Shown here: positions 1 through 42,786 of the stretch, piece by piece
How positions within the stretch are numbered: position 1 is the first letter of the stretch
Layout: every line of letters begins with the position of its first letter
Source of the DNA: Pseudomonadota bacterium
GTDB lineage: Bacteria; Desulfobacterota; Desulfobulbia; Desulfobulbales; SURF-16
NCBI GenBank assembly: GCA_018816555.1
Contig: JAHIVT010000105.1
Location: 1-42,786, forward strand
Direction: 5' to 3'
DNA length: 42,786 bases
Program-made: the position numbers and the translations under genes
The notes under the pieces: generated by a model
The model's input: only the letters and a program-made list of their open reading frames with translations
Database searches by the model: none
Told to the model about the DNA's origin: nothing

Positions 1-181
1 CGGAAACTGATCAGTGGTGGCCAGGTATTGACCGGCTCGCCGGAACTGTTATCATAACAACCATTATGGGCTCTGCGAAGGAAATACAGATGACTATCGG
101 CTGAGGACTTTCCGTTTTTCCAGTTTTTTTGCGCGTCTTACGATGCGTTTTGGTCGCAATTCTGGGCATAAAACAAAAAAA

Positions 182-217
182 AGGGCCAAACCCTTTGTTT
201 CCAAAGGATTTGGCCCT
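182..217 (-). terminator. Rho-independent terminator downstream of tRNA-Leu fragment
   Basis: Read on the minus strand this is a 16-bp stem (one G-T wobble) closed by a GAAA tetraloop. It is followed by a run of eight T (plus-strand A run at 175-182). It lies 10 nt beyond the CCA end of the tRNA-Leu fragment, where a tRNA terminator is expected. The terminator accompanies the 3' tRNA half, so either it belongs to the host downstream flank or the element carries it as part of its attachment region. Confidence 0.85.
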
Positions 218-226
218 ATTTATCGA

Positions 227-285
227 TGGTGCCGAAGGCGAGACTCGAACTCGCACAACCGTAGGTTACTACCCCCTCAAGATAG
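227..285 (-). tRNA. tRNA-Leu(GAG) 3' fragment, probable attachment site
   Basis: On the minus strand the sequence reads as an anticodon stem-loop with GAG anticodon (loop TTGAGGG), a variable arm, a T arm with GTTCGAGTC, the acceptor 3' strand CTTCGGC and an encoded ACCA. The 5' half (acceptor 5' strand GCCGAAG and D arm) is missing; the DNA at 286-320 is extremely AT-rich and unrelated to tRNA. A 3' tRNA half beginning at the anticodon arm is the usual duplicated core left by tyrosine-recombinase integration. In that reading the element lies to the right and host DNA to the left. It could also be attP on a circular form. Confidence 0.8.
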
Positions 286-413
286 ATTATATTATTTTAA
301 TTCAATATATTATATGGAATAGTCGCAATTTTGGGCGCACTTTGTTTTGTAAACCAAGCACTGATTACCAACCGTTTCCCCAATATCTTGCACTCCCAAC
401 CCATCATTGTAAA

Positions 414-1574
414 TCAGGTTGTTCTACATTGCCCCTTTGAGAGGAATTTGTTCAGCACTTTTCGATGCAAAGGGATGACATCTACCACATCATTTTCGAG
501 ATTTTCGTAAGCCATACCACATTCTTTTCTGTTCACCTCGCAGAATTTCACATGGCAGATGTAAACTCCGATTTCCTTGTCGCATATGCTTAAGGTATTA
601 CCTGAGGCTGAGTCAGAATCAGGCCAGAATTTTTCAGAATTGTTCAGCAAGGCATTGCCAATGGCATTGGTCGCTCGGCCGGAAAACCCGAATAGGGCCA
701 TGACGATATTTTCAGCTTCTCGGATGATTATCACGATTCCCGCATCATTTTTCCCGCGTTGCCATTTAAGAAATTGCCATTCAAAATTTTCATCCAGGTA
801 ATAGGTTCCATGATCAAGTTCCCCGCTCTTTCCCGGGGGATTAGATGGGCTGCCGAAACAGCTTGGCACAGGGCGGTCGAACTTCCTGTAGCACAGGTAG
901 AAAGGGACTCTGGTCTCTTCAACAGGTGGAACAAATGCTTCGCAGCCAAAAAGGTCAGCCACCAGATATTCAACCAGATAATTCACCCTCTGGCTGCCTA
1001 TCATAATAATTGACCAACAATTTTTTCTGTTATTGCACATGGCTTTAAAAATACGGCCTGCACGTTCTTTATCCTCGGCAAATCCACCGTCACCGGTATC
1101 AACCACTCCCGGAGTAAAGGTGAAAGGGACATACAGCATTTTCACGGCAGGTTTTGCGTTACGAAGGTCTGCCTCTGAAGAAAGATAATGAATTATCTTA
1201 GAGGAGACCACAGCGTCATGCCGTGATATCGAGACCGGCGGTGCGACTTGTGGTGTCGTTATCATGCTTGCCGTCAGGTGATATTCACCCAGGTAAATAT
1301 GAATTCTATCCGATTGCCCGATGGCTCGCCATAACCCGGCCGGCCTGACACCCAACAAGGCTCCAGGGAGAATTTCAGCAGGTACCCCCCTCTCAATCAG
1401 CCATACGCAAATCTTTTCCATAACTTCAAGTTTAGGACTCTGGATCTGATTTCGGAGAAACTTCCCTACAGTATGCCGATGAAGGCCGCAATCCTTTGCA
1501 ATCTGGGTTTCTATGCCATACCTGTAGAGGTTATATTGTTCAAGTAGCTGTTTTAACCGCCATTCAAGCTTCAT
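414..1574 (-). CDS. HTH transcriptional regulator, hypothetical
   Basis: 386 aa from the ATG at 1574, chosen because GAGGAGTG lies 7-8 nt upstream; an in-frame extension to 1742 exists but has no such site. Residues about 1-60 form a repressor-type helix-turn-helix (WRLKQLLEQYNLYRYGIETQIAKDC, then GLHRHTVGKFL). The remaining 320 residues show no domain I recognise; they contain no signal peptide or membrane segment. It is the first gene inside the putative attachment site, divergent from the excisionase-like and replication genes, which suits an element regulator. The palindrome at 1834-1848 upstream is a possible operator (inference). Confidence 0.75.
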   Translation of the reverse strand: MKLEWRLKQLLEQYNLYRYGIETQIAKDCGLHRHTVGKFLRNQIQSPKLEVMEKICVWLIERGVPAEILPGALLGVRPAGLWRAIGQSDRIHIYLGEYHLTASMITTPQVAPPVSISRHDAVVSSKIIHYLSSEADLRNAKPAVKMLYVPFTFTPGVVDTGDGGFAEDKERAGRIFKAMCNNRKNCWSIIMIGSQRVNYLVEYLVADLFGCEAFVPPVEETRVPFYLCYRKFDRPVPSCFGSPSNPPGKSGELDHGTYYLDENFEWQFLKWQRGKNDAGIVIIIREAENIVMALFGFSGRATNAIGNALLNNSEKFWPDSDSASGNTLSICDKEIGVYICHVKFCEVNRKECGMAYENLENDVVDVIPLHRKVLNKFLSKGQCRTT

Positions 1575-1833
1575 AAGCGCACTCCTCAGATGTTCAGGGG
1601 AAAATCCAAAGAAATAATCCGATCCAATTAAAAATTGAAAAAATTTGTTATCTCCGATGAGAGAGGTTCCATTTCTTTCATATTTGGCGCTCTCGTGAAA
1701 CATCTCCCTGCATACTTGTCCCGCCAAATGCCAAGTTGGCACAATTAATCGACAACTTTATTATCCAAAGATGTATCTGAATAATGCCTGGAACGCCTCG
1801 AACTGCTCTTGGGGAGCGACAGCTTTATTTTAC

Positions 1834-1848
1834 ATAACATATTGTTAT
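1834..1848. promoter_or_regulatory. Palindrome, possible repressor operator
   Basis: ATAACA-TAT-TGTTAT: perfect 6-bp arms around a 3-bp centre, 12 bp upstream of a TTGACA hexamer. It lies between the divergent HTH regulator and the excisionase-like gene. Operator function is inferred from position and symmetry only. Confidence 0.4.
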
Positions 1849-1859
1849 AATTATTTTAT

Positions 1860-1888
1860 TTGACATATACTCTCTGCTCATGTATGCA
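1860..1888 (+). promoter_or_regulatory. Possible promoter for excisionase-like/trfA genes
   Basis: TTGACA at 1860-1865, a 17-bp spacer, then TATGCA at 1883-1888. The -35 is perfect and the -10 is poor. It points towards the genes at 2048 and 2321. Confidence 0.3.
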
Positions 1889-2047
1889 AATCATATAGGT
1901 GCCAGGCTAATCAACGCTACCGTTATTAATAATACAAGTAGGCATATAAAAGAGCAACTCATAAAAACCTGAATAGCAACTTTACGGGCGAGGATTTCCA
2001 TACAGACCTGATGGGATACGAGAAGCAGGCGGAGAGGCTTACAGAAA

Positions 2048-2272
2048 ATGATGCGAGACAATCCCATAACAATTGATGAGGCAGCCAAATTGACAAAATG
2101 CAGCTACCACACCATCCATCGCGCCATCAAGAAAGGCGATCTTGCCGCCTACAAACCCGGAAAAACGGTTTTGATACTGGAAAAAGACCTTGCGGCCTGG
2201 TTTCAGAGCAAGAGGGTGCTGGCAGTGAGAATAGGAAGACCTCGACGGCGGATTAAAGTTTATGGCGAGTAA
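2048..2272 (+). CDS. Excisionase-family (HTH_17/MerR-like) DNA-binding protein
   Basis: 74 aa. Nearly the whole protein is the winged-helix 'excisionase family' fold: ITIDEAAKLTKCSYHTIHRAI (HTH), then KKGDLAAYKPGKTVLILEKDLAAWF (wing and C-terminal helix), ending in a basic tail (RIGRPRRRIK). Members act as recombination directionality factors or small transcriptional regulators. ATG codons occur at both 2048 and 2051. It lies 48 bp upstream of the trfA-like gene and near the tRNA attachment site, so excision control or replication control are both possible. The sequence alone cannot choose. Confidence 0.75.
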   Translation: MMRDNPITIDEAAKLTKCSYHTIHRAIKKGDLAAYKPGKTVLILEKDLAAWFQSKRVLAVRIGRPRRRIKVYGE

Positions 2273-2320
2273 TACAAGAATTTGCCGTTGGGTAAAACGA
2301 CAGATTAATCGCAGGGTGAG

Positions 2321-3226
2321 ATGAGTATTGCCTCTCATGGAAAAAGCTCTTCCGGCGCAGGGGAGAAAAATACTTCTCCGGAATCATATTTCCGTCTTCT
2401 TCTCCCGTCAGAACTGCAAAACAAAGTACGCGCCCTGGAGAATATCCCCCGCCTGCCCGATTGGCCGGAAAAAACACGAGGTTTGCCGAACCTTTTCCTG
2501 CGTTCCGCTCTTTTCGGGGTAATCAAGCGTGGCCGCCGGCGAGCCGTCAAAGGTGAATTGGTTGCGGCGGTCAAAGGACTCGATATCCGGTATACCGGCT
2601 GGCGTCTGGATCAGGGTGATTTTGACGTTCTGGCCCATGCACTTCACCTGGTCTCCAAGGACCAGCAGAAATCAACGGGCGGCTTCGTGCAGTTTACGGC
2701 CAAGGGTTTTCTCAGGAGAATCGGCCGAAAGGCCGGGAAATCAGGACGTGAATGGCTCAAGGATTCCTTCAGGCGTCTTACCGCCTCGGCGGTGGAAATC
2801 AAGCTTGAGATCCCGCATGGATATGGGCCTGACTTTTTCACCTATGTCGGTTCGCTGATCGATGAATTTTATTACAACGCCCGCGAGCAAAGCTATTTCC
2901 TGAAGGTCAATCCCAAACTCGCCAAAATCTTTGATGCCGGTTGGACCCAGTTGCAGTGGCAACAACGGCTCCAGTTGAAGACCGATCTCGCCAAATGGCT
3001 GCACGGTTTCTACTCCAGCCACAGAACTCCTTACCCGGTAAAGGTGGCCACGCTCATGCGCCTGTGCGGGTCCGAGTGTCACCGGTTGGTCGATTACCGT
3101 CGCAGCCTGCGAAGCGCCATGGATGAACTTGTCCGCGTGGGCGCCGTCGCTGACTGGAGAATCGACCAGGAGGACAAGGTCCATGTGACCCGTAACCTCT
3201 CGGGCGCGGTATCGGAATCGGATTAG
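2321..3226 (+). CDS. trfA: TrfA-family replication initiator protein
   Basis: 301 aa. The protein matches the plasmid initiator TrfA family: LPNLFLRSALFGVI near residues 55-70, an RYTGWRLDQGDFDVL segment, GFVQFTAKGFLRRIGR, and a second winged helix with SYFLKVNPKLAKIFDAGWTQ and basic residues. Such initiators bind iterons through tandem winged helices and open the origin in the host cytoplasm. Its stop codon is immediately followed by, and shares one base with, the first of eight iterons, the classic initiator-origin layout. AGGGTGAG precedes the ATG at 2321. It implies that the element can replicate autonomously, at least transiently. Confidence 0.85.
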   Translation: MSIASHGKSSSGAGEKNTSPESYFRLLLPSELQNKVRALENIPRLPDWPEKTRGLPNLFLRSALFGVIKRGRRRAVKGELVAAVKGLDIRYTGWRLDQGDFDVLAHALHLVSKDQQKSTGGFVQFTAKGFLRRIGRKAGKSGREWLKDSFRRLTASAVEIKLEIPHGYGPDFFTYVGSLIDEFYYNAREQSYFLKVNPKLAKIFDAGWTQLQWQQRLQLKTDLAKWLHGFYSSHRTPYPVKVATLMRLCGSECHRLVDYRRSLRSAMDELVRVGAVADWRIDQEDKVHVTRNLSGAVSESD

Positions 3227-3396
3227 GGGGCATAGCACTCACACTCAGGGGGCACAGCAGTCACGGTGAGGGGGCATAACACTCACATCAGGGGGGCATG
3301 GCACTCACACCCAGGGGCATAGCAGTCACACCGGGGGGGCATAACACTCACGGCAGAGGGGGCATAGCAGTCACGCAAAGGGGGCATAGCAGTCAC
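3226..3396 (+). repeat. Eight 17-bp iterons
   Basis: Consensus GGGGGCATARCASTCAC (first base A in copy 5). Copies start at 3226, 3248, 3270, 3292, 3313, 3335, 3358 and 3380, giving a period of 21-23 bp (mostly 22). That is about two helical turns, so all copies face the same side of the DNA. The 4-6 bp between copies differ. Position directly after the TrfA-like initiator supports iteron function (initiator binding and copy control). Confidence 0.92.
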
Positions 3397-3529
3397 ACTC
3401 TGCAAGAATACAAACGGCCGAATCGCCCGCCAATAAAGGGCTGCGAGGCAACGGTCGCAAGTGGCTAATCATCTTTAATCCTACTTTAATCTTAAAAGAA
3501 AGGGGGCGTGTAAGAGGCCTGAAACAAAA
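3226..3529 (+). other. Putative vegetative replication origin (oriV)
   Basis: The iteron array is followed by a GC-rich spacer and an AT-rich stretch at about 3465-3500. That stretch has two copies of CTTTAATC (3473-3480 and 3484-3491), the kind of short repeat seen in DNA unwinding elements. No gene fits in this 300-bp stretch. Assignment as oriV is inferred from the adjacent trfA-like gene. Confidence 0.7.
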
Positions 3530-4063
3530 ATGACACTATCAGTCGCAAATATTCAGCAAACGGACAGCAACGAAATGTGGGCAATGGCAATGCAGTGGGT
3601 CTCGGAAAACCGCAAACTCATCCGCCAGATAGCATCGCCCTACATCCGGCATATGGCGGCAGACAGCAATGATCTCTTCCAGGAGGCGGCTATAGCTGCC
3701 TACAAGGCGCTGATCTCTTCCCAAAAAAAGGAAAAACCAAATCAGTTTGTTCCCTTCTTCCGGGTCATCTTCAAAACAAACTGTATCAGGCTGGCATCGG
3801 GAATTCAGACGGTGCAAAGCCTGGAAGATTATCAGCTGCCTTGTCCGGAAAAGCCGGAGGAGTCGGATGAACTGGAAACCGGCAGGATTGAAGAGGCATT
3901 GCAAGCCGTCAGTAAACGGCAGCGGGAAATCTGCATCTGGCTTTTGCAGCAACCGGAACCGGTCAGCACCCCGGATCTGGCCAGAAAATTCAAGGTCAGC
4001 CGCCGACATGCCTGCCGCCTGATCAGCAGCAGCATTGAGCGCATTTCGGGAACGGTTCGATGA
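3530..4063 (+). CDS. Sigma-70 family RNA polymerase sigma factor-like protein
   Basis: 177 aa. Residues about 30-95 resemble sigma region 2 (DSNDLFQEAAIAAYKAL followed by QFVPFFRVIFKTN, with the acidic-aromatic core-binding pattern). Residues about 118-172 resemble region 4 with a helix-turn-helix (STPDLARKFKVSRRHACRLI). Spacing and size fit a small group 4 or phage-type sigma. It lies between the origin and the transfer operon and overlaps the next gene by 4 nt (ATGA), so the two are probably co-translated. It could direct transcription of the tra region (inference). No anti-sigma gene is evident. Confidence 0.7.
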   Translation: MTLSVANIQQTDSNEMWAMAMQWVSENRKLIRQIASPYIRHMAADSNDLFQEAAIAAYKALISSQKKEKPNQFVPFFRVIFKTNCIRLASGIQTVQSLEDYQLPCPEKPEESDELETGRIEEALQAVSKRQREICIWLLQQPEPVSTPDLARKFKVSRRHACRLISSSIERISGTVR

Positions 4064-4515
4064 ATGTGACAATCACGGAATACGCGGCAGCGTCGCTCAT
4101 CCCCAAACGCATTCTCCGTTATCTGCACCGTGAAGGAATCATCCAGGATCCTCTCCGCCCGGATGACCATATCGGCCTGCAATTTCTCGAAAAGATCTGG
4201 GGCCGGAAAGAGGTGCTTCGAGCTCAATTAACCAAACTCGCCATGAAGGCCCGGCTCAGTTTTATCCGAACCGCCGACTTCTCAACCAAGTGGGAACGAT
4301 ATGCCTACAGCCGCTTCCGCAACCAGGAGCCGGGGAAAAAGCTGGCCATGCAATTGGTGATCGAGGAGATCGAAACCACCTTCTTTTTTCGGCTGAACAA
4401 ACCGCAGATAAACCGGCTGTATAAGATCCGCAATCGGGCCCAGGTTGCCAGGCACCGGGGAAGAAATCCTGCCGAAGTTGAACGGCAACCTCTCTTACCG
4501 AGCGCAAACAAATAA
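4060..4515 (+). CDS. MerR-like N-terminal protein, hypothetical
   Basis: 151 aa. The first 60 residues look like a divergent MerR/excisionase-type winged helix (IPKRILRYLHREGII, then a hydrophobic IWGRKEVLRAQL helix). The C-terminal half is rich in Arg/Lys (NRLYKIRNRAQVARHRGRN) and unrecognised. The start overlaps the stop of the sigma-like gene (ATGA at 4060), suggesting translational coupling and a shared regulatory job. No signal peptide or membrane segment. Confidence 0.6.
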   Translation: MNVTITEYAAASLIPKRILRYLHREGIIQDPLRPDDHIGLQFLEKIWGRKEVLRAQLTKLAMKARLSFIRTADFSTKWERYAYSRFRNQEPGKKLAMQLVIEEIETTFFFRLNKPQINRLYKIRNRAQVARHRGRNPAEVERQPLLPSANK

Positions 4516-4532
4516 GTAATAAACAGCATTTA

Positions 4533-4561
4533 TTGACCGCTTACCGGAAAAGAAATATTCA
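4533..4561 (+). promoter_or_regulatory. Possible promoter of the tra operon
   Basis: TTGACC at 4533-4538, a 17-bp spacer, then TATTCA at 4556-4561, about 90 bp upstream of the dsbC start. The -10 is weak (3 of 6), which would fit a need for an activator or an alternative sigma factor. Confidence 0.3.
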
Positions 4562-4649
4562 ACTCTGCCGGCAAAAATCCGGACAAAAAAATGAAATAAT
4601 GAAATACCGGTCACACGATCAGGAAAAAGAAAACAGAGGTGAGACAACA

Positions 4650-5372
4650 ATGAAAAAAACTCTTCTGCTATCAACTGCCTGTTTGTTCTGCTGCGCGTCT
4701 CTAACCCGGGCCGCAACCTGCGAAGACGAGACACGGGCCATCCTGCAAAACACCTATCCCTCTTTTTCATTCGAGACAGTGGGCCCTACGCCGATAGACG
4801 ATCTCTGCGAGGTGGCTTCCGAAAAGAACACCATCTATTTCGCACCAAAGACAGGCCATCTCATCTTTGGGGAGATCTGGAGCAAGGACGGCAGGAACAT
4901 TACCGCGGAGGAGCAGGAAAAAAGAATTACACAGTCACTTGACGCCCTGCCGCTTTCCAAGGCGGTGAAAATCGGCAGCGGCTCCAATACGGTCATCGAG
5001 ATCACCGACCCCGATTGTCCATATTGCCGCAAAGGGTCAGAATTCTTCGCCGGCAGGTCCGATGTGACCAGATATATCTTTTTCATGCCGCTCGATCAAA
5101 TGCATCCCGATGCCGCCCGCAAGGCGGAATTCATCCTGGCCGCCAAGGATCAGGCCAAGGCGTATGAGCAGGTGATGTCAGGGGCCTTTGACTTCTCCCC
5201 TCTTCCGGAATTTACCCCTGCGGGCTTGCTTAATGAGCACCGAAAGATCGCGGCAGGACTGCGGATCAGTTCAACACCGAGATACTGGATCAACGGTCAG
5301 CCGGTATCCGGGTTCAACCCCGCACAAATTGAGGAAATTCTCAGCAATACCGTCCGGGAAAAAGGCCGGTGA
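4650..5372 (+). CDS. dsbC: DsbC-family thiol:disulfide isomerase
   Basis: 240 aa. The start at 4650 is chosen over upstream in-frame ATGs because it gives a clean signal peptide (MKKTLLLSTACLFCCASLTRA) and has AGAGGTGAG before it. The mature protein has a short N-terminal dimerisation-type region and a thioredoxin-fold domain with the active site CPYC at residues 123-126, plus the cis-Pro region SSTPRYWING near the end. Periplasmic isomerase, expected to shuffle disulfides in the Cys-rich transfer proteins TraN, TraU and TraH. It is the first gene of the tra cluster, as a DsbC homologue also is in several IncF-like integrative elements. Confidence 0.88.
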   Translation: MKKTLLLSTACLFCCASLTRAATCEDETRAILQNTYPSFSFETVGPTPIDDLCEVASEKNTIYFAPKTGHLIFGEIWSKDGRNITAEEQEKRITQSLDALPLSKAVKIGSGSNTVIEITDPDCPYCRKGSEFFAGRSDVTRYIFFMPLDQMHPDAARKAEFILAAKDQAKAYEQVMSGAFDFSPLPEFTPAGLLNEHRKIAAGLRISSTPRYWINGQPVSGFNPAQIEEILSNTVREKGR

Positions 5373-5396
5373 CCATTAATTTTACGAGGACACGAT

Positions 5397-5756
5397 ATGA
5401 AAAAAGCAAAACCACGCATGACCGGTCCTGGCGGCCTGTTTCCCATGGGCTGCAAGCACAAGAAATCAATCATCACCCTGATGGTTTTCGGGGCGGCATG
5501 TCTGCTGGCCGCAACCAGGGCGAATGCCTTCAATGCCCCGGCCGCCGGCACCTTTGCCTTTGATATTTACGATATCGGGGTCAATCAGATCCTGAAAGGC
5601 CCCATCGGTTTTGCCGCCGGCGTCGGGTCCATGGTGGCCGCCTCGGTCATGGCCATCCGGCAGATGCTGTTGCCGGCTGTCGCGACCGTGTTGGGCGGCG
5701 CCTTTCTTCTCAAGGCCGACAGTGTTGTTACATCTCTGGGCGCGCTGATCGGGTAA
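5397..5756 (+). CDS. traA: TraA-like conjugative propilin
   Basis: 119 aa, between dsbC and traL. A long leader with a hydrophobic stretch ends at TRANA; signal peptidase cleavage there would leave a mature pilin of about 73 aa starting FNAPAAG. The mature part has two hydrophobic helices (GFAAGVGSMVAASVMAI and LLPAVATVLGGAFLL), as in F-pilin, separated by a short basic loop. ATG 5397 follows GAGG. The product would be stored in the inner membrane and polymerised into the pilus by the Tra apparatus. Confidence 0.8.
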   Translation: MKKAKPRMTGPGGLFPMGCKHKKSIITLMVFGAACLLAATRANAFNAPAAGTFAFDIYDIGVNQILKGPIGFAAGVGSMVAASVMAIRQMLLPAVATVLGGAFLLKADSVVTSLGALIG

Positions 5757-5761
5757 GCCAG

Positions 5762-6040
5762 ATGTCGGACAACGTAAAAAGAGCCTTTCCCCAATATCTT
5801 TCTGCGCCGTTTCAGATCCTCTGGTACGAAAGCGACGAACTGGCCCTGTTCATGTTCTTCCTGGTCCTGGCCCTGATGTACGGCAATGTTTTCTGGCTGC
5901 TGCTCATTTCCGGGCCATATATCTACAGCCGGATCAAACGCCAGAACCCCCGGGGTTTTCTCTGTCATCTGCTCTACATGGCGGGACTCATCAGGATGAA
6001 AAATTATCCAGCCTATTTTGAGAAGGTTTTCATCGAATAG
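5762..6040 (+). CDS. traL: TraL pilus assembly protein
   Basis: 92 aa, five bases after traA. It has the TraL layout: a short cytoplasmic N-terminus (FPQYLSAPFQILWYESDEL), hydrophobic segments (ALFMFFLVLALMYGNVFWLLLISGPYIYS) and a basic C-terminus (YFEKVF). TraL is a small inner-membrane T4SS component (VirB3-like) that works with the TraC ATPase in pilus assembly. Typical family length. Confidence 0.85.
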   Translation: MSDNVKRAFPQYLSAPFQILWYESDELALFMFFLVLALMYGNVFWLLLISGPYIYSRIKRQNPRGFLCHLLYMAGLIRMKNYPAYFEKVFIE

Positions 6041-6046
6041 ACCGCC

Positions 6047-6604
6047 ATGCATACGAGTATTTTCCTGCAGAAAACCAGCAACCTGTTCACCGAAAACAGA
6101 CTGCTGAAATTCGTGATCGTCGTGCTTGCCATGGCCATGGTGGTCAACTCCATCTTGGTGAGCCGGGCGATCAAATACCAGCGGGTCATCCTGATCCCGC
6201 CTAAAATCACCGGTACCATCGAATTTGTGGAAGGAAAACCCTCCGACCAGTACATCCGTGATCTGGCCCGGAGAATGGTGAGTCTTGCCGCCACCTATTC
6301 ACCGGCCACAGCCAGGAATCAATTTGATGAATTCCTCGGCTTTTACGCTCCCGATGCCTACCCCGAGGCCGCCAAAGCCTGGTATGCCCTGGCCGGCCGG
6401 GTTGAGGAAAGCCAGGTCAGCACGGTCTTTTATCTGCGCAACCTGATCCTGGACAGCAAAAGTCAGCGCCTGGAATTAAGCGGCGATCAGCGGCAGTTTG
6501 CCGAGGACCGGCTCATTGAATCCGGCCGGAAGACCTATGAGGCCAGATACAGGATCGAGGACGGCCGGTTTTTCCTCATCTCGTTTCTGGAAAAGCGTTC
6601 ATAG
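6047..6604 (+). CDS. traE: TraE pilus assembly protein
   Basis: 185 aa, 6 bases after traL. One N-terminal transmembrane helix (FVIVVLAMAMVVNSILVSRAI, around residues 22-42) is followed by a periplasmic domain with the TraE features: PPKITGTIEFVEGKPS and repeated beta strands ending in RYRIEDGRFFLISFLEK. It corresponds to VirB8, a scaffold of the inner-membrane complex. Length and order (L-E-K-B) are typical. Confidence 0.9.
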   Translation: MHTSIFLQKTSNLFTENRLLKFVIVVLAMAMVVNSILVSRAIKYQRVILIPPKITGTIEFVEGKPSDQYIRDLARRMVSLAATYSPATARNQFDEFLGFYAPDAYPEAAKAWYALAGRVEESQVSTVFYLRNLILDSKSQRLELSGDQRQFAEDRLIESGRKTYEARYRIEDGRFFLISFLEKRS

Positions 6605-6625
6605 CAGCGGAAGTGGAGAGATAAG

Positions 6626-7372
6626 ATGTTAAAATCCTGTTCGATGATAGTCATGCTGGCCCTGTTTGTTGCGGCGCCTGTTCAGGCCGACCAGCTCACC
6701 GGCCCGATTCCGCCGGAGGTGACGACAGCGGTGGATCTGTCCTCTTCCGATGTCAACCGGATCAATTGCCCCGGTACGATCAATGATCTGATCTTTTCCA
6801 AGGAAAAAGGGATTGAAGGGCATTTTATGGGGAGTAACGCCTTTGTGAAATTTGCCATCAGCGTTGAAGGCGATGAGAAACACTATGCGGATACGCCCAG
6901 CGAGTTGTTCGTCAGCTGCAACAACACCATTTATACCCTGATTGCCACGCCCAAAAGAATCCCTTCCGTCACCCTGCGCCTGGCCCCCTCTCCATCCCAG
7001 GACCTGAAACAGAATATCGACCACTACCAGGCTCTGCCTTTTGAGAAAAAGGTGCTGCAACTGGTGCGCGAGGCCTACCTGCAGGAGTATCAGGAGAGCT
7101 ACCGGATAACCGCGGCTGACATGGAAGTCAACATCTCCGCGGATCTGACCGTCCGCCTGAAAAAGATCGTGGATGTCGAAGGGGTGGGCCTGCGCTTGAA
7201 GGAATATCTGGTACATCCGACTGCTGACCAATCTGTCAGCATCACGGAAAAGGATTTTCTGAAATCCCGGCTGGGTGAACGGATCATTGCCGTGGCAGTC
7301 GAAGACTATACCATTGAGCCAGGCAAGTCGTCCCGCGTCTTTATTGTCGAGCAACGAGGGGAGGAGTCGTGA
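6626..7372 (+). CDS. traK: TraK secretin-like outer-membrane complex protein
   Basis: 248 aa with a signal peptide (about residues 1-21, ending APVQA). It is the VirB9-like component of the F-type core complex: the mature part contains SSSDVNRINCPGTINDLIFSKEKG near its start, typical of TraK, and a C-terminal beta domain. GGAG precedes the ATG. It ends in a 4-nt GTGA overlap with traB, its direct partner in the TraK-TraB-TraV envelope-spanning complex. Confidence 0.9.
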   Translation: MLKSCSMIVMLALFVAAPVQADQLTGPIPPEVTTAVDLSSSDVNRINCPGTINDLIFSKEKGIEGHFMGSNAFVKFAISVEGDEKHYADTPSELFVSCNNTIYTLIATPKRIPSVTLRLAPSPSQDLKQNIDHYQALPFEKKVLQLVREAYLQEYQESYRITAADMEVNISADLTVRLKKIVDVEGVGLRLKEYLVHPTADQSVSITEKDFLKSRLGERIIAVAVEDYTIEPGKSSRVFIVEQRGEES

Positions 7373-8544
7373 GCCTGAAAGAACGTTTTAATTCCCTGAG
7401 CCCTCTGCGGAAGAAAATCTGCATATGGTCCCTGGTGGGCGCGGCTGTGCTGATTATCGTGGTCGCGGGATATAAGACCAGCCACAATCCGCAATCGGAG
7501 GAAACCGCCCGGCATGAAAAAACCCGGGAGATTTCCCTGGACCCGGATCTTATCGAGAAAACCATGCTGCGGGAACAACGCAAAGAGATCGAGAACATGC
7601 AGGCCCAGATCAAAAAACTCGCAGATGATGAGGAAGACAGGCGGCAGTCGGAAAATTTCCCACCACCGGTTCCAGCGGAAAGCCAGTTCCCGGAGATCCC
7701 TTCCGCTGATCAGGTGGAACAATCCGCCTCCTCTCCCTATTTCGGTTCTCCTGTTCCTCCCAGATTCCCGGCTCCACCGGTTCAGCAGACTCCTCCGCCT
7801 CCGAGCGAAGAAAAAATCATCGGCGGCATTGGTATCCTCTCCAACCAGGGCGCCCTGTCTCCGGTTGCCGCTAATCAGGCGGATAAAAAAAAAGAGAACC
7901 GGACGGTTTATCTGCCGCCATCCTTTATGGAGGCCATGTTGCTGACCGGTTTCGATGCTTCTACCTCGGGGGAAGGCAAGAACAACCCGGAACCGCTCCT
8001 GTTGCGCATCCAGGCGCCGGCGGTACTGCCCAATGATGTCAAAGCCAATCTGCGGGGCTGCTTCATCATTGCCGAGGCGGTCGGACGGCTCAATAAGGAA
8101 CGGGCCGATGTGCGGCTGGTGTCCTTGTCCTGCATCGGCCGCAACGGCCAGGCGGTGATCGATACCACGGTCAAGGGCTTTGTGACGGACAGCGACAGCA
8201 AGGTGGGGCTTTCCGGCCGGGTGGTTTCCAAAATGGGGGCCGCTACCGCCAGGGCGGTGGTGGCCGGTATCTTCGGCGGTGCGGGTGACGCCCTGCAGGC
8301 TTCCTCCCTCACCCAATCGACCTCGGCCCTGGGCACCACAAGCTTTGTGGACAGTGATCAGCTGGCCAAGTCGGCGGCAGGCGGCGGTCTGGCCGAAGGC
8401 TCAAAGACCCTGCAGGAACTCTATCTCGATCTGGCCAAACAGGCCACGCCGGTGATCGAGGTGGGGGCCGCCAAACAGGTGACGGTGGTCATTTCGGAAG
8501 GGAAGCAGTTGGAAATTAAGGAGTTTGAAAGGGAGAGGCTGTAG
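7369..8544 (+). CDS. traB: TraB, envelope-spanning core protein
   Basis: 391 aa from a GTG start that overlaps the traK stop and follows GGGGAGGAG. Order of parts: cytoplasmic N-terminus, one membrane helix (WSLVGAAVLIIVVAGY, about residues 19-35), a charged coiled-coil (REQRKEIENMQAQIKKL), a Pro-rich periplasm-spanning stretch (about residues 95-150) and the C-terminal VirB10-like beta barrel (LLRIQAPAVLPND, RGCFIIAEAVGRLNKER). It links the inner and outer membranes. The following tra gene, traV, is displaced by minus-strand cargo. Confidence 0.9.
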   Translation: MSLKERFNSLSPLRKKICIWSLVGAAVLIIVVAGYKTSHNPQSEETARHEKTREISLDPDLIEKTMLREQRKEIENMQAQIKKLADDEEDRRQSENFPPPVPAESQFPEIPSADQVEQSASSPYFGSPVPPRFPAPPVQQTPPPPSEEKIIGGIGILSNQGALSPVAANQADKKKENRTVYLPPSFMEAMLLTGFDASTSGEGKNNPEPLLLRIQAPAVLPNDVKANLRGCFIIAEAVGRLNKERADVRLVSLSCIGRNGQAVIDTTVKGFVTDSDSKVGLSGRVVSKMGAATARAVVAGIFGGAGDALQASSLTQSTSALGTTSFVDSDQLAKSAAGGGLAEGSKTLQELYLDLAKQATPVIEVGAAKQVTVVISEGKQLEIKEFERERL

Positions 8545-8580
8545 CGAATTTTGTATTTTGCCAAGGTGCTGCTTGCCGGT

Positions 8581-8865
8581 TCAGAATAATTCCGGCCATT
8601 TCATGGAAGTATGCATGATGCGTAAAATAACGATCTCACCATTGTGCTCCGCATAGGGTACGATAAATGGCAGACTGCTGATAAGCAGTTCTCTGGTGCC
8701 AGTTACCCTGCCTGGCCTCCCCATCCCCGGCTGATGGGCAAGGAGTTGGATGCTGTCCCAGATTTTTTGAGCAACTTTTTGAGCGTTAACTGGATTATCA
8801 GTCGCGATATAGTTTACTGCGGTGTCCAGGTTGTTCAGTGCCTGCCTGGTCCACCTAATCCGCAT
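8581..8865 (-). CDS. RelE/ParE-family toxin
   Basis: 94 aa. Typical ParE/RelE-fold sequence: RIRWTRQALNNLDTAVNYIA, NPVNAQKVAQKI, a LAHQPGMGRPGRV segment and the strand pair TRELLISSLPFIVPY...EIVILRIMHTSMKWPE. Members block gyrase (ParE) or cleave mRNA on ribosomes (RelE); the sequence alone does not decide which. Its start overlaps the end of the antitoxin gene by 11 nt. It lies inside the tra region in reverse orientation, where it could stabilise the element by post-segregational killing. Confidence 0.88.
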   Translation of the reverse strand: MRIRWTRQALNNLDTAVNYIATDNPVNAQKVAQKIWDSIQLLAHQPGMGRPGRVTGTRELLISSLPFIVPYAEHNGEIVILRIMHTSMKWPELF

Positions 8866-9097
8866 TTACTACTCTCCATTTTTCCAAACTGCTTTTTACT
8901 TCATCCTGTGTAGCTAAATCACCATTTCGCATTTCATCGAGACCAGATTCAACCTCATGGGCAAACCATTCCTCATAACTTAAATATCGCTCAAGGGCCT
9001 GGTTGATAATCCATGCTCGTGACCTGCTCAAACTTTTTGCCATCGAATCAATCCGATTAAGCGTTTTGTCTTCCATGCGGATGGTGGTGGTCTTCAT
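8855..9097 (-). CDS. Ribbon-helix-helix antitoxin (CopG/ParD-like)
   Basis: 80 aa from the ATG at 9097, which follows GGAGGA at 6 nt; an in-frame ATG at 9124 is less likely. The N-terminal ribbon-helix-helix is clear (KTTTIRMEDKTLNRIDSMAK then SRAWIINQALERYLSYEEW). The acidic C-terminus should bind the ParE-like toxin encoded just downstream. Antitoxins of this class repress their own promoter; two TATTCATA repeats lie between the promoter and this start. Confidence 0.88.
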   Translation of the reverse strand: MKTTTIRMEDKTLNRIDSMAKSLSRSRAWIINQALERYLSYEEWFAHEVESGLDEMRNGDLATQDEVKSSLEKWRVVNAD

Positions 9098-9127
9098 ATC
9101 GGCTCCTCCAGACAAAATATCCATTTA

Positions 9128-9145
9128 TATTCATATGTATTCATA
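9128..9145 (-). promoter_or_regulatory. Direct-repeat operator of the TA operon
   Basis: TATTCATA occurs at 9128-9135 and 9138-9145, exactly 10 bp apart, directly downstream of the -10 hexamer and upstream of the antitoxin start. Repeats one helical turn apart suit cooperative ribbon-helix-helix binding. Inference. Confidence 0.5.
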
Positions 9146-9151
9146 GTAAAT

Positions 9152-9180
9152 ACTATACCGCATAATTCCGGAAACAGCAA
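9152..9180 (-). promoter_or_regulatory. Promoter of the toxin-antitoxin operon
   Basis: On the minus strand: TTGCTG (9175-9180), a 17-bp spacer, TATAGT (9152-9157). Good sigma-70 match with ideal spacing, 55 bp upstream of the antitoxin start. Confidence 0.6.
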
Positions 9181-9199
9181 CGTCTGGTGTTGAAGGAAA

Positions 9200-9676
9200 T
9201 TAAAATTCATCATGATTGCCCCAAAGTTCTTTGGGCATGGTTCTGATCAATGTGTCAATTTCAAATTCAAGTGCTTTTTTCTTCCCGATACTGGAAAGCT
9301 GTTGGTCTTCGAGAAGCATCGTGTGCGAGACCCTTGCCAGCCGTTTCCCGGCAAGAATTTCCGCGCGCCGGTGCACAATATCAGCCAGGCTGTCACGAGG
9401 CAACAAGGCATAGACAAAAACGCAATCCAGGGCCTCGGCAGCCTGGCGCATGGTTTTGATGGTCACAGAATCACTCAGCTCTTTTTTCTCCAGGCTGGTA
9501 ACCCATGGCGGAGAAACCCCAAGGCGTTGGGCAAACTGTCTCCCCGACATCCCCAGGGCTTCTCTGATGGCACGCAGCCAGCCCTTGGCCGGACGTTGTA
9601 CGTCACGCAAACATGAGAGGCGGGCAAATGTTGTTTCCAACTGTTCCTGTATCAGTCTTCTATGAAGCGGCTTCAT
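9200..9676 (-). CDS. Mobile mystery protein A (orphan HTH regulator)
   Basis: 158 aa. The protein has the 'mobile mystery protein A' pattern: RLIQEQLETTFARL, PAKGWLRAIREALGMSGRQFAQRLGVSPPWVTSLEKKE (XRE-type HTH, about residues 30-70), then VTIKTMRQAAEALDCVFVYALLPRDSL. The family normally precedes mobile mystery protein B, a Fic/Doc-type enzyme, on mobile elements. Here no B gene follows; the next minus-strand genes are the RHH antitoxin and ParE-like toxin. It may be a leftover regulator or may have been re-employed. Confidence 0.8.
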   Translation of the reverse strand: MKPLHRRLIQEQLETTFARLSCLRDVQRPAKGWLRAIREALGMSGRQFAQRLGVSPPWVTSLEKKELSDSVTIKTMRQAAEALDCVFVYALLPRDSLADIVHRRAEILAGKRLARVSHTMLLEDQQLSSIGKKKALEFEIDTLIRTMPKELWGNHDEF

Positions 9677-9710
9677 TTTGTTAACCTTTAGATTAATTAT
9701 TGCTTCATAT

Positions 9711-9738
9711 ATATTAAGCTATAAATTAATTATTTCAA
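9711..9738 (-). promoter_or_regulatory. Possible promoter of mobile mystery protein A
   Basis: On the minus strand: TTGAAA (9733-9738), a 16-bp spacer, TAATAT (9711-9716), in a very AT-rich stretch rich in TTAAT motifs just upstream of the start at 9676. Otherwise the 245 bp between 9676 and 9922 hold no gene. Confidence 0.4.
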
Positions 9739-9921
9739 TATAAAATTAATACATAGGTTAATATAACGCAGAATAAACCATGATCAGCTTCGTTTTTATC
9801 CAAAAAAATAGCCCTCTCTTTCCAGGTGGTGGAACATGTCGTTTATCCTTTTAAGGTCATCCCCTCGAAAAAGAGAAGAAAAGCCCTTTTTCAGACAATC
9901 CATATTCCGGAAACTTTACTG

Positions 9922-10341
9922 ATGAAACCATCTTTCAATTTTGCACCCTGCAGTTTCTTCTTCCTTCTCCTCCTCCTGCTGCTGCTTTCCGGCTGCGGTG
10001 CGGCCTTGAATCCCTATCATGAAAATTTCAACTGCGATGCTCCGGACGATGCTGGAAAGTGCGTTGATACCAAGACGGCCTATGAAGAGGCGGTGCGCAT
10101 CCCTCAGATCCCGACACAAAAGTCCGCAGCTCCCGAGGAAGATGTTGAAGCGGCGCGGCTTTCCCGGCTTGCTGAGCTGCTTAAAGAACCGCAGACGCCG
10201 ATAATCGAGCCGCCCCGCATCCTGCGGGTGCTGATCCTGCCCTACAAGGGAAACGGCGATCTGTTCATGGCCCGTTACGCTTATCTGCAGGTGGAATCGG
10301 CCAAGTGGGTGCTGACCAGCATTGACGAGGGTATCGAATAA
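9922..10341 (+). CDS. traV: TraV outer-membrane lipoprotein
   Basis: 139 aa from the ATG at 9922, which gives a lipoprotein signal peptide: a long Leu-rich stretch and lipobox LSGC with the lipidated Cys at residue 25. The TraV Cys-rich N-terminus follows (NPYHENFNCDAPDDAGKCVDT). TraV anchors the TraK-TraB core complex in the outer membrane. It is separated from traB by 1.4 kb of minus-strand cargo, and there is no strong ribosome binding site. It ends 2 nt before traC, so it belongs to the following operon segment. Confidence 0.88.
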   Translation: MKPSFNFAPCSFFFLLLLLLLLSGCGAALNPYHENFNCDAPDDAGKCVDTKTAYEEAVRIPQIPTQKSAAPEEDVEAARLSRLAELLKEPQTPIIEPPRILRVLILPYKGNGDLFMARYAYLQVESAKWVLTSIDEGIE

Positions 10342-10343
10342 CG

Positions 10344-12842
10344 ATGCTGGCCTTTATCGATCAACTGCTGTTCGGTTCCGAAGGAGGCCTGAAACTCGCC
10401 GAGTTGCGCAAGATGGTCCGGCGGGATTCCTTCTCGAATTACCTCAACTACGTCGCCTATGATCCGGAAAACGAAACCTACCGCAACCAGGACAACACGA
10501 TCGGCATGCTGTGGGAATGCACGCCGCTCGCCTTTGCCGGCGTAAAAACCCTGAAAACCCTGGAAGGTCTGTTCCGGGCCGGGCTGCCCATGGATGCGGT
10601 GCTGCAGTTTATCTTCCATGCCGATCCCCATGTCGAGCCAATGCTTGCCCTTTTCCGGCGCTCACGCATCCGGAATCATCCCCTGGTGCATGCCAACCTG
10701 GAGGCGGTGAGCTCTTTTGTCCGCGGCGGGGTTGATGGGGTACATGAAAGCGCCGGCATCCCCATCCGTAATTTCCGACTGTTTGTGGCGGTCAAGCTGC
10801 CACAGAAAAGCCGGGAGGCCAAGGGGAGCCTGCTCAAGGAAATCAAGCGGCAGATCCACGAAACCCTGGCCGCCGCTCATCTCCATCCGCGCCACATGGG
10901 GCCGGAGCAGCTGTTGGAATGGTGCCGCCGTTTCCTGAACCGCTACCCGGAAGGGTATCCCGATTTGAACATCAACCAGTATGATCCGTTCCTGCCGATT
11001 CGCAAGCAGATCATCACCAGCGACACGGTAATCCGCGATGAGGGCGATTGTCTGAAGGTGGGCGACAAGTATTTCTGCTGCACCACACCCAAGGTGTTTC
11101 CCAAGGAGGTAGATCCGCTGCAGACCAACTCCCTGTTCGGCGGCATCTGGGGCCTGATCTCGGACGCCGATCAGATCAAGACCGGTTTCCTTTATACGGT
11201 GAATGTCATTTTCGAATCACTCTCCAGCACCCTGCATGCCAAATGCAATCTGGTTCTGCAGCAGGAGGCGGTGGGCTCTTTTTCGCCATCGCTCAGACGC
11301 AAACAGGACGAATATCTGCACGCCGCCGACGATCTTGACAAGGGCATCCCGTTTGTCAAGGTCATGCCCATACTGTGGACCTGGAGCACGGACAAGGACA
11401 AAGCGCTGGATTCCATGGTCCGGGCTCGGCGCATGTGGGAGAGTTGCGGCTACACCATGCAGCAGGACTGGGGAATTCTGAAGATCATGTTCCTGGCCGC
11501 CCTGCCTTTCGGTCTTTACACCGAGGGCAGGACGCTCGCGAACATCAACCGCGATTTCATCGCCCCGGTACCCACGGTCACGGCCATTCTGCCGGTGCAG
11601 GCTGATTTCGCCGGCGCCGGACTGCCGAAGCTGCTTTTCCTGGGCCGCAAGGGGCAACTGGCCGGGCTCGATTTCTTCGATGCCGGGGCCATCAACCAGA
11701 ATGTCTTCTGCTGCGCCAGTTCCGGCAGCGGCAAAAGCTTTCTGGTCAACTCCATATCCTTCAACTATTACGCCACCGGGGCACTGATCCGCATCGTCGA
11801 TATCGGTGGCAGCTACAAGAAAATGACCACCATGCTCGGGGCGCGCTATCTGGACTTCCAGCCGGGCATCCCGGTATGCCTGAACCCTTTCACCCATATC
11901 GAGGATCCGGACGAGGAACTCAAAAGCGTCACCGCCGTTTTCGCCCAGATGGCCTATTCCAACTCCGCCGTGAGCAGACCGGACGATACCGAAATGAATC
12001 TGATCCGCAACGCGGTACGCTGGGCCTGGCAGCAGGAGGGCAACAACGCGGACGCCGATACCGTCTACCGGTTTCTGTCCCGTTTCCCGGATGTGCCGGA
12101 GGCAAACCTTGGCGAGATCGCCGGCAACAAAAACCTTTCCGAGGCAGCAAGCAAGCTGGCCTTCAATATCCGGGAGTTCACCAGCCAGGGAGCCCATGCC
12201 CGCTTTTTCACCGGCCCGTCCACTTTCGACATCCGCCGGGACGAATTCGTGGTCCTGGAACTGGAGCATCTCAAAGTGCAACCGGAACTCTACCGGGTGG
12301 TGACGTTACTCATCATCAACGCCGTGACCCAGGACCTCTATCTCTCCGACCGCTCCCGGCCGCGCTTGATCATCTTTGACGAGGCCTGGCAGTTCATGGG
12401 CGAGGCCGCCATGCTGGCCCCGGTCATCAGCGAGGGCTATCGCCGGGCGCGAAAATACCAGGGCTCATTCATGGTCATCACCCAGTCGCTCTTTGATCTG
12501 AAGAGCTTCGGTGCGGTAGGCGAGGTGATCAAGTCCAATTCCGCCTTCAAGATCCTGCTGGAATCCCAGGATTTCAGCGCCGCCAAACAGGAAGGCCTCA
12601 TCGATTACGATGACTTCACCACCGAGTTACTCAAAAGCGTCAAATCCAAGCCGCCGAAATATTCGGAACTCTTTTTCGACACCCCGTTCGGCAACGGGGT
12701 GCTGCGCCTGGTGGTCGATCCCTATACCTATTACATCTACACCTCAAATCCCCGGGAAATCGCCGCCATGGAAAAACTGGTCAAAGAGGGCAAGGACTAT
12801 GATCAAGCCATCCGTGAGATGGTGCGCCGTCATCGCGCTTAG
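10344..12842 (+). CDS. traC: TraC pilus assembly ATPase
   Basis: 832 aa, the usual size for this VirB4-like ATPase. An N-terminal TraC-specific region (SFSNYLNYVAYDPENETYRNQD) precedes the P-loop ATPase domain. Walker A GSGKS lies near residues 461-465 and Walker B RLIIFDEAWQFM near 673-684, followed by ITQSLFDL. It is a peripheral inner-membrane motor for pilus assembly. The traN start lies inside its last 44 nt. Confidence 0.95.
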   Translation: MLAFIDQLLFGSEGGLKLAELRKMVRRDSFSNYLNYVAYDPENETYRNQDNTIGMLWECTPLAFAGVKTLKTLEGLFRAGLPMDAVLQFIFHADPHVEPMLALFRRSRIRNHPLVHANLEAVSSFVRGGVDGVHESAGIPIRNFRLFVAVKLPQKSREAKGSLLKEIKRQIHETLAAAHLHPRHMGPEQLLEWCRRFLNRYPEGYPDLNINQYDPFLPIRKQIITSDTVIRDEGDCLKVGDKYFCCTTPKVFPKEVDPLQTNSLFGGIWGLISDADQIKTGFLYTVNVIFESLSSTLHAKCNLVLQQEAVGSFSPSLRRKQDEYLHAADDLDKGIPFVKVMPILWTWSTDKDKALDSMVRARRMWESCGYTMQQDWGILKIMFLAALPFGLYTEGRTLANINRDFIAPVPTVTAILPVQADFAGAGLPKLLFLGRKGQLAGLDFFDAGAINQNVFCCASSGSGKSFLVNSISFNYYATGALIRIVDIGGSYKKMTTMLGARYLDFQPGIPVCLNPFTHIEDPDEELKSVTAVFAQMAYSNSAVSRPDDTEMNLIRNAVRWAWQQEGNNADADTVYRFLSRFPDVPEANLGEIAGNKNLSEAASKLAFNIREFTSQGAHARFFTGPSTFDIRRDEFVVLELEHLKVQPELYRVVTLLIINAVTQDLYLSDRSRPRLIIFDEAWQFMGEAAMLAPVISEGYRRARKYQGSFMVITQSLFDLKSFGAVGEVIKSNSAFKILLESQDFSAAKQEGLIDYDDFTTELLKSVKSKPPKYSELFFDTPFGNGVLRLVVDPYTYYIYTSNPREIAAMEKLVKEGKDYDQAIREMVRRHRA

Positions 12843-15294
12843 TGTGCTCTCTCATGCCCGTTATGTGCTGGCGGCTGATCCGGCCTCGGCGGCCCGGGAC
12901 GCAGCGGGAGCCGCGCTTAAGCAATTCGGCTCAAGCGAGGCCATCCGCAAAAACGCCTCCCTGCCGCTCACTTCAGGTGAAGCACGGATTTCGACCATCG
13001 ACGGATCGGATTCGGCGGCCGTGCAGATCAGCCGTCCCTCCTCTTCTACCTTTCTCACGGTCTCTGTCCAGAGAGCTGCCAGCGGCGATCTCACCCCGGT
13101 CCGGGTACGACAGGATCTCGATTTCGATGGCACTTTCGACTACGGCTATCAGCCTCCCTTGCCGATCTCCGGCATCTGCGCCAACGGTGTCATCGCCTGT
13201 GATGCCGGCACCTGGGATCATTGTCGGACCTATAGCTGGACCAGCGACAGCTCTGGCCGCGCAAGTCTGACGGCCAGCCCCATGAACACCCTGGCCGGCT
13301 GCTATTGTGTGAACCGGAGTTGCGGCAGCCCCGGCAATCCGCGGGACATGCTCAAGGATCTGGGTGGCGGTGCGGCGGCTGTGATACAGGAGCAAAAAAG
13401 CGGTTACAGCGTGTCACGGGTGGAGCTGGCTGACTCAATGATCAGCTATTACGGCCAGGACAACAGCGGCTCCCCAACCGGCGTGATGCCACAGTCAGCA
13501 TATTTTAACCAGCCCTCCGCCATGGCCGGTGACGTCGATGCCGAAGTGGCAAATCAAGCCGCCGATCCGGACAGCTACTATTCCATGGTGAGCACCAGCA
13601 TGGCCGAGCGGGGAGCCGCCACCAGTTTGCAGTCCTGCAGCGTAAACCGTATTGTCACGGTGGAACAACTCTCCCGCTCCTGCCCTGACGGCAAGCCACC
13701 CGACCCGATCTCGGGCCGATGCCTTGAATGGGGAGGATCGGGATTTTCCACGGCAGATTTAATAATTTTCTCCCCATGTTCAATTCAGATAGAAAATGAC
13801 CGGATACGGCTTTCTTCCGAAGACTTTAATCCGGGGAATTGGGTGCAACTCAGAGGCTCAGGCATCTCCCAGTCTTCACTTTTTTTCATCGAAGTTTTGG
13901 ATAACCGCATTCGGGCCGGATCTGCCAAATTTGGCACAGGGGCTTGGATAGAATTGACCGGCACCGGCAAATCCCAGACACTTTTCTTCGGGATTGAGAT
14001 TGCAGACGGACAATTACGTATTTCCAACCCTGGGGCAAGAACCGGCCAATGGGTACGCTTTCTTTACGAAAGCGATGCCGTCTGCACATACAGAGCGACT
14101 GATACCATCAACGATCTGTGCAGCTCAATGGCAGATAATCCCGATTGTTCCCTTCAGGAGGAAACCGTGGATTCGGTGACGACCTTCCGGAACTTCCAGC
14201 CCACCGGCCTTGCGCCGCTCCCCTCGGCCCGAAATTTCACTGCCTCATCGCCCTGCAACGCAGGTGAGCCGCCCTATGGCATGACCATCACCAGGGACTG
14301 GTGGCGGAAGGATCGGACCTACCGCTGCACCGGAAACAACAATTTCGATTTCAGCGATGCCGCGCGACGGGTGGACACCATTACCCGTTCGGTTGAAGAC
14401 AATACACCATCCCGGTCGAACTTCGCTTTTACCGATGCCAGAAAGGATCATGAGACCGGGGCATGGACGGTGGATGAGCAGACCGTGATCATCCCCGAGC
14501 TTGATCCACCGCCTGACTGTGAAATGGTCTGCAAGACGAGAAAGCAGGTAGCGGACAGCCAGGCTGGTGTAAACGGAGTAAGTACCGATTATCAGAATTC
14601 ACCCACCAGGTACGACACTTTTTATCATGTCTGCGATCTGGCTAACAATTGCCCGGCAGGCCCCGGAGAGGTTATTATCGATGACTGCCGGTGTCTTGAC
14701 GAATTCGCCGAAGCTGCTGCCGCCATGACGGTTCTTAATGAAGCTGGCCACGACATGACCTGTATTGATGGAGGTACCACTGCCACCGGAGACTGCCTGG
14801 GCGAAATCAAGATTTTTAATGGGCAGCGCAAGGAATGTCTTGAGAACGGCTGGTCTACCTCTTTTTTCGACTGCTGCAATGATTCGGCCGGCAGCTTTCT
14901 ATTCCTCAAGGAACATTGCCCTGACGCCAGCATCGAAACCGTGCAGGCCAAACAGGCGGACCGGGACCATTACATCGGCACCTACTGCAAAAAAGATATC
15001 ATGTTTATCGGCTGCGTCCAGGAAGCGGAAACATACTGCATCTTCAACTCCAAACTGGGCCGGATCATCCATGAGCAGGGCCGCATTCAGCTACAGCAAT
15101 TCAACCCCAACGGCAACTGGGGCTCGGCTAAAGCACCCAACTGCCAAGGTTTCACACCGGAAGAGTTTCAGATGCTTGATTTTTCGCAGATAGACTTGTC
15201 GGAAGTGTTCGCTGACATTGAACCACTGCCCGCGTCCCAGATGGAAAACGATGCCCAAGGGACGATCAATGATTTTCAGAACAGGCTGCGATAG
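12799..15294 (+). CDS. traN: TraN mating-pair stabilisation adhesin
   Basis: 831 aa from ATG 12799, chosen because it gives a signal peptide (MIKPSVRWCAVIALSVL...VLA) after AAGG; it overlaps traC by 44 nt. Cys-rich throughout, as expected of this outer-membrane adhesin (YCVNRSCGSPGN, CEMVCKTRKQVADSQAGVN, FFDCCNDSAG, YCIFNSKLGRIIHEQGR). Residues about 318-425 hold a three-fold repeat not explained by the backbone (listed separately). TraN follows traC directly rather than trbC as in F. It contacts recipient outer-membrane proteins during mating and should depend on periplasmic disulfide enzymes. Confidence 0.9.
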   Translation: MIKPSVRWCAVIALSVLSHARYVLAADPASAARDAAGAALKQFGSSEAIRKNASLPLTSGEARISTIDGSDSAAVQISRPSSSTFLTVSVQRAASGDLTPVRVRQDLDFDGTFDYGYQPPLPISGICANGVIACDAGTWDHCRTYSWTSDSSGRASLTASPMNTLAGCYCVNRSCGSPGNPRDMLKDLGGGAAAVIQEQKSGYSVSRVELADSMISYYGQDNSGSPTGVMPQSAYFNQPSAMAGDVDAEVANQAADPDSYYSMVSTSMAERGAATSLQSCSVNRIVTVEQLSRSCPDGKPPDPISGRCLEWGGSGFSTADLIIFSPCSIQIENDRIRLSSEDFNPGNWVQLRGSGISQSSLFFIEVLDNRIRAGSAKFGTGAWIELTGTGKSQTLFFGIEIADGQLRISNPGARTGQWVRFLYESDAVCTYRATDTINDLCSSMADNPDCSLQEETVDSVTTFRNFQPTGLAPLPSARNFTASSPCNAGEPPYGMTITRDWWRKDRTYRCTGNNNFDFSDAARRVDTITRSVEDNTPSRSNFAFTDARKDHETGAWTVDEQTVIIPELDPPPDCEMVCKTRKQVADSQAGVNGVSTDYQNSPTRYDTFYHVCDLANNCPAGPGEVIIDDCRCLDEFAEAAAAMTVLNEAGHDMTCIDGGTTATGDCLGEIKIFNGQRKECLENGWSTSFFDCCNDSAGSFLFLKEHCPDASIETVQAKQADRDHYIGTYCKKDIMFIGCVQEAETYCIFNSKLGRIIHEQGRIQLQQFNPNGNWGSAKAPNCQGFTPEEFQMLDFSQIDLSEVFADIEPLPASQMENDAQGTINDFQNRLR
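13786..14070 (+). repeat. Three-fold internal repeat in TraN
   Basis: Three units of about 27-35 residues follow one another. Unit 1 starts IENDRIRLSS and runs through NWVQLRGSGISQSSLFF. Unit 2 starts IEVLDNRIRAGS and runs through AWIELTGTGKSQTLFFG. Unit 3 starts IEIADGQLRISN and ends QWVRF. The pattern (D-x-x-I/L-R, G-x-W-V/I-x-L, S-Q-x-x-x-F-F) suggests beta-strand repeats. The DNA here is visibly more AT-rich and uses codons unlike the flanking traN sequence. Confidence 0.75.
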
Positions 15295-15342
15295 TTTCCC
15301 TGATTGCCGAAACTAACTCCTTATCCCTCCTGAAAAATAACC

Positions 15343-15370
15343 TTGACCTTTCATCTGTTTTGGATAAAAT
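15343..15370 (+). promoter_or_regulatory. Promoter of the abiE operon
   Basis: TTGACC (15343-15348), a 16-bp spacer, TAAAAT (15365-15370), 38 bp before the abiEi start. A good sigma-70 match, so this cargo has its own promoter inside the tra operon. Confidence 0.6.
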
Positions 15371-15371
15371 T

Positions 15372-15383
15372 ACTTACATAAGT
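15372..15383 (+). promoter_or_regulatory. Inverted repeat, probable AbiEi operator
   Basis: ACTTA-CA-TAAGT, a perfect 5-bp-arm palindrome directly after the -10 box, with a further AAGT half-like sequence downstream. AbiEi antitoxins are known to autorepress through inverted repeats in their promoters; this is the obvious candidate site. Confidence 0.45.
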
Positions 15384-15407
15384 TTTTAAGTGAAAGGAAT
15401 ATTATCC

Positions 15408-16028
15408 ATGAACAAAATCTCAAGACCCCAAACAGCCACTGATAAGGCCCTGCGGATCATCAAAAAACATAGCGGGGTCATTCGAACAAGTGAAGCGCTC
15501 AAGGCTGGAATTCATCCAAGAGTGCTGTATTTCCTCCGGGATCATGGGAAAATCGAACAGGTATCTCTGGGCGTATACAGGCTTTCTGAACTGCCTCCTA
15601 TATCCAACCCCGACCTTGTGGCCGTTGCCCTTCGAATTCCTCGGGCCGTAATATGCCTTGTTTCAGCTCTTTCTTTTCATCACCTAACTACTCAGATCCC
15701 ACATGAGGTTGCAATCGCACTTGCGAGAGGAACGGAAACACCCAGAATTGATTTCCCCCCTATATCAGTCCACCGCTTTGCCGAGGCGGCCTTTCATGCC
15801 GGCATCGAAAAACACGAGATTGACGGGGTGGTAATTCGTGTGTATAGCCCGGAAAAAACGATTGCCGACTGTTTCAAATTTCGCAATAAGCTGGGAATGG
15901 ATGTCGTACTGGAAGCGCTTAAATTTTACAAAGCACGGAGTCAGTTCAAGGTAGACGAGTTGCTGCGATATGGACATATGTGTCGAGTGGCGAACATCAT
16001 GAAGCCTTACCTGGAGACGATGGTATGA
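15408..16028 (+). CDS. abiEi: AbiEi-type antitoxin (type IV TA)
   Basis: 206 aa from ATG 15408, preceded by AAAGGAA. The N-terminal winged helix (about residues 10-65: ALRIIKKHSGVIRTSEALKAGIHPRVLYFLRDHG...LGVYRL) is typical of AbiEi. The C-terminal domain includes VALRIPRAVICLVSALSFHHL and VYSPEKTIADCFKFRNKLG. AbiEi represses the operon and neutralises AbiEii without direct binding. The stop overlaps the abiEii start (ATGA). The pair sits between traN and traW and adds phage defence and element maintenance. Confidence 0.92.
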   Translation: MNKISRPQTATDKALRIIKKHSGVIRTSEALKAGIHPRVLYFLRDHGKIEQVSLGVYRLSELPPISNPDLVAVALRIPRAVICLVSALSFHHLTTQIPHEVAIALARGTETPRIDFPPISVHRFAEAAFHAGIEKHEIDGVVIRVYSPEKTIADCFKFRNKLGMDVVLEALKFYKARSQFKVDELLRYGHMCRVANIMKPYLETMV

Positions 16029-16936
16029 GTGAAAAAACTCCGAAGAATATCGCAGCCTCAGTTCGTCAGCGCCTGCTGAACAAGGCCAGGAACGATCACC
16101 GCCCCTTTAACGAACTGCTGCAATACTTTGCCATTGAGCGTTTTCTCTATAGGTTATCGAGATCACCTCATGCAGACAAGTTCATCCTGAAAGGGGCTTT
16201 GATGCTCAGAGTCTGGCAGGCCCCCCTGTTCCGGCCGACAATGGATATAGACATGCTCGGCCGGAATACCGAAAATGAGGTGGAAAAGATCGTGAAGCAG
16301 GTATATGATATCTGTTTGGTCGAAGTCGAATCCGATGGGTTGAAGTTCAACACGGAGAGCATCAGGGGGGAGAGAATCACGGAGGACGCTGATTATGAAG
16401 GCGTGCGGATACGGTTTGTCGCCCAACTTGAAACGGCCAAAATTCCAATGCAGATAGATATTGGCTTTGGTGACGTGGTTGTTCCAGGTCCGCAGGAGGC
16501 AATTCTTCCCACCATTCTGGACTTTCCTCCACCTCATCTATTTGGGTACAGCCTGGAGAGCGCTATCGCTGAAAAATTCGAGGCAATGGTAAAGCTTGGC
16601 GAATTGAACAGCCGCATGAAGGACTTTTATGATATCTGGCTGCTTTCCAGACAATTCGATTTCACGAAGGATCGAATCAAGGAGGCGATATCAGAAACAA
16701 TGAGAAACCGAGGGACAAATCTTCCTCAGGAAATAGCGGCTTTCTCAGATTCTTTCCTCGCGATGAAGGCCGGGCAATGGAAAGCTTTTCACAGAAGGCT
16801 TAATCAACAGAACGTGCCGGCTGATTTTGCCGAGGTCGTCAGCCAAATCAAAACTTTCATTGACCCGGTTGTGGAATCGATTCTATCAGGAAAGCCAACG
16901 CCTACCAATTGGGAAGCGCCCGGCCCATGGGTATAA
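16025..16936 (+). CDS. abiEii: AbiEii nucleotidyltransferase toxin
   Basis: 303 aa from the ATG at 16025 that overlaps the abiEi stop. Nucleotidyltransferase motif: FILKGALMLRVW (GS/GA segment) followed by RPTMDIDML (D-x-D metal ligands) around residues 56-78, and the family motif RMKDFYDIWLLS near residue 200. AbiEii toxins of this family nucleotidylate targets such as tRNA acceptor ends and arrest growth on phage infection. Key catalytic residues look intact, so the system is probably functional. Confidence 0.92.
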   Translation: MSEKTPKNIAASVRQRLLNKARNDHRPFNELLQYFAIERFLYRLSRSPHADKFILKGALMLRVWQAPLFRPTMDIDMLGRNTENEVEKIVKQVYDICLVEVESDGLKFNTESIRGERITEDADYEGVRIRFVAQLETAKIPMQIDIGFGDVVVPGPQEAILPTILDFPPPHLFGYSLESAIAEKFEAMVKLGELNSRMKDFYDIWLLSRQFDFTKDRIKEAISETMRNRGTNLPQEIAAFSDSFLAMKAGQWKAFHRRLNQQNVPADFAEVVSQIKTFIDPVVESILSGKPTPTNWEAPGPWV

Positions 16937-17017
16937 TAGACATTCCTCCATTAGTTCAACCTCTCCCAAATTTTTCCCTTTCAATCCCTAAAACGTCACA
17001 TCCCCGGAAAAAAGTGA

Positions 17018-17038
17018 GTAGCGGACCATAGCCGCTAC
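17018..17038 (+). terminator. Hairpin between abiE and traW, possible attenuator
   Basis: GTAGCGG and CCGCTAC form a 7-bp stem with a 7-nt loop, 30 bp before traW. It has no clean T-run afterwards, so a terminator role is uncertain. The remainder of 16937-17067 shows nothing else. Confidence 0.3.
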
Positions 17039-17067
17039 ACTTGAACTTTTCTACCGGCGGGGAATAC

Positions 17068-17691
17068 GTGCGTTTTCGGGCAATCTTAGTAACAGCAATA
17101 TTTATCTTCATTTCGGGTGTTGATACCTCTTTTGCCAAGCATCTCGACACAGCGGGAAATCTCTACCCTGTTGTGGAGCCGGACGCTCTGACCGAAATCA
17201 GGGCGGCCGCCGCACGGGTTGACTGGGAAAAGGCAATCGACCGGCAGCATAAGCTGGAGATGATCAAAAACTTCAGACCCGGTGACCTGCACCCCCTTCC
17301 GGCCGCAAAGTTGGACAAGTCATTCCTGGTTGACATGACCTACACCCTGGATAGCGATATCCCGGATGGCAAGGGCGGTGTGCTGTATCCCAAAGGCTTT
17401 TCCTTCAATCCCCTGGACTATGTCAGCCTCACGAGTATCCTGGTGGTGATCGATGCCGGTGACCGGCGACAGGTCGACTGGTTCAAGGTCTCGCCATATG
17501 CCGAGGATTACCGGACCCGGTTGATTCTCTCCGGTGGTGATTACTACGATCTCTCCGAGGAACTTGACCGGCCGGTTTTTTACCTCATGGATACCGTTGC
17601 CCGGCGGCTTCAACTTGCCGCCGTGCCGTCCATAGTCCGGCAGCAGGGCAATATGCTGCAAGTGCGGGAGGTGATGCTGCGCCATGAATAG
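17068..17691 (+). CDS. traW: TraW pilus assembly protein
   Basis: 207 aa from the GTG at 17068 (after GGCGGGGAA), which gives a clean signal peptide ending TSFA; a TTG at 17041 is the alternative. The mature protein has the TraW pattern KHLDTAGNLYPVVEPDALTEI and NFRPGDLHPLPAAKLDKSFLVD. Its C-terminal half holds a VVIDAGDRRQVDW...LILSGGDYYDLSEEL domain. TraW is periplasmic and works with TrbC and TraU in F-pilus extension. Its stop overlaps the traU start by 8 nt. Confidence 0.85.
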   Translation: MRFRAILVTAIFIFISGVDTSFAKHLDTAGNLYPVVEPDALTEIRAAAARVDWEKAIDRQHKLEMIKNFRPGDLHPLPAAKLDKSFLVDMTYTLDSDIPDGKGGVLYPKGFSFNPLDYVSLTSILVVIDAGDRRQVDWFKVSPYAEDYRTRLILSGGDYYDLSEELDRPVFYLMDTVARRLQLAAVPSIVRQQGNMLQVREVMLRHE

Positions 17692-18694
17692 ATTTTTTGT
17701 AATCGTATCACTGTGCCTGACAGCATTATGTCCTCCTGGCGCCATGGCAGCGGTCAAGAGCGGTACTTTCATCAATCCCATCACGGATGTCGCCTGGCAG
17801 GAGATCTTCCCGATCAAGATCGCCGGCATCACCATCGCCCCCACTCCGGACAACTACGACACTCCTGACGTGGCCTCTTCTCCTATCTGCGTCTGCCCCG
17901 CCCCGCCGCCTGAGTATTACCGGATCGGCATTTCCGTGAGTTTCTGGGAACCGGCCCGGATGATCGAGACCGTGGCCACTCCCTATTATTTCCCCTCACT
18001 CGGTTTCGGGCTGGACCTGGCCTCCACCAAAGGCTTTCTTTCAGGCAAGAATTACAGCTTAGACAGTGCCCTGCCGGACCAATCCACCTTTGCCCAGGCT
18101 CATTATCTGCTGTTCCCGGTCTGGAGCATCCTGGGTCTGTTGATCGATTTTTCCTGTGTCGAGAATTCCGGTTTTGACGTGGCCTATATCACCGAGATCG
18201 ACCCGCTGTGGCAGGACGACGAGCTGTCCTTTATCATCCACCCAGAGGCTGCGCTTTTCGCCAACCAGGATGCACAGATGGCCTGCATGGCCGATTCGGC
18301 TGCGGTCAATGACTACCGCCCCCTGGAATTGCTCTTCTGGTGCGTGGGCAGCGGCGGTTCCGCCTACCCAATGACCGGTCATGTCGATGACGACAACATC
18401 ATCCAGGCCAACTCCACCATCGCGGCCCGGATGATCTACAAGCTGGCCCGTGAACTGCTGATCTGCGATCCCGGGCTCAATCTCTGTAACTGCGTGCAGA
18501 CGCCGATCTGGTACAAGCCAAACTACAAACTGCAGGCTGTTCGCCCGGCGGTAAACAAAAGGGCGTGGCCCATCGGCAAGAGTTCCTTTTTTTTCGGCAC
18601 CAATCTCAACCCACCATACCGGAGCACCAAAGGGGCGGGTGATGAGTTCGTGTGGCTGGTATTCAGGAAAAGGGTATGCTGCGTATCCGAATAA
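17684..18694 (+). CDS. traU: TraU mating-pair stabilisation protein
   Basis: 336 aa, the normal length. Signal peptide to about residue 22 (CPPGAMA). The conserved TraU core is present: NPITDVAWQEIFPIKIAGI near the N-terminus, CVCPAPPPEYYRIGISVSFWEPARMIE, then CADSA-like and FWCVGSGGSAYPMTG segments and C-terminal CDPGLNLCNCVQTPIWYK. Multiple paired Cys point to disulfides formed by the element's own Dsb proteins. The next gene, trbC, starts within its last 19 nt. Confidence 0.93.
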   Translation: MNRFFVIVSLCLTALCPPGAMAAVKSGTFINPITDVAWQEIFPIKIAGITIAPTPDNYDTPDVASSPICVCPAPPPEYYRIGISVSFWEPARMIETVATPYYFPSLGFGLDLASTKGFLSGKNYSLDSALPDQSTFAQAHYLLFPVWSILGLLIDFSCVENSGFDVAYITEIDPLWQDDELSFIIHPEAALFANQDAQMACMADSAAVNDYRPLELLFWCVGSGGSAYPMTGHVDDDNIIQANSTIAARMIYKLARELLICDPGLNLCNCVQTPIWYKPNYKLQAVRPAVNKRAWPIGKSSFFFGTNLNPPYRSTKGAGDEFVWLVFRKRVCCVSE

Positions 18695-19485
18695 AAAATA
18701 CCGTTATGCTCGGAACAGCCATTGTTCTCGTTTTTTGTCTATCAGCCGGGTATAGCCTTGCCGGCGAACCAGACAGGGAACTCAGGATGAATGATATCAC
18801 CGGTATTCTGCATGAAGCGCAGGAGAAAGCGAAGAGGCTTTTGCCGCCTGAGAACGACCATGCTGGTGAGGGCAAAAGAGCCGCCGATGTTCTTATGGAA
18901 CAGTTCAGTTCCCCGGCATACCAGGACGTCATCCTGGAAGAAAAACAACGCCTGCAGGCGAGGGTTTTCAAGGATATCCTTGGCGAGTCCCTGCTGCAAA
19001 GCAAGAACCATCCGCTGGCGGAAGCAGCACCTGGCACAGAGCGGATTTACCTCTTTGTCTCAAGCTCGATACCGGTTACCACCCTGCGTACGTACGCTGC
19101 AATGATTGATCGTGCCCGTACCGGGGAAATTATCATGGTGCTGCGCGGCTTTGTTGGCGGGATGAAGAAAATCAGGCCGACCTTGGAATTTATCGGTGAA
19201 ATCCTGAAAAAAGACCCGGCCTGTGATCTAGACAAAACCCGGTGCGACAGTTTTCAGGTTAATATCCAGATCGATCCCGAGCTGTTTCAGCGGTTCCAGA
19301 TCCAGGATGTCCCGGCAGTGACGTATCTCCCTGAAGGGGAGGACCAAGACCAGGCCGAGCCCCTGGTTATCCTTGGCGATGCGGCGCTGGATTTTATGCT
19401 GGAGCGGATAAACAGGGAGGCAAATAGTAACGGTTTGAAAACCATTATTACCGCACTGCGGAGTGGAAAAGGATCCGGAGAATAA
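18676..19485 (+). CDS. trbC: TrbC pilin assembly protein
   Basis: 269 aa from ATG 18676 (preceded by AGGAAAAGGG); a GTG at 18652 is in frame but less likely. N-terminal signal sequence (TAIVLVFCLSAGYSLAG). The C-terminal domain fits F-type TrbC: IYLFVSSSIPVTTLRTYAAMIDRA, VLRGFVGGMKKIRPTLEF, then QINIQIDPELFQRFQIQDVPAVTY-like sequence with a thioredoxin-type cis-Pro but no CxxC. Periplasmic partner of TraW. The N-terminal third is charged and helical. Confidence 0.85.
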   Translation: MLRIRIKNTVMLGTAIVLVFCLSAGYSLAGEPDRELRMNDITGILHEAQEKAKRLLPPENDHAGEGKRAADVLMEQFSSPAYQDVILEEKQRLQARVFKDILGESLLQSKNHPLAEAAPGTERIYLFVSSSIPVTTLRTYAAMIDRARTGEIIMVLRGFVGGMKKIRPTLEFIGEILKKDPACDLDKTRCDSFQVNIQIDPELFQRFQIQDVPAVTYLPEGEDQDQAEPLVILGDAALDFMLERINREANSNGLKTIITALRSGKGSGE

Positions 19486-19486
19486 A

Positions 19487-19822
19487 ATGACTGACGAAGC
19501 AGGCGGAAAATCCGCCGCTGCCCCGATAAAATATAGCCCCGGTTTGCTGGCCACCACCATGGTTGCTTTGCTGGTGAGTTTGTTCACCTCCATTGGCATC
19601 GTAATCGTCTATGACCAGCGGTATGCCCAGAAAATCGTCAGCATGGATATCAAAGGCTATATTCGGAGCCAGCGGGATATGGTCATGAGAAGTGAGGTGA
19701 CAGACGAGCAGTTGCGCAAGAACATCGATGCCATGGAAACGGCGCTGCTGGCGGAACCGGCCAATCACACCGTGCTGTTAAAAGACGTGGTGCTGCGCAA
19801 TGCCCGTGAAATCAAACCATAA
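19487..19822 (+). CDS. trbI: TrbI (F-type) small membrane protein
   Basis: 111 aa from ATG 19487, preceded by GGAG. A single N-terminal membrane helix (LLATTMVALLVSLFTSIGIVIVY, residues about 21-43) is followed by a periplasmic helical part (KIVSMDIKGYIRSQRDMVM), matching the F-type TrbI family, which influences pilus retraction in F. In F it lies between traC and traW; here it follows trbC. The last 23 nt overlap the S26 peptidase gene. Confidence 0.75.
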   Translation: MTDEAGGKSAAAPIKYSPGLLATTMVALLVSLFTSIGIVIVYDQRYAQKIVSMDIKGYIRSQRDMVMRSEVTDEQLRKNIDAMETALLAEPANHTVLLKDVVLRNAREIKP

Positions 19823-20279
19823 ACACTCATGGCGGATCATGGCGGCTGTTTTTGTGTCGGCATTGGCCATTGGGCTCTGGTTGCCCGGCCATATCAGCGT
19901 GACGCTCACCTCGTCCGTGGGCTACCGTCTTTTCTTTCTGACCGAGCCAGAATCTCGGGATTTCAGACAAGGAGACTATCTCTTGTTTGACAAGCATCTC
20001 GATCAAGCCCAAACAGACCGGCTGCTGAAAAAAGTTGGCTGTGCGCCGGGCCAAAGGCTCAGTGCCGTTGAGGGGAAGTTTTCCTGTGACGGCCATTTTC
20101 TCGGCAGGGCTTTGGCCCAGGATTCAAAAGGTAACAGACTGCCGCAATTCATCTTCAGCGGTTTTGTCCCACCCGGCAGCCTGTTTATGGTCGGCAGCCA
20201 CCCGCGAAGTTATGACAGCAGATATTTCGGATTCATACATGCAGACTGTGTGCTTAAAAAAGCTTATCCGCTCTGGTAA
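19800..20279 (+). CDS. S26 family signal peptidase (TraF/TrhF-type)
   Basis: 159 aa. One membrane anchor (AVFVSALAIGLWLPG, about residues 16-30), then the S26 active site: Ser at 38-39 in TSSVGYRLFFL, a Lys candidate at 77-78 in LLKKVGCAPGQRL, and the late motif GSHPRSYDSRYFG. This is the conjugative signal-peptidase type (IncP TraF, TrhF in F-like integrative elements). It is thought to process the pilin or another transfer protein in the periplasm. F itself lacks this gene. The overlap with trbI suggests translational coupling. Confidence 0.85.
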   Translation: MPVKSNHKHSWRIMAAVFVSALAIGLWLPGHISVTLTSSVGYRLFFLTEPESRDFRQGDYLLFDKHLDQAQTDRLLKKVGCAPGQRLSAVEGKFSCDGHFLGRALAQDSKGNRLPQFIFSGFVPPGSLFMVGSHPRSYDSRYFGFIHADCVLKKAYPLW

Positions 20280-20283
20280 GGAG

Positions 20284-21132
20284 ATGGTGCTGTTCCGCGT
20301 TCTGACCGTTGTCGCCTTTGTCTTTGCAGGGTTGCCGGATGCTGAAGCCGAGCAGTGGCCAAAATTTTACGATGCCGCCAAGCAAGGCTGGTTCTGGTAC
20401 GAGGAGCCTGCGCCGGAACCGGAGAAGGATGAGGCAACAGCGCCAATGCCCCCTCCCCTGCCCTCCCTGGCGGACTATTCCATCGAACAACTCTGGGAGA
20501 TGCATCCGGATGATTTCCAGGATCTGCTCCTGGAGTTCCAGAAAAAGGCGGTGCAGCGGCCGACCGAGGAAAACGTCCACGATTACCTGACCATGCAGGA
20601 TCTGGCCCGCCGAAAGGCCGCGGCTTACGCCAATGTCGCCTCCTACGTCATCCAGAAATACGCGGATCTCGATGTCGGGCGGGAATACCCGGTGGCGGCG
20701 CCAGGCGTTGTCGCCCGGGTGAAGATGCAGAAAGAGGAGATCAGCGCCACCATCCGGGATGCCGCCGCAGATCACGCCCTGCTCTATTTTGCCAGTCAGG
20801 ACTGCTCATACTGCCAGGAACAGCAGCAGATCCTGCGCTATTTCACCGACCGCTACAACTGGCAGATCAAGGAGATCGATGTTGACGCAAAGCCTGCGAT
20901 CGCGGCCCGATTCGGCATCCGGACCACTCCGACCCTGCTGCTGATCGCCAGAAACCGCCCCGATTACCTTCCGGTAGCAAGCGGGGTGGTGGCCTTAGAC
21001 GAGTTGGAACGCTCGCTCTACCGGTCGATCCGTATGTTGAACGGCCAGATCACGCCCCAGGAATATTCCGTCTATGATTTCCAGAAAGGTGGCGGGCTCG
21101 ATCCCGAATCCATCTTGAAGAAGAGGTTCTGA
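20284..21132 (+). CDS. traF: TraF pilus assembly protein, thioredoxin fold
   Basis: 282 aa from ATG 20284, which leaves a short signal peptide (VLFRVLTVVAFVFAG...AEA). AAGGAG directly abuts this ATG, so GTG 20287 could also be used. The N-terminal half holds the TraF region (WPKFYDAAKQGWFWYEEP...SIEQLWEMHPDDFQDLL). The C-terminal thioredoxin-like domain has CSYC at residues 174-177 and the cis-Pro segment IRTTPTLLLI. Many TraF proteins have lost the CxxC; here it is present, giving a second periplasmic redox enzyme beside DsbC. Confidence 0.88.
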   Translation: MVLFRVLTVVAFVFAGLPDAEAEQWPKFYDAAKQGWFWYEEPAPEPEKDEATAPMPPPLPSLADYSIEQLWEMHPDDFQDLLLEFQKKAVQRPTEENVHDYLTMQDLARRKAAAYANVASYVIQKYADLDVGREYPVAAPGVVARVKMQKEEISATIRDAAADHALLYFASQDCSYCQEQQQILRYFTDRYNWQIKEIDVDAKPAIAARFGIRTTPTLLLIARNRPDYLPVASGVVALDELERSLYRSIRMLNGQITPQEYSVYDFQKGGGLDPESILKKRF

Positions 21133-22604
21133 TGAGACTAAATCGCCTGAAAAAAACGGCTGCCCTTGCGCTTGCCACCATGCTCCTGGCCCCGCCTCAG
21201 GCCGGCGCCGGCTGGGTGGATGACTGGCTGACCCAGAACACCTCCAACCCGCCGGACTATTTCGCCGGCCAGAAACGTGGCTACTATTCCGGCGGCAGCT
21301 TCAGTGCCCGCTGGCCCAACAACGCCACCTATCCCATCACCGTGGAGCCGCCCCGCATCAAAAGCGGCTGCGGCGGCATCGACATCTTTCTGGGCGGCTT
21401 CAGTTTCCTGAACTTCGAGTATCTGGTCGAGAAACTCCAGCGCATCCTGATGAGCGGCGGCGCGGTGGCCTTTGACCTGGCCTTGAAGACCCTGTGCGAG
21501 CCCTGCGCCACCTCGATCAAATCCTTCGAGGCCATTGCCGATAAACTGAACGGTCTGCAGCTTGACGAATGCACAGCGGCCAGGGACATCCGGGCGGTCC
21601 TGCAGAGCAGCGACGGCCAGGGCTTCGCCTCCATGGATACCGTGGAGCGCAGACTCGGCAACGCCATCAAGGAGAACAAGTTGAGCCAGGGAATCGCCGA
21701 CCTCTACCAGACCATCACCGAGGAAGACCGGGCCAATCAGAACCTGGCGCAGAAACCTGACGTGCTGCGGGCGGTATCCGGCTGCAATGCCGAGATCAAG
21801 GAGATCTTCCTCTCCAACCTGATCGACAGCGGTGGATCGTTGCTGGAAAATCTGGGCGTCGGCAAGCTCGGGCTTTCGCCGGATTATGTCAGCCTGATCC
21901 GCGGCCTGGTGGGCGATGTCCGCATCGAGGGGCCGGACAACGGTTTCAAGGTCACCTTTGTTTCTCCCTGCCCGCAGAACAATCCCGATGACGTGAAGGC
22001 CTTTACCCAAGGCAATGTCATGGGCAGAGACGCGGCCGGGGCCTGCGCCCCGATCACCGACGCCAATGCCGACCTGGTGCACTACGTGGGGACCAGGATG
22101 AACTCGGTGGCCGGCAAGATCAAGACGAGGACGCCGCTTGACGTCACGGACACCGCCTTTATCGAGAACAGCCCGCTCTCCATCAGCCTGGTGCTGAAAA
22201 CCGCGGTGGGCACCGAACAGGAGGACGCCACCATCGCCACCCTGTCCGATCTGACCGCCAAGGCCTATGTCCTGCAGATGCTGGTCGATCTTTACAACCG
22301 CGCCACCCTGGTCATGGAAAAGGCCAAGGAGCTGCTCAGCAAACGGTCGAGCGCCGCCGCCGGCCAGGACTCGGAGACCTGCAAGGCCGCCATCTTCGCC
22401 GACAATCTCGATGATCAGGTGGCAGGGATGAACGAAAAGATCTACCGGCTGCAGCTCGCGGCCCGGGAGAGCTATTCGGCCTCGGCCACGGAACTGGCCA
22501 CCATCTTCAGGATTCTCGATCACATGCAGAGCGTGGACCAGCGGCTCTACGCACTCATTGCCGAAAAATACGGCACCGGTGTGGCGGAACGGACCCTGCG
22601 ATGA
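21132..22604 (+). CDS. traH: TraH pilus assembly protein
   Basis: 490 aa. Signal peptide ending AGA (about residue 26), then the TraH core: WVDDWLTQNTSNPPDYFAGQKRGYYSGGSFSARWP, KSGCGGIDIFLGGFSFLNFEYLVEKLQ and LKTLCEPCATSIKSFEAIADKLNGLQLDEC. Conserved Cys pairs imply disulfides. C-terminal coiled-coil prediction from the helical, charged sequence is typical. The start overlaps the traF stop (TGATG) and the stop overlaps the traG start (ATGA). Confidence 0.93.
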   Translation: MRLNRLKKTAALALATMLLAPPQAGAGWVDDWLTQNTSNPPDYFAGQKRGYYSGGSFSARWPNNATYPITVEPPRIKSGCGGIDIFLGGFSFLNFEYLVEKLQRILMSGGAVAFDLALKTLCEPCATSIKSFEAIADKLNGLQLDECTAARDIRAVLQSSDGQGFASMDTVERRLGNAIKENKLSQGIADLYQTITEEDRANQNLAQKPDVLRAVSGCNAEIKEIFLSNLIDSGGSLLENLGVGKLGLSPDYVSLIRGLVGDVRIEGPDNGFKVTFVSPCPQNNPDDVKAFTQGNVMGRDAAGACAPITDANADLVHYVGTRMNSVAGKIKTRTPLDVTDTAFIENSPLSISLVLKTAVGTEQEDATIATLSDLTAKAYVLQMLVDLYNRATLVMEKAKELLSKRSSAAAGQDSETCKAAIFADNLDDQVAGMNEKIYRLQLAARESYSASATELATIFRILDHMQSVDQRLYALIAEKYGTGVAERTLR

Positions 22605-25600
22605 GACCTGTTCCCTATCCAGGCAGGGGGCCATTCTTCACAAAAACAGCCTGCCTCGCCGCAGCCGCTCTGCTCTTTCTCTGCCGGGCTGACAGCGCCC
22701 TGGCCCTGGACATGGAGTTCTACACATACAATGGCTTCGGTCCGGTGACCCAGGCCTTCCGCAAACTGGCGCTGATCTTCTCCGATGCCGGATATGTCGG
22801 GCTCTTTTTCACGGCCACGGTGCTCGGCATCCTCTTTGCCGCCATGGCCTTTATGATCAAGATGGCCACCGGCGCCAGGATCGTCCCCCTGGTCTGGGCC
22901 ATGCCGGTGCTGCTGGGCGTGGTTCTCTATCTCGGGCTCTTCGTGCCCAAGGGCAATATCACGGTCTATGATCCGGTGCTGAACCGTTTCGACACCATCG
23001 GCGGCATTCCCAACGGCGTGGTGGCCACGGCAGGCATCCTCAACAAAATCGAACGGGGCCTGGTGGAGATCATCGACACTGCCGGTGTGCCCGGCGCCAG
23101 ATACCAGGAGGCGGCGGGCGGCATCGGCTTCTCCACCCTCAAGGCGGCCATGAACGCCGGTCCCAAGGACGCCTTTGCCAGGGAGAGCATGGCCCGCTAT
23201 TTCCAGGACTGCGTCATGTTCGAGATGGTCCGGCCCGGCACCACCTTTTCCGCCGACACCATGCTCTACGGCACCTCGGACTTCCTGCCGGAACTGGCCA
23301 AGGCGGATAACCCGGCGGTGTTCACCGTCTATTACGACGCGGCAAATCCCCAGGGCCAGACCATGACCTGCCGGGAGGCGTGGTCGAATCTCTTCCCCAT
23401 CTACAACAATGCCACCACCTTTACAGATGCCGTGAAAACCGTGTGCGGCGCCTCGCTGTATGACCCGGCTAATGCCGGGGAGATGACAAGCTGCAGGAAT
23501 CTGATCAGCGATACCCTGGCCCGGACCACCGGGGCCGTGGTCGCCCCGGAGCATTTCATCCGCCAGGCGAGTCTCACCAGGCTCATCTTTCAGGTGCTTG
23601 ATCATGCCGATCCTCAGTCGGCCATGCTGGTGCAGACCAACCGGCAGGTGGTGTCGTCCGGCCTGGGCATGGCCGCGGCCATCAACGAGTGGCTGCCGGT
23701 GATGCGGGCCATCATGACGGCGGTGGCCATCGGTCTCATTCCGTTTCTGACGTTGTTTCTGCCGACCCCGCTGGTGGGCAAGGCCCTGTCGGTCATGGCC
23801 GGCTTCTTTGTCTTCCTGGCCACCTGGGGGATTTCGGATGCCATCCTGCACGGCGCGGCGCTCGATTACGCAGTGGAGGCCTTCGAGGATATCCGCCAGA
23901 GCGGCCTCGGCCTCTATGCCTGCGTCACCTTTCCCGAGACATCCACCAAGGCCCTGGCCATGTTCGGCATTGTCAGGTCATCCGGCATCATGCTGGCAAG
24001 CTTCCTGTCCATGATGCTGATCCGCTTCGGCGGCCACGCCCTGGCCATGATGGCCGGCAGTCTGCAGAGCGCGATCCAGGGAGCCGGGGCACGGGCCGGA
24101 ACCCTGCTCACCCCGGAAGGTAAAGCCTCGGCCCTTGATCAGCAGGTCAGCACCACCGTACCATTGGAGATGGCCAATCATTACGGATTTTCCACCCAGG
24201 CGGCGAGCAGGCAATGGCAGGCCCACAAGGGGATGCAATCCACAGCGGCGGACTGGCAGACCCTGGATGCGGCCAGGGATGCAGGAGTGATCCCCGCAGG
24301 GATGGGCAACATCGAGGCGGCCAAATCGATGTTCACCGCCAATCGTTCCCTCGGCGGCGGGCAGGGGCCGGTCCAGTTGAGTACCGACCCTGACGGCAGG
24401 CTCGTTTTCAGCAGTGCCCAGAACATGACCGGCCAGGGTTTTGTCAGACAGGCCCAGACCGGCATGGACGGCGCCGGCGTTTCGACCTATACCGGCGGCG
24501 CCGGCACCCTGGTGACCGAGGGCCGGAACGGGGAAGAGACCGTCACCAGTGCCAACGTCAGAAACATGGATATGAATTTTGCCCGGAAGCAGGAGGAACG
24601 CAACCTGGAAAAAGCGGCCCACTCCCTGGCCAGCAGCGAGAATTACTCCAACATGCTCAGCCGGCTCAGACAGGACAGCCGCACCAGCACCGAGGCCCGC
24701 TCGTTCAGTGAACAGCTCAGTAATTCTGAACAGGAGAAGTGGAACAAGAGCGTGGAGAATGGGTCGGCGTTTTCTATGGTTAAGGATGAGAAAAGCAGGC
24801 TTGCTTTAGAAGCAAGTGGTGCTGGCGGCTTTAATCTGGGAGTTGTCAAAGCTGGAGGGAGATACAGCCTTCAGGGAATAGGTGAAGACGGGGAAAAACT
24901 CAATATTTCATTATCCGCAAAAGAGGCCCAGGCATTCGAAGCGAACCGCCAGCAGGTCCGCTCTGAAGCGTTGACCGAAACTCTCCAGAATGCACAAAGC
25001 CTATCCTATGCGGACAATCTATCCAAATCCATCGGAGCGTCCGAAGCCCATTCCTATCTGAGCGAGGCCCAGCGGATAAATACTGATTCCGCCTCGTACA
25101 ACAACAATATGGCGACAGCCTTCATCAAAGACTATGCCGCGTATCGATACGGCATGGATAGCCCGGAAAACGTACAGAAGGCCATGACATTCCTTAACAG
25201 TCAGGCCATTGGCTCACGGGATGACCAGCGCCATCTGCAAGAACTCGCCAAGGATTTTTTGAGCGGCCGATTCGGAACCCTTGGCACAACTGGCGCTGGA
25301 AAGACCATCGAGCACGATGCCCACACGGTGCAGACATCCCAGGAGCATTTACGGGGTGAGGCTCATTCTGCTGCGGAAACAACCCTTAATAAAACCGGCA
25401 ACATCAACGAGCAGTCGCAAGCCGGTCCACCTCACGGAAGAGTGGCGGTGCCCAACAAGCACGAGGTCGAATCAAAGGTAGAGGCCCGGCAGGAATTTTT
25501 CGAACGGGAACAAACAGGCCAAGGCCGCGTCCAAACAAACGTTGCCGGCATGATAGGCGAGGGAATAGGTAAAATTGATCACGCTATCGGTAAAATTGTC

Positions 25601-25753
25601 GGGAAGCCGGATCGGCCCCAGCAGGATGTCATGGATATAGGCGCTCCGGATCAGCCTGGAGCACCTCTTCCGGGAAAAGTTGAGGCTGAATTGCCTCCAG
25701 TTCCAGCAACTTTTGAAGAGGCGCTCCGGAAAGAACAGGAAAATAAAGAATGA
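22601..25753 (+). CDS. traG: TraG mating-pair stabilisation / exclusion protein
   Basis: 1050 aa. Signal-like N-terminus, then the TraG_N region: MEFYTYNGFGPVTQAFRKLALIF, several membrane helices to about residue 470 (GYVGLFFTATVLGILFAAMAF, LVGKALSVMAGFFVFLATWGISDAI). A long soluble C-terminal part rich in Gln, Ser and Ala follows. The N-terminus assembles pili; the C-terminus stabilises mating pairs and, in F-like elements, is sensed by the entry-exclusion protein of the recipient. From about residue 720 the DNA becomes more AT-rich than the rest of the gene. No exclusion gene follows; the next genes are convergent. Confidence 0.92.
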   Translation: MRPVPYPGRGPFFTKTACLAAAALLFLCRADSALALDMEFYTYNGFGPVTQAFRKLALIFSDAGYVGLFFTATVLGILFAAMAFMIKMATGARIVPLVWAMPVLLGVVLYLGLFVPKGNITVYDPVLNRFDTIGGIPNGVVATAGILNKIERGLVEIIDTAGVPGARYQEAAGGIGFSTLKAAMNAGPKDAFARESMARYFQDCVMFEMVRPGTTFSADTMLYGTSDFLPELAKADNPAVFTVYYDAANPQGQTMTCREAWSNLFPIYNNATTFTDAVKTVCGASLYDPANAGEMTSCRNLISDTLARTTGAVVAPEHFIRQASLTRLIFQVLDHADPQSAMLVQTNRQVVSSGLGMAAAINEWLPVMRAIMTAVAIGLIPFLTLFLPTPLVGKALSVMAGFFVFLATWGISDAILHGAALDYAVEAFEDIRQSGLGLYACVTFPETSTKALAMFGIVRSSGIMLASFLSMMLIRFGGHALAMMAGSLQSAIQGAGARAGTLLTPEGKASALDQQVSTTVPLEMANHYGFSTQAASRQWQAHKGMQSTAADWQTLDAARDAGVIPAGMGNIEAAKSMFTANRSLGGGQGPVQLSTDPDGRLVFSSAQNMTGQGFVRQAQTGMDGAGVSTYTGGAGTLVTEGRNGEETVTSANVRNMDMNFARKQEERNLEKAAHSLASSENYSNMLSRLRQDSRTSTEARSFSEQLSNSEQEKWNKSVENGSAFSMVKDEKSRLALEASGAGGFNLGVVKAGGRYSLQGIGEDGEKLNISLSAKEAQAFEANRQQVRSEALTETLQNAQSLSYADNLSKSIGASEAHSYLSEAQRINTDSASYNNNMATAFIKDYAAYRYGMDSPENVQKAMTFLNSQAIGSRDDQRHLQELAKDFLSGRFGTLGTTGAGKTIEHDAHTVQTSQEHLRGEAHSAAETTLNKTGNINEQSQAGPPHGRVAVPNKHEVESKVEARQEFFEREQTGQGRVQTNVAGMIGEGIGKIDHAIGKIVGKPDRPQQDVMDIGAPDQPGAPLPGKVEAELPPVPATFEEALRKEQENKE

Positions 25754-26008
25754 TCAATCGTCCCAGATGGGGTTGGCCGGGTTGCTATAATCTGCGGAGA
25801 TGAGTGTTTCATCAAGCTCGTCCGCAGTCATCGGCCTGATCTTCGCCTTTAAAGACCGTAACCCGGCACTCACCAGGGTAGATGCACTTTGGGCAGACCC
25901 CATCGGCACCATGACCTTGCCGCAGAACCGGCACAGGTCATCGTCGTCCATCAGTTCCGCCCCGCAGTGCGAGCAAAGAACGGGATCATTTTTTAATGCG
26001 GTTGTCAT
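25754..26008 (-). CDS. Zinc-ribbon small protein, hypothetical
   Basis: 84 aa. Two knuckles, CSHCGAEL (near residue 12) and CRFCGKVM (near residue 27), form a four-Cys zinc ribbon; the rest is unrecognised. Last gene of the minus-strand defence operon; its stop codon abuts the traG stop head to head. Confidence 0.6.
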   Translation of the reverse strand: MTTALKNDPVLCSHCGAELMDDDDLCRFCGKVMVPMGSAQSASTLVSAGLRSLKAKIRPMTADELDETLISADYSNPANPIWDD

Positions 26009-26073
26009 CTTGCTCTGTCTTGTTGTCCAATCTCATCCCCTTTTGCTCAATATCGGCAGTTTATTCTCACAAG

Positions 26074-26262
26074 TCAAGTCTCGTTTGTTGCTGTAACCTT
26101 GTCACCTTTACAGATGGCACAGGGAATTCCGCTATCGTCACTCCGATCGATCAGTCTCCATTTGCCGGTCAAAATCAGTTCATTTTTTCCTTTCTTGCAG
26201 GCTTCACAGACCCAGATCTCCTCGTCGGTTTTACCCGATATTTGATATTTGTATTTGATCAT
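26074..26262 (-). CDS. Small CxxC protein, hypothetical
   Basis: 62 aa from ATG 26262. Two CxxC pairs, CEACKKG and CAICKGD, separated by about 30 residues, suggest one zinc or iron site. It starts 20 nt after the AlbA_2 gene ends, in the same direction, so it is probably co-transcribed. An in-frame extension upstream into the AlbA_2 gene is less likely. No function recognised. Confidence 0.5.
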   Translation of the reverse strand: MIKYKYQISGKTDEEIWVCEACKKGKNELILTGKWRLIDRSDDSGIPCAICKGDKVTATNET

Positions 26263-26281
26263 TTCTGTCAAAAGCCGCCGT

Positions 26282-27679
26282 CTATTCGATGACTTCCCAA
26301 TGCCCGCCCTTGGCAGGACCGACCCGGCGGACGACCCCACTGGCTTGGAGCTTCTGAATATTCCGTTCCACAGACCTTTCGGTCACACCTATTTTTTCTG
26401 CGAGTTCTGGGATGGTGATCAAGGAATTCTTTCTCATGAATTCGATTATTTTCCCCGACGTTTCCCCCGACGTTTTCCCCGACGTTTTCGGTGCAACACC
26501 GATCAATTCCATCTGACCTACCGGTTTGCGGTGTACCGTGGCGGCAAACAGGCACCCATCCCGATCATCGGTAAAATCAATATGCGGCCATTCATCCAGA
26601 GCGCGTTTAATTCCTGAGCCGAGGCCATGATAAGGCAGCAGACCCTTGGCAACATACGAAACCAGAATGGGGTTGCGGATATTGGAGTTGCCGGCCAGTA
26701 TCTTCTCCACCGTCAAGTTGTTTGGCAGATGGCCTGGGCTGATAATCTCGATGCGGTTGTCGAAGATAAACAGACGAATCGGTGCGCTCACCAGATAATC
26801 CCGGTGTACCAGGGCATTGACCAGCAGCTCTTCGAATACGCTTTCCGGGATCTCCGGAAGTCCCGGGGCATTCACCCCGCGCCCGGCCTGCACCTTGTGC
26901 AGATTGCGCATGACAAAGGCCAGGGCATCATCGAATATTTTTCGTAGCGGACCGACGAAATCCTCGGTGTCCACATAGTCGCTGACATGAATCTTGTTGC
27001 CGGGATAGCGGATCGCCTTCACCACAAACTGCGGTTTGATCCACTCCGGCCGCTCGGCAAACAAAAGGACCCCCGCCAGATTCAGCACCCCTGAGTCCGT
27101 GGCCAGATTCATATTCTGCAGCAGCCTGGTCAGCTCTTCCGGGGAATCGGGATATTCCTGCTTATAGACATCGCGCAGAAAATCACGGAAACGCAGCTTA
27201 TCCAACTTGTCAATTCCAGCCTTCGTCGGCAATTCGTCGGCATGGAACTGATCGGTAAGCTGGAACAGCCGGCGCAGTTCCTCCTTGGAGTTCACCCGCC
27301 GTTTATCCGCACCGGTCTTCAGCCAGATCACCCCGTTCTTGTCGAAATATGGCTTATCGATCCCCTTGGGAACGATCAGTACAATGACGATGCGCTTATT
27401 TTCAAGAACCACATTCTCTGTCTGGACTGCCAGAGGACTGCGCACCAGGTGACTTGCCGCATTGCTGATGAGCTGGTTGATCCGGCTCACATCCTTGCTG
27501 CCCAGTCCAGGAACGGAACCGTCATCAGCCACACCGATAAACAGCGTTCCACCCTCGGAATTGGCAAAGGCAACCATTTCCGAGGCCAAAGATTCCGCAT
27601 TGCGAACATCGGACTTGAATTGGCGGGAACTGTCTTCGCCGCTGGCAATTTGTTCAAGAAATTTTTCTATGGAAATCAT
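26282..27679 (-). CDS. AlbA_2/RecG-C-type ATP-binding regulator
   Basis: 465 aa from ATG 27679; a GTG at 27787 is an in-frame alternative. N-terminal AlbA_2 (Schlafen-like) domain with the motif EDSSRQFKSD then ASEMVAFANSEGGTLFIGVADDG (residues about 12-60). The centre and C-terminus carry the RecG-C/HATPase_c_4-like segment EELLVNALVHRDYL...IEIISPGHLPNNLT...GLGSGIKRAL. A short TSGK repeat linker and a C-terminal winged helix (LITIPELAEKIGVTERSVERNIQKLQASGVV) follow. Such proteins are mostly transcriptional regulators near defence loci. It lies about 135 nt downstream of brxL. Confidence 0.85.
   Translation of the reverse strand: MISIEKFLEQIASGEDSSRQFKSDVRNAESLASEMVAFANSEGGTLFIGVADDGSVPGLGSKDVSRINQLISNAASHLVRSPLAVQTENVVLENKRIVIVLIVPKGIDKPYFDKNGVIWLKTGADKRRVNSKEELRRLFQLTDQFHADELPTKAGIDKLDKLRFRDFLRDVYKQEYPDSPEELTRLLQNMNLATDSGVLNLAGVLLFAERPEWIKPQFVVKAIRYPGNKIHVSDYVDTEDFVGPLRKIFDDALAFVMRNLHKVQAGRGVNAPGLPEIPESVFEELLVNALVHRDYLVSAPIRLFIFDNRIEIISPGHLPNNLTVEKILAGNSNIRNPILVSYVAKGLLPYHGLGSGIKRALDEWPHIDFTDDRDGCLFAATVHRKPVGQMELIGVAPKTSGKTSGETSGKIIEFMRKNSLITIPELAEKIGVTERSVERNIQKLQASGVVRRVGPAKGGHWEVIE
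26449..26484 (-). repeat. 12-bp tandem repeat coding TSGK/TSGE
   Basis: Three 12-bp units (26449-26460, 26461-26472, 26473-26484; TTTTCCCCGACG with one T-to-C change), plus a partial fourth. They encode TSGK-TSGE-TSGK in the linker between ATPase-like and winged-helix parts of the AlbA_2 protein. The unit keeps frame, so copy number can change linker length by slippage. Confidence 0.85.
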
Positions 27680-27813
27680 GATTTCATTTTCTGAGATTTT
27701 CGTCACAGTTGCAGGATGATGAAGCCCACCCCCGGCACATGAAAAATACATCCGTTCCGGGTTTCTGGGAGTTTCCGGAGTTTCCACCCGATGCGCTCAT
27801 GCCGAGTGGCTGA

Positions 27814-29226
27814 TCATCTGACCGTTATTTCAGCAACATTTTGCGAATATTCTGGATCCATTATAGCCATCTGGCGGCGAATATTAGATCGCAGTTCAAT
27901 GGCCGGCTTCAAACAGAACTCATGGAAATCATCTGCAGTAACTGTATTAATATCCGGGAATAGGAGTTTAAGGTAGCCACAAGCAAGTCGCTGTATTGCC
28001 CGCGTATCTCTCAAATCCCCGTCTGCAATCGTATGGTCTTTTACGAAAGCCATATGGTCCTGGCGCGACCGCAAGGAATACAACACTTCGCCAAAATAGT
28101 CGGCGCGAAGGGCGAAAGATTGGCAGATGGAAGAAGATTCGATCCTTGGCAACTCCCAGCCAGGGAGCAACCCATGGAACCTGTCGAGGAGCGCTGTCGC
28201 ACCATGTCCCTTGAGCCATCCGGGTAATTCCTTGAAAAAATTGACATGCTTTGGTAGCCCATCTTCAATGGGAATGTTTCCAAGAATTACAAACCCGGCA
28301 TCGGCGGAGCCATGAAAACCCATGACGCGAAATTCGCCTGACTCCAGATAGCCCTTGAGCGCACCGACTATCTCTTCTTCGTCTTTAAGCCGGATTGTTT
28401 GTATCTCATCAAGAACAATGGCATCATATCGTGAAATAATGCCGGTTTGCTGCTTGTTCATATCATAAAATAACTGAGGACGAGTAACAACGCCGCCGCT
28501 GATAAGCCAGGCGTGCCGTGATAGTTGACTGAATATATAGGATTTACCTGTTCCCTTCGGAGCGAGTTCAATAATATTAACCCGTGGTTCGACAAGAGGT
28601 ATCAATCGAGTCAGCAAAAGCATTTTTTGTCGAAGTGTATATTTCTCCTCAGCATATCCCATGCATCTTGTCAGAAGAACCTGCCATTCATCTAAGGTGA
28701 ACTCCTTTCGGCTCGCTAAAAAATACTCAAGGTCTATGCTAGCGGCCTGCATGGGCTTGAAAGCCGTCATAACAACTTCAAAAAGGTCCCCTTTGCCCTT
28801 TTGGGGCATCCACATGAGCGTTGCGCTCCCCCATACATTGCCATACAGCAAGAGGGGGTTTTCATCCACGATGGTTTCAAGCGCGCGACCGGTAATGTCA
28901 AGAGATGGTATCCGTAATTGCAAATCGCCTTTCGATGGATGTACCTTCACACTAAATGCATCTAAAATTTTTAGTTGATTTCCGGATCTCAGTTCATACA
29001 TCAATGACTCTTTCTGCTTCTTATCCGGCAAATAGCGAGCAATAAAATTTCTGATTCCATCGCCATCAACCCCGCCTTCGTTGGTGCGGTAACGGCTCAC
29101 CAACCAATCAAACACAAACGCAGGGATCATCCTGCCCGAAAGGCCGACGCTCGCTGCAATGCCTTTATGCACGCAAACATCAGGAAAAAATGTTTCAATT
29201 TTTGTGTCCAAATTTTGTTTTTCCAT
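27814..29226 (-). CDS. brxL: BrxL, Lon-like AAA+ BREX protein (short form)
   Basis: 470 aa from ATG 29226, one nt after the pglZ stop (TGAAATG). The N-terminal region (FFPDVCVHKGIAASVGLSGRMIPAFVFDWLVSRY) and AAA+ core identify BrxL. Walker A KGTGKS lies at 224-229, Walker B DAIVLDEIQ at 268-276 and a sensor Asn in LGNIPI near 317. It ends without the Lon S16 protease domain carried by the longer form of about 680 residues, matching the short BrxL class of about 470. Probably a DNA-binding AAA+ ring rather than a protease. Confidence 0.9.
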   Translation of the reverse strand: MEKQNLDTKIETFFPDVCVHKGIAASVGLSGRMIPAFVFDWLVSRYRTNEGGVDGDGIRNFIARYLPDKKQKESLMYELRSGNQLKILDAFSVKVHPSKGDLQLRIPSLDITGRALETIVDENPLLLYGNVWGSATLMWMPQKGKGDLFEVVMTAFKPMQAASIDLEYFLASRKEFTLDEWQVLLTRCMGYAEEKYTLRQKMLLLTRLIPLVEPRVNIIELAPKGTGKSYIFSQLSRHAWLISGGVVTRPQLFYDMNKQQTGIISRYDAIVLDEIQTIRLKDEEEIVGALKGYLESGEFRVMGFHGSADAGFVILGNIPIEDGLPKHVNFFKELPGWLKGHGATALLDRFHGLLPGWELPRIESSSICQSFALRADYFGEVLYSLRSRQDHMAFVKDHTIADGDLRDTRAIQRLACGYLKLLFPDINTVTADDFHEFCLKPAIELRSNIRRQMAIMDPEYSQNVAEITVR

Positions 29227-29227
29227 T

Positions 29228-31546
29228 TCAGAACTCAAAATCATCATCAAATTCATTCATCATAGCGCCCTTGGTTTCGATCTTTAGCCCGAGAGAAATT
29301 TTTTCTTTACCAAATCGATGCCTCATTGTGAGTACCCCTTGCAATTCAATCGCGGCTTCATTGATAGAAGTAGCATCGAAAGATGCATCGAGACTGTTAA
29401 CTTGATTCGGCTTAATTCGTAAGGGCAGCTGAGTGGATACTTCAATTCCATCCAGGGAAATATCTATTATGGATAATGGATAATTGTTGGGGTTGGAGAA
29501 CGCGACCTTTAGCCTGTTGTCTTTGCGTCTTCGGAATATTTCCCCTTCAACGGCAACAGTCGGTGGGATGGCTGGCTGAGGCTTTTGGAAAGAAAGCATG
29601 AACCAGGGCACAGCAACTTCTTGTGGAGTACAACCGCCATGGGTAGCGCCTTTTGGCTTTTTATCAAAACATCCATATCCCAACGGAATAGCCATTTCTT
29701 CATGAAGACCGAAAAGGCCAGGTTTCAAGCGCCAGATGGATTTTTCATCTGCTTGCTTTAAGGTATCGGGCTGTTCGATAACTGTGCTGCGGGCTTTTCG
29801 TCTCTTTGAATTTTGAACTTCCATCGTGCTAATATTCTGAGGTAATTCTGTATAGCCATGATCGCTGCAGACACCGATGCAAAGGTTTGCGCCGTATTGC
29901 TCTTTAACCACATGTGCGGCCTCAATAATCGCTTCAGCCTGTTTCCTGATGCGGGCAGTGTATTTTTCGCGACGTACGTAAGGGGCCAATGACGTATGGA
30001 GATATTCCCGGTCAAGCTGGTTGTCCAGATAAAGATAGACCCTGGCGGAATTCTGCATTAACTCGAAAAGTGTGCTGTCTTGATCGGTTGCCGACACCAC
30101 TTCCGTCTCGGATAGTCCAAAAGATTCCTGCAATAGCTTCCGATAAAAAGCGGCGTCTGGCCGCTCCGGTGGCAACTGGGAATTCATCCAACCACAGACC
30201 AGAGTAGGTTTTGCGATAAAAGTTTCTGTTGGCAGAAAAGCAAGGTAGGGCGCAATTCCGTTTTCCGGATAGGCACCTGCCTGCTCCAATATAGGAAGTA
30301 ATACATCCAGCCCGCCCAGATAATCCAGGCCGTCAAACACATAAAGCAGGATGGGGCCATCAGCAAGCCGTGTCTTTAATCCACTGATTTGACGATAGGC
30401 CATCCCCCTTCCATCGATCAAAAGATTTGCATAGTTCCTCATCAACCAATTTTCAAACTGCTCGACAAACGGTTCGGTTTTCTCTGTCAGTTTGAGCGTG
30501 GCGCAGGAGTCATAATAGGGAAGATACTCGTCTTGAAGCCACTCTTGGACTATTTCAATTGAAGCGGAATCCAACAGGAGGGAAGGCTCCTTGGCGGACA
30601 CTAGCCTTTGAGCCAAAGCAACGGCTTCCGGAAAGTCATCGAGCCTGGAAATTTTCTGATAAATATCCTGTTCGAGGGGAATGCCCTGGCGCAAGAGAGA
30701 TTGCAGTTTTGTCACAAGGAATATTCGTTCAGGTTCCAACCTACCGGAAAGAAAAGACAAGGCCTGAAGTGGTGACCGCCCCCACTCTTCATCGAGGAAG
30801 GCCTTCAGAAAAACGGCGGCGCCCTCCGGCAGCGGAATTCCAAGGCCGGGAAACGACCGATAGCTCTCCGGCAGCAAATGAAGCGCATTCCATTCAGCAA
30901 CGTGCTGGAACCAGCTCGCAACTGTGCTTGAAGGGTATTGGCGAAGTATTTGCTCCCAGGCCAAAACTCTGGCTCGTTGAAACGGCCCCTTGCCAAGCCA
31001 GCGGAAGAATTCCGCCCTTCCGGCATCACTCATGCCCCATGCACCCAATCGCTCCATCAGCAGTTGGCGAGTCAAGGGGTGAAGCTTTTTCTCGTCATGG
31101 ATTGCAAGCCACCGGAGGATATCCGACAAGGCTACATCCTCTACCGGATCCTCAGTCTGCCAGTAAGGACCAAGCAGAATGCGGCGCAGCCACGACTCAG
31201 CCGACTCGTGTGAGAAGATTTCCTCTTGCGCTGCCTTTTCGAGTAACTTCAGTTCGACAACCCATGCAGGATGATTTTTGAAAAGACGTTTAATATCGGA
31301 ACGATTAAGGCGTTGCTGAAGCTCAGCTACAGGATCAAGATGGATTAATGAAAGGGAAAATCTCCTTGCTGGTGCATCAAACCAATGAAAAATAGCCGGA
31401 TTTCTTACAACAATACAGCCAGAGTGCTGGTTTGCCGGGCTTTTCAGCATTTCATAGGCTTCCTCGTACTGTCGCTCATCCTCAACGAGATAGTCACCCG
31501 CCTGAAGTGGATGAAGCCCGAACTGATCGCAGATAATTTTTCTCAT
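29228..31546 (-). CDS. pglZ: PglZ, BREX alkaline-phosphatase-fold protein
   Basis: 772 aa. The C-terminal PglZ domain keeps the alkaline phosphatase superfamily motifs: LLYVFDGLDYLGG (metal Asp at 405), FLPTETF (Thr at 440), CSDHGYTELP (561-568) and ATHGGCTPQEVAVPWF (about residue 633). The N-terminal 390 residues are the family-specific helical part. PglZ is the hallmark of all BREX types and is needed for modification and exclusion. Its ATG shares one nt with the brxC stop (TGATG). Confidence 0.93.
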   Translation of the reverse strand: MRKIICDQFGLHPLQAGDYLVEDERQYEEAYEMLKSPANQHSGCIVVRNPAIFHWFDAPARRFSLSLIHLDPVAELQQRLNRSDIKRLFKNHPAWVVELKLLEKAAQEEIFSHESAESWLRRILLGPYWQTEDPVEDVALSDILRWLAIHDEKKLHPLTRQLLMERLGAWGMSDAGRAEFFRWLGKGPFQRARVLAWEQILRQYPSSTVASWFQHVAEWNALHLLPESYRSFPGLGIPLPEGAAVFLKAFLDEEWGRSPLQALSFLSGRLEPERIFLVTKLQSLLRQGIPLEQDIYQKISRLDDFPEAVALAQRLVSAKEPSLLLDSASIEIVQEWLQDEYLPYYDSCATLKLTEKTEPFVEQFENWLMRNYANLLIDGRGMAYRQISGLKTRLADGPILLYVFDGLDYLGGLDVLLPILEQAGAYPENGIAPYLAFLPTETFIAKPTLVCGWMNSQLPPERPDAAFYRKLLQESFGLSETEVVSATDQDSTLFELMQNSARVYLYLDNQLDREYLHTSLAPYVRREKYTARIRKQAEAIIEAAHVVKEQYGANLCIGVCSDHGYTELPQNISTMEVQNSKRRKARSTVIEQPDTLKQADEKSIWRLKPGLFGLHEEMAIPLGYGCFDKKPKGATHGGCTPQEVAVPWFMLSFQKPQPAIPPTVAVEGEIFRRRKDNRLKVAFSNPNNYPLSIIDISLDGIEVSTQLPLRIKPNQVNSLDASFDATSINEAAIELQGVLTMRHRFGKEKISLGLKIETKGAMMNEFDDDFEF

Positions 31547-34500
31547 CAGGAAGCCGTTTTGAAAAAATGCTTTCTAAGAAAACGATACAAGATCACCGTT
31601 TTCTCTTTTTCATCAAGACTTCTACCGATTTGTTCCACAGTGGTATTGAGCATGTTTTCCAATGCCTGCCCGTTGGGACTTAACTCTTCCACTACCTCAA
31701 AAATTCGCTTTTTGTTTTCTCCATCAGGAAAAACAATGGTCAAGCCGACATGATTGGGCCGGATAGGATCTTGATCAGATCCTGGTTTTGCGAAAGGCGC
31801 AGAAGGAGGCTCAAAGCTTTCAACATATTTTTTTGCGGAATCGAGCTTGGCGCTGAATTTGACCACCATATCATCCGCCCAGGAAGTGACAGACAGGCCG
31901 GTGAGTTTTTCGGCCAGGCGTATGAGTACATTTTCGTCAATTGCGTCCGCCTCGCGGCAGCAATCGACAAGCACGGCAGGGTCTCCATGATGCATGAAGT
32001 TTTTTGTTTCATCCGGCAAGGCATCGAACCATTTCTGAACCGCATCAACCCCATCAGCGCCACCTTCAAAATTCTTCAAACACTCCTCTATCACATTCTG
32101 TCGTAATTTCTCCGGTGCTATCTCGAATTCTAGTTTTATTTCGGAAAAACGTTTTTCAACGTCATTTTGCTTGACTTTATCTTTAACATCAAAAACACGT
32201 TCAAAGACATCACGTAGTAGTATTTTTTGTGTATCTGGCTCTAACTCGGCAAGTGGCCTGAAGATGTATTCTCTGACTGCATACGCCGCGATGGAAATTT
32301 GTACAGTCGTTTGGGCATGTTTGGCAAGGCCCCGCCACCACAGACCAATGGCCGTTCCAACTTTTTTCACTCGCTCAAGGGCTGGGTCGGAGGGCACGAG
32401 AGTTATACCGAAAACCTTGGCCATTCCATCAACCAACGCTTTCTGGTTAGAGCTGACATTGACATACACCAGCTTGAATTTATCAGGAGTAGCAAAGACC
32501 TTTTCCAGTGTATCACCTTCGATTGCTGTAATCATTTCCACTTGTTTTGCCGAGCGCTGGAACTCAAAGGAGATGTTTCCCAGGGCCAACTCGTGATGGG
32601 CGACAACGGCGAAAAAGATGGGCATTACCCTACACTTAAATCCATAAGGCGACTTCCGCAATTGTGCCACCAGCTTTTTTACCTCCAACGGCCTTTGCCG
32701 CGCCTTATTGAGAAACTCACCGATCTCGTTCCAAATTTGATGTGCGCCGGGATATTCATCCTTGCCAGGTTGAGAAATGACAATATCGCCGGCCTGATCT
32801 TTCCGCAGTATTCCATTGCTCTTTAAAAGGTGGGTAATGACATGTTGCGGGGCTGCCGCTGTTTCTTTCCAAAGTGTTTCTGCCGCATCATTACTTGCCA
32901 GTTTCAAAACGATGTCGCGGCATTCCTTCCGATAACCCCAATTGCCGCCAAAATCGTCCTGCGCCAGTTTCTGATCGCCGATTTTAGGGCAGTAAGGGAA
33001 AACTTCCTGCATGATCGTCGTCGCCAGTTTTTTCAATTGCCGGCTGTTTTGGACATCTTGCGCTTGCCCCTTCCAATAGTATTCAAGAGCTTGTTTCTCA
33101 GGTGTAACAATATCGCCGATGGCATCCGTGAGCTGAGTGTTTTTGTCTTGTTTCCACACCTGCCACTCTTCATGGAGTTCTCCTCCTTCGGCGTAGAGAC
33201 TCGCCTCATTTTTTTTCAGATATTCCAGCGCCTGGTGTTCCAAAAGCAGTCTGGCAATCTTCACTGGCTGTTTTGGGATGGCAAGGACAACCTGTTGATT
33301 CTGCTTTTCAGTCAGGGTTGTCTCGGCGATTCTCTTTGCTTCGTCGATTTCGCTTGATGTCTCGCACAAAAGCACGAACAGGAGCCCATCCGCGAAACTT
33401 CCATCCCCAAGATTTTTTGTCAGAATATGGAGCGATTCCCTTACCTGGTACATGCTGACAGGTTCTATCGTCAACTGTCTGTACACGCCAAAGTCATCGC
33501 CGTAACCGGTAGCTTCAACAAAACCAGCCACCGGCATATTCGGCCACAGAGATTTAAGGTAGGGGATGGATTTCTGACCGAGCTTTTCGGGTGTATCCTC
33601 GATAATTTTACGGACTTTCTCCATGAGAGTTTCAGTCGAACTGCTGACCGCCGGCCTGAATGTGCCGTCTGATTGCATGCGCATCAGAATATGATTCTCG
33701 TTTTTCAGGTCAGAATGTCGTGCCAGCTCCGAGAGATAATGTTCCCGGTCAACGCCGGCAATATCCAATGAATACAGAAGAATATCCTCTGTTATCTTAA
33801 ACCGGGTGGGGTTGAATACCCGAAATACAGACACGGCTTTCAGAGTTCGCATGCCAAAATCGTCATCCGGCCCAAGTCGAGACTTGAGTTGTTCAAAATC
33901 CCTGTAAATGGAATATGTCCGTTCTTGTTGCTTGATGTCCCGCGCAAAATAATCCCACAGTTTGTCAACGGTAAACATGGGTGGGGACGGCGCAGAACGG
34001 TCCATCAGCGCTTTGTCCAGAAATCGCCTGAAACTTCCGGGCTCATCCTCGCAAAGGCAGGTGAAAAGAGTTCTGTTATTTTGCGCAACCTTTTCAGAGA
34101 TCGCCGGTAGACTATAAACGGCCATGGGGTGAAGGGGATAGGCACCCATCACCACTGTCGCCTTCAATTCATCGCGGGTAAATCCTGTAAAATAATTCAA
34201 GCGGGCGGTATCGTGAACCAGGGCATCAAAATACCCCTCGAATGATTTTGTAAGCTCCTGCCAGCCGAGTGACTGTTCGTTCGCGACAATGACGCCATCG
34301 ATCAATTGGAAGGTTTCAACATCGGTGCTTTTGAGAATATACTGCTTAAAGCGGCCTTCTATTTTTCGCAGGTCATCCTCCAGATTCTGATGACTGAAAG
34401 ATGACGCACTCCTGGAAATATCATGGTATTCCTTTAATGACCGGTGGCAAAAAAGATAGAGGTGCAGCTGGTTCTCGGCGCTGTCATTGCAGCATTCAGC

Positions 34501-35328
34501 GAAATCCTGAAGAGCAAGTCCTTCCTTGCCGGTCGGATCCTTAACTACTTCTTCCATCTTTTGCCCAAACTCATCCCATAAAACCACGATACCGCTGTAA
34601 CCATGGTTTTTTCGTAATTCTTTGTTAACATCATTATAAAAAGTTGCCGGATCAATTCTGGCCGCATAATGAAACTGTGAACCACTGGTAGCGGCCGGGT
34701 AAACCTCCCGGAACAGATCAAAGGCATCCCTTTGATATTCGCGCAGCCGGGTTTTCAACTCCTCGATTGTCTTGCTCCGCTCCGCGACTTTATGTTTCAG
34801 AATATCGAAACTGGCAGGATATTTTCCCTCAAATTCTTCAATTCGTTTGATTGCGCTGTCAAAGGCGGTTGGCGGCAATATATTTTCAAGGTTTGCATTC
34901 ACCAACGCATGACGCAACCCCATCATCAGGCTGTCCCCGATATGCCCTACTTCATCCCCATAAAGGCTGACCGCCAGGTAGGGGCCTGGAACAAACTGGC
35001 GGTGCTGCTTCAAAACAGCTCTGGTGTCAGGGTCCAACTTTTCCGAAACTACCTGCAGTTCTGGGGTTTCCAGCGGCCGCAAAAAAAGATTAAGCAAAAC
35101 GAGAGCAAGATGGCTTTTCCCTGTCCCGTATGTACCCATGACGATTCTCGAGCGATAATTCGGGGTGGTCGGGTGCATTTTTTTGGCAAAATCAAGAATG
35201 ATCTCCCTCGCCACCTCTGTGGGGATATAACCCGCCACTTTGGACAAGTTGTCCCGCTCGTTTCGCAAATTGACGGCTGCTTTAAAGCCGGGAGAGATTC
35301 GAATGAACTCTTTGATGTCTTGTGTCAT
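31546..35328 (-). CDS. brxC: BrxC/PglY-like large P-loop ATPase
   Basis: 1260 aa from ATG 35328, chosen for GGAG six nt upstream; the open frame runs further 5' over the preceding gene. Walker A GTYGTGKSHLALVLL lies at residues 65-79 and Walker B GIVVLWDEF at 246-254. A very long helical C-terminal part with coiled-coil character follows. Size and position before pglZ fit BrxC. BrxC is an AAA-type ATPase that forms complexes with other BREX components on DNA. Confidence 0.87.
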   Translation of the reverse strand: MTQDIKEFIRISPGFKAAVNLRNERDNLSKVAGYIPTEVAREIILDFAKKMHPTTPNYRSRIVMGTYGTGKSHLALVLLNLFLRPLETPELQVVSEKLDPDTRAVLKQHRQFVPGPYLAVSLYGDEVGHIGDSLMMGLRHALVNANLENILPPTAFDSAIKRIEEFEGKYPASFDILKHKVAERSKTIEELKTRLREYQRDAFDLFREVYPAATSGSQFHYAARIDPATFYNDVNKELRKNHGYSGIVVLWDEFGQKMEEVVKDPTGKEGLALQDFAECCNDSAENQLHLYLFCHRSLKEYHDISRSASSFSHQNLEDDLRKIEGRFKQYILKSTDVETFQLIDGVIVANEQSLGWQELTKSFEGYFDALVHDTARLNYFTGFTRDELKATVVMGAYPLHPMAVYSLPAISEKVAQNNRTLFTCLCEDEPGSFRRFLDKALMDRSAPSPPMFTVDKLWDYFARDIKQQERTYSIYRDFEQLKSRLGPDDDFGMRTLKAVSVFRVFNPTRFKITEDILLYSLDIAGVDREHYLSELARHSDLKNENHILMRMQSDGTFRPAVSSSTETLMEKVRKIIEDTPEKLGQKSIPYLKSLWPNMPVAGFVEATGYGDDFGVYRQLTIEPVSMYQVRESLHILTKNLGDGSFADGLLFVLLCETSSEIDEAKRIAETTLTEKQNQQVVLAIPKQPVKIARLLLEHQALEYLKKNEASLYAEGGELHEEWQVWKQDKNTQLTDAIGDIVTPEKQALEYYWKGQAQDVQNSRQLKKLATTIMQEVFPYCPKIGDQKLAQDDFGGNWGYRKECRDIVLKLASNDAAETLWKETAAAPQHVITHLLKSNGILRKDQAGDIVISQPGKDEYPGAHQIWNEIGEFLNKARQRPLEVKKLVAQLRKSPYGFKCRVMPIFFAVVAHHELALGNISFEFQRSAKQVEMITAIEGDTLEKVFATPDKFKLVYVNVSSNQKALVDGMAKVFGITLVPSDPALERVKKVGTAIGLWWRGLAKHAQTTVQISIAAYAVREYIFRPLAELEPDTQKILLRDVFERVFDVKDKVKQNDVEKRFSEIKLEFEIAPEKLRQNVIEECLKNFEGGADGVDAVQKWFDALPDETKNFMHHGDPAVLVDCCREADAIDENVLIRLAEKLTGLSVTSWADDMVVKFSAKLDSAKKYVESFEPPSAPFAKPGSDQDPIRPNHVGLTIVFPDGENKKRIFEVVEELSPNGQALENMLNTTVEQIGRSLDEKEKTVILYRFLRKHFFKTAS

Positions 35329-35342
35329 TTGCCGCTCCGTTA

Positions 35343-35771
35343 TCAGGGGGTCCAAATAGTTCCACGGTTGTTTTCGCTGATTTCTTTGATCTCCGCCAGG
35401 TCTTCCTGGCAGTACAACAACAGCACGACTCCATGCGCAGTCTCCATTCGCAGCATGTACCGCAAAAAAGCATACCGTTCCTCTACCGACCATTTGCTGT
35501 AAAATGGCTCCAGGCTGGTAACCAGGAGAGGCTTTGCGGAACACCCCCCCCTGATCTCTTCCTGTATTTTCCGCCTGGTGAAAAACGATTCCAGTTCTCC
35601 TTGGTATCGTTTGTCAAAATCTGCTCGTTCAGCACCGATCACACTGGTTAACTCTTCAACCAGTTCGTCAGGAAAACGATCTTGCCTTGAGGGAGTGACA
35701 AGCATCACTCGGTAGCGGCCGTTTATACAGCGGTGCCATTTGTCGAGAAAGATATCGAGAAGTCTCATCAC
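35343..35771 (-). CDS. Small BREX-operon protein, possibly BrxF-like
   Basis: 142 aa between DUF4007 and brxC, 14 nt before the brxC start. The sequence alternates strands and helices in a P-loop-like order (RYRVMLVTPSRQD, then KPLLVTSLEPFYSKW, then AHGVVLLLYCQEDLAEI) but shows no Walker A Lys. In size and pattern it recalls BrxF, the small partner of BrxC in BREX type 3. That comparison is by shape only and remains uncertain. It may load or regulate the large ATPase. Confidence 0.7.
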   Translation of the reverse strand: MMRLLDIFLDKWHRCINGRYRVMLVTPSRQDRFPDELVEELTSVIGAERADFDKRYQGELESFFTRRKIQEEIRGGCSAKPLLVTSLEPFYSKWSVEERYAFLRYMLRMETAHGVVLLLYCQEDLAEIKEISENNRGTIWTP

Positions 35772-35787
35772 CGTTTCTTTATGAAAA

Positions 35788-36690
35788 CTATTTGTCCTGG
35801 GACAGTTTTGTTTCTAATTCCCTGACCTCGGCCAAGCCGGCAGCCAGAGAATCCAAGGGTGCTTCACCATCAAGCTCGTGGTAGTGAGCGCTCACCAGCG
35901 CCAGTGGAGAGACATCCATAATCGAAACCGAGTTAAGCCCGGCAGTATGGCTTATCCATGCCACATGCTTTTCATACCGATCGCCTATCTCAACAATCAA
36001 TTTGTCAAGACCATGCCGGTCAAGCCTGAGAATCCTACCGACTCCCCAAGGATCCATAAGCTTCTCAAGATATACAGACTGACGTTTGTGTTGCCGTGCC
36101 CAGTCGAGCAGGGCATAAGCAGCAATGGCAGGAGGTGGTTCACGATAACCGACGGGCTGCCGGTGATAGCCACCGTTTTCGTGCGCGGTGAAAAATCCAA
36201 AATCATTACCCAGTCGGGTGCCATCAAAGACCTGTTTGAATGGGGAAAATATGAGCTTATCAAAAGTGCTGTCGGTCATCGGTTTTTCGTGATCCAGGTC
36301 CCACCATTCGCGCAGGTGTTTTTCCAGCATGCCCCGGTCAAATGAATCCTGAGAAAATTCATTGAAATAAACCGCGTAAAACCAGGCCGGGCTGTTTTGC
36401 CGGGCCAGTTTATAGTGAAGTGCCCACCAAATGCCGTCATCATCCATGTCCGGATCGTGCCTGCCAACAATACGGCCAAGGGGGGTGAGCGAAAACTGTT
36501 GCTTTTTCTTCTGAAGAATCCCGGCCGTCTCGGCCCAAACTCTTGCCGCCCCCACCTTCAATTTGCCGATTCGGAGGACAGTTTGCGCCTTTTCCACAGC
36601 GCTTGGCAAAAACAAATCAGGATGTTCTGAAATTTTCTTAATGATCAAACGAAACCAGGTTTCTTCGAAACCAAACTCAAATTTAGCCAT
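35788..36690 (-). CDS. DUF4007 family protein
   Basis: 300 aa. The DUF4007 pattern is recognisable: FGFEETWFRLIIKKI at the start, VLRIGKLKVGAARVWAETAGIL, FSLTPLGRIVG, then DDDGIWWALHYKLARQ and WFYAVYFNEF. The C-terminus includes YALLDWARQHKRQ and a winged-helix-like region. The family is known from neighbourhoods with PAPS-reductase-like genes of DNA phosphorothioation (Dnd) and BREX type 4; its activity is not established. Five nt separate it from brxP. Confidence 0.85.
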   Translation of the reverse strand: MAKFEFGFEETWFRLIIKKISEHPDLFLPSAVEKAQTVLRIGKLKVGAARVWAETAGILQKKKQQFSLTPLGRIVGRHDPDMDDDGIWWALHYKLARQNSPAWFYAVYFNEFSQDSFDRGMLEKHLREWWDLDHEKPMTDSTFDKLIFSPFKQVFDGTRLGNDFGFFTAHENGGYHRQPVGYREPPPAIAAYALLDWARQHKRQSVYLEKLMDPWGVGRILRLDRHGLDKLIVEIGDRYEKHVAWISHTAGLNSVSIMDVSPLALVSAHYHELDGEAPLDSLAAGLAEVRELETKLSQDK

Positions 36691-36695
36691 CTATT

Positions 36696-38285
36696 TTACT
36701 TACCTTTTTTTGTGAGTGATTCAACAGCGGGACACTTATGCATTACACAAGTCAAACAGCTAACACACACATTAAAATCAATACGAAAATCAGAATCTGC
36801 ATGTAAGGCATTTTGAGGACACCTTGCACCGCAAGCACCACAATAGATGCATGATTGCAATTTCTTTAACTGCTTCTCAACCCGTTGCTGGAAAAGACGC
36901 TTATTTTTCTTGAGCAGATAATTGACGCGAATAGCTTTATCCTCAAACCCGATTTCCACACTGGCCAACATTTCCTGTGTGATTTTATCGTGAATCAAAA
37001 AAGTTTCCGAACAACCATTGCTTTTAACCTGTGTTTGCGGTCCGAGCGGTCGTAAAAAATGTCGGACCTTTTTTATCTCACCACTTAATAGCTGGTATGA
37101 AATTGCGGTATCAGACAGAAGGCATGGCGCAGATTCAATAGCAGCCTTGTAGTGGTCAAGACCTCGACCACCTGCCCTAGCACGCCATCCTTTAGTAACA
37201 AAATCATCCGGGTTTGGATGATTCACCCGCATGGCATGTTGTTCCAAAAATAAAGTCCAACGATTATTTTGAGTTGCATACCAATAATGGACCATACGAT
37301 GGGACCATTCACTATTAAATGGACAAAAAAGGCATCCAACTCTCCTAAACCCTTTCTTGTAAGCTGGATTAAATTTGATGCCATGATATAGCAGGTATAC
37401 CCAAACAGCCAAATCTGACCACTCAATAATGGGGCTTGCTAAAATTTCATTTGCAATTTTATGTTTGTTGCTAATCCTTGAATATTTTGATCGGCGTGCA
37501 GACTCGGCCTTTCGGATGCCATCAAAAGTTAGTACCCCTTGGCCAGGGCTTATCCCGGTTATGAGTGTTGATAGAGGATTTGTTTTATGTGTTGAGCAGC
37601 ACCAACGGAGGATCCGGCTGGGCGGGCCGATCGACTCTGCGGTTTTATAGAAATCCAGGGCCGAACGGCTGGAGATAAAAGGCGTCAGAGGGTGTTCTTT
37701 CTGGAAGTTCTGGAGATATTTATAGGTGTCCGGCAGCTCTATGGTGGTATCGGCAAAAATATGAAGGATGTCGCTTCGGCCCAATGCATTCATCACCAGA
37801 TGTGAAATGACGGTAGAATCCTTGCCACCGGAAAAAGAGACGAGAATCGGGCGCCCGCTGAACCGTGTAACCGTTTCCCGGATAAAATTCTCAGCCTCAT
37901 ATTGGAGCTGTTCAACATACGCCCGGTTCGACTCGCGTAACTGGTCCAGGGTTTCTTTGCGGGTTCTTTTCGTGGGGAGATGAGGTGGCTTTATCTTGGT
38001 TATTGCAACATCCGCCGATGTGGCTGATAGTTTGAAGAAGGCTTTTCCCTGTGAATGATAGTTGTAATTAGCCGGGGTCACCCAGAGTTCGAACTCACGC
38101 AGCGATGCGTGCAGTTCCTCGTCAATATTATTTCGCAAATAATTTATTTCCGGACGAAAGACGGGCACCAAGGTTGCCGCTGAAATATTGCGCCCCTTCG
38201 CCCCACAGGCGCAGCACAGTTCGCCAAGCAAAGGAACCTGGCAGGAATCGCACCAGTAGGTTCTTGGTGTTGCCGGTTTGCTCAT
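36696..38285 (-). CDS. brxP: BrxP, PAPS-reductase-like ATP pyrophosphatase with zinc ribbon and ferredoxin domains
   Basis: 529 aa from the ATG at 38285 that overlaps the previous stop (ATGA). Three parts are visible. N-terminal zinc ribbon (Cys 12, 15, 24/25 and 27). Central adenylating domain with the PP-loop SGGKDS at 152-157, RWCCSTHK near 227-234 and GCLFC at 317-321. C-terminal double ferredoxin motif with Cys 479, 482, 485, 489 and 507, 510, 513, 518. This resembles DndC, which activates sulfur transfer to DNA. BrxP replaces the PglX methylase in BREX type 4, so sulfur-based DNA modification is the natural hypothesis. Confidence 0.9.
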   Translation of the reverse strand: MSKPATPRTYWCDSCQVPLLGELCCACGAKGRNISAATLVPVFRPEINYLRNNIDEELHASLREFELWVTPANYNYHSQGKAFFKLSATSADVAITKIKPPHLPTKRTRKETLDQLRESNRAYVEQLQYEAENFIRETVTRFSGRPILVSFSGGKDSTVISHLVMNALGRSDILHIFADTTIELPDTYKYLQNFQKEHPLTPFISSRSALDFYKTAESIGPPSRILRWCCSTHKTNPLSTLITGISPGQGVLTFDGIRKAESARRSKYSRISNKHKIANEILASPIIEWSDLAVWVYLLYHGIKFNPAYKKGFRRVGCLFCPFNSEWSHRMVHYWYATQNNRWTLFLEQHAMRVNHPNPDDFVTKGWRARAGGRGLDHYKAAIESAPCLLSDTAISYQLLSGEIKKVRHFLRPLGPQTQVKSNGCSETFLIHDKITQEMLASVEIGFEDKAIRVNYLLKKNKRLFQQRVEKQLKKLQSCIYCGACGARCPQNALHADSDFRIDFNVCVSCLTCVMHKCPAVESLTKKGK

Positions 38286-40804
38286 AGCGGAATTTTGCCC
38301 CAACTTTTCTTTTTTAATGTGATGGAAAGTGTGCTTTCGCTCGAAACATTCATTATTTCTTCTTCAGAGTCATCAGATAAACAGGGGGGTGGTTCTCCTG
38401 TTCTGGTATCCATCCCTATGCTGGTCTTTGAATAGTTCGAAGATGGCAGGATTATCGCGGTAAAATATTCATCGATCCCTTTTAAGAGAATGATCAACAG
38501 CAGACTGTGAACTGCTGCATTTGCCAATAACTCAACAAGGTCCTCATGGAGATAAAAGCTTGAATATTTTTGACTCCAAAGACCAGACGCTAAAAAACTT
38601 TCAAGAGGTCGTTTAATTGCTTTGTTCTTTATTTCATTGTCGCCCAGCTCGCCTATTCGACGCATAAGAACAGCCGCCGCCTCCACCAGTTCGCCTTTCT
38701 TTTGTCGGCCAAGATAAAAATTGAAAAACCTCTCTTTCAGAGTCGGCAGATAAAAGACGCCTTTTTCATCCATGCCGCGGATAAAGACAAGGGCGAGTAC
38801 AAGTTTATACGAGCAATTATTGTTGGTGGTGATAAATCGCGCAAGGTTCACCAAGGCGTCGGGCAACAGATCAATTAATCCAGATAACGACCGCTTCCGC
38901 CACCTCTCCGGCTGGTCATAAAAGCCCTCGCCGATGCTGACAAAACGATTGCTGCAGTTATGCAAGGCCGCCGAAATGTTCTGTTCGGAGTATTCTCCGG
39001 CAAGATGCTTGATAATCTCACTCCGCCGCATTGGCAGGTCATGAGCATTCAACAGATCTTCGATAGCAGTGGACACGGAACGATAGCCGCCAACGCCCCA
39101 TGCCTTCAGGCCATAGATGCCGCGCTGTACGATTTCAACAGTGTCATAGCGCATCATCGCGGCATGCACATTGTGGTCGGAAATTTCCCGGTACTTTATG
39201 TTCTCTTTTCTAATGGCAGCGCCAATTTCGCTGAAATGTATTGGCTTACCATGGTTTTCGAGGACATGAACGATAAGGTCCTCCAACCGTTCTCCATGGC
39301 GTATCAGCCAACGATCAGAGGGAAAAACTACATCATCATGAAAAATAAATTTACTATTGGCTGCTGATACAATTTGTTTGATAAACGCCTTATGAAACTT
39401 TTGAATTGAATTCCTATCACAATGGTCCTTGCAATATGTAAGTATTTTGTTCCCAACAACCTCAAAATGATATGAATCATGCTCGCTCAGGTCGAGATGA
39501 GATAGTAGCTCCAGCGGGTGGTGACAGGAAAGGCATGGAGTATCCACACTAAGCTGATCGGATGCTGAGGCGAACGTCATTCCCGTCTGCCATATAGCTA
39601 ATAATTGTCCCAATGCGGATGGATTTGGGGTATGGGTCCATTCGAATCGAGTCTGTAGCGCAACAGCTAATTCCACCAAACTGATAATTCCACCACCACC
39701 TATTATGATCTGCTCGATAATCTCCCAGAAATCAGACAAAAGATCACGATGGGCTTTTACCACCAGGAGTGAATTTGCTCTTTTAAGAATCTGTCGCACC
39801 CTCTCCCTTGTTATGCAAAACTGGCTTCCCAGTTGTTCGAGTGTCGGCATGGTGTCAGGGAAGTTCAACCTGCTGCATACTATTTCTTGATTCCTTTTGA
39901 TTTTCAGGCAATGCCGGACAAAACTGACGACCAGATTTTCATAACTGGAATAGTCAATGGCAGGTAGTAACCCACTGTCCGTTTGAGCGGTGTAAGACGC
40001 CAAAGGGAGGTCACCACTCACAACAAACGAACGGATGATATTCTGAACTTCTTTCAGGCATTTTCGTCCGAAATTCTTCTGAGTTAAAAGATTGCCTGAA
40101 GGGTAAACCATTACCTCGCCGATTGTTGTCAGGCCAAGTCCCTTCAATATCTTTGAAGCCCTCACGGAAAACACAAAGCCCGACAAACTGACGCTACCTT
40201 TAAACCCGGGATGCAAATCATTCCAGGAAAAATTGACTAGCTCCCCAGAATTAAAAATAGGTAAAAACATGAGATTTTCTTCCGATGGAGGAAACTTCAG
40301 AAGATCTTCGGCGTGCAGTAACCGATTCTGGATTTTTTGTTCATGAGTAGTCGTCCTACACCCCACGGCGATGATGCTCTCACGAAATTCGGCGAGCTCT
40401 ATGATGGTTTTTTGTCCACAATTTCTCAAATCACGAAGCGAGTTCACATTACACAATAAAAACTCATCGCATGAGGAAAAATTATTCAGAAGAACATTAG
40501 CGGCTCGTACCGACAGATCTGCTGTTGATAATAATTCTTGCCAGGTTGGCATATTTTTCTTCGGTGCATCTTGGTTGTCGTCCGTTTTTTTCTTATTCTC
40601 TCCAATAGATTCGACGCCATTTTCTCGACAGTCAGCGAGAAAGTTTATGGGGGGATAAGCAGAAGTGTACTTTGACGCTGAAAATATCTTTATGTCGATC
40701 TTCCCGGGAGGATGCCCCTTTTCCTGAATTAGGGTGCTTTTTTCACCCCTTACAAGAGCGGCTTTCTCCCGTTTTAAGATATTTTTCCTCTTCCGAAATT
40801 TCAT
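38282..40804 (-). CDS. RNAP alpha-CTD / sigma-4 / HARE-HTH multidomain protein, function unknown
   Basis: 840 aa from ATG 40804; an upstream TTG at 40813 is possible. Domains seen: alpha-CTD-like helix-hairpin-helix at about 92-145 (LSVRAANVLLNN...LRNCGQKTIIEL); a second at about 204-259 (FSVRASKILKGLGLTTIGE...NFGRKCLKEV); sigma region 4-like HTH at 321-347 (PTLEQLGSQFCITRERVRQI); Cys at 424, 427, 458, 462; and two HARE-type winged helices at about 501-569 and 577-633. A helical C-terminus follows. First gene of the operon, it overlaps brxP by 4 nt. It may read DNA or RNAP, or regulate the operon. I know no described function. Confidence 0.8.
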   Translation of the reverse strand: MKFRKRKNILKREKAALVRGEKSTLIQEKGHPPGKIDIKIFSASKYTSAYPPINFLADCRENGVESIGENKKKTDDNQDAPKKNMPTWQELLSTADLSVRAANVLLNNFSSCDEFLLCNVNSLRDLRNCGQKTIIELAEFRESIIAVGCRTTTHEQKIQNRLLHAEDLLKFPPSEENLMFLPIFNSGELVNFSWNDLHPGFKGSVSLSGFVFSVRASKILKGLGLTTIGEVMVYPSGNLLTQKNFGRKCLKEVQNIIRSFVVSGDLPLASYTAQTDSGLLPAIDYSSYENLVVSFVRHCLKIKRNQEIVCSRLNFPDTMPTLEQLGSQFCITRERVRQILKRANSLLVVKAHRDLLSDFWEIIEQIIIGGGGIISLVELAVALQTRFEWTHTPNPSALGQLLAIWQTGMTFASASDQLSVDTPCLSCHHPLELLSHLDLSEHDSYHFEVVGNKILTYCKDHCDRNSIQKFHKAFIKQIVSAANSKFIFHDDVVFPSDRWLIRHGERLEDLIVHVLENHGKPIHFSEIGAAIRKENIKYREISDHNVHAAMMRYDTVEIVQRGIYGLKAWGVGGYRSVSTAIEDLLNAHDLPMRRSEIIKHLAGEYSEQNISAALHNCSNRFVSIGEGFYDQPERWRKRSLSGLIDLLPDALVNLARFITTNNNCSYKLVLALVFIRGMDEKGVFYLPTLKERFFNFYLGRQKKGELVEAAAVLMRRIGELGDNEIKNKAIKRPLESFLASGLWSQKYSSFYLHEDLVELLANAAVHSLLLIILLKGIDEYFTAIILPSSNYSKTSIGMDTRTGEPPPCLSDDSEEEIMNVSSESTLSITLKKKSWGKIPL

Positions 40805-40962
40805 GCTACTCAATTACTCACTCTTGTTTTGAGGGTCTTGGTCTTACCGGTTTTCCTACGGCCTCGATTCTCGTATAAAAATTTTAATGGAACAAGACTC
40901 TGTCAAAAAAAATCGTTACGATTGTGCGGAAATAATACCATGCACCATAGGACAAATAGTGT
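40805..40962 (-). promoter_or_regulatory. Leader/promoter region of the BREX operon
   Basis: No gene. On the minus strand a TTGACA hexamer lies at 40901-40906. A TATACG hexamer at 40872-40877 follows at 23 bp, too far for a standard sigma-70 promoter, so the true promoter is unclear. An IS630-type element sits immediately upstream and reads in the same direction. Confidence 0.35.
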
Positions 40963-40980
40963 CCTAGTACATAGTATATG

Positions 40981-41680
40981 TTAAAGTTTCGGATAAAGTC
41001 GTTTTAGTTTTATTCGCGCATCGTCTGTTTTGAACTGCCAATCAACCTTAGTCTGGCGGTTATTTCGATCGGTGTTCCATGCCGCCACTTCAGCTCGCAT
41101 CTTCTCGATACAATCAATCCGGCCTGCAAGGCATTGCCGCTTCAATACACTGAGTTCAATCTCTGCTATGTTCAGCCAGCTCCCGTGTTTCGGGGTGTAG
41201 TGTATTTCAAGACGTTCCGCCAAGCTCCTGGCTTCTTCAGGTGGAAACGCCGCATATAGCGAGGCCGTGTCGTGGGTATTGAGGTTGTCCATGACCAAAA
41301 CTACTTTCTTGGCATCTGCATAACGCTCTTCAAGCATCTCTTTGATGAAATACGCCCAGTCAATCCGTGTCCGCTGGTCAGTAATTTTTACCTTGCGCTT
41401 TCCCCCAAGCGGTTCAACCTCAAGTAATATGCTTGCGACCCCATTGCGAACATATTCATCATCCATCAGAACAGGATGGCCAGGGGCTGCCGGAATAGGC
41501 TCATGCACCTCCCCGATTAACTGTACACTCGATTCATCCATGCACACAACCGGGAATTCTTGACTATACGGACGCGCATAAACTTCGAGTATATCTTCCA
41601 TCGCCGCTACAAAACTGGCGTTTTGATCCGGCGGTATCTTCCAGTATTTGCTTTGGTGAGGCTTAAGTTCATTTTTTTTA
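40981..41680 (-). CDS. IS630 transposase, OrfB (DDE catalytic part)
   Basis: Catalytic part in the -1 frame; an internal ATG at 41601 would give 206 aa, but expression by frameshift from OrfA at about 41672-41679 is likely. The DDE triad is intact: VVCMDESSVQL (Asp), VLVMDNLNTHD (Asp) and SWLNIAEIELSVL (Glu). With intact catalytic residues and inverted repeats the element may still be active. Confidence 0.88.
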
Positions 41681-42113
41681 AAGTGTTACATACCGTCATC
41701 GGAGAAACACTCGTTACCATCTTCAGCTCGACCATTTTCTCAGCCAACAGACGGACTGTCCATCGATTTTTACCTTCTGGAGCATCCGAACATGCCAAGG
41801 CCAAAAGATGTGCTTCAAATTCTCCTCCGAATTGAATTTCTCGCGGAGGGGTCTCTCGCTCCTTACGTTCAAGGGCGGCAGAAAGACCTTCTTCTACAAA
41901 TCGTTTCTTTAAGTGCTCTAAACTTCGAGTCGTTGTCCCTAAAGCTTCTGCGACTTGAGCGACAACCCACTTCGGTCCATGTTCCCCAGCATCAAGCAGA
42001 AGTAATGCTCGAGCATATAAAACGGTGCGGGCTGCCCTTCTCCCCTTGGTTGAGATCGCCTCCAAGTCTTCCCTTTCCTCTTTTGCTAATGTCACTCTGT
42101 ATCGTGGCGCCAT
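41607..42113 (-). CDS. IS630 transposase, OrfA (N-terminal HTH)
   Basis: 168 aa in its own frame. It carries the IS630 tandem HTH region (ARALLLLDAGEHGPKWVVAQVAEALGTTTRSLEHLKKRF, then a RWTVRLLAEKMVEL helix-turn-helix). After NTLKK it runs into out-of-frame sequence. At the A8 run (plus-strand T run 41672-41679) a -1 shift gives NTLKKNELKPHQSKYWKIPPD, joining it to OrfB as in full-length IS630 transposases. Confidence 0.85.
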   Translation of the reverse strand: MAPRYRVTLAKEEREDLEAISTKGRRAARTVLYARALLLLDAGEHGPKWVVAQVAEALGTTTRSLEHLKKRFVEEGLSAALERKERETPPREIQFGGEFEAHLLALACSDAPEGKNRWTVRLLAEKMVELKMVTSVSPMTVCNTLKKMNLSLTKANTGRYRRIKTPVL

Positions 42114-42201
42114 GTCGTCGTCCTCCTTGTGTTTTGAAGACGACTATAACAAATATCACACAAAAATACGAATGTTTAAATTTTACGTTGTACTAGGTCC
42201 T

Positions 42202-42230
42202 GAACCGATGATTTTTTTTATCATCGGTTC
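42202..42230. repeat. 11-bp inverted repeat beside the IS end
   Basis: GAACCGATGAT and ATCATCGGTTC flank seven T. It lies 4 bp outside the right IS630 inverted repeat. The T-run is in the loop rather than after the stem, so it is not a standard terminator in either direction. Confidence 0.5.
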
Positions 42231-42258
42231 CATTTCAGGTATTCAGTGAATCGTCCCG

Positions 42259-42495
42259 TCACTCATATCCCATCAACCCATGCCACCCGTTGATCAAGCC
42301 TTCTTCCTCGTTTATGCCCTTCAGGGTGCATTCCGGGCAGAACCAGTGAATCCGGTCATCTATCTCGAACTGGATTTTCAAGGTGCCCTCGCAGGGTTTT
42401 CTTTTCGGCCGCCGCCGGCATTTCAGCGCTTCCCCTGCGGGCAGGCCACGATCACGTGAGGTTATCCAGGTGATGATCTCCGCAAGTTTTTTCAC
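42259..42495 (-). CDS. Small Cys-rich conserved hypothetical protein
   Basis: 78 aa from GTG 42495. The C-terminal two thirds (CRRRPKRKPCEGTLKIQFEID, then IHWFCPECTLKG and a final INGWHGL) form a four-Cys pattern seen in small hypothetical proteins of many bacteria and mobile elements. No function recognised. The start is uncertain because GAGG overlaps the GTG itself. Confidence 0.6.
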   Translation of the reverse strand: MKKLAEIITWITSRDRGLPAGEALKCRRRPKRKPCEGTLKIQFEIDDRIHWFCPECTLKGINEEEGLINGWHGLMGYE

Positions 42496-42609
42496 CTCAA
42501 CCGCAACTGCGGCGCTGCCGGCCTATCTTGCTGTTCGTTCAGCCAATATTTGATTCAATCATCTGCATATGCAACCCCACATTCAAAGTCGGTTGCCAAA
42601 GTCCTTTAT

Positions 42610-42786
42610 TTAAATATCCTGATTCAAAATCTGTTTCCCTTTTTCCGTCAGCCGGTATTTCTGGAGGCGGCTTTGAGGTTTGTCGGGGATGGTATATTCA
42701 ACCATGTCTTGTTCAAGCAGTTGCCGCATAAGATCATTGAGATACCGGGTTGGTTTTTCTTTCCCAAGATTTCTGGCAATAGCTGA
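42610..42786 (-). CDS. C-terminal fragment of a winged-helix/AlbA_2- or Fic-type regulator (runs off window)
   Basis: 58 residues are visible; the gene starts beyond the window's right edge and stops at TAA 42610-42612. The sequence is a winged-helix end (TRYLNDLMRQLLEQDMVEYTI, then DKPQSRLQKYRLTEKGKQIL). The YTIPDKPQSRLQKYRLTEKG pattern is common at the C-terminus of AlbA_2-type ATP-binding proteins and some Fic proteins. The family cannot be fixed from this piece. Confidence 0.55.
   Translation of the reverse strand, partial: SAIARNLGKEKPTRYLNDLMRQLLEQDMVEYTIPDKPQSRLQKYRLTEKGKQILNQDI

Follow-up and report, generated by a model that had tools for sequence, protein, structure and literature searches.

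A large protein of RNA polymerase-like DNA-binding modules heads a divergent BREX operon

BREX type 4 loci carry BrxP, DUF4007, SspC/BrxC, PglZ and BrxL in one operon. In the large protein PglW of type 2 BREX, winged helices come after an alpha-CTD (PMC12839542). A third point of comparison is the sulfur-binding domain (SBD) of ScoMcrA, represented by a fragment comprising residues 91–260 (PMC6224610) and reported as ORC-like. Here we describe the first gene of a BREX type 4-like operon located in the window, the 42,786-nt stretch of DNA that was analysed. We use REG as a working name for the product of ORF-38282-40813. REG is an undescribed first component of a poorly studied BREX lineage, and the predicted sulfur-writing phage-defence operon that bears it is rare. 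The features of REG and its operon are listed in Table 1.

Table 1. Coordinates of REG, its modules and the downstream genes in the window
Feature	Residues	Coordinates	Strand	Basis and remarks
REG gene, 843 aa		38282..40813	minus	TTG start 40813, ATG 40804; ORF and homologues
N-terminal region	1-88	40550..40813	minus	Basic, predicted disordered, varies among homologues
Alpha-CTD-like module 1	91-151	40361..40543	minus	Pfam PF03118; R103, N106, G133
Alpha-CTD module 2	196-266	40016..40228	minus	Pfam and structure match; R218, G249 invariant
Primary-sigma region 4 HTH, TRERVRQ	287-363	39725..39955	minus	Pfam, profile, structure
Helical/winged-helix-like segment	364-425	39539..39724	minus	AF2 secondary structure only
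Cys cluster CxxC...CxxxC	C427, C430, C461, C465	39419..39535	minus	Invariant 9/9
HARE winged helix, RNAP-delta-like	499-572	39098..39319	minus	PF05066 sub-threshold; delta 2m4k
Second winged helix	577-640	38894..39085	minus	Rpa2 wHTH structure match
C-terminal extended wHTH domain; SYK 668-670, P736	651-787	38453..38863	minus	AF2 model
Conserved C-terminal tail, I-x-KKK-x-R-G-K-I-x-L	829-843	38285..38329	minus	Alignment
BrxP/SspD-like PAPS-reductase family, putative PT writer		36696..38285	minus	PADLOC BrxP 7.5e-87; ATGA overlap with REG
DUF4007/SspB-like (BrxA-like)		35788..36690	minus	Profile matches
141-aa ORF, BrxF/BrxB-like by appearance only		35343..35768	minus	Same place in 5 loci
SspC/BrxC-like ATPase, likely ATG start near 35328		31546..35328	minus	PADLOC SspC 6.1e-83
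PglZ, divergent, BREX-4-like		29228..31546	minus	Profile matches
BrxL		27814..29256	minus	TIGR02688 3.3e-123

The core genes BrxP, DUF4007, BrxC/SspC and BrxL are all present in the window operon, which bears out the BREX type 4 context originally predicted, but the REG-bearing lineage is a divergent one and includes a relative with a methyltransferase in place of BrxP. Compared with BREX type 4, the REG operon adds REG as first gene and the 141-aa ORF, BrxP is 529–535 aa long rather than the 777–823 of canonical BREX-4, SspC is about 21% identical to its canonical counterpart, and PglZ falls below the BREX-4 cut-off (best model in the window NF033445, 31.5 bits versus 140). Within the same phylum, canonical BREX-4 loci are without REG, which is therefore not part of the universal mechanism. 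The 141-aa ORF had previously been overlooked and has no match in the profile libraries; a suspected frameshift in it, just before SspC, was rejected, since this small ORF reads through without interruption and the longer start of SspC proved spurious.

The original prediction placed the gene at 38282–40804, which corresponds to REG read from the ATG, nine nucleotides inside the TTG start that gives the full-length protein. Its position at the head of the operon was confirmed and is the same in homologous loci. The 4-nt ATGA overlap with brxP is real and is kept in 6/6 loci, supporting the suggested coupling of the REG and BrxP products. BrxP directly follows REG at all six loci with downstream sequence (the window, L008, L011, L013, L015 and L094), although these represent one small clade, and a single decaying orphan locus is the sole exception; REG homologues are thus not found mostly away from BrxP/PglZ genes. 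In the five loci whose remaining core genes can be read (all but L094), the order past BrxP is DUF4007, BrxF-like ORF, SspC/BrxC, PglZ and BrxL. The IS630 element upstream is unlikely to have truncated REG at its N-terminus, part of this region being common to L012.

Both alpha-CTDs proposed for REG were recovered in the window protein, where RNA_pol_A_CTD passes the Pfam gathering score in two stretches (3.8e-13); scores in homologues are stronger (2e-19 and 4e-26). Sigma70_r4 reaches 3.5e-5 in the window REG (23.7 versus a cut-off of 24.1) and 1.6e-11 in homologues. With a nine-sequence REG profile, structures of RNAP alpha-CTD and of region 4 from SigA/RpoD are matched at 1e-9 to 1e-11. A Foldseek search with the whole REG model gave nothing significant (best E 9.7e-3), and domain-level matches alone were therefore used. 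In the AF2 model, residues 203–264 match alpha-CTD (Z 8.1, 1.0–1.5 Å) and residues 287–363 match sigma4 (Z 7.8), in agreement with the profile matches. In the alignment, REG keeps the residues with which alpha-CTD and the sigma4 recognition helix contact DNA: R103, N106 and G133 align with E. coli alpha residues R265, N268 and G296, and E337, R340 and Q341 of sigma4 are invariant across the REG alignment. Because sigma regions 2 and 3 are absent, region 4 alone matching in Pfam, the model libraries and the profile, REG is, judged from its sequence, not a sigma factor.

Two HARE winged helices had been predicted at residues 501–633. The first is indeed HARE/delta-like, whereas the second is a non-HARE wHTH whose best structural match is Rpa2 (Z 9.0, 1.6 Å). 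The Pfam HARE-HTH model misses its gathering score of 25.9 bits in the window REG (0.0054, 17.5 bits) and comes closer in homologues (2.1e-5; 25.3 and 24.8 bits), and the modelled domain (residues 499–573) matches RNAP delta 2m4k with a Z of 9.0 (2.4 Å, 74 residues). Overall, the predicted folds agree with the alpha-CTD, sigma-4 and HARE assignments. The four cysteines between the sigma4 and HARE modules, unchanged in all nine sequences, probably form a Zn site. The variable N-terminus had been overlooked. It is an Lcl_C domain in homologue G001, an extra alpha-CTD-like stretch with a weak HNH_repeat-like stretch in L094, and four tandem C-terminal units in L015. A diversity-generating retroelement was considered for the Lcl_C N-terminus and rejected, since the G001 assembly contains no second (template) copy.

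Beyond these winged helices lie an ORC/Cdc6-like winged-helix domain at the C-terminal end (AF2 pLDDT 85.5) and a tail, both also missed previously. The C-terminal unit occurs in five copies in L015, and REG proteins reach 1820 aa. The tail is 47–67% identical among homologues, versus 12–35% for the linker before it, and is missing from the REG of orphan L095.

The view that no described BREX component has this architecture was not borne out, because PglW of BREX-2 contains a collinear alpha-CTD–sigma4-like segment: positions 809–987 of the PglW models (NF033442 and PDLC02512) match REG 212–390 at 2e-6 and 9.5e-7. PglW and REG are both large BREX-associated proteins in which alpha-CTD is followed by HTH/wHTH modules. 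However, the PglW model scores only 26.9 bits on REG versus a cut-off of 990, the NERD nuclease and Ser/Thr kinases of PglW are not matched in REG, and REG, unlike PglW, has a Cys cluster, a HARE domain and a different C-terminal domain. The link comes from the library models and PMC12839542, the PglW-like proteins retrieved for a comparison of C-termini being without the alpha-CTD part. MzaA of the MZA system resembles REG 306–365 (9.7e-6), with only the sigma4 segment matching. RNAP delta/sigma4-HARE proteins of Saccharibacteria follow the order sigma4-wHTH-HARE-wHTH over REG 306–604 at about 25% identity, but are about 350 aa long and lack the alpha-CTDs, Cys cluster and C-terminal domain.

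REG is a small family. REG–BrxP loci occur in genomes labelled as Desulfobacterota-type families and Omnitrophota, and among 258 genomes of the order REG is present in 3/3 that bear this divergent PglZ; viral contigs and plasmids yielded no close homologue. REG (39%) and PglZ (43%) are the most divergent large operon genes in L015, where BrxP is 62% identical, and REG is again lowest in L011 (60%, versus 79% for PglZ and 74% for BrxP). An Abditibacteriota plasmid carries the same operon with an Eco57I/PglX-like N6-adenine methyltransferase replacing BrxP, and the first gene there encodes a distant REG that lacks the C-terminal domain. Another distant relative, L010:3538-6933, is the first gene of a PbeA–PbeC operon of the PbeABCD type (CxC-ABC ATPase system), overlapping PbeA by 17 nt; the core machinery differs from that of the REG operon, and the passages of PMC6459918 and PMC10853773 that were consulted do not describe a REG-like gene in Pbe systems. 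Since the core is found outside BREX, both in this operon and in the shorter sigma4-HARE protein frequent in Saccharibacteria, it need not be defence-specific.

We consider the chances about even that REG serves as a subunit dedicated to DNA recognition/recruitment in a divergent BREX lineage whose members mostly write phosphorothioate, and recruitment of BREX to DNA is the best supported of the three roles first suggested. Its serial DNA-binding modules would grip duplex DNA, with the two alpha-CTDs contacting the minor groove/backbone and sigma4 and the winged helices contacting the major groove. The variable N-terminus and duplicable C-terminal wHTH domain may adjust the choice of target, and REG may dock onto a BREX core protein through its conserved basic tail. 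Consistent with recruitment are the modules of REG, its place as first gene, the ATGA coupling to BrxP, the co-occurrence with the whole core operon and the retention of the tail while the preceding linker varies, as well as the relative that heads its operon even when a methyltransferase stands in for BrxP. Because distant versions head other defence operons, one of them with a methyltransferase, REG probably directs the defence machinery to DNA and does not make the mark.

The main rival to recruitment is transcriptional regulation of its own operon, in which the alpha-CTD/sigma4/HARE array would sit on UP/-35 elements of that operon's promoter to repress or activate it, and ligand or phage cues received through the N- or C-terminal domain would relieve control. 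The first-gene place, HTH richness and intact sigma4/alpha-CTD residues of REG could equally be those of an operon regulator; the sigma4 residues are invariant, every REG part derives from transcription proteins, and a T-tract and TTGACA lie upstream of the gene. However, a promoter scan found no site above chance, and the very large and expandable size, conserved tail and translational coupling are unusual for a simple regulator. REG is also kept despite a changed modification enzyme. We regard regulation as possible but doubtful. It seems very unlikely that REG binds RNA polymerase or active promoters and in this way links BREX defence to the transcription of DNA entering the cell: a single chain with two alpha-CTDs ahead of sigma4 is reminiscent of the holoenzyme parts that recognise the UP element and -35, and HARE resembles RNAP delta, but the other sigma regions are absent and the conserved residues are the DNA-contact ones.

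The remaining suggestion, that REG reads modified DNA, draws structural hints from ScoMcrA but no support from sequence profiles. Here the C-terminal domain would be a phosphorothioate (PT) reader kin to the SBD, distinguishing PT-marked self from phage DNA. Its model fits ScoMcrA 94–239, within the SBD fragment (Z 8.8, 3.9 Å, 112 residues), with K670 and P736 opposite SBD R/K117 and P165; the domain is absent from the REG of the methyltransferase-type operon, and the proline is lost in orphan L095. The match to ORC/Cdc6 wHTH is better, however (Z 10.2), and because the SBD is itself ORC-like, the likeness may reflect a shared fold only. Homology by sequence is unsupported, with no PDB or Pfam match and a REG–SBD profile–profile comparison (hhalign, small alignments) not above background windows, and an SF2 helicase for which no PT link was seen carries a domain of this type too. 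We regard a PT reader as unlikely. Least probable, along with transcription coupling, is a combined version in which the alpha-CTD, alpha-CTD, sigma4 order copies the UP-element/-35 face of the holoenzyme and aims BREX at strong phage promoters while the C-terminal domain checks self PT; if true, REG would serve in immunity as a receptor that senses promoter architecture and can be carried from one modification chemistry to another.

Several unrelated defence operons, namely those of BREX-2 (PglW), the REG BREX lineage, Pbe and MZA, carry RNAP-derived DNA-binding modules, either in their first gene or internally. The retention of a related head protein while the self-mark enzyme switches from phosphorothioate to methyl constitutes a natural experiment in which targeting can be tested directly and apart from marking.

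REG, the RNA-polymerase-part fusion protein that heads the BREX-4-like operon, contains two alpha-CTD stretches above the Pfam cut-off and a sigma region 4 at it. Both assignments, made in the original prediction, became firm with homologues and a nine-sequence profile, which also raised HARE from below the cut-off to just under it. In the AF2 model, whose mean pLDDT is 65.6 (mostly 70–93 in the folded domains), the first of the two predicted HARE helices stands as a delta-like domain, but the second (residues 577–640) is nearer to Rpa2-type wHTHs than to HARE. The expected Cys cluster is borne out by Cys 427, 430, 461 and 465, which are invariant in 9/9 sequences, as are E, R and Q of the sigma4 recognition helix. 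Arg and Gly are kept in both alpha-CTDs and align with the DNA-contacting residues of E. coli alpha. An IS630-type element with 32-nt inverted ends (window 40963–42197) lies ∼150 bp upstream of REG.

Coordinates of REG, its modelled domains and the small ORF of the operon
Feature	Position	Strand	Remarks
REG ORF	38282–40813	minus	843 residues from TTG, 840 from ATG at 40804
alpha-CTD	REG 203–264		AF2 model
sigma4	REG 287–363		AF2 model
delta-like HARE	REG 499–573		AF2 model
Small ORF, 141 aa	window 35343–35768		between DUF4007 and SspC

The original prediction missed an extended winged-helix domain in the model at residues 651–787 (residues 576–788 modelled separately: pLDDT 85.5, pTM 0.84), a conserved basic C-terminal tail (I-x-KKK-x-R-G-K-I-x-L) and the variability of the N-terminus. 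The tail is 47–67% identical to that of window REG among homologues, compared with 12–35% for the preceding linker. The N-terminus bears an Lcl_C domain (5e-32) in the homologue from genome G001 and an additional alpha-CTD-like stretch in that from locus L094. In the 1820-aa homologue at L015:8279–13738 this N-terminal variation takes the form of four extra tandem C-terminal wHTH units, five in total, with the upstream copies partly degenerate. By sequence, the C-terminal domain is akin to an SF2 helicase domain in genome G565 (E 5.8e-8; hhalign 94.7%). An SF2 helicase at L148:1443–4637 bears a REG-C-terminal-like domain plus an S24 peptidase domain.

Close relatives of REG are few (loci L011, L012, L008/L014, L013, L015, L016, L094, L095 and fragment L106; L012 is apparently the same contig as L105, and L016 is identical with L009). 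The anticipated linkage to brxP holds: BrxP directly follows REG in 6/6 loci with downstream sequence, always through the 4-nt overlap (ATGA) already noted. In the orphan L095, BrxP is absent downstream and the tail is lost. DUF4007, SspC/BrxC and PglZ follow in all five longer loci (window, L008, L011, L013 and L015), with BrxL next wherever the locus extends that far. Between DUF4007 and SspC, 5/5 loci carry an ORF of 141–144 aa that has no match in Pfam, NCBIfam or PADLOC and, by eye, looks BrxF/BrxB-like. In L015 a DUF1016/YhcG PD-(D/E)XK nuclease gene (16244–17350) is inserted between DUF4007 and this ORF, and in the window an AlbA_2/Schlafen-HTH gene (26282–27787) adjoins BrxL downstream on the same strand. 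REG is the operon protein most divergent from the window in each compared locus (60% identity in L011, 39% in L015), whereas BrxP (74% and 62%) and BrxL are well above it; PglZ ranks second in L015 (43%). Within the window's order, seven genomes have REG or part of it, and these include all three that carry a window-type PglZ. REG is absent from the canonical BREX-4 loci L118 and L119 of the same phylum.

The original prediction knew of no described BREX component with such an architecture. PglW of BREX type 2 is a precedent, in which three winged helices come after an alpha-CTD (BREX text of PMC12839542), and library PglW models match REG 212–390; REG is therefore not a new category. That text contains no REG-like protein, although the family may have been mentioned earlier elsewhere.

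The role we favor, with about an even chance of being correct, is that of a recruitment subunit. Most parsimoniously, the module array would bind DNA, and the tail and N-terminus may be docking or sensing parts. REG could instead regulate its own operon, which we consider unlikely, or couple defense to transcription, the least probable of the roles considered. That REG reads phosphorothioate DNA is also improbable. The top structural match of residues 651–787 is the ORC2/Cdc6 wHTH (Z 10.2), with ScoMcrA residues 94–239, from the protein of the sulfur-binding domain (SBD), lower (Z 8.8, 3.9 Å); because the published SBD is itself ORC-like (excerpt of PMC6224610), fold similarity does not separate the two. 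An alignment puts K670 and P736 opposite the two key SBD pocket residues, R/K117 and P165, but at the profile level REG matches eight SBD-HNH proteins no better than it matches segments from unrelated operon proteins.

REG also has distant relatives. In genome G042, a 1131-aa REG-like protein with alpha-CTD, sigma4 and the region after sigma4 heads PbeA and PbeC genes (L010:3538–11721 for the whole gene group). Proteins of ∼350 aa with sigma4 and HARE, frequent both in Saccharibacteria and in other Patescibacteria (L017–L090), align over REG 306–604 and are possibly housekeeping RNAP-associated factors. On the Abditibacteriota plasmid pIAD-21 (L156, AP024153.1:85000–102890), a 568-aa REG-like protein annotated rpoD, matching the sigma4 and HARE region (profile E 1.9e-22), ends after the second winged helix and thus lacks the C-terminal domain. 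It comes first in an operon that continues with genes for an Eco57I/PglX-like methyltransferase, DUF4007, a P-loop protein, an SspC-like protein, PglZ and BrxL, a core like that of BREX-4 but with a methylation writer in place of BrxP. This single case shows that the head protein outlives a change of self-mark enzyme, and it is mainly for this reason that we assign REG a targeting or sensing role and not one in sulfur chemistry.
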